Shown in pieces: positions 1 to 63,659 of a stretch of 63,659 nt of DNA. The notes beneath the pieces were generated by a model, which saw only the letters and a list, made by a program, of their open reading frames with translations, was not told the origin of the DNA and ran no database searches. The position numbers were made by a program, and so were the translations under genes. Origin of the DNA: Pedosphaera sp. (lineage in GTDB: Bacteria; Verrucomicrobiota; Verrucomicrobiia; Limisphaerales; UBA1096); contig JAKUOU010000001.1 in NCBI GenBank assembly GCA_022451065.1, positions 1 through 63,659 of the forward strand. The letters run 5' to 3'. Positions within the stretch are counted from its first letter, which is position 1. Each line of letters begins with the position of its first letter.

Positions 1-1073
1 TCCGGCAGCTCGAATTCCTCAACGCCGTCAAAGTTTTCAAAATAGATCGGTTCCGGCATCTCCAGCTCAAGATAGCTGGCAACATCAAAATCCACCATGA
101 CCGTCTCGCTGGTCACCGGATCGCCGTCGTCGGAGAATTCCAGTTTAAACTTGTGGCTGGAACCTGCTTCAAACAGCCCATCACCGGTAAAGGAAACGGT
201 GTTGAACCCGTCATCACTGGCGGTAATTTCCACCTTCACATCCTGGTTGTTGAGAGACAGCTTCACACTTTCTGGATTCAGCGACGTGCTGCCGTTGCGG
301 ACAACTGCCGAAAAGGCAATCGCCGGATCGGCGTTCTTGCTGCCATCCTCTGGAGAAATGGAGACCACCTGCGGCGTGTCCGGTGCCGCTTGCATCACCT
401 TAAATTTTTTCTCAGCGAGGATGGTGTAGCCATCGTTCTCAAAGAAGAGCGCCTTGTATTCACCTTCATCGGCCATGCCACTTTCGAAGACAACCGTGCC
501 GATTTCGACTTCCTCGCTGCCGATCTGGGTTCCATCGACATAAAACCACGCCAGGCTGCCGACGGAGCCGGGCACCATGTCCTCTCTGTAGAGCCCCACC
601 CAATCCTTTGGATTACCCGGGCCGACCAGAAAATCGACCGTGATCGCTTCGCCCGGTAGATAGGTTGACTTGTCTGTTTGGACAGTTGGACCAATATCTC
701 CGACGGTGAAGATCGCCTTGGCTAGCAGTGTGTAGCCGTCGTCCTCAAAGAACCGCGCCTCATAGATGCCCTCTTCGGCCATCCCCTCAGGGAAGACCAG
801 TTCCCCTTCGGTGAGACCCTCTCCGCTGGTAGCTGAGCCGTTGACATAAAACCACGCAAGAGAGCCGACTTCGCCCGCGACCATGTCCTGCTTGTATAGG
901 CCCACCCAGTCCTTGGGATTTCCAGGGCCATCGCTAAATGTAACGATAATCTCCTCCTCTTCGATGTAGTTTGCATAATCGGTGCTGACTTCCTGCGCGA
1001 GCGCAGCCGAGGACTGTACAGCCAAAATGCCGGCCACTAGGAGGCACTGGGTCTTTAATAGTTTCTTCATCAT
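1..1073 (-). CDS. Secreted repeat protein, 3' end cut off by the window edge
   Basis: Translating the minus strand from ATG at 1073 (a second ATG follows directly) gives an open frame to the left edge with no stop, so about 357 N-terminal residues are present. It starts with a signal peptide (MMKKLLKTQCLLVAGILAVQ, then a small-residue stretch ending ALAQ). Two tandem modules of about 85 residues follow, each with the motif GPGNPKDWVGLY, then a conserved GSLAWFYV and a FFE(D/N)DGYT segment. After them comes an Ig-like stretch beginning near 'PQVVSISPEDGSKNADPAIA'. The modules look like beta-sandwich domains of surface or secreted proteins, for example those attached to phosphoesterases. The catalytic part, if any, lies outside the window. 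Function is unknown. It is divergent from the gene at 1307, so 1074-1306 probably holds promoters for both, although I see no clear -35/-10 pair. Confidence 0.75.
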   Translation of the reverse strand, partial: MMKKLLKTQCLLVAGILAVQSSAALAQEVSTDYANYIEEEEIIVTFSDGPGNPKDWVGLYKQDMVAGEVGSLAWFYVNGSATSGEGLTEGELVFPEGMAEEGIYEARFFEDDGYTLLAKAIFTVGDIGPTVQTDKSTYLPGEAITVDFLVGPGNPKDWVGLYREDMVPGSVGSLAWFYVDGTQIGSEEVEIGTVVFESGMADEGEYKALFFENDGYTILAEKKFKVMQAAPDTPQVVSISPEDGSKNADPAIAFSAVVRNGSTSLNPESVKLSLNNQDVKVEITASDDGFNTVSFTGDGLFEAGSSHKFKLEFSDDGDPVTSETVMVDFDVASYLELEMPEPIYFENFDGVEEFELP

Positions 1074-1306
1074 TTGGTTGGTTTAAGTACGAGCAGACGC
1101 GACATGAGACCCCTCCCTCGCTGCGCCGGCCGAGACTATCAAGCGGCGACATTAAAGCATAAATGGCCTTTTTTGGCAGCAAAAAAGCTTCAGAAGCAAG
1201 GTTAACGCAGCCAATTGGGTATCTAGGCGTGTCCGAGCTATTGACGCTTGGGTGAGCTTGTTCAAAGCTTGTAGAGCTGAGGCAGCTACGATAGATCTGT
1301 CCAAGC

Positions 1307-2623
1307 ATGTCCAAGCAAGTGGCAGCAGGTTGGGTCGGAACCGGCAAGGCGGCTGTAGATCAGCGGATGGAGCCGGCCTATTGGCGCACCCGAGTGTTCC
1401 ATAACAGTTATGTCCGTGCCGGCAAATTGCACCGTGTTCGCGGTTGGTCGGCTAAGATCCAGTATCAAGGGCTGCGCCGGACACTCTCGCTCGGTGCGGT
1501 CGATCAGGATGTTGCGGCAGCGAAGGCGGCAAGCCTGTTTGCGAAAATTAAGCAGCACGGTTGGCTAGCGCTTGGCCAACGGCAGGGAAGTACCCGCCCA
1601 AGTGTAGTCGATTCGCCGGATGAGGCCGATCCGCGCGAGTCGGTCGATTACTGGCGGCTGCGTCTGGTGGAGCGCAAGTATCCAGCGACGCCTGACGCCA
1701 AGCCGGAGTTATCATGCCGCATCGAGCACGACGGCACGGGTTGCTACTTCCCGCTGGGGACCCTTAACGAGGCGCAGGCTGCGGAGCGGGCGTTAAGGAT
1801 CTTTAACTGTGTCATTGGGGAAGGTTGGGAGACTGCGGTTGCGCGGCATCGGTGTGAACTGACGATGGCGCTTTTTTGGTTTGGAAGCCCGTTGTGCTGT
1901 ACTTACACAACGATTCACACCCGCTCTGGTGGGGTCAGGCGCTTGGCGAACTGCGACGCGGCGGTGCCTACTTTAGTGAATGTTTTCGTGGTGGAACCGG
2001 ATGAGACCGTGGCGGCAACTTTGCGCGAGTTGACAAGCCAAACGCCAGGCTTCGATTGTCGTGGCACGTTCGCGGACATTGGTTCACTGCACGAGCTTGG
2101 CCAAGCGGACGAGCCGGGTCTGCTGCTGGTGAATCGTGGGTTGCCGGGGTTTTCCGGCGAGGAGCTTGATGTCTGTTTCAAGCAGCGGTTTCGCGCCTGT
2201 CCGGTGGTGCCGTTTTTGACATTCGAGGACAGTGAACAGTTGTTCAACTCCACCGCCGGCAGCCGTTACGGCTACTACCTGCACCGCACGCCGCCGGGTC
2301 ATGTGCTGCATTTGCTGGAGGATAAATCCGCAGCCAAGCGCAAACTGCGGCTGGACACTGCAACGATTTCGCGCCGTGTGCGGCAATATTTCAAAAAGCA
2401 GGTCGATTATTTGGTAGGTGAACCGGGTGCGGACACGCTGCCGCACCTCACCCCCCGTGAGCATCAGGTGATGACTCACCTTTGCCGGGGCGCACTGGAT
2501 AAGGAAATCGCTGAGTGGCTCAGCATAAGCTCGTGGACGGTGCACAACCATCTCAAGAACATTTACGAAAAATTGGGCGTCCAAAATCGCACTGAGGCCG
2601 TCATGGAGTATCTGCAAAAGTAA
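1307..2623 (+). CDS. LuxR-family regulator with degenerate receiver and AP2-like N-terminal repeats
   Basis: A 438-residue protein. Residues 25-90 and about 115-180 are two related segments (YWR-R...SAKIQYQG-RRTLSLG...; YWRLRL...LSCRIEHDGTGCYFPLG) resembling the AP2-like arm DNA-binding fold of integrases. Residues 225-335 resemble a response-regulator receiver, but the phosphoacceptor position before GLPGFSG is Asn276 instead of Asp. The acidic pair E230/D232 is present. Residues 380-438 are a clear LuxR/GerE helix-turn-helix (LTPREHQVM, then KEIAEWLSISSWTVHNHLKN). It is probably a DNA-binding regulator not controlled by phosphorylation. It lies 87 bp upstream of the methyltransferase cluster on the same strand, so regulation of that cluster is a reasonable guess. 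ATG 1367 is an alternative start. Confidence 0.75.
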   Translation: MSKQVAAGWVGTGKAAVDQRMEPAYWRTRVFHNSYVRAGKLHRVRGWSAKIQYQGLRRTLSLGAVDQDVAAAKAASLFAKIKQHGWLALGQRQGSTRPSVVDSPDEADPRESVDYWRLRLVERKYPATPDAKPELSCRIEHDGTGCYFPLGTLNEAQAAERALRIFNCVIGEGWETAVARHRCELTMALFWFGSPLCCTYTTIHTRSGGVRRLANCDAAVPTLVNVFVVEPDETVAATLRELTSQTPGFDCRGTFADIGSLHELGQADEPGLLLVNRGLPGFSGEELDVCFKQRFRACPVVPFLTFEDSEQLFNSTAGSRYGYYLHRTPPGHVLHLLEDKSAAKRKLRLDTATISRRVRQYFKKQVDYLVGEPGADTLPHLTPREHQVMTHLCRGALDKEIAEWLSISSWTVHNHLKNIYEKLGVQNRTEAVMEYLQK

Positions 2624-2710
2624 AATGGTAATAAATTCCCCCCAAAATTGGTTATTCGGGGCGATGGCGTTCGGTGTCAGCATCCGCCGTTCGTTTGCAG
2701 CGGTAAAATC

Positions 2711-4165
2711 ATGATTCCCCAACTGGCCCAATTGCTCTCCCCGGAGGAGGTGCAGCGCATTCACGAGGCGTCGCTTGAGATTCTCGATCAGGTCGGCCTT
2801 GAGGTGAACAATCCCAGGGCTCGGGAGCGGTTCCGCGAGCATGGCTGCCGGGTCGATGATGCGACCGAGCGAGTGACGTTTCCGCCCGCGGTGATTGAGG
2901 AATGCCTAAAGTCGATCCCGCCCAAGTTCACGTTTTACGCGCAGGATCCCGAGTTCGACCGGGTGGTACCCGACCAGGCGCCGCTGGTGATCACTGCCAG
3001 TTCGGCCCCGAACATCATTGATCCTGTTAGTGGTAAAGAGCGCTTTTCTACTTCGGAGGACATCGCCCGCGTCGCCCGGTTGATTGACAGTCTGCCGGAC
3101 ATCGACCTGTTTTCGGTCTCGGTGCTGGCCTCTGATGCGCCGGCCGGCCAATACAGCTTGTCACGGTTTTACACCGCGCTGAAGCATTGCCGGAAGCCGA
3201 TTCGAGGTAGCGGCGATCCGGGAATCGACTGCGAATCGATCCTGCAGTTGGCCTACGCGATCGCCGGCAGCGAGGCGGCCTATAAGGAGCGGCCGTTCAT
3301 CACCCACCATTATTGCCCGGTCATCTCGCCGCTGAAGATGGACGAGAACTCGACCGAGCTGCTAATGTTTTACACCGAGCAGGGACTGCCCAGCCACTCG
3401 ACGGTGGTGCCTAACGCCGGCCTGACATCGCCCATGACGCTGGTCTCGACACTGGCCCAGGGCAACGCGGAGTTTCTATCGATGGCTGCACTGATGCAAA
3501 TGACCCGGCCCGGTACGCCGCTGCTTTACAGTTCGCTCTCGACGGTGGGCGACATGCGCTCCGGCGCCTACGCGCCGGGTGGAGTGGAGTGTGGCATGCT
3601 CAACATGGCCCACGCGCAGATGGCCAAGTTTTACAATGTCCCGTGCAGCGGATACATCGGCCTGACCAACTCGAAGCTCAACGACGCCCAGGCTGGTTAT
3701 GAAAAGGCGCTCTCCTGCATGGGCGGGTTGCTCGGTGGGATGCATGTGCTCCAGTTCGCCGGGTTGATCGACGCGCTGATGGCGTTCGACTACGGCATGG
3801 CGGTGGTGGACAATGAGATCGCGCAGATGCTCAAGCGCGTGGCCCGTGGCATGGAGTTTTCAGAGGACAATCTGGCTCTTGGCGAGATCGGCGAAGAGGG
3901 GCCAGGCGGCATGTTCGTGGCCACCGATCGCACGTTGGAACTGATGACCTCCACCGCGTTGATGCCGGATGTCGCCGACCGTGACACACGACAAATCTGG
4001 ACCGAGAACGGTGCGCTTGATGCATCGAGTCGCGCCCTCCAAAAAGCCCGTGAAATTCTGGCTGAGGATCGCAAGACCCTTTTCTCGCCGGAAGTTGAGG
4101 AGCGAATTCGGGCGAAATTCGAGGGCATGGTTGCCGGCGATTTCACCATGCCCGATGGGTGGTAA
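2711..4165 (+). CDS. MttB-family (non-pyrrolysine) methylamine:corrinoid methyltransferase
   Basis: A 484-residue soluble protein starting MIPQLAQLLSPEEVQRIHEA, the typical N-terminus of the trimethylamine methyltransferase (MttB/MtgB) superfamily. Family features include 'ILDQVGLEV', 'ITASSAPNIIDPVSGKERFS' and the Gly-rich barrel strands 'GYIGLTNSKLNDAQ' and 'GGLLGGMHVLQFAG'. The frame has no internal TAG, so this is a pyrrolysine-free member. Characterised non-Pyl members demethylate glycine betaine (MtgB), proline betaine, carnitine or related quaternary amines and pass the methyl group to a corrinoid protein. The corrinoid protein gene starts 12 bp downstream. Dimethylglycine/sarcosine-type dehydrogenases later in the cluster point to glycine betaine as the simplest substrate; that is inference. 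Longer starts exist upstream, but 2711 gives the canonical N-terminus. Confidence 0.88.
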   Translation: MIPQLAQLLSPEEVQRIHEASLEILDQVGLEVNNPRARERFREHGCRVDDATERVTFPPAVIEECLKSIPPKFTFYAQDPEFDRVVPDQAPLVITASSAPNIIDPVSGKERFSTSEDIARVARLIDSLPDIDLFSVSVLASDAPAGQYSLSRFYTALKHCRKPIRGSGDPGIDCESILQLAYAIAGSEAAYKERPFITHHYCPVISPLKMDENSTELLMFYTEQGLPSHSTVVPNAGLTSPMTLVSTLAQGNAEFLSMAALMQMTRPGTPLLYSSLSTVGDMRSGAYAPGGVECGMLNMAHAQMAKFYNVPCSGYIGLTNSKLNDAQAGYEKALSCMGGLLGGMHVLQFAGLIDALMAFDYGMAVVDNEIAQMLKRVARGMEFSEDNLALGEIGEEGPGGMFVATDRTLELMTSTALMPDVADRDTRQIWTENGALDASSRALQKAREILAEDRKTLFSPEVEERIRAKFEGMVAGDFTMPDGW

Positions 4166-4176
4166 TTTTTTGCACG

Positions 4177-4860
4177 ATGCCTGACATTGATTCCAACATG
4201 CCTGACTATGCCTCGATGAACCAACTGCTCTTTGAGGGCAAGGCGCCCGAGGTGCAGCGGTTGACGGAGGAGGCCATCGACAACGGGCGCGACGTGCACG
4301 AGGTGCTTAACGACGGCCTGATCGCAGGCATGAACGTGGTAGGCGAGGACTTCAAGCGCAACCGGGTTTATTTACCGGAAGTGGTCCTGGCTGCACGCGC
4401 AATGAAGGCCGGCATGACGGTGCTCAACCCGCTGCTTACCGCCCAGCAGGGCGAGGGCGACTCAATGGGCACGCTGGTCATGGGCACGGTCAAGGGCGAC
4501 CTGCATGACATCGGCAAAAACCTCGTGCTGATGATGGCCGAGGGCGCCGGCTTCAAGTGCGTCAACCTTGGTACCAATACCTCCGCACCGGAATTCATCG
4601 CCGCCGTCAGGGAACACAATGCCACCATCCTCGGGATGAGCGCCCTGCTCACCACCACGATGATATACATGAAAACCGTCATCACCGAGATGGAGGCTGC
4701 AGGGCTCGGTCATGTGAAAATCTGCGTCGGCGGCGCGCCAGTGACCCAGTTGTTCGCCGACGAGATCGGCGCCGACGGCTACGCCCCAGACGCCGCGACT
4801 GCCGTCGATTTATTCAAGAATATCTCCTCGGAAACCAAGGCCGCCGCGACTGCCGGTTGA
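4177..4860 (+). CDS. Cobalamin (corrinoid)-binding methyl carrier protein
   Basis: A 227-residue protein of the MtaC/MtbC/MetH-B12 type. Residues 10-95 form the helical cap ('VLNDGLIAGMNVVGEDFKRN', 'YLPEVVLAARAMKAGM'). Residues 98-220 are the Rossmann-like B12 domain with the ligand motif D108-L-H110-D-I-G113 in 'GTVKGDLHDIGKNLV', followed by 'GMSALLTTTM' and 'VGGAPVT'. His110 is the expected lower axial cobalt ligand. It should accept a methyl group from the MttB-type enzyme and deliver it to the homocysteine methyltransferase encoded at 7750. The start at 4177 (MPDIDSNMPD) is preferred, but 4198 is also possible; neither has a strong ribosome binding site. Confidence 0.92.
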   Translation: MPDIDSNMPDYASMNQLLFEGKAPEVQRLTEEAIDNGRDVHEVLNDGLIAGMNVVGEDFKRNRVYLPEVVLAARAMKAGMTVLNPLLTAQQGEGDSMGTLVMGTVKGDLHDIGKNLVLMMAEGAGFKCVNLGTNTSAPEFIAAVREHNATILGMSALLTTTMIYMKTVITEMEAAGLGHVKICVGGAPVTQLFADEIGADGYAPDAATAVDLFKNISSETKAAATAG

Positions 4861-4887
4861 CGGAGCCGGCCCGGGAAAACAGGAAAC

Positions 4888-6528
4888 TTGAGCGTTACCG
4901 TCCAGATTGATTCGCACCGGATTGAATCCGCAGCCGGTGCCACGTTGTTCGACTTGGCCAAGCAGATGGACGTGCGGATTCCCACCTCGTGTTCCGGGAA
5001 AGGCAACTGCCGCGAATGTCTCGTCGAGATCGCCCAGGGCGGTGAATTACTCAGTGATCGGACGCCGGAGGAGGCCCATCTGCAGGGCGACTTTCGGCTT
5101 TCCTGCCGCGCAACCATCGAGGTCGGCTCAGGGGCAATCCGCTGCCAAACGCTGCAGCGCGGCGCGATTCAAATCGAGGAGCACGGCGTTAGTCTGCCGT
5201 GCCTCGACGAGGCGCCGCAGCTTGGCCCGGCAGTGACACGCGATGGCGACCAGGTGCTGCTCGACGGCGAGGAAATCGATCGGTCTACCGGCCCGATTCA
5301 TGGCTTAGCCGTGGATCTGGGCACCACCACCGTTGCGATGCGCTTGGTCGATCTCGAGTCCGGCCGCGTTATGGCAAGCCAGTCGTTCGAGAATCCCCAG
5401 CGCTTCGGCGGCAGCGACGTGCTGGCGCGGGTGAAGTTTGACACCGACCACAAGGGCCGGCTTCTGCGCCGTACGCTCGCCGGTTACATGAGCCGGGCCA
5501 TCGAGTCGTTCGAGGTGTCGCCCGGGAGCATTTACGAGGTGGTGCTGGTTGGTAACCCGGTCATGCGCGATCTGTTCTTCGGGCTGGACGTGTATCCGCT
5601 TGGCCAGATGCCGTATCGTTCTGTCACCGAGCACGAGTTTCACGAGGGCCAACGCGCTGGCACTCACTTGGCCAAGCGCGGCAAACAATCGCTGCTGCCG
5701 ATCCATCCCGATGGCAGGGTTTACGCCCTGCCGCTGGTCGGTTCCCACGTCGGGTCTGACACAGCCGCCTGCCTACTGGCGACTGGCCTGGCGCGTGAGG
5801 AGCGCATGGTTGCGATGATGGATATCGGTACCAACACCGAGCTGGTCATCGGCAACCGTCACAAGCTCCAGGCTGCGTCCTGTCCCGCTGGCCCGGCGTT
5901 CGAGGGGGGGCAAATTCAATGTGGGATGCCCGCGCTGGAGGGCGCGATCGAGCGGGTGCTGCTTGAGCCGGAGCAGCGCTTAGGCGTGATCGGTGGCGGG
6001 CCACCTTCCGGCCTCTGCGGCTCCGGCCTGATCGACCTGCTGGGCGAACTGCTTCGCACCAAGCGGATCAATAGTTGCGGCCGGTTGACCGACGACTCCG
6101 ACCGGTTTTGGCTCGACGCCGAAAACGATGTTTACCTGACTGAGGAGGACATCAGCCAACTGGCCCAGGCCAAGGCCGCCAACGTCGCCGGGCTGCATCT
6201 GCTCCATCAAAACTACGAGATTGATTTTTCAGATCTGGATGTTTTTTACCTCGCGGGCGGATTCGCCCGGCACATAGATCTCGATCATGCACGCCGGATC
6301 GGCCTGATTCCCGATCTGCCGGACGAGCGGATCGTGCAGGTCGGCAACGCCGCGCTGGAGGGCGCCACGCTGGCGCTGCTCTCGGTGTCGGCCCGGGAGG
6401 AGATTGACCAACTCGTCCGTCGGATCGAGCATGTCGAACTAGAAACTTTTCCCGAATTCTTCCATTGCTTCACCGAGGGCGCGCAGTTTGTGCCGTTTCA
6501 AAACCGAATCACGGAGGCCATTATATGA
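4888..6528 (+). CDS. Corrinoid protein reductive activator (RamA/RACo-like; 2Fe-2S plus ASKHA domain)
   Basis: A 546-residue protein, probably starting at TTG 4888, behind AGGAA. Residues 1-80 form a plant-type [2Fe-2S] ferredoxin domain with ligands C35, C41, C44 and C73 ('CSGKGNCREC', 'RLSC'). A linker leads into a DUF4445/ASKHA ATPase core with phosphate-binding motifs 'AVDLGTTTVAMRLVDL' near residue 140, 'MMDIGTNTELVIG' near 310 and 'VFYLAGGFARHID' near 455. Members reduce inactive cob(II)alamin on a corrinoid protein back to cob(I)alamin using ATP. Its position directly after the corrinoid protein supports this role. The stop overlaps the next start (ATGA), suggesting translational coupling. 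Confidence 0.9.
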   Translation: MSVTVQIDSHRIESAAGATLFDLAKQMDVRIPTSCSGKGNCRECLVEIAQGGELLSDRTPEEAHLQGDFRLSCRATIEVGSGAIRCQTLQRGAIQIEEHGVSLPCLDEAPQLGPAVTRDGDQVLLDGEEIDRSTGPIHGLAVDLGTTTVAMRLVDLESGRVMASQSFENPQRFGGSDVLARVKFDTDHKGRLLRRTLAGYMSRAIESFEVSPGSIYEVVLVGNPVMRDLFFGLDVYPLGQMPYRSVTEHEFHEGQRAGTHLAKRGKQSLLPIHPDGRVYALPLVGSHVGSDTAACLLATGLAREERMVAMMDIGTNTELVIGNRHKLQAASCPAGPAFEGGQIQCGMPALEGAIERVLLEPEQRLGVIGGGPPSGLCGSGLIDLLGELLRTKRINSCGRLTDDSDRFWLDAENDVYLTEEDISQLAQAKAANVAGLHLLHQNYEIDFSDLDVFYLAGGFARHIDLDHARRIGLIPDLPDERIVQVGNAALEGATLALLSVSAREEIDQLVRRIEHVELETFPEFFHCFTEGAQFVPFQNRITEAII

Positions 6529-7760
6529 CCGGTGCGCCAATTGCATCTCAACCTTTTGAGCCGGTGAGCATTCCGGAGGCCGAGTGGAAACGTCACCTCT
6601 GCACTCCTGCTGGAGAGCCACTCAGCGAGGATGCCCAGATGGGTGTCGAGCGGGCGCTGAACTGGGTGAACGAACATGGTTGTCCGTGGAGTTTTGTGTC
6701 CGAACCAATCGACCTTGAGACGGAGAACGACCGCATCCGCTTGACCAACTGTACTGAGTTCACCAGCCGGGCCTTGGCCGAGAAACTGAGGCTTGGCCAA
6801 GCGCACTGCGCAGTAGCGGTGGCCGTTGGTGCCGGGCCAAGCGTGTCGGCGGAGATTCAGCGTTTGTGGAACGCCGAACGCCCCGACGAGGCGTTTTTCC
6901 TGAATGCCGCCGCCGCCGCCACCGCCGAGCAGTTGTTACTCCGGGCTCGCAAGTCAATTTGCGATTGGGCCGAGCCAACCGGCTTGGCTGCATTGTCGCA
7001 AGAAAGCCCTGGTTATGATGGCTGGGATCTGGGCGACCAATGTGCGCTGTTGGACTTGCTGGCCGCGCAGCCCGCTTGGCCAAGCGCGGCCAAGTTGGAC
7101 ATCCTTCACAGCGGCATGTTGTCGCCGGAACACTCGCAGCTTGCACTCTTCGGGCTGGGGCCAAGTGCGGTGGTTCAGGCACTCGAGCCCAGCGCAATCC
7201 CCTGCGTCCGCTGCAGCATGGATCCCTGTTCGCACCGACGAATGCGATTCGCCGGCGATATGCCAGCGCTAGTCGATACGGCATCAAGTGTTGCGGTCGA
7301 AACCAAGGTCGCAGCTGTGATCGAAAACCACTACGATTATCCGGATAAGGCGCTGCGCCGCTGGAGTCGTGAGTTGCTCACGATTGATTTGTGTGGCGAG
7401 TCCGTCGAGGCCACCTTTCGGCCCGATTGCAAGACGTGCAGCAATATGGGTGTGCCGTTTGGATTTGTTTACTCCATTAAACTGGGATTGCGCCGGGACG
7501 GATATCCCATCCGGAAGCTGTCCTGCCGGCCAAGCGACTCGGATTATCAGTGCATGTGTTCCTGTATAGCGGATCCGGATGGATTTCCGCAGGCCATGGT
7601 TAGTGCGCCTGGTTTTACAGGCCAGACCTTGAGTCAAACCTTGGAATGGAATCCAGTGGTAGAACCGGCCGGATGCCTCTGCCGCCAGCCCAGCCGCGAT
7701 CACAAATGGAAAATCGCCCTGCAAACCGTTCACTACAAACTTTATTCAGATGAGCAATAA
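6525..7760 (+). CDS. MetH-activation-domain-like protein with a Cys-rich C-terminal region
   Basis: A 411-residue protein. Residues 20-212 follow the pattern of stand-alone methionine synthase activation domains: 'EWKRHLCTPAG' (cf. EVFRYLGY), 'ALAEKLRLGQAHCAVAVAVG' then 'AEIQRLW', and above all 'SPGYDGWDLGDQ' followed by 'ILHSGMLSPEHSQLALFGLG', matching the SPGYGD...TESxMMxPxKS signature. That fold binds SAM and remethylates cob(II)alamin. The last 190 residues contain 12 cysteines: C227-x2-C230-x4-C235, C290, C302-x2-C305, C334, C343, C345, C347, C384 and C386. These could hold Fe-S clusters or zinc. I infer a second corrinoid-repair factor, perhaps with its own electron carrier. The gene starts inside the stop of the activator gene and overlaps the homocysteine methyltransferase start. 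Confidence 0.7.
   Translation: MTGAPIASQPFEPVSIPEAEWKRHLCTPAGEPLSEDAQMGVERALNWVNEHGCPWSFVSEPIDLETENDRIRLTNCTEFTSRALAEKLRLGQAHCAVAVAVGAGPSVSAEIQRLWNAERPDEAFFLNAAAAATAEQLLLRARKSICDWAEPTGLAALSQESPGYDGWDLGDQCALLDLLAAQPAWPSAAKLDILHSGMLSPEHSQLALFGLGPSAVVQALEPSAIPCVRCSMDPCSHRRMRFAGDMPALVDTASSVAVETKVAAVIENHYDYPDKALRRWSRELLTIDLCGESVEATFRPDCKTCSNMGVPFGFVYSIKLGLRRDGYPIRKLSCRPSDSDYQCMCSCIADPDGFPQAMVSAPGFTGQTLSQTLEWNPVVEPAGCLCRQPSRDHKWKIALQTVHYKLYSDEQ
7073..7086. repeat. CTTGGCCAAG iterated palindrome, extended 14-bp copy
   Basis: CGCTTGGCCAAGCG is a perfect 14-bp palindrome. Its 10-bp core CTTGGCCAAG occurs 15 times in the window, starting at 2096, 4953, 5667, 6792, 7075, 13240, 14174, 16438, 30225, 36133, 44096, 58208, 60783, 61708 and 63203. 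The copies fall in different codon phases, so they are not a by-product of one peptide motif. Confidence 0.75.
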
Positions 7761-8667
7761 CCTGCTGGAAACCATCAAGGAGCGTCCGCTGTTGGGTGAT
7801 GGCGCCATGGGTACTCAGCTTCAGGAAGCCGGGCTTGAGAGCGGCGGCTGCGGTGAGGCATGGAACTTGAATGAACCGGAGCGGGTCGTGGCCATCCAGC
7901 GTCGCTATGTCGAGTCCGGGTCCGACTGCCTGATTACCAACACGTTCGGCGGTAGTCGCATCATGCTCAAGCGTCATATGGACAACCCGGACGTTGTTGG
8001 TATCAACAAGGCCGCGGTCGAAGTTGCCCGTCGTGCGTTCGGTGACCGGGAAGGGTTCGTGCTCGGAGACATCGGGCCGTTCGGCGGGTTAATGGAGCCG
8101 TATGGAGAGATCACGCGCGCGGAGGTTGACTGCGCCTTTGTCGAGCAGGCTAGGGCGCTCGTCGAGGCCGGTGCTGACGCGATCATCGTCGAGACGCAGA
8201 CAGTGTTGGATGAGGCTGGCGCGGCCATCGCAGCCGCCAAGGCTGCCGGCGCCCCGTGCGTCATTGCCTCCATGGCATTTGACCTCACTCATGAAACCCG
8301 GGAGCTTCGTACCATGATGGGGACCGACCCGGATGAGGCTGCCGCATTTTTGGAAGAGGCCGGGGCGGATGTGCTTGGGCTGAACTGTGGCACCAACATC
8401 GACATGGCCAGCGCTAAGGCCGCAGTGAAGCGTTACCGGGATTGCTCCGGCTTGCCGATCATGGCTCAACCCAATGCCGGGCAACCCGTCCTGCAGAATC
8501 TAAAGGTGATTTACAATCAAACTCCCGACGAGATGGCTTCCCAAGCTGCCGACATGTTTTTGACTGGTGTAGATATCCTCGGCGCGTGCTGCGGCAGCAC
8601 CCCGCAACACATCGCCGGCTTGCGTGATCGGCTAAACCACTTTATTGAGACAAAAAACAAAGGCTGA
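7750..8667 (+). CDS. Homocysteine S-methyltransferase (MetH module-1 type)
   Basis: A 305-residue TIM-barrel protein of the homocysteine S-methyltransferase family. It opens with 'PLLGDGAMGTQLQEAG' and carries 'LITNTFGGSR', 'GDIGPFGGLMEPYG' and the zinc-binding cysteines C213 ('LGLNCGTN') and C280-C281 ('GACCGSTPQHI'), which activate homocysteine thiolate. Full MetH has this module fused to folate, B12 and activation modules. Here it is alone, but a B12 protein and an activation-like protein are encoded just upstream, so it probably methylates homocysteine from the corrinoid protein. Direct use of a betaine, as in BHMT, is an alternative. It overlaps the preceding gene by 11 bp, and the next gene starts 3 bp after it. 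Confidence 0.88.
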   Translation: MSNNLLETIKERPLLGDGAMGTQLQEAGLESGGCGEAWNLNEPERVVAIQRRYVESGSDCLITNTFGGSRIMLKRHMDNPDVVGINKAAVEVARRAFGDREGFVLGDIGPFGGLMEPYGEITRAEVDCAFVEQARALVEAGADAIIVETQTVLDEAGAAIAAAKAAGAPCVIASMAFDLTHETRELRTMMGTDPDEAAAFLEEAGADVLGLNCGTNIDMASAKAAVKRYRDCSGLPIMAQPNAGQPVLQNLKVIYNQTPDEMASQAADMFLTGVDILGACCGSTPQHIAGLRDRLNHFIETKNKG

Positions 8668-8670
8668 AAA

Positions 8671-8997
8671 ATGGAAAAAGTTATTGAGGAAAACCCGGCC
8701 GCTGCCGAGTGGCTGCCTGAGAACAAACCGGACGGCTCCGGCATCGGCGTCAATTATGTCGATGCGTTTCTGAAGCCGCTCAACTGTGAACTGGAGGATG
8801 AAGTGCGCCTTGCCTGCAAACGACGGGGTCTCAAGATTACTGTTAGCGTGGGCGACCGAAAAGGCGAGGCCATCCTGCGCCGCATCGAGAACGGCCCCGA
8901 CGTGCGTGCCATCCTCCACGCCGCGCTGACCGAGGCATTCGCCCAGGCCGGCGCCAAGTGCGAGCACGGCGACGGCAACATTCGAGTGGAGTATTGA
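8671..8997 (+). CDS. Hypothetical 108-aa protein in the methyl-transfer operon
   Basis: I do not recognise this family. The protein is small, soluble and acidic at the N-terminus ('MEKVIEENPAAAEWLPENKP'), with no signal peptide or membrane segment. The C-terminal half, 'LEDEVRLACKRRGLKITVSV' through 'RAILHAALTEAFAQAGAKCE', looks like a compact alpha/beta domain. Only three cysteines are present and they are dispersed, so a metal site is not obvious. It lies 3 bp after the homocysteine methyltransferase and 13 bp before etfB, which makes co-transcription very likely. It could be an accessory factor joining the methyl-transfer and ETF halves, but nothing in the sequence proves that. Confidence 0.75.
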   Translation: MEKVIEENPAAAEWLPENKPDGSGIGVNYVDAFLKPLNCELEDEVRLACKRRGLKITVSVGDRKGEAILRRIENGPDVRAILHAALTEAFAQAGAKCEHGDGNIRVEY

Positions 8998-9010
8998 GCA
9001 GATTTTTTTG

Positions 9011-9784
9011 ATGAATATCTTTGTTTGTATCAAGCAGGTGCCGGACACCACGACGCGGATCAAGTTGCGCGAGGACAGGAATGGAATCGATGAATCAGAC
9101 ATTCAGTGGATCATCTCCCCACACGACGAACTGGCCATCGAGGAAGCGTTGCGGCTGCGCGAGCAACAGCCGGACTCGACCGTCACCGTGCTCTCGGCCG
9201 GCCCCGAGCGAGTGACCGACTCGCTGCGGATGGCTCTGGCCATGGGCGCTGACAAGGCAGTGCGACTCAATCTGCCGGGCGACGCCGACTCGTCGATGAA
9301 CGCCCGATCGCTTGCCGCCGCCATCGGCAAACTTGGCCAGGCGGACATCGTGTTCACCGGTAAGGAGGCGATCGATGATGGTGCGGCGGCGGTTGGTCAG
9401 TCGCTCGCTGTGTTCCTCGACATGCCGTGCGTCACGGTTGTCAACAGCATCAACTACGGCGACGGCGCGATCACCTGCCGCCGAGATGTCGGCGGCGGCA
9501 GCATAGAGGTCATCGAGGCGCCGCTCCCTGCGGTTGTCGCCGCACAGGTCGGCCTCAACGAGCCGCGTTACGCCACCGCACTCAACATCATCAAGGCCAA
9601 GAAAAAACCGATCGACATATTAACCGCGGAAGAGTTGGGCGTCACCGAGGCCAACCGAAAAACACGGCTGAAAAACTTCGAGCTGCCACCGCCCAAGAAG
9701 CCGTGCCGAATCATTGAGGGCGCTCCCGCCGATCAAGCGAAGGAATTGGTTCGCGTACTTGCCGAGGAAATTCAGGCCATTTGA
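9011..9784 (+). CDS. etfB: Electron transfer flavoprotein subunit beta
   Basis: A 257-residue EtfB. Hallmarks are 'IFVCIKQVPDTTTRIKL' at the start, 'SPHDELAIEEALRLRE', 'VTVLSAGPER', 'GADKAVRL', 'IVFTGKEAIDDGAAAVGQSL' and the C-terminal 'KKPIDILTAEELGV'. It binds AMP and pairs with EtfA, whose gene begins 14 bp downstream, to carry electrons from flavin dehydrogenases to a membrane quinone reductase. The two dehydrogenases at 10766 and 11979 are the obvious donors and the membrane Fe-S protein at 14462 the acceptor. The ATG at 9011 is preferred over the TTG just before it. Confidence 0.95.
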   Translation: MNIFVCIKQVPDTTTRIKLREDRNGIDESDIQWIISPHDELAIEEALRLREQQPDSTVTVLSAGPERVTDSLRMALAMGADKAVRLNLPGDADSSMNARSLAAAIGKLGQADIVFTGKEAIDDGAAAVGQSLAVFLDMPCVTVVNSINYGDGAITCRRDVGGGSIEVIEAPLPAVVAAQVGLNEPRYATALNIIKAKKKPIDILTAEELGVTEANRKTRLKNFELPPPKKPCRIIEGAPADQAKELVRVLAEEIQAI

Positions 9785-9798
9785 CCCGAGAAAACGAC

Positions 9799-10761
9799 AT
9801 GAAAATTTTAATCATTGCCGAGCACAAGAACGGTGCCCTCAGCGAAGCCGCTATGGAATTGTTTGGGCTGCCGTTTGGGCAGGCGGAAGTCCATGCCGTC
9901 GCTGCTGGGGAGGGCGTCGAGCCGCTCGCTGGGCCGCTTGGACAACTGGGCGTGGCCAAGTTGCATCTCATCAACTCGCCGGCTTTGGCCAGCTACACGG
10001 GTGAGTCATTTGGACAGGCGCTTGGCCAATTCATCCAGCAACTCGCCCCCGACGTGGTGCTTGCTGCGCACACGCCGCAGGGCAGGGATCTTGCACCGCG
10101 CCTGGCCGCCGTGCTCGATGCCGCCCTGGCTACCGACTGCATCCAAGTGAGTCTCGATGGCGGCCAGGTGACCGCTCGACGCCCGGTTTACGCCGGTAAA
10201 GCCACGGCCGAAGTTGAGTTCAACGGTGACAGCCTGAAGGTGATCACCGTCCGGCCGCGCACGGTCAAGGCACCGGAGCCGGATGCCTCTCGCAGTGTCG
10301 AGGTTACCGAGGTTGCCGTCGAGTTGCCGGGACAAAAAACGGCACTCAAGGAAATCATCGCCAGCGACAACGTGCGTCCGGATGTCACCGAGGCGGCAAT
10401 CATCGTTACCGGCGGCCGCTCATTGGGCAGCGCGGAAAACTTCAGCATCATCGAGAATTTCGCCGATAGCATCGGCGCGGCGGTCGGCTCGTCGCGCGCG
10501 GCGGTCGATGCCGGTTACCGGCCGTATCGCGACCAGGTCGGCCAGACCGGGAAGGTGGTGTCGCCGCAGGTTTACATTGCGTGTGGTGTCAGCGGCGCAA
10601 TCCAGCACTTGGCCGGCATGCGCACTTCGAAGCACATCGTTGCCATCAATACCGACCCGGAAGCGCCGATTTTCCAGTTGGCCGACTACGGCATCGTCGG
10701 TGATCTGTTCGAGGTTGTGCCGCAACTCACCGAGGCGGCAAAAAACCGGAACAGAAGTTGA
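9799..10761 (+). CDS. etfA: Electron transfer flavoprotein subunit alpha
   Basis: A 320-residue EtfA starting [20 protein letters not shown]. The C-terminal FAD domain is intact: '[19 protein letters not shown]', '[14 protein letters not shown]', '[20 protein letters not shown]', 'AIQHLAGM' and '[19 protein letters not shown]'. The protein forms the FAD-carrying half of ETF with EtfB and should shuttle electrons from the dimethylglycine/sarcosine-type dehydrogenases to the DgcB-like membrane protein. The start at 9799 gives the normal N-terminus; the in-frame TTG at 9781 adds only six residues. Confidence 0.95.
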
Positions 10762-10765
10762 TCCG

Positions 10766-11995
10766 ATGGACACGCTTGGCGACGCAGAGATTGTGGTGAT
10801 CGGTGGCGGGGGCGTCGGCTGCGGTGTGGCGCACAGCCTCTGTCAGGCCGGAAAAACCGATGTCCTCTTGCTCGAGAAAAACGACGCGCTCGCCGCAGAA
10901 ACCACCTCGCAGGCGGCCGGCCTGGTCGGTCAGGTTCGCACCAGCATCGAGCGCGTTAAGTTGGCCATGTGGTCGGTCAGGACGTTCTCTGAAATGGAGG
11001 CCGAGCCGGAGGCCAAGCCAGGCTGGCGGCAGGTCGGCTCGCTACGCGTGGCGTTAACCGACGCGCGTGTCGCTGAGTTTGAGCAGATGAAAACCGTTGC
11101 CGAAGAGGCCGGCCTTGAGACATCGTTCATCAGTAATGGCGACGCCAAGGCCAAGTGGCCGATGTTTGATTTTTCCCCGGCCAAATTGGTGCTGTGGTGT
11201 CCGAGCGACGGCTACCTGCAACCCAACGATCTTGCGATGGCCTATGCGCATCGTGCCCGGCAAAAGAACGTTCGAGTGGTCACCGGTGTCACGGTCGAGG
11301 GTATCCGCACCGAGAACGGCCGCGTCATCGGTGTTGACACAAGCCAGGGTGCAATCGCCTGCGACACAGTCATCAACGCCGCCGGCGCGCACGCGTGGCA
11401 CATCGCGAAAATGGTCGGACTCGAATTGCCGATTTTCCCGGTGAGGCACGAATATTTTGTGAGTGTCGATGCTGAAGGCATGAAGCCGGAACTACCGGTG
11501 ATGCGTGTGCCGGATGCCTCGCTTTATCTTCGCGCCGAGATCAACGGCCTGCTGCTTGGGGGCTGGGAACCCGAATCGCTTTCGCTCATGCCGGATGATT
11601 TCGAAAACGGCCAGATGCCGCCGCGCGTTGAGGAGGACTGGGACGTGATGGGCTGGTTTATCGAGCAGATCGCGCCGCTCTACAGCAAGGCGGCCGACCT
11701 TGGCGTGCGCAGCATTTTCAAGGGCTGGCCCACCTTTGTGCCGGACGGAAAATTTATCATCGGCGAGAGCAGGCAACTCAAGGGCTTTGTAATGGCCGGC
11801 GGCTGTAACGCCCACGGTGTCAGCGGCTCGGCCGGCATCGGCCGGCATGTGGTTGAGTCGATGCTCAAGTCGGAACCGTCGCCCTACGTGCGCAGTCTTA
11901 GCCCGGATCGGTTCCTCGATGGCGAGTGGGATGCGGCCGAGGCTCAAACCCTGGCCAGGCGCATTTACGAAACTTATTATGGGCTCGGAAGCTGA
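10766..11995 (+). CDS. FAD-dependent oxidoreductase, sarcosine dehydrogenase/oxidase-like (DAO family)
   Basis: A 409-residue single-domain flavoprotein. The dinucleotide-binding motif is 'EIVVIGGGGVGCGVAHSL' at residues 8-25, followed by 'SQAAGLVGQVR' at 48-58. The C-terminal FAD loop is 'GVRSIFKGWPTFVPDGKFII' to 'GFVMAGGCNAHGVSGSAGIG'. The protein is related to the N-terminal half of its neighbour at 11979 but lacks the folate-binding domain. The position equivalent to the flavin-linking His in dimethylglycine dehydrogenase is Gln49, so FAD is probably bound non-covalently. It is likely to oxidise an N-methyl amino acid such as sarcosine with ETF as acceptor. The end overlaps the next gene by 17 bp. 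Confidence 0.85.
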   Translation: MDTLGDAEIVVIGGGGVGCGVAHSLCQAGKTDVLLLEKNDALAAETTSQAAGLVGQVRTSIERVKLAMWSVRTFSEMEAEPEAKPGWRQVGSLRVALTDARVAEFEQMKTVAEEAGLETSFISNGDAKAKWPMFDFSPAKLVLWCPSDGYLQPNDLAMAYAHRARQKNVRVVTGVTVEGIRTENGRVIGVDTSQGAIACDTVINAAGAHAWHIAKMVGLELPIFPVRHEYFVSVDAEGMKPELPVMRVPDASLYLRAEINGLLLGGWEPESLSLMPDDFENGQMPPRVEEDWDVMGWFIEQIAPLYSKAADLGVRSIFKGWPTFVPDGKFIIGESRQLKGFVMAGGCNAHGVSGSAGIGRHVVESMLKSEPSPYVRSLSPDRFLDGEWDAAEAQTLARRIYETYYGLGS

Positions 11996-14462
11996 CACAC
12001 TGGAATCCACTCAACCGGTCAAGCTTCCGGAGCGCGCGCGGGTGGTTATCATCGGTGGCGGCGTCGTCGGTTGTAGTGTGGCGTATCACCTTACGCGCCT
12101 GGGCTGGAACGATGTCGTCGTGCTTGAGCGCAAGACCTTGACCGGTGGCTCGACGTTTCACGCCGCCGGCCTGGTCGGCCAACTCCGCAGCTCGGCCAGC
12201 ATTACGCAGCTGCTCAAATACAGCGTCGATCTTTACGATAAACTCGAGGAGGAAACCGGCCAGGCAACCGGCTGGAAGGCCAACGGTGGCCTGCGCCTGG
12301 CCTGCAACAACGAGCGCCTTTCCGAGATCAAGCGACAGGCCACCACGGCTCACAGCTTCGGACTAGAGATGCATTTGCTCTCACCAAGTGAAGCAAAGGA
12401 ACTTTGGCCGATGATGGATGTCTCGGACTTGGTTGGCGCAGCGTTCCTGCCGACAGACGGGCAGGCGAGTCCGTCCGATTTGTGTCAGGCCCTTGCCAAG
12501 GGAGCGAAGATGAAGGGCGCGCAAATCATCGAGGGCTGCCGCGTGACCGGTTTCGACATTCGAGACGGGCAAGTTGCCGCCGTGCAAACGGAACAGGGCA
12601 ACATTGAGTGCGAAATCGCGGTCAACTGCTGCGGCATTTGGGCGCGCGAATGCGGCCGCTTGGCTAACGTCTCCGTGCCGGTGCAGCCGATGCAGCACCA
12701 GTATCTCATCACAGAGCCGGTCGAGGGCATCACCTCCGATCTACCGACGCTGCGCGACCCGGATCGGCTCTGCTATTTCAAGGAGGAGGTTGGCGGCTTT
12801 GCGATGGGCGGCTACGAGTTGGATCCGATGCCATGGACGCCGACAAAAGGCATCCCGCGCGAATTCCATTTTCAACTGCTTGAGAGCGACTGGGACCAGT
12901 TCGAGGGGTTATTTCTGCTGGCCGCCGGTCGCGTTCCTGTGCTGGAAAACGCCGGTATTCGGCAGCTCATCAATGGCCCGGAAGCGTTCACGCCGGATGG
13001 CAGTTTTATTCTCGGCGAGGCGCCGGAGGTGCGTGGTTTTTTTGTCGGCGCCGGCTTTAACGCCTACGGTATCGCGGCCAACGGCGGGGCGGGACGGGCG
13101 TTGGCGGAGTGGATTGTTGGTGGCGAGCCGTCGATGGATTTGTGGCCGGTGGACATCCGGCGATTCGGCGAGCATCACCACGACACGAAGTTTCTCATCG
13201 AGCGCACGACCGAGGCCACCGGCAAGCATTACACGATGGCTTGGCCAAGCGAGGAACACGAGTCGGGTCGGCCGCTGAAGACCTCGCCGCTTTACGAACG
13301 ACTCAAGTCGGACGGCGGCTGTTTCGGCAGCAAGTTTGGCTGGGAACGGCCAAACTGGTTTGCGCCGGACGGCGTCGAGCCGAGGGACGAGCCAAGCTAC
13401 AGTCGCGCGAACTGGTTCGAACATGTGGCCCGCGAACACCGACACACGCGCGAAGCGGTGTCGCTCTTCGATGAATCTTCGTTCGCGAAATACCGGCTCG
13501 AGGGACCGGACGCCGAGAAGGCGCTTTCGTGGATCTGCGCTAACGACATCGCTGTCGAGCCGGGTCGGCTGGTTTACACGCAGCTCTGCAACCAGCGCGG
13601 TGGCATCGAGGCCGACCTCACCGTTTGCCGCCTGGCCAAGGACGAATTTTACATTGTCACCGGCACCGGCTCGGCTGCGCGTGACTTCAACTGGATTGAA
13701 CGCAACATCCCCGCCGGGTGCGATGTGCAGTTGACGGATGTCTCGATAGCGAATGCGGTGCTGGGGCTGATGGGGCCGCTTGCGCGAGAGGTGCTCACGC
13801 AGGCCGCCGACGCCGATTTGTCGAATGACGCGTTTCCGTTTGCAACCTCGTGCGACTTGCAGGTCGCCGGGGCGATGGTGCGGGCCATGCGCGTGACATT
13901 CGTTGGCGAATTGGGTTGGGAACTGCACGTGCCGGTCGAGTCGGCGACGGCGGTTTATGATCGGCTGATGGAGCTTGGCCATGCGTATGGCATCGCCAAC
14001 GCCGGTTATCGTGCCATTGATAGTTTGCGCCTGGAAAAGGGCTACCGGATCTGGGGAGCCGACGTGACGCCCGATCACACCCCACTCGAGGCCGGACTCG
14101 GCTGGGCGGCCAAGCTGAAGACCGACACACCGTTTCTCGGCCGCGAGGCGCTCGAGCAGCAAAAGGTTCGTCACTTGGCCAAGCGCCTGGCCTTTTTCAC
14201 GGTGGACGACCCCGAGGTGGTGCTTTTGGGTCGCGAGACGATTTACCGCGACGGAGAGCGCGTGGGCTGGATCACCAGCGGTGGTTTCGGGCACACCGTT
14301 GGCCAAGGGATAGGCATGGGCTACGTGCGAAATAACGACGGGATCGATCGTGACTTTTTGCTCAGCGGCAACTACGAGCTGGAGGTGGCCTGCGAAAGCG
14401 TGCCGGCCAAGCTATCGCTGCAACCGGCCTACGATCCAAAATCCGAACGAGTGAAAATGTGA
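11979..14462 (+). CDS. Dimethylglycine/sarcosine dehydrogenase-type flavoprotein with GcvT folate domain
   Basis: An 827-residue protein with the layout of DMGDH/SARDH. Residues 20-390 are the DAO FAD domain ('ARVVIIGGGVVGCSVAYHLT', 'GGSTFHAAGLVGQLRSS'); His61 in 'TFHAAGL' matches the His that carries covalent FAD in mammalian DMGDH. The FAO_M-type linker runs over about 390-445. The C-terminal aminomethyltransferase (GcvT) part has 'VGELGWELHVPVE', 'GYRAIDSLRLEKGYRIWGAD' and 'GLGWAAKLK'. Family members oxidise dimethylglycine or sarcosine, transfer the carbon to tetrahydrofolate as 5,10-methylene-THF and give electrons to ETF. ETF genes lie just upstream and its quinone reductase just downstream. 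The ATG at 11979 lies inside the end of the preceding gene. Confidence 0.9.
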   Translation: MGSEADTLESTQPVKLPERARVVIIGGGVVGCSVAYHLTRLGWNDVVVLERKTLTGGSTFHAAGLVGQLRSSASITQLLKYSVDLYDKLEEETGQATGWKANGGLRLACNNERLSEIKRQATTAHSFGLEMHLLSPSEAKELWPMMDVSDLVGAAFLPTDGQASPSDLCQALAKGAKMKGAQIIEGCRVTGFDIRDGQVAAVQTEQGNIECEIAVNCCGIWARECGRLANVSVPVQPMQHQYLITEPVEGITSDLPTLRDPDRLCYFKEEVGGFAMGGYELDPMPWTPTKGIPREFHFQLLESDWDQFEGLFLLAAGRVPVLENAGIRQLINGPEAFTPDGSFILGEAPEVRGFFVGAGFNAYGIAANGGAGRALAEWIVGGEPSMDLWPVDIRRFGEHHHDTKFLIERTTEATGKHYTMAWPSEEHESGRPLKTSPLYERLKSDGGCFGSKFGWERPNWFAPDGVEPRDEPSYSRANWFEHVAREHRHTREAVSLFDESSFAKYRLEGPDAEKALSWICANDIAVEPGRLVYTQLCNQRGGIEADLTVCRLAKDEFYIVTGTGSAARDFNWIERNIPAGCDVQLTDVSIANAVLGLMGPLAREVLTQAADADLSNDAFPFATSCDLQVAGAMVRAMRVTFVGELGWELHVPVESATAVYDRLMELGHAYGIANAGYRAIDSLRLEKGYRIWGADVTPDHTPLEAGLGWAAKLKTDTPFLGREALEQQKVRHLAKRLAFFTVDDPEVVLLGRETIYRDGERVGWITSGGFGHTVGQGIGMGYVRNNDGIDRDFLLSGNYELEVACESVPAKLSLQPAYDPKSERVKM

Positions 14463-16462
14463 TGGACGATCCGGCGCAAATCACGCGTGAAACGTTCGGC
14501 AACATTCCGCCGTCGTCGGTCATTGCGTTTTACGTTTTGGCTGTGGCGTCGCTGCTTGTGTTTTGTTGGGGCCTGTGGCGTCGCTGGAAACTGTGGCGGC
14601 AGGGCAGGTCGGTCGCTTTCAGGGAAATCCTGCTCGACAATTATCAGCGCTTGAAGCCGCGTCTTGGCCGGTTGCTGAAGGAGGGCCTCGGACAAAAACG
14701 GGTGCGTGGCCGTGGCCTGGCCAGTTGGGCACACATCATGATGTTCGCCGGGTTCATGATGCTCTTCCTTGGCACGACGCTGCTGGAGATTGATCACCTT
14801 GCGGCCAAGGTTTCAGAGAAGTTTCATTTTCATTACGGATGGTATTACGTGATCTACGAGGGAGCTCTCGATGTGTTCGGCATGCTGTTCATCCTCGGCA
14901 TCACTCTGTTCGCATGGCGTCGGATGCATCGACCGAGCAGCGTCGGGCATCGCGCAAGCGATTGGACAGCACTTGGCTTGTTCCTCGGCATTGGCATCAC
15001 GGGCTACCTCGTCGAGGGGCTGCGTATTGTATGGGATCAGCCGGAAGGATTGGCGCTGTGGTGTTCGCCGGTCGGCGCCGGCGTTGCCAAGTTGTTCGGC
15101 GGGATGAGCGAATCGACCAGCCGCTCGGCGCATCTTGTCGTATGGTGGGTGCATGCCGCGATGGTATTTGGTTTCTTCGCGATGATTCCGTTCACGCGTC
15201 TGCTTCATTTCATTACCGGTCCGGCGAACCTGTTTTTCTCCACGCCTTCGCTTGGCCAACTGAAGCCCATTTCCATCGAGGAGGTCGAGGAAACCGGCGT
15301 GGTCGGCGTCTCGGAGATCGCACACCTCGACCAGCAGCAACTCTTGAGCCTCGACGCCTGCATGGAGTGCGGCCGATGTGACGATGCCTGTCCGGCGTTT
15401 GCCTCCGGCAAGCTGCTCTCGCCCAAGGCTGTCGTGCAGGATTTGAAGGGACTGATGCAGGCCACGGCCAACGGCGGGTCGGTTGCGCTGCACGGCGACA
15501 CGATTCAGGCCGAGACCGTCTGGGCGTGCACCTCGTGTAACGCCTGCGTGACCGCCTGCCCGGTGCGGGTCGATCCGCTTGGCTTGTTGTTTGACCTGCG
15601 CCGAGATCGCGCCGCCGAGGGGGCACTGGCCGGTTCCGCCGCCAACTCGATGCGTCAGATGCAAACCAAGGGCAACCCTTGGGGTTTCCCACAGGCCGAG
15701 CGCCTGGCCTGGGCGGAGGGGCTCGACGTGCCGTTGGCCAGTGAACATCCCGACTTTGAAATCCTGTGGTGGGTCGGCTGCGCCGGGTCGTTCGATCGCC
15801 GCACGCAGAAGGTCACCCGAGCCATCGCTAAGCTGCTGCTCAAGGCCGGCGTGAACTTTGCCGTGCTGGGCCCTAACGAATGTTGCACCGGAGACTCGGC
15901 CCGGCGGCTCGGCGACGAGTTTTTATTTCAGGAATTGGCCGAGAAAAATCATGCGACACTGAAGCAGCATGGCGTGCGGAAAATCCTGACCCAATGTCCG
16001 CACTGCCTGAACTCGCTGACGCACGACTATCCGCAATTCGGCGACCAATTTGAAGTCGTGCACCATAGCGAGTTTTTGCAGCAGTTGATCGATAACGGTA
16101 AACTCACCGCACCCAAACGCAATGGCTCGGTGACTTATCATGATCCGTGTTACCTCGCGCGTGTCAACGGCGTGCACCAGGCGCCGCGCGACCTACTGGG
16201 CGAAGGCGTGAGCGAAATGGAGCAGCGACGCGAAAAGACCTTTTGTTGTGGAGCCGGTGGTGGGAGGATGTGGATGGAGGAGGAGGCCGACCAACGGGTA
16301 TCCGTGCTGCGCGCGCGCGAGGCGGTCGAGACTGGCGCGGAAACCGTAGCCGTCGGCTGCCCGTTCTGCCTGACGATGATGACCGACGGTGTCAAGTCGT
16401 GTGGCTCTGATGCTGTGGTTGAGGACGTCGCCGAAAACTTGGCCAAGCGGCTCGGTCTTTAA
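14462..16462 (+). CDS. Membrane-bound Fe-S oxidoreductase, DgcB/HdrD-like ETF:quinone reductase
   Basis: A 666-residue protein. About five transmembrane helices lie in residues 18-255 (near 18-40, 88-110, 128-152, 168-190 and 224-250). Two 4Fe-4S motifs follow: C300-x2-C303-x2-C306-x3-C310 ('CMECGRCDDACP') and C356-x2-C359-x2-C362-x3-C366 ('CTSCNACVTACP'). The C-terminus has two CCG (heterodisulfide-reductase) domains, with 'GPNECCTGDSARR', 'LTQCPHCLNS', 'TFCCGAGGGRMW' and 'VGCPFCLTMM'. This is the architecture of DgcB and related proteins that pass electrons from ETF to quinone, with a membrane anchor. Its place after etfBA and two dehydrogenases fits. The start overlaps the preceding stop (TGATG). 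Confidence 0.88.
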   Translation: MDDPAQITRETFGNIPPSSVIAFYVLAVASLLVFCWGLWRRWKLWRQGRSVAFREILLDNYQRLKPRLGRLLKEGLGQKRVRGRGLASWAHIMMFAGFMMLFLGTTLLEIDHLAAKVSEKFHFHYGWYYVIYEGALDVFGMLFILGITLFAWRRMHRPSSVGHRASDWTALGLFLGIGITGYLVEGLRIVWDQPEGLALWCSPVGAGVAKLFGGMSESTSRSAHLVVWWVHAAMVFGFFAMIPFTRLLHFITGPANLFFSTPSLGQLKPISIEEVEETGVVGVSEIAHLDQQQLLSLDACMECGRCDDACPAFASGKLLSPKAVVQDLKGLMQATANGGSVALHGDTIQAETVWACTSCNACVTACPVRVDPLGLLFDLRRDRAAEGALAGSAANSMRQMQTKGNPWGFPQAERLAWAEGLDVPLASEHPDFEILWWVGCAGSFDRRTQKVTRAIAKLLLKAGVNFAVLGPNECCTGDSARRLGDEFLFQELAEKNHATLKQHGVRKILTQCPHCLNSLTHDYPQFGDQFEVVHHSEFLQQLIDNGKLTAPKRNGSVTYHDPCYLARVNGVHQAPRDLLGEGVSEMEQRREKTFCCGAGGGRMWMEEEADQRVSVLRAREAVETGAETVAVGCPFCLTMMTDGVKSCGSDAVVEDVAENLAKRLGL

Positions 16463-16474
16463 CTTTTTGAACCA

Positions 16475-17761
16475 ATGAACGCTACCGACAACTTCCGTGA
16501 CCGTGCGCTCCAGTTTTTCCCCGGCGGATCGAATGGTGAATACGGCATCCCGGAGGGCGATGCGCCGGTGCTGGAGCGTGGGCAGGGCTGTCGCGTGTGG
16601 GACACCGAGGGACGCGAGTATCTTGACATGACTATGGCATGGGGCGCGGTGCTCGTGGGCCATGCGCATCCGAAAGTGCTTGAGGCAGCCGCAGCTGCAG
16701 CGTCCAAGGGCGCCAACTTCGCCGCTGTCAACCGGCCGATGGTCGAGTTGGCCGAGCGCATAGCCGACCTCAGTCCGTGCGCGGAGCGCATCCGGTTTGT
16801 TGCCAGTGGCACCGAGGCGACCATGCTGTGTTTGCGAACGGCACGAGCGACAACCGGCCGGCCAAAGATTTTGAAATTCGAGGGCGCGTATCACGGTCAA
16901 TATCCCGAAGGGGTGACTAGCTTGGTTGGCAGCGATCTGCCCGAATTGCCGCAGCCGGATTCCTCTGGCACCGGCGCGCCGTCGGTCGAGCGCGATGTGT
17001 TGGTCGCACCGTACAACGACCTCGCCTCAACACGTAAAATTCTTACCGATTACTCAGACGAACTGGCCGCCGTGATCGTTGAGCCGCTGCACCGATGTAT
17101 TCCGCCGGTGGACGGTTTTTTGCAGGGACTCCGCGAGGCTACGACTAGGCTGGGCATTGTGCTGGTGTTCGACGAAGTGGTCACCGGCTTCCGCCTGGCT
17201 CTGGGCGGCGCGCAGGAATATTACGGCGTGTCGCCCGATCTCGTGGCCTACGGCAAGGGGCTGGGCGGCGGCTTCCCGATCGGCGCGTTCGGGGGGCGTA
17301 CCGATGTAATGGAGGCGGTGAACGAGCAACGGTTACCCGGACCGAACTATGCGTGGTCGGCCTCGACCACCGGCGGCAACCCGGTTTCCTCCGCTGCAGC
17401 GCTGGCCGCCATCGACGTGTATAACGAGTCCGGAGTTTACGATCGGTTGCACGCGATGGGGAGGCGATTCCGGGAGCAACTTGATCAGGCACTTGACCAG
17501 GCGGGCGAGACGGCGCAGGTACTCGGTGACGGACCGCTGGCGCAGGCGGCATTTCTCGATCGCCCGGTGCAAAGCCACCGTGACTGGCTCGCTGCCGACC
17601 GCGACCGCGGCCGAGCCGTGATGTTTGAATTGCTCCGCCGCGGAGTGTTCCTTAATCCAATGGGCACAAAACTTTACCTCTCCCTTGCTCATACCGAAGC
17701 CGATCTCGACGAGTTTACCGCTCACTTCGCTGCCGCACTGCAATCCACCCGGCCGCAATGA
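16475..17761 (+). CDS. Class III PLP aminotransferase, glutamate-1-semialdehyde aminomutase-like
   Basis: A 428-residue fold-type I PLP enzyme. Motifs are 'FVASGTEATMLCLRTARA' (SGTEA as in the HemL family), 'FEGAYHGQY', 'LVFDEVVTGFRL' (Asp233 should contact the pyridine nitrogen) and 'AYGKGLGGGFPIGAFGG', where Lys261 is the expected Schiff-base lysine. The N-terminal 'FFPGGSNGEYGIPEGDA' differs from canonical HemL (PGGVNSPVRAF), so a catabolic aminotransferase or aminomutase is more likely than haem synthesis. It follows the DgcB-like gene by 12 bp and probably ends the operon. Its substrate is unknown; a role in the same amine pathway is only a guess from position. Confidence 0.8.
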   Translation: MNATDNFRDRALQFFPGGSNGEYGIPEGDAPVLERGQGCRVWDTEGREYLDMTMAWGAVLVGHAHPKVLEAAAAAASKGANFAAVNRPMVELAERIADLSPCAERIRFVASGTEATMLCLRTARATTGRPKILKFEGAYHGQYPEGVTSLVGSDLPELPQPDSSGTGAPSVERDVLVAPYNDLASTRKILTDYSDELAAVIVEPLHRCIPPVDGFLQGLREATTRLGIVLVFDEVVTGFRLALGGAQEYYGVSPDLVAYGKGLGGGFPIGAFGGRTDVMEAVNEQRLPGPNYAWSASTTGGNPVSSAAALAAIDVYNESGVYDRLHAMGRRFREQLDQALDQAGETAQVLGDGPLAQAAFLDRPVQSHRDWLAADRDRGRAVMFELLRRGVFLNPMGTKLYLSLAHTEADLDEFTAHFAAALQSTRPQ

Positions 17762-17852
17762 AACAGAAGATTTTGGATGAGGAAATATTGGTTGAGACCT
17801 GGAAGCCCTCAACCCGTATTCTGCCCGTGCTTGGTCTGGAGGCGCACGAACC

Positions 17853-17996
17853 GATCCCCTTGAGAAGAATGATATCAAGGAGAAACATCCCGAGGCTGTA
17901 AAGGAACTGACAAGAATACTCGAACAATGGCAGACGACTCTGCCGATCAAATCAACGGGCAATGTTTTCTCAAAGCTTCGAAATCCCAAGAAATAA
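17853..17996 (+). pseudogene. Sulfatase C-terminal remnant
   Basis: Between the aminotransferase and the SASA esterase there is no full gene. One frame over 17853-17996 reads DPLEKNDIKEKHPEAVKELT..., then LEQWQ, and ends SKLRNPKK-stop. This is the usual tail of arylsulfatases (D-P-x-E-x-x-D/N, KHPEVVKEL, LxxW). No start, signal peptide or catalytic region precedes it. A different 47-codon frame opens at 17758 and stops at 17899-17901, overlapping the remnant. I read the segment as the leftover 3' end of a deleted sulfatase gene. Confidence 0.6.
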
Positions 17997-17997
17997 T

Positions 17998-19065
17998 ATG
18001 AAACCAAAAAATAAACTTATCCAAACTCTTACTGCCACCACCTTGTTGGCGGTCCTAACCCTGTCGGTTCCGGCCCAGGACTTGCCTGATCCGGACGGCA
18101 AACCGGCGGATATGAGTAAGCCGGTCCAGGTTTACATCCTCTTGGGGCAATCCAATATGCTGGGGGCTGGAAAAATCAAGGGCGGTGAAGGCTCGCTCGA
18201 ACACGCGGTTAAGGAGAAGAAGTTTTACCCTTACCTCGTGGATAAGGCAGGCAATTGGACCGAGCGCAAGGACGTGCGAAACGTACGCGTGATGGGCAGT
18301 GGCACCGGTGGAATGCGGGGTTTCAATAACGAGTGGATGACCATCAAAGGCGGAAAGATCGGTCCGGAGTTTGGCATCGGCCACCACATTGGCAACGCCG
18401 TTGACGCACCGGTCCTGATTCTTAAGAGCTGCATCGGTAACCGTGCCCTGGGCTGGGACCTGTTGCCGCCGGGAGGCGAAGGCTTTGAGTTTACCGATGC
18501 CAAGGGTGTCACCTGGGTTCATCCCGGGTACAAGGGCACACCTGAACGCTGGGTGAAGGGCACGGAGCCGAAGAAGATCAAGTGGTACGCTGGCATGCAG
18601 TACGACGGTGATATTGCCAGAGCGAAGAAGGTCCTCGCGGAACTCGACAAGTACTATCCTAGTGCGAAGAAATACGAGGTCGCCGGATTTTTCTGGTGGC
18701 AGGGCGATCGGGATAGCCGCAGTGCCGCGCTATCCAGCCGATACGAGAAGAACCTTGTCCATATTATTAAACAGCTTCGTAAGGACTTCAATGCGCCCAA
18801 GGCCAAGTTTGTCTGTGCCTCACTCGGCCAGACCAAGAAGGGTGCTACTGATGGTGGCGGGAAAATCTTGGATGCCATGTTCGCGGTCGACGGCAAGTCC
18901 GGCAAATATAAGGATTTCAAGGGTAACGTTGCCTTCGTCTACACCCACCCGCTATCTAAAGGAGGCAGCTCAGGTGGCCACTACAGCGGTAACGCCGAGA
19001 CCTACATGAACGTAGGCGAAGCCATGGGCCGGGCCATGGTCGATCTATTGGGCCTTTCCAAGTGA
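17998..19065 (+). CDS. Secreted sialate O-acetylesterase-like (SASA domain) esterase
   Basis: A 355-residue protein with a signal peptide (hydrophobic core TLTATTLLAVLTLSVPAQ). The SASA/CE6-like core begins 'VQVYILLGQSNMLGAG'; the Ser in GQSN is the expected nucleophile. Also typical are 'PEFGIGHHIG' with 'VLILKSCIGNRALGW' and the block-III segment 'GFFWWQGDRDS'. The C-terminal 'HYSGNAETYMNVGEAMGRAM' would supply the catalytic His. Such enzymes remove acetyl groups from sugars or other glycan substituents outside the cytoplasm. It is followed, with a short overlap-scale gap, by an alpha/beta hydrolase, suggesting joint removal of ester groups from a decorated polysaccharide. Confidence 0.85.
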   Translation: MKPKNKLIQTLTATTLLAVLTLSVPAQDLPDPDGKPADMSKPVQVYILLGQSNMLGAGKIKGGEGSLEHAVKEKKFYPYLVDKAGNWTERKDVRNVRVMGSGTGGMRGFNNEWMTIKGGKIGPEFGIGHHIGNAVDAPVLILKSCIGNRALGWDLLPPGGEGFEFTDAKGVTWVHPGYKGTPERWVKGTEPKKIKWYAGMQYDGDIARAKKVLAELDKYYPSAKKYEVAGFFWWQGDRDSRSAALSSRYEKNLVHIIKQLRKDFNAPKAKFVCASLGQTKKGATDGGGKILDAMFAVDGKSGKYKDFKGNVAFVYTHPLSKGGSSGGHYSGNAETYMNVGEAMGRAMVDLLGLSK

Positions 19066-19088
19066 TGCCCAAACTGACGTCCGCCCCA

Positions 19089-19895
19089 ATGAAGAGAATA
19101 TTCAGCCTATTGGCAGGATGTTTCTTTGTCGTAGCCACTCCGCTCCAAGCGGCTGAAAAGCGACTACCTCTCAAGGGTGAGGTGTTCACCATTGATGAGT
19201 GTACTGCGTTTCTGATCCTTCCCGAGAAACCCAAGGCGGATCAGCCTATTCCATGGGTGTGGTATGCACCGACCTTGCCGGGGCTTCCTGCCAATTCGGA
19301 GAAATGGATGTTCGATAGGTTTCTGAAGGCGGGTATTGCCATTGCTGGTGTGGATGTAGGTGAATCCTACGGCAGCCCGAAGGGAAGGTCGGTCTACTCC
19401 GCGCTGCATGAGCATCTGGTGTCGAAGCGAGGATTGGCCAAGCAGGCCAGTCTCTTGGCCCGGAGTCGTGGCGGGCTCATGTTATACTGCTGGGCAGTTG
19501 AAAACCCCGACAAGGTGAAGTGCATCACCGGCATCTATCCGGTCTGCAATATTGCCAGTTACCCCGGGCTAAAGAGGGCCTGCGGGGCTTATGGCTTAAC
19601 GGCCGAAGAGCTAAAGGCCCAGTTAAGTAAGCACAACCCGATTGATCGGCTGGCTCCTTTGGCGAAGGCGAAGGTGCCCATCTTTCATATTCATGGAGAC
19701 AATGATTCGGTGGTTCCCGTGGATAAGAATTCAGCCATCATCAAGGAGCGGTACGACAAACTGGGTGGCCCCATGACGCTGGAAGTCGTCAAGGGGCAGG
19801 GCCACAACATGTGGTTCGGCTGGTTCCAAAGCCAGAGCCTGGTTGATTTCGTGATCAAACACGCCAAAGATGTGAACTTGAGCAAAGATAGGTAG
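19089..19895 (+). CDS. Secreted alpha/beta hydrolase
   Basis: A 268-residue protein. The start at 19089 gives a clean signal peptide (MKRIFSLLAGCFFVVATPLQ, then AAEKR). The probable nucleophile elbow is 'LLARSRGGLMLYCWA' (Ser in R-S-R-G-G), with acid in 'IFHIHGDNDSVVPVD' and His in 'VVKGQGHNMWF'. It resembles dienelactone-hydrolase/peptidase_S9-type esterases common in polysaccharide loci. Its substrate cannot be read from the sequence. It lies 23 bp after the SASA esterase on the same strand. An in-frame ATG at 19065 is less likely as it would add residues before the signal peptide. Confidence 0.8.
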   Translation: MKRIFSLLAGCFFVVATPLQAAEKRLPLKGEVFTIDECTAFLILPEKPKADQPIPWVWYAPTLPGLPANSEKWMFDRFLKAGIAIAGVDVGESYGSPKGRSVYSALHEHLVSKRGLAKQASLLARSRGGLMLYCWAVENPDKVKCITGIYPVCNIASYPGLKRACGAYGLTAEELKAQLSKHNPIDRLAPLAKAKVPIFHIHGDNDSVVPVDKNSAIIKERYDKLGGPMTLEVVKGQGHNMWFGWFQSQSLVDFVIKHAKDVNLSKDR

Positions 19896-20020
19896 AGTCG
19901 CCTAAGTAACAATCAACCATGTCCCTGTTATCGTGCGACCTTGAACCTCTCCTAAATCAGGCTGGCGGATGATGCTGCAGAGTCTCTGTCTTTTTAAGAA
20001 ACCCAGCTAAAGCGCAGGGC

Positions 20021-21397
20021 TTAATTCAAATCTTTTTCCTGGGTAATGCTGTAGAGGTGGGTGCGGCCCCGTAGGAAGAGTTGATTTCCGGCAAGTGCGG
20101 GTGAGGAAACGATTTGTTCGCCGAGATCGTTTTTGGCGATGATCTTGAGTTCGCGGGAGCGTTTGAGGACGAGGGTCATGCCGCTGCGATCGTTCAGATA
20201 GATTCGGCCGTCCGCCCCGACGGGTGACGCATAAACGTTCGTGAGGCCCTTAAGGCGTGTGCGGTCGATGTAGGTTTTGCCGCTCTTGGCGTTCACGCAG
20301 GAGAGAAGCGCCTGGTTGGATTGAGTGAAGTAGAGCAGACCATCGTACAGGATCGGGGAAGGGACGTACGGAGTGCCGCGGCGTTTGGTCCAAAGGATTT
20401 TATCGGAACCGGTGATATCGCCTTTGGCATTCAACGGGATGGCCATCAAGGAGTAGCCTTTATAGCCGGTCATGCAGTAAACGGTGTCACCTTCGGCGAT
20501 CGGGCAAGGGATAGCGTTGCCGGTGAGGCCGGCACATTTCCAGATCACCTTGCCGGTGTCCAGATCGTAGCTGCGAACTTTGCCGGAAGCGGTGGTGATG
20601 ACTTGTGTTTTGCCGCTGTGCGCAATAATGGCTGGAGTGGCCCAAGCGTTGCCTTCGTGGCGGTCGACTTTCCAGAGTGACTTGCCGTTTTTGGCGCCAA
20701 GAACCTCGATGGAGGATTGCCGGGAGTGATCGCGGACGATGACAATTTTATCGTTGTGTACCACTGGCGAGCAGCCTTCGCCGAGACTGGCGCCCATTTT
20801 GATTTTTCCTAGTTTGCGTTCCCAGACTTTGTTGCCATCGAGGTCGAAGCAAAACAGCCCGGCTGAGCCGAACCAGCAGTAAAGACGATTGCCGTCGGTG
20901 GTCGGTGAGGCGGAGGCGAAGTTGTTGTCGCTGTGCGTGCCTTCGTGAGGAATAAGTTTTGTGGCAGGCTTGCGCCAGAGCACTTTGCCGGTGCTACGGT
21001 CAAGGCACAGGACGACAAGCTCGTAGGAGGTGTTCGGGTGTGTGATGTCAAAGACTCGCTTTGGCTGATCCTCCGGCCTGGGCAGGCCCGGGTCTACTTC
21101 GCCGGTGTTGATCGCCGTGAGGACGAAAAGCTTGTTGCCCCAGATAATCGGGGTGGAACTGCCGTTACCCTCGACCGGCGTCTTCCACTGGATGTTGTTG
21201 GTTGGGCTCCATTGGACGGGAGGCTTGGCCGTGGTGGAGACTCCGTTGGCATCCGGTCCGCGCCAGTGGTGCCAGTTGTTCGGCTTGGCCTCCTCAAATT
21301 GATCCGCATACACTTGGGTAAGCGGAAGCGTCGCGGCGATCAGGCCAAGCGTTGTGAGTAAGGTGATTTTGTTCAGTGTCATTTCCTTTATTTTCAT
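20021..21397 (-). CDS. Secreted PQQ-like beta-propeller protein (BamB-like)
   Basis: A 458-residue protein read leftward, with a signal peptide (start MKIKEMTLNKITLLTTLGLI; MTLNK at 21382 is an alternative start). The mature part begins 'NNWHHWRGPDANGVST', the standard opening of this Verrucomicrobia/Planctomycete propeller family (NWPxWRGPxxxG). Repeated blade motifs of type 'LDRSTGKVLWRK', 'LDTGKVIWK' and 'YLNDRSGMTLVLKRS' follow. The family is related to PQQ-dependent dehydrogenases and BamB, but no cofactor-site residues can be assigned with confidence and no enzyme function is proven. Two paralogues occur in this window (24907 and 38413). Confidence 0.85.
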   Translation of the reverse strand: MKIKEMTLNKITLLTTLGLIAATLPLTQVYADQFEEAKPNNWHHWRGPDANGVSTTAKPPVQWSPTNNIQWKTPVEGNGSSTPIIWGNKLFVLTAINTGEVDPGLPRPEDQPKRVFDITHPNTSYELVVLCLDRSTGKVLWRKPATKLIPHEGTHSDNNFASASPTTDGNRLYCWFGSAGLFCFDLDGNKVWERKLGKIKMGASLGEGCSPVVHNDKIVIVRDHSRQSSIEVLGAKNGKSLWKVDRHEGNAWATPAIIAHSGKTQVITTASGKVRSYDLDTGKVIWKCAGLTGNAIPCPIAEGDTVYCMTGYKGYSLMAIPLNAKGDITGSDKILWTKRRGTPYVPSPILYDGLLYFTQSNQALLSCVNAKSGKTYIDRTRLKGLTNVYASPVGADGRIYLNDRSGMTLVLKRSRELKIIAKNDLGEQIVSSPALAGNQLFLRGRTHLYSITQEKDLN

Positions 21398-21540
21398 TTC
21401 AAGAGAGTGTGAGTTCACCCGGGCGCTTGTTTGTTATTGGATTACTTGGCCAAAATCAGGACGAAACCAAAACGCTTCACGCCCGAAAGCTAGGTCCAAA
21501 ATCCTACTTTCGCAACGGCGGGTTGTCCGCTGGGCCAATA

Positions 21541-21569
21541 AAAAAGGCAGCTCGTGGGAGCCGCCTTTT
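21541..21569 (-). terminator. Rho-independent terminator of xylA, possibly bidirectional
   Basis: The stretch is AAAAAGGCAGCTC, a GTGG loop, then GAGCCGCCTTTT. This forms a stem of about 12 bp with one A-C mismatch and an A/T tract on each side, the layout of a terminator working in both directions. It lies 22 bp past the end of xylA on the minus strand. Confidence 0.7.
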
Positions 21570-21590
21570 GGGTAATTGGTTTTGCGGGTC

Positions 21591-22901
21591 TTAGATGAAT
21601 TCGTTGATCAGGTTCTCGAGGAATTCCTGGCGGCCGCTCTCGTTCTTGGTGACCTCTCCCTTCTTGAGCATGTAGGTCTCAAGGGTCTTGAAGCTCGCTT
21701 TGCCGGACTCGATCTTTTTGCCGACGCCGGTATCCCATGAACGGTAGCGGTTGCTGACAAATTCCGCCAGGCGACCATCGGCGCGGATTGCCGCGGCGAT
21801 CTTGAGGCCGCGTGCAAAGGTGTCCATCCCGCCGATGTGCGCATGGAACAGGTCGACTGGCTCGTAGCTTTCGCGGCGTACCTTGGCATCGAAGTTTACG
21901 CCACCTGTCTTGAAACCGCCCATCTTGAGTATGCCAAGCATGCATTCGGTGGTGAGGTAGACGCTTGTGGGGAACTGGTCCGTATCCCAGCCGAGCATCG
22001 GATCGCCGGTGTTGGCATCGATGGAGCCGAGCGCTTTGGCGGCGATGGCGACTTCGAGTTCGTGCTGCATCTCGTGACCGGCCAGGGTGGCGTGGTTGGT
22101 CTCCAGGTTCAGCTTGAGGTGGCCCATCAGCTTGTATTGCCGGAGGAAGTTCAAGCAGGCCGCGGCGTCGGAGTCGTATTGGTGCTTGGTCGGTTCCATA
22201 GGCTTGGGTTCGATGTAGAATTGGCCCTTGAACCCGATCTTCTTCTTGTGCTCGACCGCCATGTGGAGGAACGCGCCCAGGTGGTCGAGTTCGCGCTTGA
22301 TGTCGGTGTTCCAAAGTGTCGAGTAACCTTCGCGGCCGCCCCAGAATGTGTAGCCCTCGCCGCCGAGTTGGTGCGTGACCTCGATGGCTTTTTTCACCTG
22401 TGCGGCGGCGTAGGCGAAGGCGTCGGCATTGCAGCTTGTGGCGGCGCCGTGCATGTAGCGCGGGTTGGCGAAGAGGCAGGCGGTGCCCCAGAGCAGCTTA
22501 ATGCCGGTGCGCTCCTGTTCGGCCTTGAGTACCTTGGCCACGGCATCGAGATTCTTGTTGGAGGCGGCAAGGCTTTTGCCCTCCGGCGCGACGTCCCGGT
22601 CGTGGAAGGCGTAATATGGCGCGCCGAGTTTTTCGATAAACTCGAAGGCGGCACGAACGCGTTTCTGCGCGTTCTTGACCGACTCGCTGCCGTCATCCCA
22701 GGGGCGGAAAGCCGTGCCGACACCGAACGGGTCGGACAAAGGATTGCGGAAGGTGTGCCAGTAAACCACGGAAAAGCGCAGGTGTTCCTTCATGGTCTTG
22801 CCTGCTACGATTTCGTCCTCGTTGTACCACTTGAAGGACAGCGGATTTTTGCTGTCCGGTCCTTCGTATTTGATTTTTTTGATCTTCGGGAAAAAAGCCA
22901 T
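21591..22901 (-). CDS. xylA: Xylose isomerase
   Basis: A 436-residue class II xylose isomerase converting D-xylose to D-xylulose. Signature parts are '[12 protein letters not shown]' (catalytic His and Asp), '[17 protein letters not shown]', '[16 protein letters not shown]' and '[16 protein letters not shown]', which hold the metal-binding Glu, Asp and His residues, and the C-terminal '[12 protein letters not shown]'. The start at 22901 ([14 protein letters not shown]) matches the family; upstream codons in frame are not needed. It stands alone on the minus strand among sulfatase genes, which suggests that pentose is part of the glycan handled here. No xylulokinase is visible nearby. Confidence 0.95.
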
Positions 22902-23030
22902 TTTTCTGTTTAAATAGAATTGGGTCGCTTTGCGTGCGCGGCGATTGCTACCGGCGTGCGCGGCAAAATACAACCCAAAACAGGTGTTTTGGCGTTGTCA
23001 TTGGCCATGCGCTTGGCTTTGATTCTTCGC

Positions 23031-24896
23031 ATGCACTTTTCTCGACTGATGTTCGGCCTGCTTGCGGCTTTTTTGTTGAGCGGCCTGGCCAACGCGGTGG
23101 AGCCGGCCAAACGGCCTAATTTTGTCTTTATTGTATCGGAGGACAACTCGATCCACTACCTGAGGCTGTACGGGAATAAACTCGGGATCACGCCCAACAT
23201 CGAGCGCCTGGCCGCCGAGGGGCTGACGTTTAACCATGCTTTCTCCGCCGCGCCGGTCTGTTCCGTTGCGCGGACGACCTTGGCCACGGCGATGCACGCG
23301 CCTCGTGTTGGTTTCCAGTACCACCGCAAATCGGCCTTGGCCAACCTACCCCCAGGTGTGAAGCCTTGGTCGGCGGTTCTGCGGGATCAGGGCTACTACG
23401 CCACAAACAACTCCAAGACCGACTACAACTTCAAGGTCGACATGAAGCAGGCATGGGACATGTCCTCCGGCAAGGCCACATGGCGCAATCGACCAAACAA
23501 GGACATGCCGTTCTTTCACATGCAGTCGTTTGCCGACTCGCATGAGAGCCGGTTGCATTTCCCGCTCAAACAGATGGAGAAGCCCACCGAGACGTCGCAT
23601 GATGATGTCGAGTTGCAGCCTTACTTTCCTGACACCCCAATCATTCGCTATACCAAGGCGCGCTATTTTGACCGGATGAAAATCATTGATGGTCATGTTG
23701 GGCGCATCGTGAAGCAACTCGCCGAGGACGGGTTGCTCGAGGACACGTTCCTGTTTTATTTTGGCGATCACGGCGGGGTGATGCCGCGCAGCAAGGGCTA
23801 CGCCTACGAAAGTGGCCTGCACGTGCCGCTGGTCGTGCGCATCCCGGAGAATTTCAAACACCTGGTCGATCACAAGCGGGGTGAGCGCACGGACGGTTTC
23901 GTGAGCTTCATCGACTTTGGCCCGTCCGTGCTCAACTTGGCAGGAATCAAGCCACACAAGGAACTTGATGGTGTGGCGTTCCTGGGTCAGGGCGTCAGTG
24001 CGGCCGACTTGGCCAGGCGCGACGAAGTGTTCGGCCATGCCGACCGGTTTGATGAGAAGTTTGACATGGTGCGTACCTTCCGCAAGGGCAAGTGGAAGTA
24101 CATCCGCAACTACCAGGGCTACTACGCCGACGGCCTACAAAACAATTACCGCTACCGGCAGTTGGCTTACGACAACTGGCGAGACCTTTACCGGGCCGAT
24201 CGATTGAACCCTGTGCAGCGCCAGTTCTTCGAGCGGCGGCCGGTCGAGCAGTTGTTCGATTTAGAGGCCGACCCGCACGAGGTGAACAATCTCGCCGGTG
24301 ACCCGGACCAGGCCAAGCGCTTGGCCGATTTGCGCGGACGGTTGCGCTCTAAAATGAAATCAATCAATGACCTGAGTTTTTATCCCGAGAACCGAATGGT
24401 CACCGATGCGCTTGGCGATGGCGTGGCGTTTGGCCGCAAAAACGCGCAGCAGGTCAGCCGGCTTTCAGATCTCGCAGACTTGGCACTGGTTCCGTTTGCC
24501 GATGCCCGCAAGAAACTGGGCCAGGCGCTGCGTTCCAAGGGCATCCTGCGTCGCTACTGGTCGCTAAAAGTCTGCGCAAACTTTGGCGGACAGGCCAGGC
24601 CGTTGGCCAAGGCGGCCAAGCCGTTGCTGAAGGACAAGGACTTGATGGTGCGCGTGCGTGCGGCGGAATTCCTCGGCGGCATCAAGGCCGTCGATCCGAT
24701 GCCGACACTCTACGATGTGGTCAACACCGCCGAGACAGAGCAGGAACTGATGATTGCGTTCAACACGATCGTCTATCTGCGCGACCAGATCGGCCACAAG
24801 TACGATCCAGAAAAAGTGAAGCTCAAGTTCGACAAAGGCGAAGTGTATCGCCGTGTCCAATACCTCGCCGGAACTGAACCCAACACGAACTATTAA
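23031..24896 (+). CDS. Secreted sulfatase with variant CSVAR active-site motif and C-terminal extension
   Basis: A 621-residue formylglycine-type sulfatase with a signal peptide (MHFSRLMFGLLAAFLLSGLA). The family start is 'KRPNFVFIVSEDNSIHYLRL', and the active-site segment is 'APVCSVARTTLATAMH' with Cys77 and Arg81. The usual Pro of C-x-P-x-R is Val here. 'FYFGDHGGVMPRSKGYAYES' supplies further metal and substrate contacts. Residues after about 440 form an extension of about 180 residues with helical, HEAT-like text ('LLKDKDLMVRVRAAEFLGGI'). It lies divergent from xylA (129 bp between starts) and 10 bp before a propeller gene. ATG 23007 is an alternative start. Confidence 0.9.
   Translation: MHFSRLMFGLLAAFLLSGLANAVEPAKRPNFVFIVSEDNSIHYLRLYGNKLGITPNIERLAAEGLTFNHAFSAAPVCSVARTTLATAMHAPRVGFQYHRKSALANLPPGVKPWSAVLRDQGYYATNNSKTDYNFKVDMKQAWDMSSGKATWRNRPNKDMPFFHMQSFADSHESRLHFPLKQMEKPTETSHDDVELQPYFPDTPIIRYTKARYFDRMKIIDGHVGRIVKQLAEDGLLEDTFLFYFGDHGGVMPRSKGYAYESGLHVPLVVRIPENFKHLVDHKRGERTDGFVSFIDFGPSVLNLAGIKPHKELDGVAFLGQGVSAADLARRDEVFGHADRFDEKFDMVRTFRKGKWKYIRNYQGYYADGLQNNYRYRQLAYDNWRDLYRADRLNPVQRQFFERRPVEQLFDLEADPHEVNNLAGDPDQAKRLADLRGRLRSKMKSINDLSFYPENRMVTDALGDGVAFGRKNAQQVSRLSDLADLALVPFADARKKLGQALRSKGILRRYWSLKVCANFGGQARPLAKAAKPLLKDKDLMVRVRAAEFLGGIKAVDPMPTLYDVVNTAETEQELMIAFNTIVYLRDQIGHKYDPEKVKLKFDKGEVYRRVQYLAGTEPNTNY
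24311..24326. repeat. Inverted-arm variant GGCCAAGCGCTTGGCC
   Basis: A perfect 16-bp palindrome made of the same half-sites in the opposite order (GGCCAAGC then GCTTGGCC), inside the sulfatase gene at 23031. It supports the half-site GCTTGGCC as the repeated unit. Confidence 0.6.
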
Positions 24897-24906
24897 TCTA
24901 CCAAAA

Positions 24907-26187
24907 ATGAAAATGAAAATGACAAACCCACATCGAAACATCTTCGCCTTGGCTGCCGGCTTGGCGTTGGCGTTGCCCGGCCTGGCCAATGGTGCGGAGG
25001 CGAATTGGCCGAACTGGCGCGGTGCGAACGAAAACGGCTCGACTGTCAGCGGCAGCTATGTCGCGACGTTCAACAACGAGAAAAACGTGAAGTGGAAAAC
25101 GGCTCTTCCGGCCAAGGGCTGCTCTACGCCTATCGTTTGGAAGGACCAAATCATCATCACCAGCCCTAGCGACGGCGAGGACACGGTCATGGCGTTTGAC
25201 TGGAACGGTAAAAAACTCTGGCAGACGGAAGTCGGCGACGAGCGAGCCGGCAAACATCGAAACGGCTCCGGCAGCAATCCTTCGGCGATCACCGATGGCA
25301 AGTTGCTATTCGCCTATTTTAAGAGCGGCAACCTTGCCGGCTTCACTCTGGAGGGCAAACTGCTGTGGAAAACCAACCTGCAGGATCGATTCTCGCGGGA
25401 CACCCTGTACTGGGACATCGGCACCTCGCCGGTTTTAACGGCGAAACATGTCGTGTTGGCGGTGATGCACTCCGGCGAATCGTACCTAGCGGCGTTCGAT
25501 AAACGCACCGGTGAGTTGGCGTGGAAGGAATCCCGCAACTACGAGACGCCGGTGGAGTGCGATCACAGCTACGCGACGCCGCATGTGGTGCAGTATCAGG
25601 GCCGAGAAGCGATCGTGGTTTGGGGTGCCGAGCGCCTGACGATTCATAACGCCGCCGATGGAAAATTGTTCTGGACCTGTGAAGGCTTCAACCCCGACCA
25701 GCGCAGCAACTGGGTGCAGGTGGCCTCCTCGGTGCTCGCGGGCGACATGGCGATCGTGCCGTACGGCCGCGGCAAGCACGTGGCCGGCATTGAGTTGAGC
25801 GGCAAAGGCAACATCACCCAGTCCAATCGCAAGTGGACCCTGACCGGCACAGGCTCGTTCGTGCCGACGCCGGCGGTCAAGGATGGAAAAGTATACGTCC
25901 TTGGCGATCGCGGCTCGGTGACCTGCCTCGATTCCAGGACCGGCAAAAAGCTTTGGTCCGGCCAATTTCCGAAGAACCGCGCCAGCTACTACTCATCGCC
26001 GACCGTGGCGGACGGCAAGCTCTATGCCTCGCGCGAGGATGGCGTGATCATGGTCGCCGGCATCACCGAAGGGTTCAAATTTCTCGCTGAAAACAATATG
26101 GGAGAGCGGATCATTGCGACCACGGTTCCTGTTCGGGATCAACTCCTGATCCGGGGCGAAAAACACCTCTTCTGCATTGCGAATTAG
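24907..26187 (+). CDS. Secreted PQQ-like beta-propeller protein
   Basis: A 426-residue protein with a signal peptide ('IFALAAGLALALPGLANG'). The mature start 'NWPNWRGANENGSTVSGSY' is the family hallmark. Blade repeats include 'AFDWNGKKLWQTE', 'TLEGKLLWKTNL', 'AFDKRTGELAWKE' and 'CLDSRTGKKLWSG'. The C-terminal segment 'GFKFLAENNMGERIIATTVP' resembles the ends of the two other propellers in the window. Its biochemical role is not established. It sits between two sulfatases with gaps of 10 bp or less, so it is probably co-transcribed with them. Confidence 0.85.
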   Translation: MKMKMTNPHRNIFALAAGLALALPGLANGAEANWPNWRGANENGSTVSGSYVATFNNEKNVKWKTALPAKGCSTPIVWKDQIIITSPSDGEDTVMAFDWNGKKLWQTEVGDERAGKHRNGSGSNPSAITDGKLLFAYFKSGNLAGFTLEGKLLWKTNLQDRFSRDTLYWDIGTSPVLTAKHVVLAVMHSGESYLAAFDKRTGELAWKESRNYETPVECDHSYATPHVVQYQGREAIVVWGAERLTIHNAADGKLFWTCEGFNPDQRSNWVQVASSVLAGDMAIVPYGRGKHVAGIELSGKGNITQSNRKWTLTGTGSFVPTPAVKDGKVYVLGDRGSVTCLDSRTGKKLWSGQFPKNRASYYSSPTVADGKLYASREDGVIMVAGITEGFKFLAENNMGERIIATTVPVRDQLLIRGEKHLFCIAN

Positions 26188-26189
26188 AG

Positions 26190-27674
26190 ATGACGAGCGT
26201 GCGTTTCCTTCTTCAGTTGTTGGCTGCGGTTGTGTTGTCGTCCACGATTCAAGCAGCGGATAAAAAGCCGAACGTTCTCTTTATTGCGATCGATGATCAG
26301 AACGACTGGATCGGCTATCTCGGTGGGCATCCGATGGCAAAGACACCGCACATTGATCGCTTGGCCAGGCGTGGCACGGCGTTCACCAATGCACATTGCC
26401 AGGCACCGTTGTGCAACCCTTCACGTACAAGCTTGATGACCGGGATGCGGCCCAGCACGACCGGTATTTACGGTCTATCACCTTGGTTTCGAACAGTGCC
26501 AGGGTTGAAAGATCTCGTGACACTGCCGCAGTACCTCAAGCAGCACGGCGGCTACACAACCTACTCGACGGGAAAAATTTTTCATGGTCGCTACGGTCGA
26601 CAGAGGACGGACAAGGAATTCGATAAACTTGGCCCGGGAGCCAGCGGGGCACCTTATCCGCCGTCGAAATTGATCGGTTCGACGCCGTTCGGAAACCACA
26701 AGCTGATGGACTGGGGCGTGTTCCCACATAAGGACCAGGACAAGGGCGACTGGAAGGTCGCCTCGTGGGCCGTCGATCAGCTCGATGCCAAGCCCAGCGA
26801 GCCGTTCTTTTTGTCGGTCGGCTTTTTCCTCCCGCATGTCCCGTGTTTGGCGACGCAAAAGTGGTTCGACCTATATCCGGACGACGACAGTGTGCTGCCA
26901 AAAATCCTTCGCGGTGACCGTGACGACACCCCCCGTTTTTCGTGGTATATGCACTGGTATCTGCCGGAGGTTCGCCACAAGTGGCTGGAGGAAAGCAACC
27001 AGTGGCGCAACCTGGTTCGTAGTTACTTGGCCTGCACGAGTTTCGTGGACAGCCAGGTCGGGCGAGTGCTCGAAGCGCTCAAGCGAAATGAATTTGACGA
27101 CAACACGGTGATCGTTCTTTGGTCTGATCACGGTTGGCACCTGGGCGAAAAGGCGATCTCTGGAAAAAACACCTTGTGGGATGATGGAACACGGGTGCCG
27201 CTGGTGTTTGCCGGCCCGGGTGTGAAGCCCGGCCAGGTGTGTGCCCAACCGGCTGAGTTGTTGGATATTTACCCGACCCTCACTGAACTCTTAAAGCTGC
27301 CTGAGAACAAGAAACTCGAAGGCCACAGCCTCATCCCGCAGCTGCGCAACGCGCAAGCCGATCGCAAATGGCCGGCCATCACCACGCATAACCATGACAA
27401 CCACGGGGTGCGCAGTGAACACTGGCGCTTTATCCAGTACGCCGATGGCAGCCAGGAGTTGTACGACATGAGGAAAGACTCCAACGAATGGGACAACCTC
27501 GCCCACGACTCGAAATATGCAGGCGTGATTGCCGAGCATAAAAAGTTTCTGCCGAAGGCCAACCGCCAACCCGCTCCGGGCAGTCGGGCCCGCATTCTGA
27601 CTTACGTGAACGACAAAGTCGTGTGGCAGGGTGAGGAAATCAAACCGAACGCCCCGATCCCGGGGTTGGATTAG
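26190..27674 (+). CDS. Secreted sulfatase, iduronate-2-sulfatase-like
   Basis: A 494-residue sulfatase with an N-terminal signal peptide. Metal-binding '[19 protein letters not shown]' is followed by 'CQAPLCNPSRTSLMTGMRPS', where Cys75 (to become formylglycine) and Arg79 lie in a normal C-x-P-S-R motif. 'IVLWSDHGWHLGEK' supplies the conserved Asp-His pair, and the tail has 'LYDMRKDSNEWDNLA'. The sequence style (PLCNPSR, TGxRPSTTGIY) is that of iduronate-2-sulfatase-like S1 enzymes, which cut sulfate esters from acidic or deoxy sugars. The actual substrate is unknown. The start lies 2 bp after the propeller stop and the next gene starts 2 bp after this one. Confidence 0.93.
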   Translation: MTSVRFLLQLLAAVVLSSTIQAADKKPNVLFIAIDDQNDWIGYLGGHPMAKTPHIDRLARRGTAFTNAHCQAPLCNPSRTSLMTGMRPSTTGIYGLSPWFRTVPGLKDLVTLPQYLKQHGGYTTYSTGKIFHGRYGRQRTDKEFDKLGPGASGAPYPPSKLIGSTPFGNHKLMDWGVFPHKDQDKGDWKVASWAVDQLDAKPSEPFFLSVGFFLPHVPCLATQKWFDLYPDDDSVLPKILRGDRDDTPRFSWYMHWYLPEVRHKWLEESNQWRNLVRSYLACTSFVDSQVGRVLEALKRNEFDDNTVIVLWSDHGWHLGEKAISGKNTLWDDGTRVPLVFAGPGVKPGQVCAQPAELLDIYPTLTELLKLPENKKLEGHSLIPQLRNAQADRKWPAITTHNHDNHGVRSEHWRFIQYADGSQELYDMRKDSNEWDNLAHDSKYAGVIAEHKKFLPKANRQPAPGSRARILTYVNDKVVWQGEEIKPNAPIPGLD

Positions 27675-27676
27675 TC

Positions 27677-28549
27677 ATGCGATTTTTTCTCTCCATTATC
27701 ACCGGGCTCCTCTTTTTGGACGTCTGCTTGTGGGCCGCTGAACCCAAGCTGACAGGTGCTCCGAACCTCAACGAACTTGGAATCAAGTATACACTGAAAA
27801 AATCCACTGATCCGATCCCCAATAAAATTCATGTCCTGCGTATTAACCTGGCCTTAAATAAAGTAAAACCCGCTGTGGCCCTTGGTCCGGACCCGGACGG
27901 GGATGGCCCGGCTGAAGTATCGCTGACTGATCCTAGAAAACTGGCCTCAAGCCCATCGGTCCTGGCTTTCATCAACACTAACCCCTGGGACAGTTTTCCC
28001 AATGCCCAGGGCAAAAAGAACCGAAACTGGTACTCAAATCAACCGGTGGATATCCATGGCCTGGCGGGCACCAAAGGCAAGATGCGCAGCACCATGGCAC
28101 CCAACAATGCGTCCGTGTGGTTTGATGTTCAGGGGCGGGTACATTTTGGGCACCAACCGGATGATAAACCCGAAGAAGCCACAACCGGATTCCAACTGAT
28201 ACTGTCCAAGGGCAAGCTCACCGTTAACCCGGGCGGAGCTCGCCATCCACGCACCGCCATTGGCACCGACGAGAAGGGGAAAATTCTCTGGTTGGTAGTG
28301 GTTGATGGGCGGCAACGACGCTATAGCGAAGGGATGAACATGCATGAACTGGCAAGCTTCATGAAGGAACTTGGCTGCTGGACCGCGACTAATATGGATG
28401 GAGGAGGAAGCAGCATCATGGGTCTTTTGGATAAAGACGGTAAATTGAAGGTCATGAATAGCCCATCAGACCGGTCTTCTGGCAGGGTAAAAATCCGTCC
28501 TTTACCGATGATTCTCACTATCACAAAATCGACGAATCCGAAGAAATAA
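27677..28549 (+). CDS. Secreted phosphodiester glycosidase (NAGPA-like) family protein
   Basis: A 290-residue protein with a signal peptide (MRFFLSIITGLLFLDVCLWA). The NAGPA/phosphodiester-glycosidase core is recognisable from 'FINTNPWDSFPN', 'RHPRTAIGTDEKGKILWLVV', 'VDGRQRRYSEGMNMHELASF' and 'TATNMDGGGSSIM'. Human NAGPA hydrolyses GlcNAc-1-phosphodiesters; bacterial members probably cut glycosidic phosphodiesters or related linkages. It lies 2 bp after a sulfatase and 63 bp before another. Apart from the DUF1080 protein it is the only recognisable glycosidase-type gene in this region. Confidence 0.85.
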   Translation: MRFFLSIITGLLFLDVCLWAAEPKLTGAPNLNELGIKYTLKKSTDPIPNKIHVLRINLALNKVKPAVALGPDPDGDGPAEVSLTDPRKLASSPSVLAFINTNPWDSFPNAQGKKNRNWYSNQPVDIHGLAGTKGKMRSTMAPNNASVWFDVQGRVHFGHQPDDKPEEATTGFQLILSKGKLTVNPGGARHPRTAIGTDEKGKILWLVVVDGRQRRYSEGMNMHELASFMKELGCWTATNMDGGGSSIMGLLDKDGKLKVMNSPSDRSSGRVKIRPLPMILTITKSTNPKK

Positions 28550-28612
28550 GCACAAAAAATTTCTACCCAAAGCCAACCGGTCCCGGACAGTCATTCTCTT
28601 GTCTCTTCACTC

Positions 28613-30070
28613 ATGCAAATTTTTCTCTTCATTATCACAGGCCTGATCCTGTTCTCCCCAACTCCAGGCCTCACTGCTGCGAACCAGGCTCCACCCAACA
28701 TCGTGGTGATCCTCACCGACGACCAGGGCTATGCGGACATCAGCTTTAATCCCAATCATCCCAAGGAGGTGGCGACGCCGCACATGGATGCGTTGGCCCG
28801 AGAAGGGGTGTTCTTTTCACAAGCTTACACCAGTGGTCACGTTTGTTCCCCGACACGGGCGGGGTTGATGCTCGGCCAGTATCAGCAGCGGGTGGGCATT
28901 TATACGGCAGGTGACGGCGGGCGCGGGTTTAATCCCAAGATGAAAATCTTTCCGTCTTTTTTGTCGGATGACTACACTAGCATGGTTGCGGGCAAGTGGC
29001 ATCTCGGGCTCGACAATGATTACCCGCAATTAAAGTGGCATGCGCTTAATCGCGGGTTTGATGAGTGCTACAAGTTCATGGGTCGTGGAGGGCATGATTA
29101 CTTCAAATTACGCGGAGTGAAAGGCCCTGAGTACGCGCCGATCTATCGCAACAGGGAGCGTATCCAAGAGGGAGATTACGAGGGTTACCTCACGACGCGT
29201 TTGACGGAGGAGGCGGTATCGTTCATCGACCGGCAAAAGCAGAAGCCGTTCTTTCTCTACCTCGCCTACAACGCGGTGCATGCGCCCGCCCAGGCTCCCA
29301 AGGAGGACATCGATCGGATTCAAAAAAAGTTTCCAAAACTCGACAAAAAGCGCGCGATCCTCATGGCGATGCTTCATCACCTGGATCTCGGCGTTGGTGC
29401 GGTGGTCAAGAAACTGAAGAACAAGGGAATTTGGGAAAATACGTTGTTATTTTTCCTGACTGACAATGGTGGTGCGAAGGCGATGAACGCAAACAACGGA
29501 ATCCTGCGTGGCTTCAAGGGCAGTCTGTATGAAGGGGGTATTCGGACGCCCTGGGTGGTCAGTTGGCCGGCCAGGTTGGCCGGCGGCCGCACCGTCGATG
29601 CCCCGGTGATCTCGCTGGATATCCTCCCGACGGTGATCGATGCGATGGGTGCGAAAGACAAGGTTAAGCGGGTGTTTGACGGTAAAAGTTTGTTGCCGTT
29701 GCTCACGGGAAAATCGACGGTCCATCATCCGGTGCTTTATTGGAACAGCGGCGAGCCCAAGGGCGAATGGGCTGTGAGGGAAGGCGACTGGAAGGCGCAC
29801 GGTTTCAAGCAAAAATATGAACTTTATGACTTGGCCAGTGATCCGTCGGAGAAAACCGATCTCGCGGCCAAGCGGCCGGAGTTGGCCAAGCGCCTGGCCA
29901 AGCGGCACGAAACCTGGCTGGCCGGGATGATCCAGTCGGCGGGCAAAAATAAAACCACCGGTCCAGAGGAGAGGGCCGCAACTTCGGAGCCCAGGTCGAG
30001 GGATGCCGCACGGGAAAAGAAACGGGCAGAGCGCAGGAAATCTCGGCAGAAAAAGAAACAGGCCAAGTGA
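28613..30070 (+). CDS. Secreted sulfatase (arylsulfatase family)
   Basis: A 485-residue sulfatase with a signal peptide (MQIFLFIITGLILFSPTPGL). 'NIVVILTDDQGYADISFNPN' holds the metal-binding Asp pair, and 'GHVCSPTRAGLMLGQYQQRV' the C78-S-P-T-R82 formylglycine motif. 'SMVAGKWHLG' and 'LFFLTDNGGAKAMN' are further family blocks. The C-terminus is strongly basic (from 'SRDAAREKKRAERRKSRQKK'), unusual compared with its neighbours and possibly a binding tail for an anionic glycan. The stop overlaps the GTG start of the next sulfatase, suggesting translational coupling. Confidence 0.93.
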   Translation: MQIFLFIITGLILFSPTPGLTAANQAPPNIVVILTDDQGYADISFNPNHPKEVATPHMDALAREGVFFSQAYTSGHVCSPTRAGLMLGQYQQRVGIYTAGDGGRGFNPKMKIFPSFLSDDYTSMVAGKWHLGLDNDYPQLKWHALNRGFDECYKFMGRGGHDYFKLRGVKGPEYAPIYRNRERIQEGDYEGYLTTRLTEEAVSFIDRQKQKPFFLYLAYNAVHAPAQAPKEDIDRIQKKFPKLDKKRAILMAMLHHLDLGVGAVVKKLKNKGIWENTLLFFLTDNGGAKAMNANNGILRGFKGSLYEGGIRTPWVVSWPARLAGGRTVDAPVISLDILPTVIDAMGAKDKVKRVFDGKSLLPLLTGKSTVHHPVLYWNSGEPKGEWAVREGDWKAHGFKQKYELYDLASDPSEKTDLAAKRPELAKRLAKRHETWLAGMIQSAGKNKTTGPEERAATSEPRSRDAAREKKRAERRKSRQKKKQAK

Positions 30071-31548
30071 ACTTTCTTCGTTCAGTAACGGCGATTTTAT
30101 TCCTTTTGTTTGCCGCAAACTGGGCCCATGCCAGGCCGAATGTGATGCTCATCGTCTGTGATGATCTGAACACGCACGTCAGCACTTCCGGCTATCCGTA
30201 CATCAAAACGCCCCACCTCGATCGCTTGGCCAAGGAGAGCCTGATCTTCAACCGGGCCTATTGCCAGTACCCCGTCTGTGGGCCGTCCAGGGCGTCGTTT
30301 CTCAGCGGGTTGTATCCTGAGTCGACCGGTGTGTTGAATAACAAGGTCGACATTCGTGAAACACGGCCAGGCACATCGTCGTTGCCACAATTCATGAAGG
30401 AAAACGGATACTGGACCGGTGGTGTGGGAAAAGTGTTCCACACGGTGCGTCATGAACCGGGCGATCTTGGATGGAACGAGTATCATCGGTTTGAGAACGA
30501 TGAGTTTCCGTTTGTTATTGCCGAGAGAAAAAGGTTTGAGGCGAAAAACGGTTCAATTGAACGTGGTAAAACCCGGCGTCAATGGAAGGAGAAGCTTTCA
30601 AGTCTGTTCACACAGACGCGCGGCCAACAGACCCCCGGTTACGGGCCAAGCGGTTTGAACGACTCTCAGCATCGCGACGGTCGCAATGCCCGCAAGGTCG
30701 TCGAGTGGCTCGACAAAAAAAGCTATGGTGACAAGCCGTTCTTCATCACTGTCGGCATTCACAAACCACACGTCCCGTTCATCGCACCGCAGAAATATTT
30801 TAATCTCTATCCAAAGCGCGACCTTAAGTTTGAGTTGAGTCCGTCAAACGATTGGAATGACATCCCGAGGATGGCGATGGTCAAGCGGTTCAGCGGCTTC
30901 GGGTTTGAGTTGGGCAGGGAGAATGATCCGCTTCGACGTGAATACACGCAGGCCTATCATGCCTGTGTATCGTTTGTGGATGCACAGATTGGGTTGATTC
31001 TCGGCAAGTTGAAGGCACAAAAAATTTGGGAAGACACGATTGTGATATTCACCTCCGACCATGGCTATCACTTGGGGGAGCATTTCATGTGGGGCAAGGT
31101 GACGCTCTTCGAGGAATGCGCTCGGGTTCCCCTGGTCGTGCGAGTTCCCGGAGTGTCTCCGGTTGGTTCGAGTAGTGAAGGTTTGGTGGAGACCATCGAC
31201 CTGTTCCCGACCCTGGCGGAGTTGTGTGACCTGGCTGCTCCGGCAGATTTGCAGGGCCAAAGCTACGCGGGGCTAATCCGGAAACCGGATGGACCAGGCA
31301 AGCCAAGCGCATACACTGTCGTGTCGCGTGGTGATCAGTTGGGACGTTCCATTCGGACCATACGCTGGCGCTATGCCGAGTGGGGTGAAGCCAAGGCGGC
31401 CGAGTTGTACGATCTGGAGAAGGATCCGAGGGAATACACCAATTTGGCCAGATCACCCGAGCATCGCGTTGTCGTGAATCGGATGAAGGACACCTTGGCC
31501 AATCGCCACAGGCAGGCCGAGTCGGCAGGGAACGTAACTGGGAAGTAG
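30067..31548 (+). CDS. Secreted sulfatase, iduronate-2-sulfatase-like
   Basis: A 493-residue sulfatase. The GTG start at 30067 is supported by the signal peptide it opens (MNFLRSVTAILFLLFAANWA) and by overlap with the preceding stop. 'NVMLIVCDDLNTHVSTSGYP' holds the metal-binding Asp pair, and 'CQYPVCGPSRASFLSGLYPE' the C71-G-P-S-R75 motif. '[19 protein letters not shown]' and the tail 'LYDLEKDPREYTNLA' are standard. The general style matches iduronate-2-sulfatase-like enzymes. It forms a tandem pair with the upstream sulfatase and is followed 79 bp later by a DUF1501 gene. Confidence 0.93.
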   Translation: MNFLRSVTAILFLLFAANWAHARPNVMLIVCDDLNTHVSTSGYPYIKTPHLDRLAKESLIFNRAYCQYPVCGPSRASFLSGLYPESTGVLNNKVDIRETRPGTSSLPQFMKENGYWTGGVGKVFHTVRHEPGDLGWNEYHRFENDEFPFVIAERKRFEAKNGSIERGKTRRQWKEKLSSLFTQTRGQQTPGYGPSGLNDSQHRDGRNARKVVEWLDKKSYGDKPFFITVGIHKPHVPFIAPQKYFNLYPKRDLKFELSPSNDWNDIPRMAMVKRFSGFGFELGRENDPLRREYTQAYHACVSFVDAQIGLILGKLKAQKIWEDTIVIFTSDHGYHLGEHFMWGKVTLFEECARVPLVVRVPGVSPVGSSSEGLVETIDLFPTLAELCDLAAPADLQGQSYAGLIRKPDGPGKPSAYTVVSRGDQLGRSIRTIRWRYAEWGEAKAAELYDLEKDPREYTNLARSPEHRVVVNRMKDTLANRHRQAESAGNVTGK

Positions 31549-31627
31549 TGGAGGATTTCATAAAGACCCTCTTTTTTCTGGCAAAACTTGGCCGGGAGCA
31601 TAGCATCCCAATCCCAACAGGATAGGT

Positions 31628-33034
31628 ATGCTGACTTTGTTTGATGGCCAACAGCCAATGAGCCGAAGGGAACTACTCCGGGTTGGTTCGCTCGGTCTTG
31701 GTGGTCTCTCGTTGTCGTCGCTGCTCGGTGTCAAGGCCTTGGCCAATGGTCAGCCGAACCCGCTCACCGGCAAGTCGGTCATTTTCCTGTTTCAGCAGGG
31801 CGGACCAAGCCAGCACGAAACGTTTGATCCGAAGCCCGATGCTCCGTCCGGTGTGCGTTCGGTGGGTGATGTAATCCCAACCTCCCTGCCTGGAGTGAGA
31901 TTTAGCGGATGGATACCTCGCTTGGCTAGGCTGGCACACAAGTTCTCGGTGGTGCGCTCGTTTCATACCGGCAACTCCGGGCACAACATCCAGCCGATTG
32001 TCAGTGACTCCTCCAAACAGGCGAACATCGGTGTGCACTATGCGCGTGTGGCCGGTGTTACCCGGGCCAATTCAGGCATTCCAACCAACGTGGTGCTTTT
32101 TCCGCGTTCGGTCGATCCCAATGTGCCCGGACCGGAGGCGCGAGGGAACATTTCTGCGACCGGCCCGTACAGCAAGGGTTATGCCCCGTTTATCCCGGGC
32201 AAGGGCGGCCAGTTGCAGGACGACATGAATTTGGCCATGCCGAGGGAGCGTTTTTTTGAACGACGAAAACTGCTCGCTGGTTTGGATAGCCTGAATCGTG
32301 CGATTGATGCCAATGGTGAAGTCAACGCGCTCGATGACATCCAACAGCAGGCTGCGGAGGTGTTGCTTGGTGGCGGTGTGTCGAGGGCGTTGGACCTGTC
32401 GCAGGAGGATGCAAAGACTTTGGCGCTCTATGACACGAGCCGATACGTCCGTGGCAAAAAATGGAATTCGGTGACCCGTGGCACGAAGGGCTACTACAAT
32501 GCCCAGGCCGGTACGATCGGCAAGCTGCTGCTGCAGGCTCGCAGGTTGTGCGAGGCTGGTTGCGGTTATGTGACCATCCATGCGAGCTATGCCGGTGTGT
32601 GGGACATGCATGCCGACCAGAACAACCTAAACATGCACGATGGCATGGAGGCTGTCGGGCACAGCTTTGACCATGCTGTGGCGGCATTTATCGAGGACTG
32701 CGAGGCTCGTGGTTTGTCCGACAAGATCATGCTTGTTTGCTGTGGCGAAATGGGTCGTACCCCGAAGCTTAATGTACGCGGTGGACGCGACCACTGGGCA
32801 CGCCTGGCGCCGCTCATGATTTACGGTGGCGGCATCGATGGCGGCCGGGTCATTGGCAAATCCGATCGCCTTGGTGGCGAACCGATCACGGATGCCTATA
32901 ATCCAAGGCATCTTATTTCGTCTATCCTCCGCAAGGTCATCGACCCCGGCCAACTGCGTCTCATCCCCAACGCGCCGAAGGAAGTCACCGAACTGCTCGA
33001 TCACCCGCCCATTGCCGGGCTGGGGATTGGCTGA
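31628..33034 (+). CDS. DUF1501 protein, Tat-exported
   Basis: A 468-residue protein with a twin-arginine signal ('MSRRELLRVGSLGLGGLSLS'). The DUF1501 core shows 'SVIFLFQQGGPSQHETFDPK', 'RLARLAHKFSVVRSFHTGNS', 'LLQARRLCEAGCGYVTIH' and 'LVCCGEMGRTPKLNVRGGRD'. DUF1501 proteins belong to the alkaline phosphatase/sulfatase-like superfamily, are abundant in Planctomycetes and Verrucomicrobia and usually sit beside DUF1549/DUF1553 cytochrome genes. None lies directly beside it; the neighbours are a sulfatase and a DUF1080 gene. Its reaction is unknown. Confidence 0.88.
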   Translation: MLTLFDGQQPMSRRELLRVGSLGLGGLSLSSLLGVKALANGQPNPLTGKSVIFLFQQGGPSQHETFDPKPDAPSGVRSVGDVIPTSLPGVRFSGWIPRLARLAHKFSVVRSFHTGNSGHNIQPIVSDSSKQANIGVHYARVAGVTRANSGIPTNVVLFPRSVDPNVPGPEARGNISATGPYSKGYAPFIPGKGGQLQDDMNLAMPRERFFERRKLLAGLDSLNRAIDANGEVNALDDIQQQAAEVLLGGGVSRALDLSQEDAKTLALYDTSRYVRGKKWNSVTRGTKGYYNAQAGTIGKLLLQARRLCEAGCGYVTIHASYAGVWDMHADQNNLNMHDGMEAVGHSFDHAVAAFIEDCEARGLSDKIMLVCCGEMGRTPKLNVRGGRDHWARLAPLMIYGGGIDGGRVIGKSDRLGGEPITDAYNPRHLISSILRKVIDPGQLRLIPNAPKEVTELLDHPPIAGLGIG

Positions 33035-33090
33035 TTGGCGCTGCAATGTGTTGCCTTTTAAGGAATCAGCGACGCATTGGGAAAATATCA

Positions 33091-33720
33091 ATGAAACAAA
33101 TTGTCATGCTCCTTGGGTTCATTCTTGCTTTCCTTACAGCCAGTTTCATTGTCCATGCCGATGAGAACGGCGAAACCATTAAGCTTTTCAATGGCAAAGA
33201 TCTTTCCAATTGGGTGGTCATGGGCAAGCAGGAGGGATGGGAGGTCAAGGACGGTGTGATTCGCTCCGAAGGAGGCAAGGGAGGTCATTGGCTCAGGAGT
33301 GAAAACAAATATCAGGATTTTATCTTTAAGGTGGAATGGCGTGTCTCCAAGGGTGGCAACAGCGGTGTCTACATTCGTTCGGCGGTTAAGGGACAACCAT
33401 GGGAGACTGGGTATGAAATTCAGATTTCAAATGAGCCCAGGGATGATCTGCACTGCACTGGTTCGCTATATGGTTTCTTCCCAGTAAAGCCTCGACCGGA
33501 TGAGACAGCGGATAAATGGCATACGTTTGAGATTCATTGCAAGGGAACCCAAATCAAGATTATTGCTGATGGAGTGACCTGTGTGAACGCGGACCAAGCG
33601 AAACACGAAAAAGCCAAGTTCAAGCCGCTTGTCGGATACGTAGGGCTGCAGGATTCACATTCTCCGGCCGGCCACTATGTTGAGTATCGCAATGTGACCT
33701 TGAAAGCGCTTCAAAAATAA
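33091..33720 (+). CDS. Secreted DUF1080 (3-keto-disaccharide hydrolase-like) protein
   Basis: A 209-residue protein with a signal peptide (MKQIVMLLGFILAFLTASFI). The DUF1080 jelly-roll is evident from 'IKLFNGKDLSNWVVMGKQEG', 'WEVKDGVIRSEGG', 'FKVEWRVSKGGNSGVYIRSA', 'GYEIQISNEP' and the C-terminal 'GYVGLQDSHSPAGHYVEYRN'. Some members hydrolyse 3-keto-glycosides produced by Gfo/Idh/MocA-type oxidoreductases; such an oxidoreductase occurs in this window at 58115. A glucanase-like lectin role is the alternative. The ATG at 33091 is preferred over an upstream in-frame start. Confidence 0.88.
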   Translation: MKQIVMLLGFILAFLTASFIVHADENGETIKLFNGKDLSNWVVMGKQEGWEVKDGVIRSEGGKGGHWLRSENKYQDFIFKVEWRVSKGGNSGVYIRSAVKGQPWETGYEIQISNEPRDDLHCTGSLYGFFPVKPRPDETADKWHTFEIHCKGTQIKIIADGVTCVNADQAKHEKAKFKPLVGYVGLQDSHSPAGHYVEYRNVTLKALQK

Positions 33721-33773
33721 CATGTCGTTGGCATTGTGTTGAAGGATTTGACGTATCTTGGCCGGTCAGTTGG

Positions 33774-34628
33774 ATGAAAAAAATTCTCCCAAGTATTTTG
33801 CTCTTTGCTTGGGCTATGCTTGGACAGGCGGCTGACCAGGGCGTCATTGATTCGATCAAAAAGAAGGGCGGGCTTGTCTTGCAGTTGCAGGGAGAGGCAG
33901 AACAGTGGGAGGTTCAGTTTCAATTGGGCGGTCGGGACCTCAACGATGCCGGGTTGGCTGATGTGGCCAAATTGAAAAACACGGCTGAGCTCAACTTGCG
34001 CGACACAAAAATCACAAGCGCCGGCCTGGTTCACCTAAAGGGTTTGACTAGGCTCACGCGCCTTCATTTGGAACGAACCAATATCGATGATGGGGGTGTC
34101 GCGCACCTTTCCGGCTTGGCCGAACTGGAGTACCTGAATCTGTATGGCACGAAGATTACCGACAAGTCGTTGGAGCACCTGTCCAATCTCAAAAACCTTC
34201 GGCAGTTGTATGTTTGGCAGACGGGGGTAACGAGCGAGGGGATTAAGGCATTCAAGAAGGCAGCACCCAATGTGGAAGTGGTGCAAGGCATTGACTTGAG
34301 CAGGGTTATTGCCGTGAAAAAAGAGGAACCAAAACCGGAGGATGATCTGCAATGGTTGCCTGAAGGCGGCGATGAAAAGCCGCCAGCCAAATCGATTACG
34401 GGTGAGTTCACCGTCGTGCGGTTCATCAACAAACGCGACCAGGCAGTAAAACTTTATTGGATCGACTATGGCGGGAAACCAAAGCTGTACGGGGTCATTG
34501 AAAAGGGCGATCAAAGACGCCAAAACACCTACGAGGATGCCGTATGGATGGTGACGGACGAAAAAGATAATGCCTTGGGATATTTTGTGACCACTCGTAA
34601 GTTTGCCCGGGCAGTCATACCGAAATAA
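33774..34628 (+). CDS. Secreted leucine-rich-repeat protein with C-terminal VHL-like beta domain
   Basis: A 284-residue protein with a signal peptide (MKKILPSILLFAWAMLGQAA). Residues 65-170 carry about four LRRs ('LNLRDTKITSAGLVHLKGL', 'LHLERTNIDDGGVAHLSGL', 'LNLYGTKITDKSLEHLSNL'). A charged linker (180-208) leads to residues 211-284, which I align by eye with the beta domain of the von Hippel-Lindau protein: 'VVRFINKRDQAVKLYWIDYG' against pVHL '[20 protein letters not shown]', then 'PKLYGVIEKGDQRRQNTYED', then 'VWMVTDEK'. Trp229, Tyr239 and Trp258 match pVHL W88, Y98 and W117 of the hydroxyproline pocket. His110, Ser111 and His115 are Asn, Thr and Ala. It may be a secreted adhesion or peptide-binding protein. 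Function is unknown. Confidence 0.75.
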   Translation: MKKILPSILLFAWAMLGQAADQGVIDSIKKKGGLVLQLQGEAEQWEVQFQLGGRDLNDAGLADVAKLKNTAELNLRDTKITSAGLVHLKGLTRLTRLHLERTNIDDGGVAHLSGLAELEYLNLYGTKITDKSLEHLSNLKNLRQLYVWQTGVTSEGIKAFKKAAPNVEVVQGIDLSRVIAVKKEEPKPEDDLQWLPEGGDEKPPAKSITGEFTVVRFINKRDQAVKLYWIDYGGKPKLYGVIEKGDQRRQNTYEDAVWMVTDEKDNALGYFVTTRKFARAVIPK

Positions 34629-34697
34629 TCGCGGGGTCAGAAGCTTATGGACTTGATAAGAACCCGCTAGCTTGAATAAACTTTTCTCACATTTTTG

Positions 34698-36059
34698 ATG
34701 CTGAGTTTGCAACACACGCGACGTGACTTTCTTCGCTCCAGTGTCGGGTTGGCAGGGTTGACCTTGCCGACTTTTTTCAAGGCGCAAGCAGTTTCAGCAA
34801 GGAAGTCTCGGCGCAAGGCGAAGTCCTGTATCATCATTTATACGTGGGGTGGCATGAGCCACTACGAGTCGTTTGATCCCAAGCCGGAAGCGCCGGTGGA
34901 TATCCGTGGCGAGTTTAAGCCGATCAAGACCGCGACACCGGGGATCAATTTCTGTGAGCACATTCCGCTGATCGCGAAGCATTCCAACAAACTCGCAGTG
35001 GTGCGGTCGGTGCATCACAACGTTGGCGCACACTCCGGAGCGGTGTATTTGAACATGACCGGTCACCGCCCCGAGGGGCAGATCAAGGCCAAGGGACGTA
35101 AGAACTGGCCTTCCATCACCTCGGTGATTTCACATTTTCACAAACCGATTGCCGGTGTGCCAGGCGCAGTGCGCATGCCGTATTCAATGTATGACAACGG
35201 CACACAAATGGCAGGCGAAGGTGCCGGTTGGTTGGGTTCAAAATACGATCCCGTCCTCATGCGGACGCCTGCCGGCGAGCCGTACGGCGGGGTGAGCCGC
35301 TTCGATGATCCTGCGCTGAACCTGAAATTAAATCTGGAAAAAAAGCGCTTAAACGATCGGCTAACCTTGCTGGAACAACTCGATAATGGTCTCGGCCAAA
35401 AGCTGGGTTCTGAAACAGTCTACGGGAAGCTTGATCATTACCGTCAGATGGCTGCGGACATGCTCCTTGGTTCGCCGGTGCGTGATGCGTACGATTTGGA
35501 AAAGGAAGACCCACGCCTCCGAAATCTTTACGGCGACCACATCGGCGGCCAGTCACTGCTTTTGGCCAGGCGACTTGTCGAAGCGGGTGTGCCGGTGGTC
35601 CAGGCTGTTTGCTCTGCAGGCGACCTGGCTGGTGGTGGCGGTGACAACTGGGATACACATCGCAACCATTTTTCAAAAATGAAAAATCGGTTGTTACCGG
35701 TTTTTGATCGTGCCGTGTCCGCGCTTTTGACCGATTTGCAAATGCGAGGGATGCTCGATGAGACCCTTGTTGTATTTCTGACCGACTTCGGTCGAACCCC
35801 GAAGGTGAATGGCAACGGCGGACGAGATCATCATCCAGGCGTGTACTCGCTGGCATTTGCCGGTGGCGGAATTCATGGCGGCCAAGTGTACGGTTCGAGC
35901 GATCGTAAAGGTGCTGAGCCCGGATCGGATGCCTGTTCGCCGGCGGATATTCACGCGACAGTATTCAAGGCAATGGGAATTGATCACAACGCCGAATTAC
36001 ACGATCAACTCGATCGTCCCTACCGCATATGCGAGGGTGAACCATTGCCGATTGTCTAG
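34698..36059 (+). CDS. DUF1501 protein, Tat-exported (second copy)
   Basis: A 453-residue DUF1501 protein with a Tat signal ('TRRDFLRSSVGLAGLTLPTF'). Core blocks are 'CIIIYTWGGMSHYESFDPKP', 'LIAKHSNKLAVVRSVHHNVG', 'LLLARRLVEAGVPVVQAV' and 'VVFLTDFGRTPKVNGNGGRD'. It is only distantly similar to the copy at 31628, so it is not a recent tandem duplicate. Both belong to the phosphatase/sulfatase-like superfamily, but the reaction is unknown. The stop shares one base with the GTG start of the following sulfatase, which suggests coupled expression. Confidence 0.88.
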   Translation: MLSLQHTRRDFLRSSVGLAGLTLPTFFKAQAVSARKSRRKAKSCIIIYTWGGMSHYESFDPKPEAPVDIRGEFKPIKTATPGINFCEHIPLIAKHSNKLAVVRSVHHNVGAHSGAVYLNMTGHRPEGQIKAKGRKNWPSITSVISHFHKPIAGVPGAVRMPYSMYDNGTQMAGEGAGWLGSKYDPVLMRTPAGEPYGGVSRFDDPALNLKLNLEKKRLNDRLTLLEQLDNGLGQKLGSETVYGKLDHYRQMAADMLLGSPVRDAYDLEKEDPRLRNLYGDHIGGQSLLLARRLVEAGVPVVQAVCSAGDLAGGGGDNWDTHRNHFSKMKNRLLPVFDRAVSALLTDLQMRGMLDETLVVFLTDFGRTPKVNGNGGRDHHPGVYSLAFAGGGIHGGQVYGSSDRKGAEPGSDACSPADIHATVFKAMGIDHNAELHDQLDRPYRICEGEPLPIV

Positions 36060-37513
36060 TGCAAATCCGCCTGGATTATTCGTTGCTTTGTTTTCCGTTT
36101 TTGGTGTGCACGATGTTTCTCGAGGGAAGCCTCTTGGCCAAGCGCCCGAATGTCATTTTTGTTTTAGCCGACGACCTTGGATGGGCGGAACTGGGTTGCT
36201 ACGGAAATCGGTTTAACGAAACTCCAAATCTGGACCGCCTGGCCAAGGGCGGTATGCGGTTCACCAACGCCTACGCCTCGGCGCCGGTTTGCTCCCCTTA
36301 CCGTGCGGCGTTTTTGACCGGTCAATATCCGGCGCGCGTGGGTATTTTAGATTACCTTCGACCGAACTCAGAAAACGGCCTGTCGCCGGATCATCTCACT
36401 CTGCCGGAAATGTTTCGGGATGCTGGTTATGCGACGGGGATGATCGGCAAGTGGCATCTTTCCGGTTACAAATATCACGGCGCAGAGAAGGTCGTCCGGC
36501 CGACCGATCACGGTTTCGAGTGGAACATTGGCAGCGAGATCAAGGGGGTGGGAAATGGCGCGAATTTTTGGCCTTATATTTTTCGTACGCAGCCAATTCG
36601 ATGGCTGGATTTGCAGGATCAAAAACTAGGGCAAAAAGAATATCTCACCGACCGGCTCAATCACGAGGCGGTGCAGTTTATCGAACGTAACAAATCCAAG
36701 CCGTTTTTTCTGTATCTCAGTCACTACGCGCCTCATAGCATTCTCAATGGCAAGTCTGAACTGGTGGCCAAGTATCGCAAGAAACATGTGCCCGGCAAAA
36801 GCACCCGCGAGCGTTGCTACCTCTGTCAGGATGCCGGGTTCAAGGGCGATCCTCAAAACCACTGGGCCAGTGATCACAATCCGCACCTGGGTGCCATGCT
36901 CAATAGTATCGACGATGGCGTGGGACTCATCATGGAAAAACTCAGGTCACTCGGACTCGACGAAAATACCATCCTTATTTTCAGTTCCGACAACGGTGGC
37001 GAAACCAAGGTGACCTCCAACGCCCCGCTGCGGGGTGGCAAAAGCCAGCTTTACGAAGGAGGCATACGCGTACCGCTCATCGTGAGTTGGCCTGGGGAGA
37101 TGCCCGAGGGGGAAACCACTTCGCAGCCGACGATCAATGTCGATTTTTATCCCACCCTCCTTGAGGCTGCCGGCATCGCACGGGACAGGAAACAGTTACT
37201 CGATGGCGTCTCCATACTGGGCACTTGGCATGATCCGCGGATCGCACCACGCCGCGAGGCATTGCACTGGCATTATCCACTCGAGAAACCTCACTTCCTC
37301 GGTGGCCGCTCAGGCGGTGCCATCCGTTCGGGCGACTGGAAGCTTATCGAGTATTTCGACAACAACACATTGGAGCTATTCCACTTGGCAAATGATCCCG
37401 GCGAGAAAACCAACCTTGCCGCTGAACATCCGGTAAAGCGCAAAGAACTGTTCACAAAATTGATTCAATGGCGCAAAGCCATCGGTGCCACAAAAGATGC
37501 GCCGAGACGCTAA
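36059..37513 (+). CDS. Secreted sulfatase (arylsulfatase A-like)
   Basis: A 484-residue sulfatase. GTG 36059 gives a plausible hydrophobic signal segment (YSLLCFPFLVCTMFLEGSLL); ATG 36113 is the alternative but would lose most of it. 'NVIFVLADDLGWAELGCYGN' holds the metal Asp pair, and 'APVCSPYRAAFLTGQYPARV' the C78-S-P-Y-R82 motif. 'MIGKWHLSGY', 'IFSSDNGGETKV' and 'LFHLANDPGEKTNLA' are family blocks. It resembles choline-sulfatase/arylsulfatase A-type secreted enzymes of polysaccharide degraders. It follows the DUF1501 gene with a one-base overlap, and an esterase gene starts 44 bp downstream. Confidence 0.92.
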   Translation: MQIRLDYSLLCFPFLVCTMFLEGSLLAKRPNVIFVLADDLGWAELGCYGNRFNETPNLDRLAKGGMRFTNAYASAPVCSPYRAAFLTGQYPARVGILDYLRPNSENGLSPDHLTLPEMFRDAGYATGMIGKWHLSGYKYHGAEKVVRPTDHGFEWNIGSEIKGVGNGANFWPYIFRTQPIRWLDLQDQKLGQKEYLTDRLNHEAVQFIERNKSKPFFLYLSHYAPHSILNGKSELVAKYRKKHVPGKSTRERCYLCQDAGFKGDPQNHWASDHNPHLGAMLNSIDDGVGLIMEKLRSLGLDENTILIFSSDNGGETKVTSNAPLRGGKSQLYEGGIRVPLIVSWPGEMPEGETTSQPTINVDFYPTLLEAAGIARDRKQLLDGVSILGTWHDPRIAPRREALHWHYPLEKPHFLGGRSGGAIRSGDWKLIEYFDNNTLELFHLANDPGEKTNLAAEHPVKRKELFTKLIQWRKAIGATKDAPRR

Positions 37514-37557
37514 TCGAGTTGCACTTGGCCAGTCGCTTTTGCAACCATCACCGTGTC

Positions 37558-38412
37558 ATGGTTAACACTATCACGAACCTTTTTGGCCGTTCATTCGTTA
37601 CAGCCTCGGCGATCGCCATGGCTTGCACCCTGGCCAAGGCGCAAGACGCCAAGTCGTCCGCGCAATACAATACTCAGAGCAACATCCTTTATCGAACGGG
37701 TGATAATCTGACCGACTATATGAAGGAACGCTGCAGGCTTGATGTTTATCATCCGGTTGATAAGGAGGGATACCCGACGATTGTCTGGTTCCATGGCGGT
37801 GGCCTGAAGGGTGGTCGCCGGTTTGTTCCTGAAGCCCTCAAGGAAAAGGATGTGGCGATCGTCGCGGTCAACTATCGGCTTCACCCCAAGGTCAAGTCGC
37901 CGGCTTACATCAGGGACGCCGCGGCTGCAGTCGCTTGGACCATCAAGAACATTGCGAAGTATGGAGGTTCACCCAGGCGTATCTTTGTCAGCGGTCATTC
38001 TGCTGGGGGTTATCTCACGAGCATGATTGGGCTGGACGACCGGTGGCTGGCCGGGCACGGAATCGATGCCAGCCAGTTAGCTGGACTGATCCCCTACAGT
38101 GGCCACACGATCACACACTTTACCGTAAGGGCCGAACGCGGCATCGATGGCAAGCAACCTATCATCGATGACATGGCTCCATTGTATCATGTGCGAAAAG
38201 ATTGCCCGCCGCTGCTGCTGATCACCGGCGACCGCGAGCTTGAGATGCTTGGCCGCTATGAAGAAAACGCCTACATGTGGCGAATGATGAAGGTTGTTGG
38301 CCATCCGGACACGACGATTTTCGAACTGGACGGCTACAATCACGGCCAAATGGCTGAGCCAGCCCATCCCTTACTGCTGCGTTTTGTGAGGCGGATTCTA
38401 AGCGGGAAGTGA
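37558..38412 (+). CDS. Secreted alpha/beta hydrolase (HSL/esterase-lipase type)
   Basis: A 284-residue esterase with a signal peptide. Hallmarks are the oxyanion motif 'TIVWFHGGGLKGG', the nucleophile elbow 'IFVSGHSAGGYLTSM' (Ser in GHSAG), the acid in 'LLITGDRELEM' and the His in 'ELDGYNHGQMAEPA'. This is the HSL-type carboxylesterase family. Together with the SASA, SGNH and other hydrolases in the window it suggests an ester-decorated polysaccharide. It ends 1 bp before the stop of the convergent propeller gene at 38413, so the two transcription units meet tail to tail. Confidence 0.85.
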   Translation: MVNTITNLFGRSFVTASAIAMACTLAKAQDAKSSAQYNTQSNILYRTGDNLTDYMKERCRLDVYHPVDKEGYPTIVWFHGGGLKGGRRFVPEALKEKDVAIVAVNYRLHPKVKSPAYIRDAAAAVAWTIKNIAKYGGSPRRIFVSGHSAGGYLTSMIGLDDRWLAGHGIDASQLAGLIPYSGHTITHFTVRAERGIDGKQPIIDDMAPLYHVRKDCPPLLLITGDRELEMLGRYEENAYMWRMMKVVGHPDTTIFELDGYNHGQMAEPAHPLLLRFVRRILSGK

Positions 38413-39681
38413 TCAGATCTTCTTGGCGCCGATGCAGTAGAGGTGCTGGTGGGTGCGGAGGAAGTATTGTCCCTGGCTAATGGCAGGACTGGCCGAGATT
38501 TGCTCTCCCAGTTCGTTTTGTTCGATGACCTTGAACGTTTTGCCAGGGCGAACGATGGTTGTTACACCGCGATCGGAGGTGAAATAAACCAGGCCATCCG
38601 CCGAGACGGTTGACGGGCTATGACCTCCGGGGAGTCGTTCCATCCAGTGACGCTTGCCCGTCTTGGCGTCGAAGCAGCTTGCGATCCCGCTGTCAGCGAC
38701 GACCAATAGATACGGGCCCACAATGATCGGCGAGGGCACGTAGGCCGCACCACGGTTGGTACGCCAGGCGACATGGTTGTCTGTCACGTTGCCGCGGCCA
38801 TCGGGTCGGATGGCGACAATGTGGCGCTCGGGATAGCCCGAGGTCACGAAAACGTATTCCCCGTTGTAAACGACTGATGCCACGAACTGCTCAGTTGGGC
38901 CGTCGAGAATCCAGTGGCGTTTGCCATTGCGGGGGTCGTAACTGGCAACGCAAAGGCTGCCCGATAGGATCATTTGAGTGCGCCCGTCGATCTCACGAAT
39001 AATCGGCGTGACGTAGCTGCGGGTTTTGTTTTCTCGCCGGGTGCGCCAACGCTCCTTTCCTGTTTTGCGATCAAGCGCGACAAGGTAGGCGTCGCCATCG
39101 TGATCACCATTGATGATCACCAGTTCTTCAAACAGCACCGGGCAGGTGTTGAATCCGTGTGCACTGACAAAGTCGCCGACGGTGATTTTCCATTTTTGTT
39201 TCCCCTCCATGTCGTAGGCTGCAGAGATTATTTTCCCGGGCGTGATCATTCGCGGGGTTCCAACATTTGGGGCGAGGATTTTTCGGTCGTCCGCCATCAT
39301 GAATGCAACGAACACGTGCTGCCCATCGGTGGCCGGCGTGCCTGAGGCGCGGCTGTTGAGGGGGTGGATGGTTTCCAGTGGGGAATTTAAGACGACCTTT
39401 GTCCAAATTATTTTGCCGGTGTGCCGGTCCAGGCAAAGCAGGATGCGTTGTTCCTTTTCCGGCAGACAGGAGGTAAGAAAAACCCTGTCACCCCAGACAA
39501 CGGGCGAGGAATGTCCTTTGCCCGGGATGGCGGCTTTCCAGGCAATGTTTTCGGTGCTACTCCATTTTAAGGGGATATCTTTTTCCGGGCTTGTGCCATC
39601 GCCGCTTGGCCCACGCCAGCCCGGCCAGTTTGCGGCGAGAAGCATTCCGGGCACAAAAAAGAAGATAACAACCAAGCGCAT
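38413..39681 (-). CDS. Secreted PQQ-like beta-propeller protein (third copy)
   Basis: A 422-residue protein read leftward, with a short signal peptide (MRLVVIFFFVPGMLLAANWP). The mature start 'NWPGWRGPSGDGTSPEKDIP' is the family opening. Blade motifs include 'CLDRHTGKIIWTKV', 'ALDRKTGKERWRTR', 'CFDAKTGKRHWMERL' and the ending 'EQNELGEQISASPAISQGQY'. It is a paralogue of the genes at 20021 and 24907. No catalytic or cofactor residues can be assigned by eye. It is convergent with the esterase at 37558. Confidence 0.85.
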   Translation of the reverse strand: MRLVVIFFFVPGMLLAANWPGWRGPSGDGTSPEKDIPLKWSSTENIAWKAAIPGKGHSSPVVWGDRVFLTSCLPEKEQRILLCLDRHTGKIIWTKVVLNSPLETIHPLNSRASGTPATDGQHVFVAFMMADDRKILAPNVGTPRMITPGKIISAAYDMEGKQKWKITVGDFVSAHGFNTCPVLFEELVIINGDHDGDAYLVALDRKTGKERWRTRRENKTRSYVTPIIREIDGRTQMILSGSLCVASYDPRNGKRHWILDGPTEQFVASVVYNGEYVFVTSGYPERHIVAIRPDGRGNVTDNHVAWRTNRGAAYVPSPIIVGPYLLVVADSGIASCFDAKTGKRHWMERLPGGHSPSTVSADGLVYFTSDRGVTTIVRPGKTFKVIEQNELGEQISASPAISQGQYFLRTHQHLYCIGAKKI

Positions 39682-39793
39682 GCCGGGAGTCTAGCGGCAT
39701 CGCTTCTTGGAACAAGAATCAACTTCCCATTTGACCAGTCGGATGTCGAAGTAATGCCTCGCGTGCCGAGGCTGGTGGTCTACAATACTGCGC

Positions 39794-39976
39794 ATGCCTT
39801 TTGGGAAAGTTGTTTTGCTGTTTTTCATCTTGGGTGGCCAAGTGATTGCGGAACAACTTTGGTCTGTTCAACCCTTGAAACGTCCGGAGGTTCCGCAGGC
39901 CGGTGATGGGTGGGCATTGAATCCGGTTGACCGTTTTATAGCCCAGAAACTGGACGGTGCCGGAATCACTTCATGA
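39794..39976 (+). pseudogene. Truncated DUF1549-type gene: signal peptide plus N-terminal stub
   Basis: A 60-codon frame with a signal peptide (MPFGKVVLLFFILGGQVIAE) followed by 'LWSVQPLKRPEVPQ' and '[16 protein letters not shown]'. This is the characteristic N-terminus of DUF1549 proteins (W-F-Q-P...P, N-P/x-D-x-F-I-x-x-x-L-x-x-x-G-L), compare 'QWWSFQPIRSPVLPK' in the gene at 63013. It stops after about 60 residues, where full proteins continue for several hundred. The stop overlaps the ATG of the next sulfatase (ATGA). I read it as a decayed remnant that may still act as a coupled leader for the sulfatase. Confidence 0.55.
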
Positions 39977-41421
39977 AGTTTCCCCGTCTACTTTTATTTG
40001 TTTGTATCACCACGACAGGTTGGGCTGCCGATAAACCTAATGTCCTTTTCATTGCCATCGACGATTTGGCACCGGCATTGCGCTGTTATGGGAACCTGAT
40101 TGCGAAGACACCCCACATTGACCGCCTGGCAACAAGCGGCGTGCGGTTTGACCGGGCCTACAATCAACTGCCACTATGCAATCCGACGCGGGCCAGTGTG
40201 ATGACGGGACTTCGGCCGGATACCATCAAGGTTTACGATCTGGACCGGCATTTTCGGGATGAGGTTCCCAAGGCAATAACATTGTCACAGACCTTCATGC
40301 GCAATGGTTGGTGGGCCGGGCGTGTGGGCAAGATTTATCACTACAACGTGCCGGCTTCGATCGGAACAGACGGCTTTGACGATCCTCCTTCGTGGCAGGA
40401 AACGGTGAACCCGAAGGGACGCGACAAGGCGGACGAGGCTCTCATCTTCAACGCTGAGCCACACCGCAAGATCAGTGCGGCCTTAAGCTGGCTTGCGGCC
40501 GATGGAGCGGATGAGGAACAGACCGACGGCATGATCACCACCGAGGCCATCAAGATGATGCAATCCAAGCGTGGTCAGCCCTTTTTTCTCGGTGTCGGTT
40601 TCTTCAGGCCGCACACGCCGTACGTCGCCCCGAGGAAATATTTTGAGATGTATCCGCTTAAGGAAATGCGCTTGCCCTACGCTCCGAAGGGCGATCGTGA
40701 CGACATCCCCACCGCCGCCTTCGCGCACAACTGTCCCGTGCCAAATTACGGGCTGGATGAGCTGACACTGCGCAAGGCGTTGCAGGCGTACTATGCAACG
40801 ATCTCCTTTGTGGATGCTCAGGTCGGTCGGCTGATGGCGGCGCTGAAACGGCTGAAGCTGGCAGACAACACGATCGTGGTGCTTTGGAGCGACCACGGCT
40901 ATCACTTGGGTGAGCACAACGGTATTTGGCAAAAGCGCACCCTGTTTGAGCAGGCATCCCGGGCTCCACTCATTATCCGTGCGCCAGGCGCGAGTGGAAA
41001 TGGCACCGTCTGCAGGCGCATCGTGGAGTTTGTGGACATCTACCCGACACTCACTGATCTCGCCGGGGTGAAGCCTCCGACGGCCCTGGAAGGGCGAAGC
41101 CTTCGGCCGTTGCTGGATAATCCCCTGGCCAAGTGGGATGGGCACGCCATCACCCAGGTTCTGCGTCCAGCCGACAAGCGCCTGGCCAATCCGGTGATGG
41201 GTAGGAGCATTCGCACCGAGCGCTGGCGTTACACCGACTGGGCCGAGGGAGATTCCGGGGTGGAGTTATACGACCACGCCAGTGACCCGATGGAATTTAA
41301 CAACCTTGCGCTGGAGCCCGACCCCGTGGCCAGGGTCGTGATGCAACAATTGCGCAAACTCCTTGAGAAAAAAGCGAGCGGCAAGGTGCCAACCACACCA
41401 TTTAACCCGGAGCGACTTTGA
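39973..41421 (+). CDS. Secreted sulfatase, iduronate-2-sulfatase-like
   Basis: A 482-residue sulfatase with a signal peptide ([20 protein letters not shown]). '[19 protein letters not shown]' holds the metal Asp pair, and '[20 protein letters not shown]' the C69-N-P-T-R73 motif. '[20 protein letters not shown]', '[20 protein letters not shown]' and '[15 protein letters not shown]' are typical of iduronate-2-sulfatase-like enzymes. It resembles the enzyme at 26190 in its active-site block and length. It starts inside the stop of the DUF1549 stub and is followed 67 bp later by a sugar-alcohol dehydrogenase. Confidence 0.93.
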
Positions 41422-41488
41422 TAATGTGCGGTTTTTACCGAGACAACACTTTCACATGAGTCCATCTGATGGGAGGGGTAGAAAACAA

Positions 41489-42538
41489 ATGAACGTTGCT
41501 GTTTTCACCGGCATAAGGGAACTGGAGATTTGTGAGCAATCAAGGCCGGTTCTGGAGCGGCCGGGCGATGTGTTGCTGCGAATCGAAACGGTTGGTGTAT
41601 GCGGATCTGACATTCATTACTACACCGCAGGACGCATTGGTGACCAGGTCATCGACTATCCGGCGACTCTCGGCCATGAGTGTGCGGGAACCGTGATGGA
41701 GGTTTGTCCGACTGTTGCCGGGCTAAAGGTCGGTCAGCGTGTGGCGGTCGACCCGGCTATTTCTTGTGGCCAATGTGGCCAGTGTCGGAACGGCCGGGCG
41801 CACACTTGCCACAACCTCCAGTTCCTCGGCTGCCCGGGCCAGGCTCCCGGTGCGGTGGCGGAGTACATTTCGATTGCCGCTGAATCGTGTTATCCAATCC
41901 CCGACTCGATGACGATGGTTCAGGCGGCATTGGTTGAGCCGTTGTCGGTGGCCATCCACGCCCAGCGTCTTGCGTGGATGCGGCCCGGTGGCACAGCAGC
42001 CATCCTGGGATCGGGGCCAATTGGATTGAGTGTCCAGTTGGCAGTGGGTGCGCTTTGTCCAAGTCGAACCTTTGTCACTGATCTGCTTGACGAACGACTG
42101 GGCTTGGCCAGGCGCTGCGGCGCCGATTGGACCGGTGTGCCGACCCGTGGGGATGTCGTGAAAGCGATCCTGCAGGAGGAACCTGATGGGCTCGACTGTG
42201 TCTTTGAATGTGCCGGTCGTCAGGAGACGCTTGACCAGGCGGTCGAGTTGCTAAAACCCGGTGGCACAATGGTACTGATCGGTATTCCGGATAGTGAACA
42301 GGTTGACTTCAGGATGGACACGCTTCGTCGCAAGGAGCTGCGCCTTCAAAATGTCCGCCGCCAAAACGATTGCACAAAAGCAGCCATCGACCTTGTCGCA
42401 AGTGGGGCGGTTGATATTAATCCCCTCGTAACCCATCACTTCGCTATGGAAGAAACCAAAGCTGCATTTGACCTCGTAGCAGACCATGCGGATGGTGTCG
42501 TCAAGGCGATCATCCACGTGGCCGGTGACTTGACCTGA
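41489..42538 (+). CDS. Zinc-dependent sorbitol/xylitol-type dehydrogenase (MDR family)
   Basis: A 349-residue medium-chain dehydrogenase. The start at 41489 is backed by a GGGAGGGG ribosome-binding site about 10 bases upstream. Catalytic zinc ligands are expected at Cys38 ('GVCGSDIHYY'), His63 and Glu64 ('LGHECAGTV'). The structural-zinc lobe is intact: C93, C96, C99 and C107 in 'CGQCGQCRNGRAHTC'. The NAD-binding motif is 'AILGSGPIGLSVQLA'. 'VCGSDIHYY' and the overall pattern fit L-iditol/sorbitol or xylitol dehydrogenases. With xylA in the same window, interconversion of pentitols or hexitols and ketoses from the glycan is a reasonable role. Confidence 0.88.
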   Translation: MNVAVFTGIRELEICEQSRPVLERPGDVLLRIETVGVCGSDIHYYTAGRIGDQVIDYPATLGHECAGTVMEVCPTVAGLKVGQRVAVDPAISCGQCGQCRNGRAHTCHNLQFLGCPGQAPGAVAEYISIAAESCYPIPDSMTMVQAALVEPLSVAIHAQRLAWMRPGGTAAILGSGPIGLSVQLAVGALCPSRTFVTDLLDERLGLARRCGADWTGVPTRGDVVKAILQEEPDGLDCVFECAGRQETLDQAVELLKPGGTMVLIGIPDSEQVDFRMDTLRRKELRLQNVRRQNDCTKAAIDLVASGAVDINPLVTHHFAMEETKAAFDLVADHADGVVKAIIHVAGDLT

Positions 42539-42734
42539 CATCAGCATTTCGAATTGCCTTTGCCGTTCTACGAAGTGTCAAAGCTTAACTGACAGGCGAT
42601 TAAGATTAAGTCTCAATGTCAGCAAACAAACTTCTTTTTTTTTCGTCTGTATTTGATTTAATCGCGACGCGTCTTGTATTGATTTCGCCCTTCCCAAAAA
42701 ACGAAACGGTGGAATTTTTATCGACCATCAAAAC

Positions 42735-43217
42735 ATGAAAGGAAACGAACAAGTCATTGAAGCATTGAACGCCGGTTTGACCATCGAGCTGACAGCGATC
42801 AACACATATTTCATCCACTCCAAAATGTGCCTCAACTGGGGGCTCAAAAAGTTGGCGGATCATTACTATGCAGAGTCAATCGAGGAAATGAAGCATGCCG
42901 AAGAGATCATCGATCGTATCCTGTTTCTCGACGGGCATCCCGCCATCTCCCGATACGACGTCATCAATGTGGGCGACAATCCCAAGGAGCAGATCGAGAA
43001 TGGGATGGCGCTGGAGATCAAGGGAGCCGCTACTTATAACGATGGCGTCAAGCTGTGCGCCGAGGTGAAGGACACGGCCAGCCGCGAGTTAATGGAGCGC
43101 ATGGTCGTCGAGTCGGAGCAAAGCATCGACTGGGCCGAGGCCCAACTGGACCTCATCAAGATGATAGGTATCGAGAACTACCTCGCCCAGCAAGTGGACG
43201 GGGGCGGCGGCAAATAG
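42735..43217 (+). CDS. bfr: Bacterioferritin with altered ferroxidase residues
   Basis: A 160-residue bacterioferritin: 'MKGNEQVIEALNAGLTIELT' at the N-terminus, 'YYAESIEEMKHAEEIIDRIL' in helix B and 'IKMIGIENYLAQQV' at the end. Haem ligand Met52 and ferroxidase-site Glu18, Glu51 and His54 are at canonical positions, and a Glu at 93 fits Glu94. In helix D the usual E-E-x-H-I-D-W is read as S-E-Q-S-I-D-W, so the positions of Glu127 and His130 are both Ser. It may be the non-ferroxidase subunit of a heteropolymer or have altered iron handling. It is a single gene, unrelated in function to its neighbours, with about 195 bp of AT-richer upstream DNA probably holding its promoter. Confidence 0.9.
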   Translation: MKGNEQVIEALNAGLTIELTAINTYFIHSKMCLNWGLKKLADHYYAESIEEMKHAEEIIDRILFLDGHPAISRYDVINVGDNPKEQIENGMALEIKGAATYNDGVKLCAEVKDTASRELMERMVVESEQSIDWAEAQLDLIKMIGIENYLAQQVDGGGGK

Positions 43218-43241
43218 CCAACCGATCGATTTCTTATCCGT

Positions 43242-44372
43242 TTATCGCAATCCCTTCTCAAAAAAGGGCCACATCTTTTTAGGGTAGAAGCGGTGCCCGC
43301 TATTACCCCATTTTAGGGCGGTGTGGTTGGGGACACCTGCGGCCTGGAAAATTTTCCCGATGCTGACGGCCAGCTTTTCCACAGTCGGTGGATGATGCAA
43401 ACTGTCGTCCACCCCGTGCACGATCAAGAGGTGCCGCGGGGCGACGAGGCCTCCCAGTTCTTTCCAGTCGCCCCAGTCTCGGAATTTGGGAACGAGGCAG
43501 CAATCGCAGTGAAAGATAAACCCTTCCGCACTCATCACCGAGGTGAATGAGCAGCTTGGAATCGCCACGCGGATTCGTGTGTCGATTGCAGCAGTGTAGG
43601 CGGTGAGTACGCCGCCGCCGGAGTTGCCGGTCATCGCGATGCGCTTGGGATCGATGAGCGGATGTTTCTCTGCCCAATCGAGCAGGCGCTGCATGTCCCA
43701 AACCCGCTCCCCAATAGGCGTGCGCCCGGCGAGTAGACAGTGGATGAGTTGGGCCCGGCAGGGGCGGTTGCCGTGGCGGCCTTTGGGATCGGGCACCAGC
43801 ACTTCCTCCGCGAGACCTCGGGTGGCCGGGGCAATGACCACATACCCACGCCGCGCGGCCTGTGCCCCGATGTCGCCTTGATTTTCGAGAACTTTCCTAC
43901 TGTGTTTTTCATCCTTGAATGCACCCGCGTACGAATGCAGCCCAAGCTTGTCGTGGCCGTGCGGGCAAATCAAAAGGGGGAGGGGCTGGGCAGGGTTAGC
44001 ATCCTTGGGAATGAGCAGATAAAAGGGGATGACCACACCAGGCTCCGTTTCCATCGAGCAAAGCGCCCGTGTAAAGAGTTCGTTGGTTTTTTCCGCTTGG
44101 CCAAGCTGGATCTTCGGCGTGAAGCCATCCAAATCCTTCTCCATTTGCTTGAGCCCGGTCAGTTCGATGAGCGCCTCTCGGGCCTTATCCTGCCACTGCC
44201 CGAATCCCACCGAGGCGTCAAAGGCGTGTATCTGCTTGCCCCGCTGGATGCGTTTGAGGTAAGCCCCAACCGAGCCGGGGTAGGTCACGAACGGCTTGGC
44301 CGTTTGTTGTGCAAGAAGAGTTCCGCTGAATAAAATGATGATAAAGATTGCAGGGATTTTCAGTGTTTTCAT
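43242..44372 (-). CDS. Secreted acetylesterase-like alpha/beta hydrolase
   Basis: A 376-residue protein read leftward, with a signal peptide (MKTLKIPAIFIIILFSGTLL). A helical N-terminal part is followed by an alpha/beta-hydrolase domain: 'PLPLLICPHGHDKLGLHSYA', the nucleophile elbow 'IAMTGNSGGGVLTAYTAAID', the acid in 'LLIVHGVDDSLHHP' and the His in 'WGNSGHRFYPKKMW'. The layout is that of the acetyl-xylan-esterase/abhydrolase_7-like enzymes abundant in Planctomycetes and Verrucomicrobia. A deacetylase role on the same glycan as the sulfatases is likely but unproven. It is convergent with bfr. Confidence 0.82.
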   Translation of the reverse strand: MKTLKIPAIFIIILFSGTLLAQQTAKPFVTYPGSVGAYLKRIQRGKQIHAFDASVGFGQWQDKAREALIELTGLKQMEKDLDGFTPKIQLGQAEKTNELFTRALCSMETEPGVVIPFYLLIPKDANPAQPLPLLICPHGHDKLGLHSYAGAFKDEKHSRKVLENQGDIGAQAARRGYVVIAPATRGLAEEVLVPDPKGRHGNRPCRAQLIHCLLAGRTPIGERVWDMQRLLDWAEKHPLIDPKRIAMTGNSGGGVLTAYTAAIDTRIRVAIPSCSFTSVMSAEGFIFHCDCCLVPKFRDWGDWKELGGLVAPRHLLIVHGVDDSLHHPPTVEKLAVSIGKIFQAAGVPNHTALKWGNSGHRFYPKKMWPFFEKGLR

Positions 44373-44484
44373 TTAGAGCAATGCTGTGGCTGGAAGTATA
44401 ACCAATCAGGCTCCAAACTCACTCCTAAATGAAGAATGTCTGTTTCGGATTGCCGATGGTTTGGTCAACAGGCAGGCTTGGCCC

Positions 44485-44914
44485 ATGCACTGGACTTCCC
44501 TGCTTTCAGTTTTATTTTGGTTCACGATTGCGTCGGTCGCCGCGTCGGACCGTCCGAATGTTTTATTTATCGCTGTCGATGATTTGCGTCCGGAATTGAA
44601 GTGCTACGGCGCGAGCCAAATCCATTCACCGAACATCGACCGATTGGCCAATCGATCGATGTTGTTCGAGCGTGCGTATTGCATGGTGCCGACCTGCGGT
44701 GCCTCACGATCAGCTATGATGACCAGTATTCGCCCGGCACATAATCTATTCTAGGCCCAACGGCCGAACGTTTAGCCAAATGCTTTACGATCACAAGAGC
44801 GACCCTGTCGAAAACACCAACATTGCCAACCAATCCAACCAAGCTGGCATATTAGCCAAATTGTTACAGGCCAACATGGGCAAACCTAGCCCGCAGAAAC
44901 AGAAGTCAGAATAA
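44485..44914 (+). pseudogene. Sulfatase pseudogene with large internal deletion
   Basis: The 5' part (44485-44754) encodes a signal peptide (MHWTSLLSVLFWFTIASVAA), 'NVLFIAVDDLRPELKCYGA' and the active-site segment 'YCMVPTCGASRSAMMTSIRP' (Cys71), then a stop at 44752-44754. Immediately after, in another frame, lies a sulfatase tail: 'RTFSQMLYDHKSDPVENTNI' followed by 'ANQSNQAGILAKLL', ending at 44914. The roughly 350 middle residues expected in an iduronate-2-sulfatase-like protein are missing, so the gene lost about 1 kb and its frame. The two halves fit one parent gene. Confidence 0.8.
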
Positions 44915-44929
44915 TCCACAGATAGAACC

Positions 44930-46009
44930 GTGAAGCACATTATTATTTTTCTTTTTGTATGCGCCACTGGTGTAGCCTTGGCTCAGGACAACGTTGCCTG
45001 GCATGACGTCACTAAGTGGGGTGTTGAGGGTCGTGCCTGGGAGGACCAGAAGCGCAAACGATGGTTCGATCGTTTTCCGGCCAAGGCGGAAGGCAGGGTG
45101 ACAGGAGCGGTTTGGAACCTTAGTCGGCACAGCGCCGGGATGATGGTTCGCTTTAAAACGGATTCTACCGCCATCCACGCGAGGTGGAAGTTGCTTAGTT
45201 CGCGCCTGGGCATGCCCCACATGCCGCCCAGTGGGGTGAGTGGCTTGGATTTATATGCGCGCGATGACACCGGCAAATGGCGTTGGGCCGCTGCCACGCG
45301 TCCCAACAAACAGGAGATGCAGGCTGTCTTGCTGACCGGCATTGCGCCGGGCATGCGTGAGTATGCGGTCTACCTGCCACTGTACAACGGCACCGAGTCG
45401 CTGGAGATCGGTGTGTCGACAGGGGCGAAGTTTGAGTCGTTGGCACCGCGCTCGGCCAAGCCGCTGGTTTTTTATGGCACATCAATCACGCATGGTGCTT
45501 GCGCCTCGCGGCCAGGCATGGCACACCCGGCGATCCTAGGTCGACGACTCGAGATGCCAGTCATCAACATTGGCTTTTCAGGCAACGGAAAAATGCACAA
45601 GGAGGTGGGCGATCTGATGGTGGATGTGGATGCGGCCTGCTACATCATCGATTGCCTGCCAAATATGAATGCGGCGATGGTCACCGAGCGTTGTGTGCCT
45701 TTGGTGAATCAACTTCGTAAAGCCCGACCCGACACACCAATCGTGCTTGTGGAGGATCGGCGGTTTGCCAACTCGTGGCTTGTACCAGGGCGAGCTAAGT
45801 TTCATGACGACAACCATGAGGCTTTGCAAAAGGCTTACGAGCAACTCAAGTCGGTTGGCGTGAAACATCTTCACTATCTTAGCGGCGATGATCTGTTAGG
45901 AGACGATGCCGAGGGGACTACCGATTCCTCGCATCCTAACGACCTTGGCTTCGTCCGCCAGGCCGATGCCTTTGAACCGGTCCTTCGCCGGTCCTTGGGA
46001 CTGAAATAA
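44930..46009 (+). CDS. Secreted SGNH/GDSL esterase with N-terminal CE2-like domain
   Basis: A 359-residue protein, GTG start at 44930, with a signal peptide (MKHIIIFLFVCATGVALAQD). The N-terminal jelly-roll-like part includes 'MMVRFKTDSTAIHARWKL' and 'GVSGLDLYARDD' (GxDLY motif). The SGNH core has block I 'VFYGTSITHGACASRPGMAH' (Ser nucleophile in G-T-S), Gly in 'INIGFSGNGKMH', Asn in 'DCLPNMNAAMV' and the Asp-x-x-His pair in 'TTDSSHPNDLGF'. Such enzymes deacetylate polysaccharides. It starts 15 bp after the sulfatase pseudogene and precedes pdxA by 20 bp. Confidence 0.88.
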   Translation: MKHIIIFLFVCATGVALAQDNVAWHDVTKWGVEGRAWEDQKRKRWFDRFPAKAEGRVTGAVWNLSRHSAGMMVRFKTDSTAIHARWKLLSSRLGMPHMPPSGVSGLDLYARDDTGKWRWAAATRPNKQEMQAVLLTGIAPGMREYAVYLPLYNGTESLEIGVSTGAKFESLAPRSAKPLVFYGTSITHGACASRPGMAHPAILGRRLEMPVINIGFSGNGKMHKEVGDLMVDVDAACYIIDCLPNMNAAMVTERCVPLVNQLRKARPDTPIVLVEDRRFANSWLVPGRAKFHDDNHEALQKAYEQLKSVGVKHLHYLSGDDLLGDDAEGTTDSSHPNDLGFVRQADAFEPVLRRSLGLK

Positions 46010-46029
46010 GGCTGGCGATACGTGGATAG

Positions 46030-47001
46030 ATGAGCCTCCCGAAAATAGCCGTGACGATGGGTGACCCCGCAGGGGTGGGGCCGGAGGTTTGCCTGCATTT
46101 ATTGCACGACGAGGAAATCGCGCGGCTCTGTACACCAGTTGTATTCGGAAATGCCGCCGTGTTGGACCAGGCGGCAGTGCAGTGCCGTTTGGTCAAGCCG
46201 GATAAAGTTGTCGCCGGCTTGGGCGAGGCCGACGCACCGAGCGTGTTCGATATAGGCGCAATCGACCTGATAGACTTTGAAACCGGCACCGTCAATGCCG
46301 CGACCGGGCGTGCGGGGTATACCTACGTCGAGAATGCCATTGACGCCGCTCTTGGTGGCCAGGTAGCCGCGGTGACGACTGCGCCGCTGAACAAGGAGGC
46401 ATTGCACGCGGCAGGAATTTCGTTTCCAGGTCACACAGAAATCTTTGCGGCTAGGACGCATGCGCAGCGTTCCTGCATGCTGCAATTTTCAAGCGAGGTA
46501 CGATGTGTGTTTGTGACCACGCACGTCGGTTACGCGGAGGTGCCTGGGTTGCTCACCAGAGAGCGCATTCTCGAGACACTCGAACTGGGGGCCCAGGCGA
46601 TGCGGCGCATTCGCGGCAGTGAGCCAAAGATCGGCGTACTGGGCCTCAACCCACACGCGGGCGAGCACGGCTTGTTCGGCGGCGAGGAAAAAGCGGTGAT
46701 CCTTCCCGCGATTGAGGCGGCGCGGACCAAGGGTTTTGATGTTGAAGGGCCAATCCCGCCGGACACCGCGTTTCTGCCGGACAAGCGTCGTGCGACTGAT
46801 CTGTTCGTCTGCATGTACCACGACCAGGGACACATCCCACTCAAGGCACTTTGTTTCGATGAAGCGGTGAACATCACGCTTGGCTTGCCGATCGTTCGAA
46901 CCTCGGTCGACCATGGCACAGCCCTCGACATCGCCGGTCTTGGTCAAGCGAACCCCAGCAGCCTGTTCGAGGCGGTAAAGCTCGCTTTGAAGTTTATTTG
47001 A
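46030..47001 (+). CDS. pdxA: 4-hydroxythreonine-4-phosphate dehydrogenase family protein (PdxA)
   Basis: A 323-residue PdxA-family enzyme: 'KIAVTMGDPAGVGPEVCL', 'TTAPLNKEALHAAGISFPGH', 'LGLNPHAGEHGLFGGEE', 'GPIPPDTAFL', 'MYHDQGHIPLKALCFDEAVN' and 'RTSVDHGTALDIAG'. Metal-binding His residues in 'GHTE', 'NPHAGE' and 'YHDQGH' are present. PdxA acts in pyridoxal-phosphate synthesis; close relatives (PdxA2 and others) act on four-carbon acid-sugar phosphates in catabolism. Its place between a glycan esterase and a secreted peptidase makes the catabolic option worth considering, but the sequence does not decide it. Confidence 0.88.
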   Translation: MSLPKIAVTMGDPAGVGPEVCLHLLHDEEIARLCTPVVFGNAAVLDQAAVQCRLVKPDKVVAGLGEADAPSVFDIGAIDLIDFETGTVNAATGRAGYTYVENAIDAALGGQVAAVTTAPLNKEALHAAGISFPGHTEIFAARTHAQRSCMLQFSSEVRCVFVTTHVGYAEVPGLLTRERILETLELGAQAMRRIRGSEPKIGVLGLNPHAGEHGLFGGEEKAVILPAIEAARTKGFDVEGPIPPDTAFLPDKRRATDLFVCMYHDQGHIPLKALCFDEAVNITLGLPIVRTSVDHGTALDIAGLGQANPSSLFEAVKLALKFI

Positions 47002-47008
47002 TGAGGAT

Positions 47009-48148
47009 ATGAAACTTGTTTTTATTGTATTACTGACAGGCGGCTTCGGTTTGAGCGCGCAGGCGATCTATGAGGTTAAACCACTGACAGAGTCGCAGGC
47101 GAGCGAGTACAAACTCGACACTAGCTTTTACAGGAAGGCGACGTTGGTTCAGAATATCCTTATCGCTACTTCGGTCAAGGTCTCTGACGTGGCGCATCAG
47201 GAGACGGCGTATCAGTTTGATATGCTGATGCGAAGCATGAAGCCAGGGATTGCCGAACGTATTCGTAAAAAAAAGGTGCTGTGTCTTCTGATCGGGCATG
47301 ATGAACTCACTTCACAACTTCCACAGTTCACAACCGGAAAAAAAGGCGAGGAACTGGATTTTTACAACTGGCGTCAGCGCGGTTTTCTATCGCACATTGG
47401 CTCGAGGCCAACGGTTGTTTTTGCAGAGGAAGATGTGCTGGAATATGAGGGGGGGATGCAGCTGGAGAGCATTCTTGTCCACGAGTTCGGCCACGTGGTG
47501 CACGGTGCCGGATTCGATGAGGCTCTCCAGAAACGACTGACGGCCGCTTTTGAAAACGTAAAGAAGAATGGTATTTGGAATGACGGCCGGGCGGCCCAGC
47601 GCTATCGTCGTATCAAGAGTGAATCTCCTATTAAACTACTTGCCGCTCTTAAAAAGTCATTCCCCAACGAATCCCCAGAACTCCTCCGAAAATGCCTAAA
47701 CGAGGGTGACATTCTTTTGAATGGTAAAAAGGCAAACGCGAGGGTCATGGTTAATAAAAACGACAAAGTGCTGATTTATTTTGGTGGCCCGAAGCAATGC
47801 TACGCTGCCAAGAACCGCGCCGAGTATTGGGCGGAAATTTATCAGTGTTGGTTCAACACTAACCGAACGATGGATCATGATCATAACCACATCCACACCC
47901 GAGAGCAACTTATCGAATATGATCCCGTCGGAGCGAAGCTCTGTGAGGATGTTCTGGGAAAGTCGGAGTGGCGATTTATCTCACCCCGCAAGCGCGTTGG
48001 CCAGGCCCATCTTAAAGACTACAGTCTCAATTTAATCAAAGTCACCGATTTGCCGCATATCCAAAAAGCCGCCTACGACTACTACGACACCTACTGGAAA
48101 GAGTACTGGCAACGCCTATACGACAAGCACAGCATCAAGCGCAAGTAA
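47009..48148 (+). CDS. Secreted zinc metallopeptidase-like protein (HExxH) with an internal insert
   Basis: A 379-residue protein with a signal peptide (MKLVFIVLLTGGFGLSAQAI). The zinc motif is H158-E-F-G-H162 in 'ILVHEFGHVVHGAGF', and a probable third ligand is Glu272 or Glu276 in 'NRAEYWAEIYQCWFNTN', followed by 'DHDHNHIHTREQLIEYDP'. This is the gluzincin-like layout of secreted bacterial peptidases that I recall with a short 'GLW...YAATN' connection. Here about 65 extra residues lie between 'NGIWNDG' and 'CYAAKN', including 'LLRKCLNEGDILLNGKKANA'. Its substrate is unknown. It starts 7 bp after pdxA. Confidence 0.78.
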   Translation: MKLVFIVLLTGGFGLSAQAIYEVKPLTESQASEYKLDTSFYRKATLVQNILIATSVKVSDVAHQETAYQFDMLMRSMKPGIAERIRKKKVLCLLIGHDELTSQLPQFTTGKKGEELDFYNWRQRGFLSHIGSRPTVVFAEEDVLEYEGGMQLESILVHEFGHVVHGAGFDEALQKRLTAAFENVKKNGIWNDGRAAQRYRRIKSESPIKLLAALKKSFPNESPELLRKCLNEGDILLNGKKANARVMVNKNDKVLIYFGGPKQCYAAKNRAEYWAEIYQCWFNTNRTMDHDHNHIHTREQLIEYDPVGAKLCEDVLGKSEWRFISPRKRVGQAHLKDYSLNLIKVTDLPHIQKAAYDYYDTYWKEYWQRLYDKHSIKRK

Positions 48149-48322
48149 CCCTTGCGGCAAGATGGAAAACGCTCTTGGCCCGGAATTTTATGCGGGATGA
48201 TAAGTGGCAATAAATTAGTGAAAGTCGAATAAAATTTATCAGCAGATCGTCTGACAAACGATTCGCTTGCATAAATCGATCTATAGCGCAAAAGTCAATT
48301 TTTCTGCGGTATACTTGATGTC

Positions 48323-49699
48323 ATGATGAACCGGACTCATTTTTCGAGAAGAAAGTTTCTGAAAGCCAACGGAGCGGCTGTGGCGCTGCCTTTTTTGCAT
48401 TCCATGCCGGGCGTGTTTGGCGCTGGAAGCAAGGTGGCCAAGCCCAGTAAAAAGCTGGCGATCATGTATATCCCTAACGGCATCGTGAGGCGGTGTTTTT
48501 TTCCGGGAGAGGAAAGCGGCGAGTTGCCAGACTTTGTTGGTGGGTTCAATGCCGACAAGACGAAGAACCAGAAGCGTAAGGAGAACTCCCCCGGCATTTA
48601 TCCGCTGGAGCTGACCTCGACGATGCAACCACTGAAGGATCACATGAAGGATGTGTCCCTGATCACCGGCTTGGACCGTACATTCAAGAACGGGCAGGAT
48701 GTGCATGCGCAGGGGGCGTCCTGTTATCTCACGAGTTTGTCGCCGGTTCAGGCGGCCGAGCAGGGGATCAAGCATCCAAACGGGCGCAGTCTCGATCAGG
48801 TGATTGGCGACAAGGTTGGGCACACGACGGCGTTTAAAACGCTTGAGATCGGTTGCAACGGGTTCACCGCTGGCAAGGAGTCTATTTATTTTGACAACAT
48901 CTCATGGTATGGGCCAGACAAGATTGCGCCGTCTATCCGGGATCCTCAAAAGCTCTATGAACGTTTGTTCGCAAAGGATAGTTTTCGGTCGCATGTGACC
49001 GAGGTCACGGATCTTGTGTTGGCCGATGCGAAATCGCTCTCACGAAAACTGGCTACGGAAGACCGAGCTACGCTCGATGAATTCATGACCATGATTCGCG
49101 ACGTGGAAGTACGCATGACCAGGCTCGAGAAACTGTTGACCAAAGCGGACATTCGTGTGCCGAAGAATGAAATATTGCCGCGCGGCGAGTACATCCGCCT
49201 GCAGGCGGACCTGATGCTTCTGGCGTTCCAGATGGGCATCACTAACATTTCCACATTCATGATCGGGCCGGAGCGCTGGGACGCCACTTTGATGTACGAG
49301 GGGGTGTTCGATAAACCAGTGCAGCATCACAACATGACCCATAATCAGAAGGGAAAGGGTTATCTTGAAGTACAGAAGATCGACATCTTCCACATGCAGC
49401 AATATGCCTATGTTCTCAAGCGCATGAAGGAGATCAAGGAGTCGGACGGTAGCACGATGCTCGACAATTCGCTGGTGACGTACGGAGCGGCATTGGGCGA
49501 CGGCTCGACGCATCAGTATTACGACCTGCCGATGATCGTGGCCGGGCGCGGCCAAGGTCAGATAAAGCAGGGTCGGTTTATCCAGTGCAAAAGCGGCACG
49601 CTGAACTCCAATCTATGGCTCTCGGTCGCGAAGCTGATGGGGCTGGAAATGGAATCGTTCGCGGACAGCACCGGTGTGGTCTCTGATATGTGGACATAG
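48323..49699 (+). CDS. DUF1552 protein, Tat-exported
   Basis: A 458-residue protein with a Tat-type signal ('FSRRKFLKANGAAVALPFLH'). The DUF1552 core has 'KLAIMYIPNGIVRRCFFPGE', 'DVHAQGASCYLTSL', 'FKTLEIGCNGFTAGKESIYF' and 'NISWYGPDKIAPSIRDPQK'. DUF1552 proteins are found almost only in Planctomycetes, Verrucomicrobia and related groups, paired with DUF1592-type c-cytochromes. Here the partner follows directly (49708). The reaction is unknown. A paralogue is at 55279. The 174 bp upstream is AT-rich and probably carries the promoter; a TATACT sits at 48310, but with no convincing -35. Confidence 0.9.
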   Translation: MMNRTHFSRRKFLKANGAAVALPFLHSMPGVFGAGSKVAKPSKKLAIMYIPNGIVRRCFFPGEESGELPDFVGGFNADKTKNQKRKENSPGIYPLELTSTMQPLKDHMKDVSLITGLDRTFKNGQDVHAQGASCYLTSLSPVQAAEQGIKHPNGRSLDQVIGDKVGHTTAFKTLEIGCNGFTAGKESIYFDNISWYGPDKIAPSIRDPQKLYERLFAKDSFRSHVTEVTDLVLADAKSLSRKLATEDRATLDEFMTMIRDVEVRMTRLEKLLTKADIRVPKNEILPRGEYIRLQADLMLLAFQMGITNISTFMIGPERWDATLMYEGVFDKPVQHHNMTHNQKGKGYLEVQKIDIFHMQQYAYVLKRMKEIKESDGSTMLDNSLVTYGAALGDGSTHQYYDLPMIVAGRGQGQIKQGRFIQCKSGTLNSNLWLSVAKLMGLEMESFADSTGVVSDMWT

Positions 49700-49707
49700 G
49701 TTTGCTG

Positions 49708-52581
49708 ATGTTTGCCCGACGGTTCATTCAACAGGGCGTTCTGCTTCTGTCGTTTCTCTATATCCTCGCAGCCCCGGCGGCCGATGAGTTTGAGCTAGTC
49801 CTAAAGCCGCTCTTTGCCAAGAACTGCGTGAAATGTCACGGCGGAGAAAAGGTAAAAGGCAAGGTCAATCTCAAGGAGATCGCTAACGCCAAGCAGTTCC
49901 TCGCCAAGCCGGAATTGATCAAGCAATTGATCGAGGTGATCGACGTGGCCGACATGCCGCCGGAGGACGAGCCTCGGCTGACCGAGGCACAGCGTGTGGA
50001 CCTGCTTGCCACGCTTAAGGCTCAGTTGCTCGCCGCCACCGCCACGGCCAAGAGTGCGCACATACCGCTCCGCCGCCTGAATCGATTCCAGTACAACAAT
50101 GCCGTGCGCGACCTCTTCCAACTGAACCGTGATGTGTTTGCGTTGCCGGAAAAACTAATGACGCGCCAGACCATCTACCTGAATGCACCTAAGATGCCTG
50201 ACCGCGTTAATGTACGTTCGCTCACTCTTAACCCTGCCGACGGCCTGCGTGAGGTGAAGGCCTTCCCGAAAGACCTGCGCGCATCGCACGGCTTTGACAA
50301 CCAAGCCAATCAACTCACGCTCTCGCCGCTGCTGCTCGATGCCTTCCTGAGGCTCAGCGTATCCATAGTCGAAAGCCCGGACTTCAACGAAAACACTGTT
50401 GGCATCTGGAACACCTTCTTCAAGCCCCCCGCCGAGGGCACCGATCTGTCGGCCGGTACGCGAAAGCGTATTGCGGCCTTTTTGAAGCGAGCCTTCCGCG
50501 GGCCGGTTGAGGCCGCCACGGTCGACCGCTACACCGCCTACGCGTTAGCCAAGATGAAGCAGGAGATGTCCTTTACCGACAGCATGAAAAAGGTCGCCTC
50601 CGCCGCACTGTCCTCGCCGATGTTCCTCTATCGCTATCCTGCCACCGATGCCAAGGCCTATACGCTGGCCTCCAATCTTTCCTTTTTCCTCTGGGCCAGC
50701 ACGCCTGACGCTGATCTGTTGCGCCTCGCTGGCAACGGCGACTTGATCGAGCCCGAGGTGTTGGACAAGACCATCGATCGCATGTTGGCCGATCCGAAGA
50801 TCGAGCGATTCCTCGATACGTTCCCCGTGCAGTGGATGCAACTCGAGAACATCCTAGCTGCTACGCCTGATCCCAAGAAACACCGTTTGTTCATGCTCGA
50901 CAAAAATCACCCCGCTAGCCTGCAGATGCTCTGTGAGCCGTTGCTGCTCTTTGACGCGGTCTTTGTCGAGGATCGCCCCATTGCCGAGCTCATTAAGCCC
51001 GCCTTCAGTTACCAAAGCGATTTTCTGAAAGACTGGTACACCAGCGACCTCAAGGCGCCGAAGGTGGATGAGAAAAAAATTATCGAGGAGAACAAGCCGA
51101 TCGAAGCCGAGCGCAAGGCTGCCCAGGAGGAAATCAAGTCCGCCCAGGCGCATTTGGATGATTTTGTGAACAGCATCCCTTCAATCATGGAAAAGAAAGC
51201 GGAGCAGATTGATTTAGCTGAGGGCCAAGCGCAGTGGGAAGCTGCTCAACAGAAGGCGTTGGCTGATAGTGTGGCACTTTCACCTTGGCACCGAATTGGG
51301 CCATTTGGTGCGGGTAACTTCGACGAAGCTCACTCCAAGGCATTTATCATCGAAACAGATGTCGATTTGAAAAAAACTTACGGCAAGCTGAAGTGGGAAC
51401 TCGCCGAAAATTTTGTGGATGGAAAGGTGCACAATCTAAGCGGAGGAAACAGTGCGACCTATCTTTACCGCACGATCCAATCTGGCGCAGCGCGGGAATT
51501 GGAGCTTTCGCTTGGTACCGATGACAGCTTTAGACTTTGGCTAAATGGCAGGTTGATCACCGATAAAAAAATCACCCGAGGAGTGGCACCTGATCAGGAC
51601 AAAGTTCGAGTGAGCCTGGCCAAGGGTGAAAACAAGCTGCTCTTCAAGATTGCAAACGGAGGTGGTGGCTACGCATTTTATTTCAGGACACAGTCAGTGC
51701 CGCTTCCGGTTCCAGTTGTTGCGGCCATGCAGACAGATGCAGCAAAACGTTCACATGAACAAACTCTCACCTTGGCCGGGCACTACCGTTCGATCGCTCC
51801 CGAGCTGGAGTCCGCCCGAAAAGAGGTAGCGGCGAAAAGGGAGGCTTTGGCGAAGGCGTTAAATCAAGATAAGGACAGGCTGAACCAACTTCCTAAACCG
51901 CGTAATCCAGATGAGGTGCAAAAGGAGATGAACCGCCGTTATGACGACGAGATGCGTAACAAACTTCGAGGCGGGACATTTCAACGAGTGGCAGCAAAAG
52001 ATCCGCGTTACGGTGGCGTAATCACCAGTGCCGCGATGCTGAGCATGACCTCTGGTCCGCGCCGGACTCATCCGATTGCTCGTGGCGCATGGATTATTGA
52101 GGTTATTTTTAACAACCCACCCCCGCCTCCACCAAATGATGTTCCGCCGCTGAACGAAGATGCTTCAGATAAGAACCTGACTATCCGAGAAAAGTTCGCC
52201 AAGCACCGTGAAAATCCCGACTGCGCCGGCTGCCATTCGAGGTTAGATCCACTTGGCTTTGCGATGGAGAATTTCGACATCACCGGCCGCTGGCGTGACA
52301 AATACGAAAACGGTCGCTCTGTCGACGCCAGTGGCATGTTGCTACGGAAATATGAATTCAAAGACATTGTCCGTTTTAAAGAATCGATCACAAAAGAAGA
52401 CCGCCGATTTGCCAAAGCCTTCACGGCTCATCTAATGCGGTTCGCGCTTTCCCGCGAATTGACGCCTGGCGATACGCTGACCATCGATCGAATCATAAAC
52501 AAGACAGCGAAAAAGAACTTCAGACTGAAGCCGTTACTCAAGGAAGTGATACGGAGTAAAAGCTTCCTTCAAAAAAACTAA
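49708..52581 (+). CDS. DUF1592/DUF1588-type c-cytochrome protein with inserted coiled-coil and beta domain
   Basis: A 957-residue secreted protein (signal segment 'GVLLLSFLYILAAPAADEF'). Haem motif C40-V-K-C43-H44 opens the PSCyt-type domain. DUF1587 ('PLRRLNRFQYNNAVRDLFQL'), DUF1595 ('LKRAFRGPVEAATVDRYTAY') and DUF1592 ('LASNLSFFLWASTPDADLL') follow. The C-terminal DUF1588/DUF1585 part has 'GGVITSAAMLSMTSGPRRTH' and a second CxxCH ('CAGCHSRLDPLGFAMENFD'). Between about residues 452 and 745 lies an extra segment: charged coiled-coil stretches around a beta-rich module ('GTDDSFRLWLNGRLI') resembling PA14-like domains. The paralogue at 52718 lacks it. GTG 49690 is an alternative start. Confidence 0.88.
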   Translation: MFARRFIQQGVLLLSFLYILAAPAADEFELVLKPLFAKNCVKCHGGEKVKGKVNLKEIANAKQFLAKPELIKQLIEVIDVADMPPEDEPRLTEAQRVDLLATLKAQLLAATATAKSAHIPLRRLNRFQYNNAVRDLFQLNRDVFALPEKLMTRQTIYLNAPKMPDRVNVRSLTLNPADGLREVKAFPKDLRASHGFDNQANQLTLSPLLLDAFLRLSVSIVESPDFNENTVGIWNTFFKPPAEGTDLSAGTRKRIAAFLKRAFRGPVEAATVDRYTAYALAKMKQEMSFTDSMKKVASAALSSPMFLYRYPATDAKAYTLASNLSFFLWASTPDADLLRLAGNGDLIEPEVLDKTIDRMLADPKIERFLDTFPVQWMQLENILAATPDPKKHRLFMLDKNHPASLQMLCEPLLLFDAVFVEDRPIAELIKPAFSYQSDFLKDWYTSDLKAPKVDEKKIIEENKPIEAERKAAQEEIKSAQAHLDDFVNSIPSIMEKKAEQIDLAEGQAQWEAAQQKALADSVALSPWHRIGPFGAGNFDEAHSKAFIIETDVDLKKTYGKLKWELAENFVDGKVHNLSGGNSATYLYRTIQSGAARELELSLGTDDSFRLWLNGRLITDKKITRGVAPDQDKVRVSLAKGENKLLFKIANGGGGYAFYFRTQSVPLPVPVVAAMQTDAAKRSHEQTLTLAGHYRSIAPELESARKEVAAKREALAKALNQDKDRLNQLPKPRNPDEVQKEMNRRYDDEMRNKLRGGTFQRVAAKDPRYGGVITSAAMLSMTSGPRRTHPIARGAWIIEVIFNNPPPPPPNDVPPLNEDASDKNLTIREKFAKHRENPDCAGCHSRLDPLGFAMENFDITGRWRDKYENGRSVDASGMLLRKYEFKDIVRFKESITKEDRRFAKAFTAHLMRFALSRELTPGDTLTIDRIINKTAKKNFRLKPLLKEVIRSKSFLQKN

Positions 52582-52717
52582 TGAACCTTTGATAGATTTT
52601 CCTTTCATTTATTGAGGATGGAGTAGTTTTAGGCGGCTGCAGTCGGATAACTCTGAATCGCTGAGGGGTTGCTTGGTTTTCATTGTCTAGGTCAACCTAT
52701 CACCGTATGATTTACGC

Positions 52718-55282
52718 GTGGTCCGCCAGTTCACAATTTTTTGCCTTATCTCGGTTGCTCAACTGCTTGGTCAAGCGGCGGAGCGGTTTGATTATCATTC
52801 CATCGGTAAGCAGCTGACGGTGGCGTCGCAGGGGATTTATGAAGGGGAACTGCATCTGCGCACGGAAGGGAAGGCACGACCACAGGAAATGCGCGGGTAT
52901 GGTGAAGGCTGGCGCGGGGACAGCCACCTGCTCTGGGACGGCGTGGTGGAGGAATCAAACGCGGTCCAGTTCGATATTTCCGAGGCGGGCAGGTACACGC
53001 TGGCGATGCAGTGGACTTCAGCCCCCGATTACGGGGTTTTCGAGGTGCAGCTGAACGGCAAGGTGATTGAGCCGCAACTGGATTTGTATTCGCCGCGTGT
53101 GAAACTGGCTGAGTTACGTGAACTGGGCGAGTTTGAGATGAAGGCAGGTGCTCAGCGTCTGGTTATCAAGCTTATCGGAGGCAACCCAAAGGCACAGAAG
53201 TTTCAGGGGAAGGGTTATTTGTATGGCTTGGATTATTTGAAGCTGACCGATCTTTCGCCCAAATCAGAGAAGCCCGAGGAGATCAAGCCCACGGCAGAGG
53301 CCCTGTTTAATTTGGACGACGCGCGCTTCATGATGAAGCAGTATTGTTTTCGCTGTCACGGAGTGAAAAAGGTGAAGGGCAAGGTGAACCTCGAGGCATT
53401 GGTCAAGCGCGCGGATTTCCTGAAGCACATCGAGATTACGCGGCACGCGGCGGAGATGATGGCCAAGGCGGAGATGCCGCCGGAGGACGAGAAGCAGCCG
53501 ACAAAGGTCGAACGTACAAAGCTTGCACACTTTTTCGACGACTTAGTGAACGAATATGTGCAATCAAATATGGAGCTCGAGCCGGTTGTGATGCGCCGGT
53601 TGAATCGCTACGAGTACAACAACGCGGTGCGCGATCTGTTGCAATTGCGCGGCGACATTTATCCGCTACCGGAGAAGGTGATTCGTTCCAGTAACTATTT
53701 CGATCCCTCCATTGGCCGCATGCCTGATACAGTAAATGCGGGCAACCGTACACTGGGTAAAAACATTGTGGAGAAACAAATCCTTAAGGGTGTCGACCCC
53801 TTTGCTATTGATCTTCAGGCCGAGCACGGCTTCAACAATCAGGGTGAGCAGTTGAGTATTGCACCTATCCTGCTGGAGAGCTTGCTAAAGCTGGGGCGTT
53901 CGATTGTGAACAGTCCGGAGTTTGACGGTTATTCGGGCCTGCGTAACACGTTTTTCGAGGATAACGGGAAACCGGTAGAGACGCGGCTGCGTATCTTTCT
54001 GGAGCGAGCCTTTCGTTCGCCGGTGGAGAACGCTGTACTGAGGCGCTACGCGGCGTTTCATGCCGCTGAGCAAAAACGTACCGGCTCATATACGCAGGCG
54101 ATGAAGTCCGTCGTGGCGGCCGTGCTCGCTTCACCGAAGTTTATCTACGTGGTGGAATCCAAGGATGGCGTTGGTAAGATGGCACCAGCTAGTGACTATG
54201 AGTTGGCGCAGCGCCTGGCGTTGTTTCTCTGGAGCAGCATTCCGGATGAGTCCCTGATGGCGGCCGTGCGCAAGGGTGAATTGCGCAACACTGAGGTGCT
54301 TGAGACTCAGGTGCGTCGCATGCTAAATGATCACCGTAGCCGCGCTCTCTCCGAGAACTTTGCGCGCCAATGGCTGCGGCTGGACCAACTCACCACTGCC
54401 GTGCCGGACTTTGATCGGTTTCAGGTTTACTACTCTCGCATCGGTTGTGAGCAGTGGAAGTTCGGTCTGCAAACCATGGTGGAGCCGCTGTTGCTTTTTG
54501 AAAGTGTGCAGGTGGAGGATCGCTCGATCATGCTGTTTGTCGACAGCAACTACTCATACCGTTCTGACGAGTTGCAGGCTTGGTACACGTCTCCAGGGAG
54601 CCCTTTTGGAAGCAAAGAAAATCGCAACCGTTTTAACACCAACACACAGAATTTCCGTAAGCGAATATTGCATAGTCGGCGGGAGGGCGGAGTGATTACC
54701 ACTGCTGCGGTGCTCACGATGACAGCAACGCCATTGCGCACAAGCCCCATCAAGCGTGGCGCGTGGGTGGCTACGACGATCTTCAATGATCCACCACCGC
54801 CGCCGCCCGATGTGGTCCCGGAGATCGAGGCGGATGATGCGGCCATCGAGGCCAAGGGCCTGACCATTCGCGAGCGCCTCAAGCAACACGCCACTGACCA
54901 GACCTGTGCTAGCTGCCACGCGCGCATCGATCCACTGGGTTTTGCGTTGGAGAGCTTCGATCCCATCGGGCGTTGGCGCGAAAAGTACAGCAGTGGCCTG
55001 CCTATCGACTCCAGTGGCAAACTGTTCGGCGAGGCTGAGTTCAAGGATATCGAGGCGTTCAAGGACGCCATTCTGGAGCGACCGGAAAAATTCATGCGCG
55101 CCTTCAGCGAGCATCTGTTGAGCTACGCGCTCGGCCGCGAGTTGAAGGTTACCGACAAGCCTTCGATCGACAAAATTACCCGGCGGGTCATGGCCGATCA
55201 CGGGCGCTTCTCCACCGTGGTGGTTGAGATTGCCAAGAGCCTCCCGTTCCGGCATAAAACCGGGCAGAACGAAAGCAAATGA
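52718..55282 (+). CDS. DUF1592/DUF1588-type c-cytochrome protein with N-terminal CBM-like domain
   Basis: An 854-residue protein starting at GTG 52718 (signal MVRQFTIFCLISVAQLLGQA). Residues 20-180 form an N-terminal beta domain ('YTLAMQWTSAPDYGVFEVQL', 'QRLVIKLIGGNPKAQ') similar to carbohydrate-binding modules. Haem motif C210-F-R-C213-H214 follows, then DUF1587 ('MRRLNRYEYNNAVRDLLQLR'), DUF1595 ('LERAFRSPVENAVLRRYAAF'), DUF1592 ('LAQRLALFLWSSIPDESLM'), DUF1588 ('GGVITTAAVLTMTATPLRTS') and DUF1585 with a second CxxCH ('TCASCHARIDPLGFALESFD'). It pairs with the DUF1552 gene that starts inside its stop. It is probably an exported multidomain cytochrome; the substrate is unknown. Confidence 0.88.
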   Translation: MVRQFTIFCLISVAQLLGQAAERFDYHSIGKQLTVASQGIYEGELHLRTEGKARPQEMRGYGEGWRGDSHLLWDGVVEESNAVQFDISEAGRYTLAMQWTSAPDYGVFEVQLNGKVIEPQLDLYSPRVKLAELRELGEFEMKAGAQRLVIKLIGGNPKAQKFQGKGYLYGLDYLKLTDLSPKSEKPEEIKPTAEALFNLDDARFMMKQYCFRCHGVKKVKGKVNLEALVKRADFLKHIEITRHAAEMMAKAEMPPEDEKQPTKVERTKLAHFFDDLVNEYVQSNMELEPVVMRRLNRYEYNNAVRDLLQLRGDIYPLPEKVIRSSNYFDPSIGRMPDTVNAGNRTLGKNIVEKQILKGVDPFAIDLQAEHGFNNQGEQLSIAPILLESLLKLGRSIVNSPEFDGYSGLRNTFFEDNGKPVETRLRIFLERAFRSPVENAVLRRYAAFHAAEQKRTGSYTQAMKSVVAAVLASPKFIYVVESKDGVGKMAPASDYELAQRLALFLWSSIPDESLMAAVRKGELRNTEVLETQVRRMLNDHRSRALSENFARQWLRLDQLTTAVPDFDRFQVYYSRIGCEQWKFGLQTMVEPLLLFESVQVEDRSIMLFVDSNYSYRSDELQAWYTSPGSPFGSKENRNRFNTNTQNFRKRILHSRREGGVITTAAVLTMTATPLRTSPIKRGAWVATTIFNDPPPPPPDVVPEIEADDAAIEAKGLTIRERLKQHATDQTCASCHARIDPLGFALESFDPIGRWREKYSSGLPIDSSGKLFGEAEFKDIEAFKDAILERPEKFMRAFSEHLLSYALGRELKVTDKPSIDKITRRVMADHGRFSTVVVEIAKSLPFRHKTGQNESK

Positions 55283-56577
55283 ATGTACTGAAAGAAACGC
55301 AAATCCCGAGGCGTACTTTCCTGCGCGGCTGCGGCGCGGCACTGGCGCTGCCGTTACTTGATGCGATGCAGGCCAGCGGTGCGAAGTCCGTACAGCCGCC
55401 CAAGCGCGTGGCGTTTTTTTACACGCCTAACGGCGTGGCGCAAACGGCGTGGCACCCGGCTGAGACCGGCCACAACTTCGCCTTAAGTCGTACGCTCCAG
55501 CCGTTGGAACCTCTACGCAAAAAGATTTCACTCTTCACTAATCTTGATCGCGTGAAAGTGCCGGGGACCGATGGGCACGCGCAGGCCGGCGCGTGTTACC
55601 TCAGCACCGCTGCGCCTGATGAACTTTCACCCGCGGGTTATCCCCTCAAGCGGACCATCGACCAGGTCATTGCCGACACCGCCGGCAAGGCTACGCCCTT
55701 CCGTTCGCTTGAGCTCTCATGCAACAGCTTTACCGACAACCGCGAGTCGGTTTATTTCGACAATATCTCTTGGTACGGCCACGGCCATGTGGCGCGTTCC
55801 ATCAAGGATCCGCGCAAGGTCTTTCAGCGTTTGTTCAATGTAAAGGAACATCGCGCCAACAGCAGCCTGCTCGATCTCGTGTTGGCCGATGCCCAAGATT
55901 TGCAGGGTAAACTCGGTCGACTCGACCGCCACAAGCTCGACGAGTATATGGACTCGGTGCGTACTGTGGAGCAGCAGATCGAGCGCATCACCAAGCGTCA
56001 GGTGGATATTCGCGACATTGACCTTGAGGAGCCGGAAAAACTTTGGACCACGATGCGCCGTGATGAATACATTCAGATCATGGGTGATTTGATGATTCTT
56101 GCACTGCAAACTGACCTCACGCGCGTGAGTTCCATGATGGTTGCGCCTGAGCGCTGGTCCACGCCGCTGATGTTCGAGGATGTGTTTGTGAAACCCATCG
56201 ATCATCACGGCTGGACACACAATCAAAAGAATGCCGAGGTACTGGGTGATCTCGAGAAACTCGATCATTTTCACATGCGCCAATTCGCGCGCATCAGTGC
56301 CAAGATGGATGCCATCCAGGAAGGTGAAGGAACGTTGCTCGACAACATGATGTTTACCTACGGCTCCGGCCTCAGCAGCGGTATGTTGCACGAATGCACC
56401 AATCTGCCCACCGTGATTGCCGGCAGTGCGGGTGGTCTTCTAAAAACCAACCGTCACGAACAGCACGCCAAGGGCACCCCCATCGCCAATCTCTGGGTTT
56501 CCATGGCCCAAATCATGGGCGTGAAAACCAACCGACTCGGAGATAGCAACGGTTCTCTCAAAGGCTTTCTCGCATAA
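55279..56577 (+). CDS. DUF1552 protein, Tat-exported (second copy)
   Basis: A 432-residue DUF1552 protein with a Tat-type signal ('IPRRTFLRGCGAALALPLLD'). Core blocks parallel the copy at 48323: 'RVAFFYTPNGVAQTAWHPAE', 'DGHAQAGACYLSTAAPDELS', 'FRSLELSCNSFTDNRESVYF' and 'NISWYGHGHVARSIKDPRKV'. The start overlaps the stop of the cytochrome-type gene (ATGA), so the pair should be made together. Its function is unknown. A sulfatase gene starts 19 bp downstream. Confidence 0.9.
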   Translation: MNVLKETQIPRRTFLRGCGAALALPLLDAMQASGAKSVQPPKRVAFFYTPNGVAQTAWHPAETGHNFALSRTLQPLEPLRKKISLFTNLDRVKVPGTDGHAQAGACYLSTAAPDELSPAGYPLKRTIDQVIADTAGKATPFRSLELSCNSFTDNRESVYFDNISWYGHGHVARSIKDPRKVFQRLFNVKEHRANSSLLDLVLADAQDLQGKLGRLDRHKLDEYMDSVRTVEQQIERITKRQVDIRDIDLEEPEKLWTTMRRDEYIQIMGDLMILALQTDLTRVSSMMVAPERWSTPLMFEDVFVKPIDHHGWTHNQKNAEVLGDLEKLDHFHMRQFARISAKMDAIQEGEGTLLDNMMFTYGSGLSSGMLHECTNLPTVIAGSAGGLLKTNRHEQHAKGTPIANLWVSMAQIMGVKTNRLGDSNGSLKGFLA

Positions 56578-56596
56578 GACGACTCCAGGAAAATTT

Positions 56597-57976
56597 ATGA
56601 AAGTTTTGTTCGCGCTTTTTATTGCGGCGGTTTCACTTTCAGCTGCACCGAATTATGTACTGATTTTTTGTGATGATCTCGGGTATGGCGACCTGGGGTG
56701 TTATGGGTCGAAGCAAAACCGCACACCTCGTATTGATCAGCTGGCGCGCGAAGGCATGCGGTTCACTGATTTTTATTCCTCTAGCCCCGTGTGCACCCCT
56801 TCGCGTGCGAGCCTGATGACCGGCTGCTACGCGCGGCGGGTGGGGATGCACGAGGATTTCACCGGGCACTGGGTGCTCATCCCGCGCAGTCGTCGTGGGC
56901 TCAGCCCCAACGAGTTGACTTTACCTGAGGCGCTCAAGGCCGAGGGTTATACCACCGCATGCATTGGCAAATGGCATCTTGGCGATCAACCGCCGCATCT
57001 GCCCACTGCGCACGGTTTTGATGAATACTATGGTATTCCCTATTCCAATGACATGGCCAGCAAACGTCGCGGTGATCCGCCTTTGCCGTTGGTAAAACAA
57101 AATAATGTGATCGAAGCACCGGCCAATCAAGCCACACTTACGCAGCGTTACACAAGGGAAGCGGTAAACTTTATCGAACGCAATCGCAAGCGACCGTTCT
57201 TACTGTATCTACCGCACACTTTCCCACATCTCCCGCTCTTTGCCTCGAAGGACTTTCACGGCAAAAGCGCCAACGGGCGTTATGGTGATTCGGTGGAGGA
57301 GATCGATTGGTCCACCGGCCAGATTTTGAATGCGCTTGAAAAGCACGGTCTTGAGAAAAACACACTTGTGATTTTCACCTCGGACAACGGCTCCAACGGC
57401 CGCAATGGCGGTTCCAATGCGCCCTTGTCAGGTTACAAGGGGAGCACGATGGAAGGCGGCATGCGTGTGCCAATGATCGCCCGCTGGCCCGGCCGCATTC
57501 CTGCCGACAGCAAATGTAGTGCACTGGCCAGCACCATGGATTTTTTGCCGACCTTCTGCGCACTTAGTGAAGCCAAGCTGTCCAAAAACAAAATCGATGG
57601 GCACAACATCGCGCCGTTGTTATTCGGAGACGAGGAATCCTCCCGAAACGAGGCATTTTTTTATTATCGGCGTCGCCAGCTTCAGGCCATCCGCTGGGGC
57701 GATTGGAAATGGCATCTTCCTTTGAAGAACACATTTCCAGCGTGGACCACACCGAACAACAAGGGCAGTGGACGACCTGGTAAGTTGGTGAATCTCAAAA
57801 CAGATCTCGGTGAGAAGATCAACGTTCAGAAGGAGAACCCCAAAGTGATGGTCAGGATGAAACAACTCGCTGCCCAAGCCGTCACCCAACTCGGAAACGA
57901 AGCCAAGCCCGGCACGAAGACACGTGAGGCAATGACTTTGGATTCCTCCAAGCCAATGGTTTTATCCAAACGATAA
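56597..57976 (+). CDS. Secreted sulfatase (arylsulfatase A-like)
   Basis: A 459-residue sulfatase with a signal peptide (MKVLFALFIAAVSLSAAPNY). 'YVLIFCDDLGYGDLGCYGS' holds the metal Asp pair, and 'SSPVCTPSRASLMTGCYARR' the C66-T-P-S-R70 motif. 'CIGKWHLGDQ', 'VIFTSDNGSNGRNGGSNAPL' and 'GYKGSTMEGGMRVPMIARWP' are typical arylsulfatase-A-family blocks. It follows the second DUF1552 gene on the same strand, suggesting that the cytochrome/DUF1552 pair is expressed with sulfatase functions. The 138-bp gap downstream holds only a 29-codon frame of doubtful status. Confidence 0.93.
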   Translation: MKVLFALFIAAVSLSAAPNYVLIFCDDLGYGDLGCYGSKQNRTPRIDQLAREGMRFTDFYSSSPVCTPSRASLMTGCYARRVGMHEDFTGHWVLIPRSRRGLSPNELTLPEALKAEGYTTACIGKWHLGDQPPHLPTAHGFDEYYGIPYSNDMASKRRGDPPLPLVKQNNVIEAPANQATLTQRYTREAVNFIERNRKRPFLLYLPHTFPHLPLFASKDFHGKSANGRYGDSVEEIDWSTGQILNALEKHGLEKNTLVIFTSDNGSNGRNGGSNAPLSGYKGSTMEGGMRVPMIARWPGRIPADSKCSALASTMDFLPTFCALSEAKLSKNKIDGHNIAPLLFGDEESSRNEAFFYYRRRQLQAIRWGDWKWHLPLKNTFPAWTTPNNKGSGRPGKLVNLKTDLGEKINVQKENPKVMVRMKQLAAQAVTQLGNEAKPGTKTREAMTLDSSKPMVLSKR

Positions 57977-58114
57977 CACCTTTTTTCATGCAAGTCGCAT
58001 GACCAAACAAATCTGCCAATCTTGCTTAATGACCCGCGTGATGCCTCTTGTGGTGTCATCGCCTGCTTTTGAGGCCAAAGGCAAACCGGCAAGCAACAAC
58101 TACCTAAGTAACCC

Positions 58115-59443
58115 ATGACTAAATCAAGTAAGACCAACCGGCGTTGTTTCCTGAAAACGAGCGTTTTGGCTGCTGTTTCTGTGCCGACGATCATTCCCTC
58201 ATCCGCGCTTGGCCAAGCGGACAAACCAGCGCCGAGCAACCGCATCACTGTCGGCCTCATTGGCTGTGGTGGCCGAGGCGTGGGCGTAATGAACTCGTTC
58301 CTGAACGAGTCCAGAGCGCAAGTAATCGCCACCTGCGATCCCTATGAGTCCCACTACCGTGGACAAGGGAAGGGCCGCGCGCTTGGCCGCAAACCAGCAG
58401 CCGAGATGGTTGGCAAAAAGTACGGCTCAAAGCCCTGCGACACTTACGTTGACTACCGGGAGCTGTGCGCCCGTGATGACCTCGACGTCGTGATTGTTGC
58501 CACGCCTGACCATTGGCATGCAGTGCAGGCGCTTAAGGCGCTTCGGAACGGCAAGGACATCTACTGCGAAAAACCGGTCACCCATTTTTTCGCCGAGGGC
58601 CAGGCGCTTTATCGTGAGGTGGCCAAGCGCAAGGCGATCTTTCAAACCGGCTCGCAACAGCGTTCCGCAACTGTGTTTCGAAACGCCGTGGAACTCGTCC
58701 GTAATGGGCTAATCGGCAAGGTCAAGGAAGTGCAGGTCGGTTTGCCCAAGGGGCCGGACAAGGTCAAGGGCGATCCGGCCGAGGAGGATCGTTCGGGCCG
58801 GGAGGATTACCAACTCTGGACCGGTCCCGCGCCGATGCTGCCATACGTGCACGCGCGCCATCACCAAATGTGGCGGGTGCACCTGGCATATGGTGGCGGC
58901 CAGTTGATGGATTGGATCGGTCACCACAATGACATCGCCCACTGGGGACTAGGCGAAGACCAGGGCGGCCCGATTAACGTTGAGGCGAAGAATTTCACCT
59001 GGAGTCCCGTGCCGGTGTATAAGGCGCCGGAGCATTACGAGGTGTATTGCGAGTACGCTGGCGGCATCCAAACCAGCATCGGTACACACAACAAGATGGG
59101 TACAAGGTTTATCGGTGAAGACGGTTGGGTATACGTCAATCGGGGGAAACTCGACGCGTCAAACCGTGACTGGCTGAAGTCCGGGTTCACCCCGGGAAAA
59201 TTCAAGGCGTACAAGTCAACCAACCACACTCGCAATTTTCTCGAGTGCGTGAAGAGCCGCAAGCCGGCCATCTGCCCGGCGGAGACGTCGCACCGCTCCA
59301 TCACGCCGGGCCACTTGGGCTACGTCTCCAACACACTTGGCCGTGCACTGAATTGGGATCCTAAAAAAGAGCAGATTATCGGCGACAAGGAGGCCAGCGA
59401 GCTACTGAATAAAATGTACCACCGCGAGCCCTGGACGCCATAG
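58115..59443 (+). CDS. Tat-exported Gfo/Idh/MocA-family oxidoreductase
   Basis: A 442-residue protein. A twin-arginine-type signal ('NRRCFLKTSVLAAVSVPTII') precedes the NAD(P)-binding motif 'ITVGLIGCGGRGVGVMNSFL'. 'DVVIVATPDHWHAVQALKAL' and 'KDIYCEKPVTH' carry the EKP motif with the conserved Lys. The C-terminal half contains 'AYGGGQLMDWIGHHNDIAHW', with the Asp-x-x-x-His catalytic arrangement. Exported family members oxidise or rearrange sugars, for example making 3-keto-glycosides, and the NAD(P) is thought to stay bound. The DUF1080 protein at 33091 could act on such a product. Confidence 0.9.
   Translation: MTKSSKTNRRCFLKTSVLAAVSVPTIIPSSALGQADKPAPSNRITVGLIGCGGRGVGVMNSFLNESRAQVIATCDPYESHYRGQGKGRALGRKPAAEMVGKKYGSKPCDTYVDYRELCARDDLDVVIVATPDHWHAVQALKALRNGKDIYCEKPVTHFFAEGQALYREVAKRKAIFQTGSQQRSATVFRNAVELVRNGLIGKVKEVQVGLPKGPDKVKGDPAEEDRSGREDYQLWTGPAPMLPYVHARHHQMWRVHLAYGGGQLMDWIGHHNDIAHWGLGEDQGGPINVEAKNFTWSPVPVYKAPEHYEVYCEYAGGIQTSIGTHNKMGTRFIGEDGWVYVNRGKLDASNRDWLKSGFTPGKFKAYKSTNHTRNFLECVKSRKPAICPAETSHRSITPGHLGYVSNTLGRALNWDPKKEQIIGDKEASELLNKMYHREPWTP
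58206..58219. repeat. CTTGGCCAAG iterated palindrome, second extended 14-bp copy
   Basis: CGCTTGGCCAAGCG again, as a perfect 14-bp palindrome, here in the signal-peptide region of the Gfo/Idh/MocA gene, where it is read L-G-Q-A. In the copy at 7073 the same bases are read A-W-P-S. Confidence 0.75.
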
Positions 59444-59532
59444 CGCGATGGATTAGTTGATATTTTCTGGACTCGTAGTTCGTCTCTCAATTACAGCAAT
59501 CGATCACCCTTGGTTCGTTCGGTTTTGCGGAT

Positions 59533-61104
59533 ATGAAACACACAAGTAGAAAACAGTCCCGCAGATATTGTGTTACTGTTCTGAGTGCTGCCGTGTGCAG
59601 TCTTTCCCTAGCCAGCACCATTGTGGCTCAGCAGGTTGCACCGGAGAAGCGTCCCAACATCGTGATGATCGTTGCGGACGATATGAACTGGGATACGCCC
59701 GGCTGCTTAGGTGGCGCTGGCCCGGACATCACGCCCAACATCGATCGCCTGGCCTCGGAGGGGATTCGGTTTGAGCACGCGTATGTAAACATCGCGGTTT
59801 GCACGCCTTCGCGGAGTGTGATGCTTACGGGGTTGTATTCACACAACAACGGTGCGGAGGGATTTCAGCGGATTAATCCCGGCACGCCGACTCTGCCTGC
59901 GATTCTCAGTGAGGAAGGTTATCTCTGCGGGACGATTGGGAAGCCGCTGAGGCAGCAGGATGTTTTTCATTGGTCAGTCAATTATCGCTGGCAGGGAACG
60001 GGCGATGAGAACCGTTGGGGCCGCGATCCAGAGGTTTATCGGCGATTCGCAAAGTCGTTTTTTCAAATGGCCAAAGTGGCACAGCAGCCGTTTTTTTTGA
60101 TGGCGAGTTCACATGATCCTCACCGGCCCTACGGTGGTGGAAAATCCAACGCTCCACATTTTGAGCGAACAAAATCGTCACGCACTTACAAACCCAGTGA
60201 AGTGAAGGTGCCGGGATTCCTTCCCGACATTCCGGACGTGCGCAAGGAGATGGCAGGGTACTGCACCTCGGCAAGGCGACTGGATGACATGGTGGGGGTA
60301 ATTCTTTCGGAGCTGGCCAAAACGAAAAATACCGACGACACGGTTGTTGTGTTCCTTTCGGATCACGGAATGTCGGTGCCGTTTGCCAAAACGAATTGCT
60401 ATGTGGAAAGCACCCGAACGCCGTTGATCATTCGTTGGCCCAAGCAAACTCAAAAAAAACAAGTTGATCGTGAGCACATGATTTCGACGGTTGACCTGTT
60501 GCCGACGCTGCTTGAGGCGGTCGATTTACCACTGCCGGAGAAGTTGGATGGCCGTTCGTTTTTTTCTTTGTTGAATGGAGAAAAACAGAGTGGTCGTGAC
60601 GCCATCTTCGCGCAGTTTCATCATATCCATGGTCGCAATCCATATCCAATGCGATCGATCATCACAAAAGATCACGCTTACATTTTTAACGCGTGGTCCA
60701 ATGGCAAACGCACGTATCGGGCCGAGCCGATGGCGGGGTTGACATATCGTGCAATGAAAAGGGCGGGAGAGAAAACTCCGAGCTTGGCCAAGCGCGTGCA
60801 TCACCTCGAATACCGAACGGTTGAGGAATTCTACAATCTTAGAAAGGATCCGTTTTGTCTCGAAAACTTGCTTGCGAACAAACAGCAAGGGGCGACCTCC
60901 AAGTCAAGCAAGCAGGCGCTTGAAATGCTTCGGCAAAAACTTCGGACGTGGATGGTGAAGTATAACGATTTTGCATTGGATGCGTTTGACCATCGTGATT
61001 CGCTCGAAGCGCTTGAGCAGTTCATGCAGGATTACACCCAGCGTTCAGGGAAAGAGGTCGAGGCGATGAAACCTTACGAGGAAGCCAAGCGCTATGGTTT
61101 TTGA
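59533..61104 (+). CDS. Secreted sulfatase, heparan N-sulfatase (sulfamidase)-like
   Basis: A 523-residue sulfatase with a signal peptide ahead of 'PNIVMIVADDMNWDTPGCLG', the metal site. The active-site segment 'NIAVCTPSRSVMLTGLYSHN' contains C90-T-P-S-R94. 'NGAEGFQRINPGTPTLPAIL', 'LMASSHDPHRPY' and 'VVFLSDHGMSVPFAKTNCYV' match the sulfamidase/N-sulfoglucosamine-sulfohydrolase style, although substrate cannot be assigned by reading alone. The end overlaps the TauD-like gene by 11 bp. The 89 bp upstream probably contains the promoter; I see no clear elements. Confidence 0.92.
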   Translation: MKHTSRKQSRRYCVTVLSAAVCSLSLASTIVAQQVAPEKRPNIVMIVADDMNWDTPGCLGGAGPDITPNIDRLASEGIRFEHAYVNIAVCTPSRSVMLTGLYSHNNGAEGFQRINPGTPTLPAILSEEGYLCGTIGKPLRQQDVFHWSVNYRWQGTGDENRWGRDPEVYRRFAKSFFQMAKVAQQPFFLMASSHDPHRPYGGGKSNAPHFERTKSSRTYKPSEVKVPGFLPDIPDVRKEMAGYCTSARRLDDMVGVILSELAKTKNTDDTVVVFLSDHGMSVPFAKTNCYVESTRTPLIIRWPKQTQKKQVDREHMISTVDLLPTLLEAVDLPLPEKLDGRSFFSLLNGEKQSGRDAIFAQFHHIHGRNPYPMRSIITKDHAYIFNAWSNGKRTYRAEPMAGLTYRAMKRAGEKTPSLAKRVHHLEYRTVEEFYNLRKDPFCLENLLANKQQGATSKSSKQALEMLRQKLRTWMVKYNDFALDAFDHRDSLEALEQFMQDYTQRSGKEVEAMKPYEEAKRYGF

Positions 61105-62074
61105 CATGATGAATCTTCTCACCGTTCCGGGGCAGCACGAGTACGGCGGGAAGCCGTTTCCATTGGCGATCAAGGCGCCGGAAGGTTCCCTGTCCGAAGG
61201 TTGCGAATGGGCGAGTGGAGTTGCTGACGAATTATCCAAGGCGGCCTTTGAGCACGGAGCTGTTTTGGTCCAAGGTTTGCCAATGACATCACCGGAAGAT
61301 TTTGATGCGATTGTTCGTGCTTTCAATTATCCAAATTTCTCCTACGCCGATTCGTTGTCAAATGCCTATCGAATAAACTTCACACCACGGGTGTTTTCAG
61401 CGAACGAAGCGCCATCGGATATCACAATCTTTTTACATCACGAGATGGCTCAGACACCTATTTATCCCAGTAAACTAATTTTCTTTTGTCAAAAGGCTGC
61501 GGCTGAAGGTGGGGCGACGCCGATTTGTCGTTCGGATGTCCTGTGGGAGCGGCTGAAGGAAGAACGCCTTCAGTTTGCCGCTGCCTGTTTGGACAAGGGC
61601 TTGAAGTATTCCAACGTGATGCCAACTGAGGCGGACAAATTGTCCGGAATGGGACGCAGTTGGCAAAGCACTTTCAGCGTGGACACCCGCAAAGACGCCG
61701 AGGCGCGCTTGGCCAAGCTGAGTTATTCATGGGAGTGGCAGCCGAATGGCGACCTGCGAGTTACCACGCCAGTGCTCCCCGCAGTGCGCGACCTTGGCGA
61801 TGGGCGCGCCAGTTTTTTCAACCAACTCATCGCTGCCTTCAACGGCTGGAAAGACACCCGCAACGATCCGGCCAGGGCGATTACCTTCGGCGACGGCGCG
61901 CCACTTGATTCGGGAGACGTGGCTGCTGCGAGCGCCATCGCCGACGAAGTCACCTTCGATATCCCATGGCAAGCCGGCGATCTTGCCTTGGTTGACAATT
62001 ATGTCGCCATGCACGGCCGTCGTAATTTCAAGGGGACCCGCAGGGTGTTGGCGTCTCTTGTTGCTGACCATTAA
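61094..62074 (+). CDS. TauD/TfdA-family Fe(II)/2-oxoglutarate dioxygenase
   Basis: A 326-residue cytoplasmic protein with no signal peptide. Iron ligands are H115-x-E117 in 'TIFLHHEMAQTPIYPSKLIF' (HxE rather than the commoner HxD, as in clavaminate-synthase-type members) and His307 in 'VDNYVAMHGRRNFKGTRRVL', with Arg317 expected to bind 2-oxoglutarate. 'AAAEGGATPICRSDVLWERL' is the usual family block. Members hydroxylate sulfonates, alkyl sulfates, amino acids or betaines. Overlap with the sulfatase gene suggests linkage to sulfated compounds, but the substrate is unknown. Confidence 0.85.
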   Translation: MVFDMMNLLTVPGQHEYGGKPFPLAIKAPEGSLSEGCEWASGVADELSKAAFEHGAVLVQGLPMTSPEDFDAIVRAFNYPNFSYADSLSNAYRINFTPRVFSANEAPSDITIFLHHEMAQTPIYPSKLIFFCQKAAAEGGATPICRSDVLWERLKEERLQFAAACLDKGLKYSNVMPTEADKLSGMGRSWQSTFSVDTRKDAEARLAKLSYSWEWQPNGDLRVTTPVLPAVRDLGDGRASFFNQLIAAFNGWKDTRNDPARAITFGDGAPLDSGDVAAASAIADEVTFDIPWQAGDLALVDNYVAMHGRRNFKGTRRVLASLVADH

Positions 62075-62177
62075 ACCCCGGTAATTGGCACAAAGAAGTT
62101 GTTGGATAAACCATATTCAAAGTGTAGTTTTCTGGGCGGCAAAAAACCCATCGGATTAAATCAAACTAACGAACATA

Positions 62178-62897
62178 ATGTTGAAAAACAGACACCTGAA
62201 TATCATCGGCAGACGTCGTTTTCTGAAGAAAGCAGCTCTGGGTGCCACCGCATTCTGGACGGTTAGAGGTGCCTTTGCGGAGGCCCTCACTTTGACGCCC
62301 AGGCAAACCGAAGGTCCCCTCTACCCGGATCATCTTCCTCTGGACACTGACAACGACCTTCTTCGTATCAACGACTCCATTACCCCCGCAGTTGGCGAGG
62401 TGTCACATGTCAGAGGGAAAATCCTCGATAGCAAGGGAGATCCCATCAGGAACGCCATTGTGGAATTATGGCAGGTGGACAGTCAGGGCGTGTACATTCA
62501 CTCGGAGACCGCGAAAAGTTCAAAAAGAGACAAGAACTTTCAGGGTTTTGGAAGGTTCATCACCGGAAGCTCTGGTGAATATTACTTTAGGACCGTCAAG
62601 CCGCCTGCATACGGCGGCAGGGCGCAACACATTCACTTTGCCGTGATCCGTGGCAAGCATCGGGTATTGACCACGCAGCTTTACGTGAAGGGCGATCCAA
62701 AGATCAAGCGGGATGGGTCCATCAATGAAATCAAGAATCTGAATTTGAGGAACATGCTCATTAAGGAGTTCAAGCCCTTGAAGGGATCAAAGACTGGTGA
62801 ACTGACCGTCGATTTTGATCTGGTTGTCGGTGTCACGCCGGAGGATCCGAAGGAGGATCCGTTGAGGTTTCAAAACCCAAAATATAAGAAGGGCTAA
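62178..62897 (+). CDS. Tat-exported intradiol ring-cleavage dioxygenase
   Basis: A 239-residue protein with a Tat signal ('GRRRFLKKAALGATAFWTVR'). The intradiol dioxygenase fold begins 'TPRQTEGPLYPDHLPLDTDN'. The four Fe(III) ligands can be placed: Tyr in 'WQVDSQGVYIHSE', Tyr in 'FRTVKPPAYGGR' and two His in 'AQHIHFAVI'. Family members cleave catechols such as protocatechuate between the hydroxyl groups; exported ones may act on aromatic side groups of plant or algal polymers. The gene is preceded by 103 bp with no clear motif and followed by a 7-bp-stem hairpin (62907-62930). Confidence 0.85.
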   Translation: MLKNRHLNIIGRRRFLKKAALGATAFWTVRGAFAEALTLTPRQTEGPLYPDHLPLDTDNDLLRINDSITPAVGEVSHVRGKILDSKGDPIRNAIVELWQVDSQGVYIHSETAKSSKRDKNFQGFGRFITGSSGEYYFRTVKPPAYGGRAQHIHFAVIRGKHRVLTTQLYVKGDPKIKRDGSINEIKNLNLRNMLIKEFKPLKGSKTGELTVDFDLVVGVTPEDPKEDPLRFQNPKYKKG

Positions 62898-62906
62898 GCC
62901 CAGCTC

Positions 62907-62930
62907 CTCGGCGCAGGTTTTCCCGCCGAG
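62907..62930 (+). terminator. Possible transcription-ending hairpin after the intradiol dioxygenase gene
   Basis: A perfect 7-bp stem, CTCGGCG pairing with CGCCGAG around a 10-base loop, starts 9 bp after the stop codon. There is no T-tract, so it is only a weak candidate; a Rho-dependent or mRNA-stabilising role is equally possible. Confidence 0.3.
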
Positions 62931-63012
62931 TAAATTGAAGGGCGGCAACTTCGATGGGCACTTCGCCTTTTCAGTTGCGGATTTCCTGAGGCTGCCATCT
63001 AATCGTCCGTGA

Positions 63013-63659
63013 TGCATCAGCTTTTGAAATGCCTACTACTGTCTTTCGGTTTTACGGCAGTTGGCTTGATGGCTAATCCCACGACAGAGCAGGTCGAGTT
63101 TTTCGAGAAAAACATTCGACCCGCCCTCGCCGAGCATTGCTACGAGTGCCACAACAGCAGCGATAAGGCCAAGGGCGGGCTTGCGCTGGATTGGCGGGGC
63201 GGCTTGGCCAAGGGCAGCGATAGTGGGCCGGTGATCGTCGCTGGCAAGCCGGATGAGAGCCTGTTGCTCCGGGCGATCCGCCACGAGGTCAAGGAACTTA
63301 AAATGCCCAAGGGTGGTCCGAAATTGTCCTCGTTGGTGATCGGTAATTTCGAAACATGGATCATGATGGGCGCTCCCGACCCGCGATCCAAGCAGCCCAG
63401 CAAGGCGGACATCGCCAAGGCCACCTCTTGGGAAACCACTCGTGAGCGCCGTAAGCAGTGGTGGAGTTTTCAGCCGATCCGTTCTCCCGTTCTGCCAAAG
63501 GTGAACGGCGAGTGGGCGCAGACCGACATCGACAAGTTCATCCAGGCCGCCTTGGAGGCTGAGGGTCTTTCTCCGGCGGGCAACGCCGAACCGCACGCAC
63601 TCATTCGCCGCTTGTCGTTCGTGTTGACCGGCTTACCACCGACGCCGGAGGAGACGACG
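63013..63659 (+). CDS. Planctomycete-type c-cytochrome with DUF1549 domain, 3' end cut off
   Basis: The frame opens at ATG 63013 and continues past the right edge (215 residues visible). The signal peptide is 'MHQLLKCLLLSFGFTAVGLM'. A PSCyt1 haem domain follows: 'FFEKNIRPALAEHCYECHNS' (CxxCH), 'GGLALDWRGGLAKGSDSGPV' and 'KMPKGGPKLS'. Then comes the DUF1549 start, 'WWSFQPIRSPVLPK', 'IDKFIQAALEAEGLSPAGNA' and 'LIRRLSFVLTGLPPTPEE'. Full-length members continue with DUF1549 and DUF1553 and are often followed by a DUF1501 gene. These exported cytochromes are widespread in Planctomycetes and Verrucomicrobia; their role is unresolved. Confidence 0.9.

Follow-up and report, generated by a model that had tools for sequence, protein, structure and literature searches.

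Is the gene group at positions 2711-8667 of the window a methionine synthase taken apart into single proteins, or a separate system that carries methyl groups from a quaternary amine to homocysteine? The window is the whole stretch of DNA analysed, positions 1-63,659 (63,659 nucleotides) of contig JAKUOU010000001.1 in Pedosphaera sp. assembly GCA_022451065.1, from marine Verrucomicrobia. The original prediction described separate adjacent genes for the methyl-transfer proteins, and each gene that it named is an intact open reading frame at the position given. The operon, its regulator and the genes that follow are:

1307..2623, + strand, LuxR-family (GerE) regulator (PF00196, 60 bits), 87 bp upstream of the operon
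2711..4165, + strand, donor module, non-pyrrolysine MttB-family methyltransferase of 484 aa (PF06253, 310 bits)
4177..4860, + strand, MtgC-like corrinoid protein (PF02310 and PF02607; DxHxxG motif)
4888..6528, + strand, RACo-type ATP-dependent corrinoid activase with an N-terminal 2Fe-2S domain (PF14574, 236 bits; PF17651, 116 bits; Fer2)
6525..7760, + strand, predicted stand-alone MetH-type activation domain (about residues 15-220) and a C-terminal region (profile link, AlphaFold2 and Foldseek)
7750..8667, + strand, acceptor module, homocysteine S-methyltransferase (HMT; PF02574, 201 bits)
8671..8997, + strand, small protein of 108 aa (no Pfam or NCBIfam match)
9008..9784, + strand, electron-transfer flavoprotein (ETF) beta subunit (NCBIfam EtfB, 165 bits)
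9781..10761, + strand, ETF alpha subunit (NCBIfam ETF-alpha-type matches)
10766..11995, + strand, FAD-dependent amine dehydrogenase with a DAO domain only, candidate sarcosine dehydrogenase (PF01266)
11979..14462, + strand, dimethylglycine-dehydrogenase (DMGDH)-like protein with DAO, FAO_M and GCV_T folate domains (PDB matches)
14459..16462, + strand, membrane Fe-S oxidoreductase with a 4Fe-4S domain and two CCG domains (PF02754, PF13183, nitrate-reductase-gamma-like N-terminus)
16475..17761, + strand, class-III (HemL/GSA-like) aminotransferase, last gene of the unit (PF00202, 213 bits)

The genes from MttB (2711) through 17761 form a single transcription unit with junctions of at most 27 bp; most neighbouring genes overlap or lie only a few bases apart. 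Gene order is identical in six congeners, so the predicted conservation in relatives holds, and of 21 congeneric genomes the same 7 have both HMT and MttB of the operon type, while the remaining 14 have neither. Given the tight junctions, the kept order and this co-occurrence, the grouping is not due to chance. The seven operon-bearing congeners are incomplete metagenome-assembled genomes (MAGs), 73-93% complete. The LuxR-family regulator always adjoins the operon, in the same position in six congeners, with 70-80% identity. The aminotransferase lies 12 bp 3′ of the Fe-S gene, with the following gene 200 bp off, and is kept in all three congeners whose contigs extend that far.

Corrinoid, activation and homocysteine modules

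The corrinoid protein has the expected B12-binding motif, DLHDIG (D107/H109/G112), which is invariant in seven congeners. Its best match of all families is NCBIfam MtgC_2 (190 bits, where the model cut-off is 370), compared with 143 bits to MetH. The domains of the adjacent activase bear out its prediction as RACo-type.

The protein encoded at 6525-7760 has no Pfam match on its own, PF02965 included. A profile built on it reaches a protein annotated as B12-dependent methionine synthase activation protein (E 5e-11) and, in a planctomycete, a homologue (E 7e-17); both exceed the PF02965 cut-off (L103 and L097). The profile had zero matches to PDB sequences, and hhalign, run with the shallow profile on one MetH sequence, also gave zero matches. 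An AlphaFold2 model from a cross-phylum alignment (pLDDT 74; an alignment of congeners only gave pLDDT 33) has as its best Foldseek match TM0269 (1j6r; E 7.8e-9, target TM 0.82), and all 19 PDB chains with E<1e-3 are MetH activation domains or MetH. The profile link and the modelled structure thus agree with the predicted MetH-activation-like protein, and we assign the product, as modelled, the MetH activation-domain fold. Its C-terminal region is Cys-rich.

The HMT has the three zinc ligands that were predicted (Cys213, Cys280 and Cys281), invariant in 7 of 7 congeners and in Gemmatirosa. Its best PDB match is Thermotoga maritima MetH (180 bits), compared with 64 bits to BHMT, which rules out a BHMT-type enzyme. 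The match to PRK07534 (bmt) is 200 bits, under the cut-off of 338, and identity to alphaproteobacterial bmt/MtgE-type proteins is about 37%. From its sequence, we predict that the HMT belongs with MetH among the corrinoid-accepting enzymes. The 108-aa protein is kept beside it in most close cassettes (Gemmatirosa, planctomycetes and other Verrucomicrobiota).

Intact MetH and the folate module

The original prediction read these genes as a split methionine synthase, and every non-folate module of MetH is indeed present as a separate gene, including an activation protein that is truly MetH-type. That the operon substitutes for methionine synthase in this lineage is nevertheless highly improbable, and is already contradicted by an intact canonical MetH (1233 aa, 2073 bits) on another contig of the same genome, which rules out a split or degraded MetH. 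Long MetH frames occur in most congeners whether the operon is present or absent, the B12 protein is MtgC-like, and the HMT falls outside the MetH clade. The intact MetH and the MtgC-like B12 protein therefore identify the operon as a methylotrophy-type system present in addition to MetH, not as a MetH taken apart.

The predicted lack of an MtgA/MetH-type methyltetrahydrofolate methyltransferase stands: no stand-alone folate:corrinoid methyltransferase (MtgA/MtgD-type) was found in the window or in the seven operon-bearing congeners. In the window genome the PF00809 matches are FolP, a DHPS-like protein and MetH only, and each congener has at most three matches, in the same three score classes. 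If each operon genome did have a folate module, the chance of missing it in all seven through incompleteness would be about 2e-6 (the product of 1-completeness, independence assumed). In seven genomes of planctomycetes that carry this cassette or relatives of it, PF00809 matches are FolP and MetH, and otherwise weak. The extra PF00809 protein of the window genome (contig C7) was considered as a hidden MtgD and rejected; it matches DHPS (116 bits) and is missed by the MeTr model that matches the L194 protein described below.

It is possible, and in our judgement unlikely, that tetrahydrofolate is the main methyl acceptor, reached by way of the pterin domain of MetH or of a folate module that is unlinked or missing from the assembly, and that methionine formation by the HMT is anabolic only. 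This is the direction taken by Ruegeria MtgBCDE, and R. pomeroyi needs MtgD for growth on betaine (PMC12478193). In one relative of the cassette (L194, genome G119), genes for a MeTr-like folate methyltransferase and for MetF lie in the cluster itself, which shows that coupling to folate does occur in the broader family, and the MAGs are incomplete. Against this, no stand-alone MeTr/MtgD was found in the seven congeners or the seven planctomycetes, and the extra PF00809 protein, which resembles DHPS, occurs in operon-free congeners too.

Because of the modules present, their kept order, the search that found no MtgA/MtgD-type gene and the corrinoid-accepting HMT, the best reading is that a quaternary amine gives its methyl group to the corrinoid protein, from which it goes on to homocysteine. 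This part of the original interpretation is retained, without its split MetH or its claim to be undescribed. We consider it probable that the operon carries out this folate-free methyl transfer and is both catabolic and anabolic.

Methyl donor and proposed pathway

The donor enzyme is non-pyrrolysine, as predicted: it has zero in-frame stops, and Leu318 aligns with the pyrrolysine position of MttB, so a pyrrolysine-type MttB is ruled out. Its best PDB match is MtgB (9yce/2qne, 246 bits; 193 bits to pyrrolysine MttB). Identity among congeners is 94-96%, and 33% to Desulfitobacterium hafniense MtgB. A contig scan with MttB peptide patterns, which were overly specific, matched only the genus and one planctomycete (L085), where a solitary MttB (71% identity) has no operon around it.

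We infer which way the methyl group flows, that homocysteine accepts it, and what the substrate is. In a first step, the MttB-family enzyme would take one methyl group off a quaternary ammonium osmolyte and load it onto the cob(I)alamin of the MtgC-like protein. In a second, the HMT would use the resulting methylcob(III)alamin to methylate zinc-bound homocysteine, so that methionine forms with no use of tetrahydrofolate, while RACo and the MetH-type activation protein may re-reduce corrinoid oxidised to Co(II). In a third, the DMGDH-like and DAO flavoproteins would oxidatively demethylate a dimethylglycine-type product, with electrons passing by ETF to the membrane Fe-S protein (the likely ETF-to-quinone outlet) and the quinone pool, and methyl groups to folate as methylene-THF. 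A point against the pathway is the intact MetH, which makes methionine synthesis independent of the operon; catabolic flux would yield one methionine per substrate and require an outlet.

The downstream genes make glycine betaine the likeliest candidate donor. The best PDB match of the DMGDH-like protein is mammalian DMGDH (545 bits, compared with 456 bits to dimethylglycine oxidase), and the DAO-only protein matches DMGDH (170 bits) and also sarcosine oxidase. The original choice of glycine betaine is thus plausible from these genes and unreadable from the MttB pocket: the residues that docking predicts to bind glycine betaine in D. hafniense MtgB (Tyr, Asn, Arg, His and Phe) are unconserved, and the aligned residues are Ser97, about Pro203, Ser313, Gln348 and Leu356. 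The presence of BCCT betaine transporters is unrelated to that of the operon, which counts against this donor: the window genome has none, and they occur in 1 of 7 genomes with the operon and in 6 of 14 without it. The same machinery may instead use another N-methyl donor, such as beta-alanine betaine, gamma-butyrobetaine, carnitine, proline betaine or taurobetaine, with the class-III aminotransferase then taking the omega-amine left by demethylation; we give this a substantial chance, somewhat below even, and it is compatible with transfer to homocysteine in all but the substrate. The unconserved pocket speaks for it, as do the aminotransferase that ends the operon in every congener whose contig reaches there and the widely differing substrates of MttB homologues (PMC12478193), whereas the downstream flavoprotein is nearest to dimethylglycine dehydrogenase and, of MttB relatives with a solved structure, the closest is a glycine betaine methyltransferase.

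Related cassettes and known systems

Gemmatimonadota, Planctomycetota and other Verrucomicrobiota contain the same cassette with a related HMT. Gemmatirosa and other Verrucomicrobiota combine the same core with a URO-D donor (MtaA/CmuA-like), and planctomycetes combine it with a different MttB subfamily. In the HMT tree the cassette HMTs are one clade (support 100/99) with donor types interleaved within it; two members (L196 and L197) have surroundings without a recognisable cassette. The acceptor half (B12 protein, RACo, activation protein and HMT) is a module that relatives pair with other donors.

Stand-alone HMTs outside cassettes are common in the phylum, and the HMT and the MttB module could be independent enzymes under one promoter, the HMT using S-methylmethionine or betaine directly. 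We regard this as quite improbable: corrinoid activation genes flank the HMT in three phyla, the cassette HMTs are a single clade, and the HMT is much nearer to MetH than to BHMT.

Whether the pattern is a general one, we judge evenly balanced: a folate-free corrinoid cassette across Verrucomicrobiota, Planctomycetota and Gemmatimonadota that may accept plug-in donors and, in aerobes, pass methyls of osmolytes and possibly methylated sugars directly to methionine. Its core would be the B12 protein, RACo, the stand-alone MetH-type activation protein, the MetH-type HMT and the 108-aa protein, and its donors at least two MttB subfamilies and the MtaA/CmuA-like URO-D enzymes, some adjoining sugar-acid genes.

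The original prediction knew of no described system with homocysteine as acceptor, but MtgBCDE of Ruegeria pomeroyi and Phaeobacter inhibens (Mausz et al. 2025, PNAS) already links such modules as a dual methionine synthase and glycine betaine methyltransferase. It couples MttB-type MtgB, the corrinoid protein MtgC and the homocysteine methyltransferase MtgE, neither function works without the pterin module MtgD, the model holds MtgE dispensable for betaine use, and MetH is missing from about 70% of the genomes with MtgBCD (PMC12478193). The Pedosphaera operon likewise has an MttB-family donor, an MtgC-type corrinoid protein, a separate homocysteine module, a reactivation gene (RamA-type in MtgBCDE) and genes for dimethylglycine and sarcosine demethylation. 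It differs in that no MtgD was found in these incomplete MAGs, MetH is kept, and the HMT and a MetH-type activation protein are both inside the operon. New relative to MtgBCDE are the absence of MtgD, the dedicated in-operon activation protein and the cross-phylum swapping of donor modules.

D. hafniense MtgABC and Eubacterium limosum MtpB/MtcB also combine a non-pyrrolysine MttB enzyme with an MtgC-like corrinoid protein, but their known acceptor is tetrahydrofolate (CoM in methanogens) instead of the homocysteine predicted here, and the MttB pocket differs from that of D. hafniense MtgB. The MesA-MesC core methionine synthases are folate-independent, as predicted here, and are proposed to draw methyl groups from corrinoid proteins (PMC7857596). 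They are MetE-type enzymes of anaerobes with a predicted feed from MtrA or CoFeSP (PMC7857596), whereas the operon has a MetH-type (PF02574) enzyme with an osmolyte demethylase as its predicted feed. The net reaction that we predict (betaine + homocysteine to dimethylglycine + methionine) is that of BHMT (SAR11), a single cobalamin-free enzyme, but would use three proteins and a corrinoid. MetH has homologous Zn-homocysteine, corrinoid and activation modules; here they are separate genes, the corrinoid protein is MtgC-type, the folate module is absent from the operon, and a true MetH is present besides. In the literature covered, mostly without subscription papers, we found no Verrucomicrobia betaine/cobalamin system and no corrinoid O-demethylation to homocysteine.

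The cassette or parts of it occur in the sequenced strain KBS708 of Gemmatirosa kalamazoonensis and in finished Verrucomicrobiota genomes, so laboratory work looks feasible. If the proposed pathway is true, marine Verrucomicrobia would wire demethylation of an abundant marine osmolyte directly into the methionine/SAM cycle and bypass the folate branch that roseobacters require. One acceptor cassette serving different donor enzymes would be a case of natural modular evolution in B12 enzymes, and an HMT adjoining a stand-alone MetH-type activation protein would be a marker for finding new demethylases. The pathway would also offer a route, open to testing, for the methyl groups and the B12 demand of PVC bacteria.

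Gene content of the operon

The five genes of the original prediction are all present as intact ORFs:

2711-4165, + strand, MttB-like protein (methyl donor enzyme), intact ORF
4177-4860, + strand, B12 protein, intact ORF
4888-6528, + strand, RACo activase, intact ORF
6525-7760, + strand, activation-like protein, intact ORF
7750-8667, + strand, homocysteine S-methyltransferase (HMT), intact ORF

Neighboring genes in the operon overlap or lie no more than 27 bp apart. After the HMT gene the unit continues with a 108-aa protein, ETF beta, ETF alpha, a DAO flavoprotein, a DMGDH-like protein, a membrane Fe-S oxidoreductase, and a class-III aminotransferase, and ends at 17761, 200 bp before the next gene. 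The named families are backed by Pfam and NCBIfam. Mammalian dimethylglycine dehydrogenase is the best match of the 881-aa ORF (545 bits; dimethylglycine oxidase is lower, at 456), and the DAO protein resembles the FAD half of the DMGDH-like protein. Together with ETF and the Fe-S membrane protein, these two would allow oxidation of a dimethylamine, for example dimethylglycine. Glycine betaine would not require the aminotransferase, whose presence leaves room for an omega-amino-acid betaine as substrate. Judging from ORF sequence, positions 22920-61104 encode a long series of predicted sulfatases and DUF1501-type and PQQ-like secreted proteins; such runs are common among polysaccharide-degrading marine Verrucomicrobia.

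Donor, corrinoid, and activation proteins

The window MttB is a non-pyrrolysine enzyme, with Leu318 at the Pyl position and no in-frame stop. Its nearest solved relative is the glycine betaine methyltransferase MtgB (246 bits, 33% identity; trimethylamine MttB, 193 bits). Docking predicted a set of betaine-binding residues in MtgB (PMC6855144, in which residue numbers are off by one relative to the aligned chain); these are not conserved in the aligned window MttB, so its substrate cannot be read from them. The B12 protein is more MtgC-like (190 bits) than MetH-like (143 bits). The HMT is of the MetH type (180 bits vs 64 bits for BHMT), and all three zinc cysteines are kept in every congener and in Gemmatirosa.

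The activation-like protein alone has no Pfam match, and its profile reaches two proteins that pass PF02965. An AlphaFold2 model, usable with a 16-sequence cross-phylum alignment, had 19 significant Foldseek matches; all were MetH or MetH activation domains, with TM0269 at the top, pointing to a MetH-type activation-domain fold. Where the genome's own MetH has the SAM motif RPxxGY, the window protein has Q-E-S-P-G-Y and lacks the Arg, whose role we presume from E. coli MetH. SAM-driven reactivation by this protein is thus uncertain, and the corrinoid may instead be reduced by RACo. The C-terminal part (residues 221-411 of the 6525-7760 product) is Cys-rich, with the motifs CxxC...C, TCSN, GCLC, and RDHKW, and is possibly a metal or Fe-S site; it is common to some related gene clusters and absent in three others (loci L134, L136, and L103).

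Distribution of the cassette

The window genome (3.48 Mb, 86% complete) also has, on a different contig, a complete 1233-aa MetH that scores 2073 bits against the methionine synthase model. A PF00809 search of this genome returned nothing beyond MetH, FolP, and a DHPS-like protein. Operon-type HMT and operon-type MttB occur in exactly the same 7 of 21 congeners. Conservation of gene order, one of the points on which the original prediction was staked, holds: the other six match the window as far as their contigs extend. Congeners with named records are marine-type Verrucomicrobia MAGs. No close MttB was found outside the genus among 388 genomes of the phylum.

A further contig of the window genome (C219, locus L072, 3046-4719) carries a second LuxR regulator (76% identical) and, where the contig ends, the beginning of an MttB gene (95.6% over 91 aa), which suggests a second operon copy or a strain variant. 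One congener (G004) has operon-type HMT on two contigs. A planctomycete MttB 71% identical to that of the window (L085:10001-11434) stands alone, and the B12, activation-domain, and HMT genes of that genome are on a separate contig (L103).

An HMT search found a cassette on a Gemmatirosa kalamazoonensis plasmid, in the order URO-D (MtaA/CmuA-like), B12 protein (62%), RACo (58%), activation protein (36%), HMT (62%), and 108-aa protein. Its B12 protein has a weak PF13769 'Virulence factor' domain fused on. The 108-aa protein (8671-8997 in the window) has no family match and is kept beside the cassette in three phyla. The same search found four planctomycetes, two with MttB-B12-RACo-activation-HMT and two with URO-D enzymes. 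Other Verrucomicrobiota cassettes have URO-D enzymes 65-70% identical to that of Gemmatirosa; an additional cassette (L193) has URO-D fused to the B12 protein, and two more planctomycetes (L145, L147) have MttB-activation-B12-HMT without RACo. At 24-28% identity, the MttBs of the planctomycete cassettes are distant from the window MttB, which makes repeated recruitment of MttB donors probable.

One clade of the HMT tree (support 100/99) holds 19 sequences, among them the window and the close cassette members; MttB and URO-D members are interleaved within it, and MetH is separate. Neither L196 nor L197, both in this clade, has a visible cassette, and none was found around many lower-scoring stand-alone HMTs. 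No stand-alone folate methyltransferase was found in the cassette-bearing planctomycetes. One exception in the wider family is L194, a Verrucomicrobiota locus with MeTr- and MetF-like genes inside the cluster; its 9093-18937 region has genes for either acceptor, HMT on the one hand and a MeTr-like PF00809 protein with an MTHFR bearing DUF5981 on the other, and a URO-D/B12 pair lies near. URO-D-type cassettes neighbor a UxuA-like mannonate dehydratase (L195, also Verrucomicrobiota) and an arabinofuranosidase (L194), a hint that the methyl groups taken by the URO-D enzymes may come from O-methylated sugar acids, e.g. 4-O-methylglucuronate.

Predicted methyl transfer and known systems

Across cassettes the corrinoid protein, the reactivation proteins, and the homocysteine methyltransferase stay constant and the methyl donor enzyme varies, the pattern expected if homocysteine accepts the methyl group. 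We consider it likely that the window operon takes a methyl group from a quaternary amine or another N-methyl compound and passes it to the corrinoid and on to homocysteine, the direction being predicted; glycine betaine as the donor is a prediction we hold evenly balanced.

In Ruegeria, MtgC and MtgD serve betaine demethylation and methionine synthesis alike, with MtgE as the homocysteine module, and an mtgD mutant loses betaine use even with methionine (Mausz et al. 2025, PMC12478193). No folate module was found for the window system, whereas Ruegeria MtgBCDE includes MtgD. In S. meliloti, mtgBCDE are co-located (PMC12478193). MetE-type core methionine synthases that do not depend on folate have been described (Price et al. 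2021, PMC7857596). A Terrarubrum plasmid likewise has bmt together with an MttB gene, next to genes for sarcosine and dimethylglycine oxidation. Set against this earlier work, the window system is a new arrangement of known ideas, with its own activation protein, exchangeable donors, MetH kept, and no folate module.

Follow-up and report, generated by a model that had tools for sequence, protein, structure and literature searches.

Some Verrucomicrobiota and Planctomycetota encode large numbers of planctomycete-type cytochromes. The PSCyt and PSD proteins were the subject of a 2017 mSphere paper by He et al. It gives the function of planctomycete-type cytochromes as unknown, groups their architectures and reports that CBMs, among them Laminin_G_3 and PA14, are encoded in some PSCyt genes as well, frequently in the neighbourhood of sulfatase genes (PMC5615132). 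A related case is Cbp2D of Cellvibrio japonicus, a multi-domain c-type cytochrome protein annotated with DUF1587 and CBM2. One of its haem domains reduces LPMOs, and knock-out of cbp2D and cbp2E resulted in slower growth on cellulose (PMC8981238). A Cellvibrio "DUF1592 domain-containing protein" has also been tabulated together with CBM2 (PMC6004670).

Here we analysed a window (the whole stretch of 63,659 nucleotides from Pedosphaera sp.) in which the gene P0001 encodes a protein of the same families as those of the mSphere paper (PSCyt1-3, PSD1-5). What the portion of that paper drawn on here does not describe is a stalk, a common insertion site, an unannotated jelly-roll tip or an exchange of tips between orthologues; the words "coiled" and "recombination" are absent from its main text (PMC5615132).

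The insert and its predicted structure

The P0001 frame spans positions 49690-52578 of the window, and the sequence after the ATG at 49708 looks like a signal peptide. The protein exceeds the Pfam cut-offs for PSD3, PSD5, PSD4, PSCyt3 and PSD2 (DUF1587, DUF1595, DUF1592, DUF1588 and DUF1585, respectively). This domain set and two CxxCH motifs place it among the DUF1592/PSCyt3-type cytochromes. An NCBIfam search with five proteins gave no match, and comparison of P0001 with the sequences of solved structures returned nothing significant (best E 0.54).

The preliminary description had noted about 270 extra residues in P0001 relative to the paralogue at 52718. The block is real, as 323 residues separate PSD4 from PSCyt3 in P0001 vs 32 in the paralogue (one yardstick), but its size had been put slightly low: the unit comprises 305 residues, or ~290 net. 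All four named sequence motifs lie where they had been placed, namely FSYQSDFLKDWYTSDL at residues 439-454, GTDDSFRLWLNGRLI at 609-623, NKLLFKIANGGGGYAFYF at 648-665 and KLRGGTFQRVAAKDPRYGG at 758-776. No Pfam domain above cut-off was found between the end of PSD4 (450) and the start of PSCyt3 (775). For the binding-like domain ascribed to the N-terminus of the paralogue, no Pfam family was detected at E<=0.1 (window 52775-53290).

A survey of the family, which had been proposed as a check, found the block absent from most PSD4 proteins of the genome. The draft genome encodes 20 of them, P0001 included; the site is 13-34 residues long in 18 of the remaining 19 and 141 in L020. In 12 shorter relatives the site holds 14-27 residues (second yardstick). 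We therefore rejected the idea that the block is an ancestral trait of the DUF1592 family as a whole. Of 21 draft genomes of the genus, 14 contain the insert at E<=1e-60 (nearly full length in 13 of the 14), so it is not a product of chance. Within the phylum, 28 of 288 genomes (a set that includes the one analysed here) gave a match, mostly a weak one.

Table 1. Positions of the P0001 gene, its domains, the parts of its cassette and the neighbouring gene in the window.
Feature	Window position	Residues	Strand	Basis
DUF1552 (HXXSHH) partner gene	48323..49699		+	Pfam
P0001, DUF1592-type two-haem cytochrome gene with cassette	49708..52581		+	ORF open from 49690
First haem motif CVKCH	49825..49839	46-50	+	sequence
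PSD3 / DUF1587, best stretch	50248..50373	187-228	+	Pfam
PSD5 / DUF1595	50461..50637	258-316	+	Pfam
PSD4 / DUF1592, 5' flank of cassette	50656..51039	323-450	+	Pfam
Whole exchangeable cassette, stalk and tip	51049..51963	454-758	+	
Predicted outgoing stalk helix, 45 residues	51070..51204	461-505	+	AF2 model
Predicted second outgoing helix	51217..51267	510-526	+	AF2 model
Predicted jelly-roll tip with conserved G-S/T-D-D...W-L-N-G...R-G-x-A-P-D-Q signature	51280..51696	531-669	+	AF2 model, structure comparison, conservation
Predicted first return helix	51754..51795	689-702	+	AF2 model
Predicted return stalk helix	51799..51888	704-733	+	AF2 model
Predicted last stalk helix	51907..51969	740-760	+	AF2 model; sequence similar to LamG-type orthologues
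PSCyt3 / DUF1588, 3' flank of cassette	52012..52302	775-871	+	Pfam
Second haem motif CAGCH	52222..52236	845-849	+	sequence
PSD2 / DUF1585	52354..52566	889-959	+	Pfam

The AlphaFold2 model (pLDDT 79.5, pTM 0.67) bears out the suggested separate coil-beta-coil module: helices are followed by a jelly roll with eight strands within 534-667, a short helix (674-681) and the return helices. Antiparallel packing of the coil would follow from this topology. A coiled-coil stalk, inserted between PSD4 and PSCyt3, would emerge from the cytochrome body and return to it, carrying the globular beta domain at its end.

In structure comparison, the best chains for the tip were GH2-type enzymes, a beta-galactosidase (Z 11.0) and the beta-glucuronidase 6cxs (Z 10.7, rmsd 2.7, 115 aligned). 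A GH31 enzyme followed at Z 10.1, presumably through its PA14 insert, and the RetS sensor domain at Z 9.7. The chains listed had Z scores of 9.3-11.0 over 109-121 residues with 8-20% identity. Foldseek matches of the jelly-roll model were weak (best E 1.8e-3, none <=0.001), PA14 domain chains appearing from E 2.6e-3. These similarities point to a jelly roll of the PA14 / GH2-accessory type.

Resemblance to PA14/sugar-binding modules, as first proposed, thus holds for the fold but does not extend to Pfam PA14 (PF07691) membership, which we rejected: P0001 had no match at E<=1, its insert none. The DUF1549-type relative L038 reached just 14.1 bits vs a cut-off of 24. No GH2 family of Pfam and no Laminin_G_3 profile (PF13385) matched the tip. 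Jelly rolls do not necessarily bind sugars.

Both tip kinds are common to two cytochrome families

Among 335 relatives, we took the 80 loci most similar to P0001. All 80 carry a cassette, or its start, at the PSD4-PSCyt3 site, a count that is valid for near orthologues only; some loci end at contig borders. The other 255 relatives may carry further tip kinds.

The 80 cassettes are of two unrelated kinds, 18 being of the jelly-roll kind seen in the window and 62 of a Laminin_G_3 (LamG) type. Each of the 62 scores at least 190 bits against the LamG cassette of L127, and in the two orthologues examined the tip matches PF13385 (61.6 and 51 bits, cut-off 27.6). The C, C and H of both haem motifs are invariant in all 47 aligned LamG-type rows (47 of the 61 listed LamG-type proteins). 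A LamG-type model (pLDDT 83.4, pTM 0.70) has a 45-residue outgoing helix (438-482), a beta domain and return helices. L068 was scored "unknown" in the first locus tree because its frame is broken; its jelly-roll cassette lies in the second ORF. Several G loci duplicate sequences found among the L057-L136 loci, and one alignment comprises 16 jelly-roll proteins together with 34 LamG-type ones as two pieces without the cassette.

Tips of both kinds recur in a second family. The hosts of the jelly-roll tip in 30 loci were DUF1549 proteins in 19 cases and DUF1592 proteins in 11, and the module of the window is 54-58% identical over 236-253 residues to those of L038 and L039. In the tip tree, the DUF1592 tips form one 100/99 clade with four DUF1549 modules. 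This tree was built without matches below 75 bits, hosts of unclear family and four repeat loci, and with 11 identical rows merged. Its long branch of L080/L082 may reflect a separate acquisition; the L080 tip has lost the conserved G-S-D-D motif. By homology and common descent, the tip of the window belongs with the modules of DUF1549/DUF1553 cytochromes.

As for the LamG tip, it lies between PSCyt2 and PSD1 in 15 of 30 LamG-matching loci from the genus, none of which has a DUF1592 scaffold. Pfam places it likewise in L196 of the genome to which the window belongs, and after PSD1, not inside it, in L185. The block had been presented as peculiar to one cytochrome. The near-orthologue loci and the homologues in DUF1549/DUF1553 proteins overturn that claim.

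Exchange of cassettes and its explanations

On the scaffold tree (cassette columns removed), the tip changed 5 times in 29 rows, and 4 of the changes are forced by starred branches. The rows were 26 of the clade and 3 outgroups, without L064 (a near-copy of L062), L068 and L080/L082, and the group was picked after an earlier locus tree was known. A single clade of the 15 jelly-roll rows was rejected (p_AU 3.6e-86). In identities computed from 24 of 81 rows, cassettes are 25.7% identical between kinds (143 pairs, maximum 32.6) vs 65.1% within them (133 pairs), and scaffolds 75.4% and 77.9%, respectively.

In one pair, L069 (jelly-roll) and L074 (LamG), the DNA is collinear with only the ~1.0 kb cassette replaced. 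Identity is 93.8% over 2.8 kb upstream and 96.5% over 5.6 kb downstream (93.1% and 91.2% for the gene parts alone). In the compared loci, scaffolds that are close relatives carry now one tip kind, now the other, so there have been several replacements of the cassette. Our search for a donor of the L069 cassette found none; besides the near-twin L071 (97%), its closest relatives are 46-53% identical.

We propose, with a probability of roughly 0.6, that the cassette is an exchangeable stalk-borne binding head, swapped by recombination, through which the cytochrome docks to its target, a glycan or part of the envelope. The exchange is the well-supported part, whereas docking through the tip is what we infer. 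As the stalk ends remain alike between the two kinds, the first change of tip probably took place by in-frame recombination within the coil. Later exchanges, brought about by homologous recombination in the conserved scaffold, may have involved the whole cassette and at times also the downstream half of the gene. The tip would bind a ligand, probably a glycan or another envelope component, at a distance of some nanometres from the cytochrome body and in this way position the secreted two-haem cytochrome. A new tip would then bring a new docking partner, with the electron-transfer parts unchanged.

Wholesale replacement of the head on a constant haem scaffold suggests that the contacts of the protein are determined by its head. 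The near-isogenic L069 and L074 genes with their different heads are a natural experiment, and a comparison of their ligands would bear on whether these cytochromes act on polysaccharides.

More tentatively, the two cassettes could be long-lived alleles of one locus, a trans-species dimorphism under balancing selection with flanks homogenised by recombination. The alleles would persist across species and genera, drawing on a tip pool common to the second cytochrome family, and selection might come from shifting glycan targets or from phages or predators that use the head.

It is doubtful that coil and tip form a structural or assembly element (for dimerisation, spacing or binding of the DUF1552 partner) with tip identity nearly neutral. 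The stalk does keep its length, with a 45-residue helix in both models, while the tip varies, and a DUF1552 gene adjoins the cytochrome gene in the window and in L069. That gene, however, lies within the 93.8%-identical upstream stretch of L069 and L074, so the partner stays constant despite the change of tip. Moreover, polar residues of the tip are kept over two host families (D611 in 44/46 sequences, D612 and Q636 in 45/46, N619 and N656 in 46/46). Conservation of the last four, each in all or all but one of the 46 sequences, suggests a ligand site.

An origin from two old paralogues, one per tip, with differential loss producing the alternation and gene conversion homogenising the scaffolds, is improbable. 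Jelly-roll cassettes diverge together with their scaffolds (13 rows, no starred conflict between the trees), so they are not freely mobile; this is as expected of old alleles or paralogues, and LamG cassettes are partly congruent as well (the comparison used 13 and 14 rows). Both forms, however, occupy the same collinear locus in L069 and L074, each of 12 draft genomes checked has at most one long-form gene, and a search of 21 draft genomes of the genus revealed no LamG-type orthologue, the LamG matches there being <=44% identical. Gene conversion reaching both cassette borders would be required anyway.

It is very improbable that the mixed genes are chimeras, created when related strains were assembled or binned together from metagenomes. 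Although 77 of the 80 loci come from records titled as metagenome assemblies and the flanks are 90-96% identical, where assemblers can cross over, arrangements recur between records: L069 and L071 (isolates ANT-88 and ANT-112, probably of one project) are 97.3% identical through the cassette, L127/L128 agree at 95.2% and the window and L057 at 91.3%. The LamG forms L075, L076 and L081 are in records that by their titles are not MAGs and have single-cell-like names, no compared locus except L071 and copies exceeds 53% identity to the L069 cassette, leaving no known joined-in source, and frames stay open across both cassette borders in the compared pairs.

Comparison with known systems

Cbp2D resembles P0001 in joining a cytochrome to a binding-type module, a likeness by description; the portion of its report drawn on here does not mention an insertion between PSD4 and PSCyt3 (PMC8981238). 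The Laminin_G_3 tips of the orthologues share the insertion site and similar stalk helices with the cassette of the window but differ from it in the beta domain, to which PF13385 does not apply. Accessory jelly rolls of the PA14, GH2 and GH31 type are like the predicted tip in fold; unlike them, the tip is borne on a stalk within a cytochrome and lacks a Pfam PA14 or GH2 match.

In bacterial surface proteins, allelic cassettes that form a variable central domain flanked by conserved sequence are exchanged by homologous recombination. To our knowledge, there is no c-type cytochrome among the examples. The cassette of the window, with its variable middle and conserved flanks, resembles these systems.

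Host gene and insertion site

By Pfam, the protein at 49690/49708-52581 (P0001, a two-haem cytochrome of DUF1592 type) contains the PSD3-PSD5-PSD4-PSCyt3-PSD2 set. A preliminary description had noticed an extra block in this protein, and the block was borne out (see the table), as were all of the sequence motifs named in it, each found at its assigned position. We call the block the cassette, and the rest of the gene the scaffold.

Position of the cassette in P0001
Feature	Protein	Window	Site
Cassette	aa 454-758, 305 residues	51049-51963	between PSD4 and PSCyt3

The same description proposed a survey of DUF1592 proteins for inserts at this site. Among the 20 PSD4 proteins found in the window's own draft genome, the site measures 13-34 residues in 18, 141 in L020 and 323 in P0001. 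L020 (on C71) has a different linker there. The site is empty, at 14-27 residues, in twelve shorter relatives of the same order, whose scaffold N part is 40-52% identical. The window holds two tandem DUF1552-DUF1592 pairs (48323-56577), followed by a sulfatase at 56597; the cassette lies in the first pair only.

Structure prediction, also proposed earlier, yielded a separate beta module flanked by helices on either side. The AF2 model of P0001 (84-row alignment; pLDDT 79.5, pTM 0.67) places eight strands within residues 534-667 and helices at 461-505, 510-526, 674-681, 689-702, 704-733 and 740-760; this topology demands that the chain return to the body, and the helices may pack antiparallel. 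In VIA-align, residues 531-669 superpose on jelly-roll domains of GH2-type enzymes: a beta-galactosidase ranks first (Z 11.0), and a beta-glucuronidase reaches Z 10.7 (rmsd 2.7 over 115 aligned residues). A GH31 enzyme and the RetS periplasmic sensor are matched too, at Z 10.1 and Z 9.7. Foldseek was weaker, with GH31 and PA14 chains at the top, a best E of 1.8e-3 and no match at E ≤0.001; Pfam gave no family over the cut-off for the insert. All 46 distinct jelly-roll tips share D577, Y591, N619, L643, G646, K653, N656 and F665; D611, D612 and Q636 are retained in 44-45 of them.

Alternation of two tips at one site

We searched named genomes with an alignment of orthologues and kept the best 80 of 335 relatives. 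Most of these records bear the names Verrucomicrobiota and Planctomycetota; some labels are odd. The MAG titles of five (L064, L091, L115, L123 and L136: Halieaceae, Kuenenia, actinobacterium, Euryarchaeota) clash with the genes carried and are probably binning or naming errors.

All 80 loci have a cassette or its start. It is of the jelly-roll kind in 18, including one with a broken frame (L068) and two more divergent ones (L080 and L082), and a different insert in 62, 320-338 residues long where complete. This insert was Laminin_G_3 (LamG) in both loci tested by Pfam, and all 62 score at least 190 bits against one LamG cassette. L068 and L030 both have their DUF1592 gene broken into two frames ahead of the cassette, through frameshift, decay or sequencing error.

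For a LamG form, L126, AF2 likewise predicts a beta domain, preceded by a helix of 45 residues (438-482) and followed by return helices at 707-729 and 736-755. On the loci compared, the cassette is, as modelled, a helical stalk bearing a beta tip. By eye, the stalk ends are alike between kinds, and identity between kinds climbs to 30-75% over the final 20-40 cassette residues. At E≤1e-3 the window's cassette, chiefly its C end, gives a weak match in 23 of the 62 rows with LamG and none in the other 39.

On trees built without the cassette columns, the two tips alternate among the loci compared. The tip label changes 6 times on a quick tree of 80 labelled rows, and 5 times on a careful tree for the clade of the window (26 rows and 3 outgroups), where 4 changes are forced by starred branches. 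A constraint that unites the 15 jelly-roll rows of the careful tree lowers the log-likelihood by 399 units (p_AU 3.6e-86). Cassettes of one kind share 65.1% identity (133 pairs) and those of different kinds 25.7% (143 pairs); the scaffolds of the same pairs are at 77.9% and 75.4%. The jelly-roll cassette tree has no starred conflict with its own scaffolds; the LamG tree agrees partly, with L081 and L075/L077/L095/L129 discordant.

Pairs of loci with different cassettes show how narrowly the difference is confined. DNA of L069 and L074 is 93.8% identical over 2.8 kb, unlike for about 1.0 kb, and then 96.5% identical over 5.6 kb (gene parts: 93.1% before the cassette, 91.2% after), with borders close to the codons for 'YQS.FL..WY' and 'RYGGIITSAAML'. 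L060 and L126 are 87% identical on either side, over 1.5 kb and 1.9 kb; within the gene the values are 89.8% and 83.9%. Identity in L061/L127 drops from 91.4% before the cassette to 75.2% after it, so an exchange there may have reached into the end of the gene. Mosaic genes, whose nearest relatives differ before and after the cassette, are L061 (against L127/L128) and L072; the N part of the latter is closest to jelly-roll genes and its C part to L074, L128 and L069 (73-74%). The donor of the L069 cassette was not found among the loci compared: besides L071 (97%) and copies of L069/L071, its relatives in the best 30 rows have 46-53% identity.

No second long-form gene (a scaffold carrying a cassette) was found in any of the 12 draft genomes behind key loci; in two of them, those of L071 and L128, a contig end truncates the gene. 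Of 21 draft genomes from the window's genus, 14 have the jelly-roll form; the search of these 21 detected no orthologue of LamG type, and LamG matches there reach at most 44% identity. None of the 30 LamG loci examined there has a DUF1592 scaffold: PSCyt2 and PSD1 surround LamG in 15, PSD1 occurs in a cut frame in 11 (LamG following it in all except L200), and four have neither. LamG follows PSD1 in L185 and L202-L208 (frames of ~1060-1390 residues; Pfam for L185, local matches for the others). Genus g67 has both forms, jelly-roll in G144, G174 and G196 and LamG in G075 and G185. The degree of agreement between cassette trees and scaffolds fits old alleles retained in several lineages better than random import; paralogues with differential loss are a less likely account.

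Tip sharing with DUF1549 proteins

On the loci compared, the jelly-roll tip is shared with DUF1549 proteins. The two best relatives of the P0001 block in its own genome are DUF1549/DUF1553 proteins (42% and 35% identity), with the block between PSCyt2 and PSD1 by Pfam positions. The block is matched at E≤1e-10 in 111 of 196 genomes of the order; hosts among 30 loci taken from these were 11 DUF1592 (50-100% identity) and 19 DUF1549 proteins (37-58%). A tree of 46 tips groups all 19 DUF1592 tips with four DUF1549 tips from g67 (L038, L039, L138, L144) in one 100/99 clade and leaves the 23 other DUF1549 tips outside it. This grouping shows that the tip has crossed between the two families; the tree fixes no direction.

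Two DUF1549/DUF1553 proteins of the window's own genome have inserts of note between PSCyt2 and PSD1: L022 (C178), with an F5/8 type C domain ahead of the jelly-roll module, and L025 (C124), with coil-like ends by eye and a middle without a Pfam match. Module relatives (28-44 bits) in frames of 381-488 residues, with no cytochrome scaffold detected, are L024 (C199), L140-L143 and L150.

Proposed mechanism and known systems

We suggest that recombination through the conserved scaffold would exchange cassettes, and that the tip would be a head docking the cytochrome. The upstream DUF1552 partner falls in the nearly unchanged L069/L074 stretch, which makes it unlikely that the head is adapted to that partner. 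In L069 the cytochrome is followed by a gene that has a cytochrome c domain and by one for a periplasmic binding protein of sugar-binding kind (Peripla_BP_4); these and the sulfatase downstream of P0001 are weakly in keeping with glycan metabolism.

In the open-licence literature searched, we came across neither an account of a stalk-borne cassette at the PSD4-PSCyt3 site nor one of tip exchange. He et al. 2017 (PMC5615132) describe PSCyt proteins that carry CBMs and call the function of these proteins unknown. Cbp2D of Cellvibrio japonicus is described as a DUF1587-bearing cytochrome fused with CBM2, and one haem domain of Cbp2D reduces LPMOs (PMC8981238).
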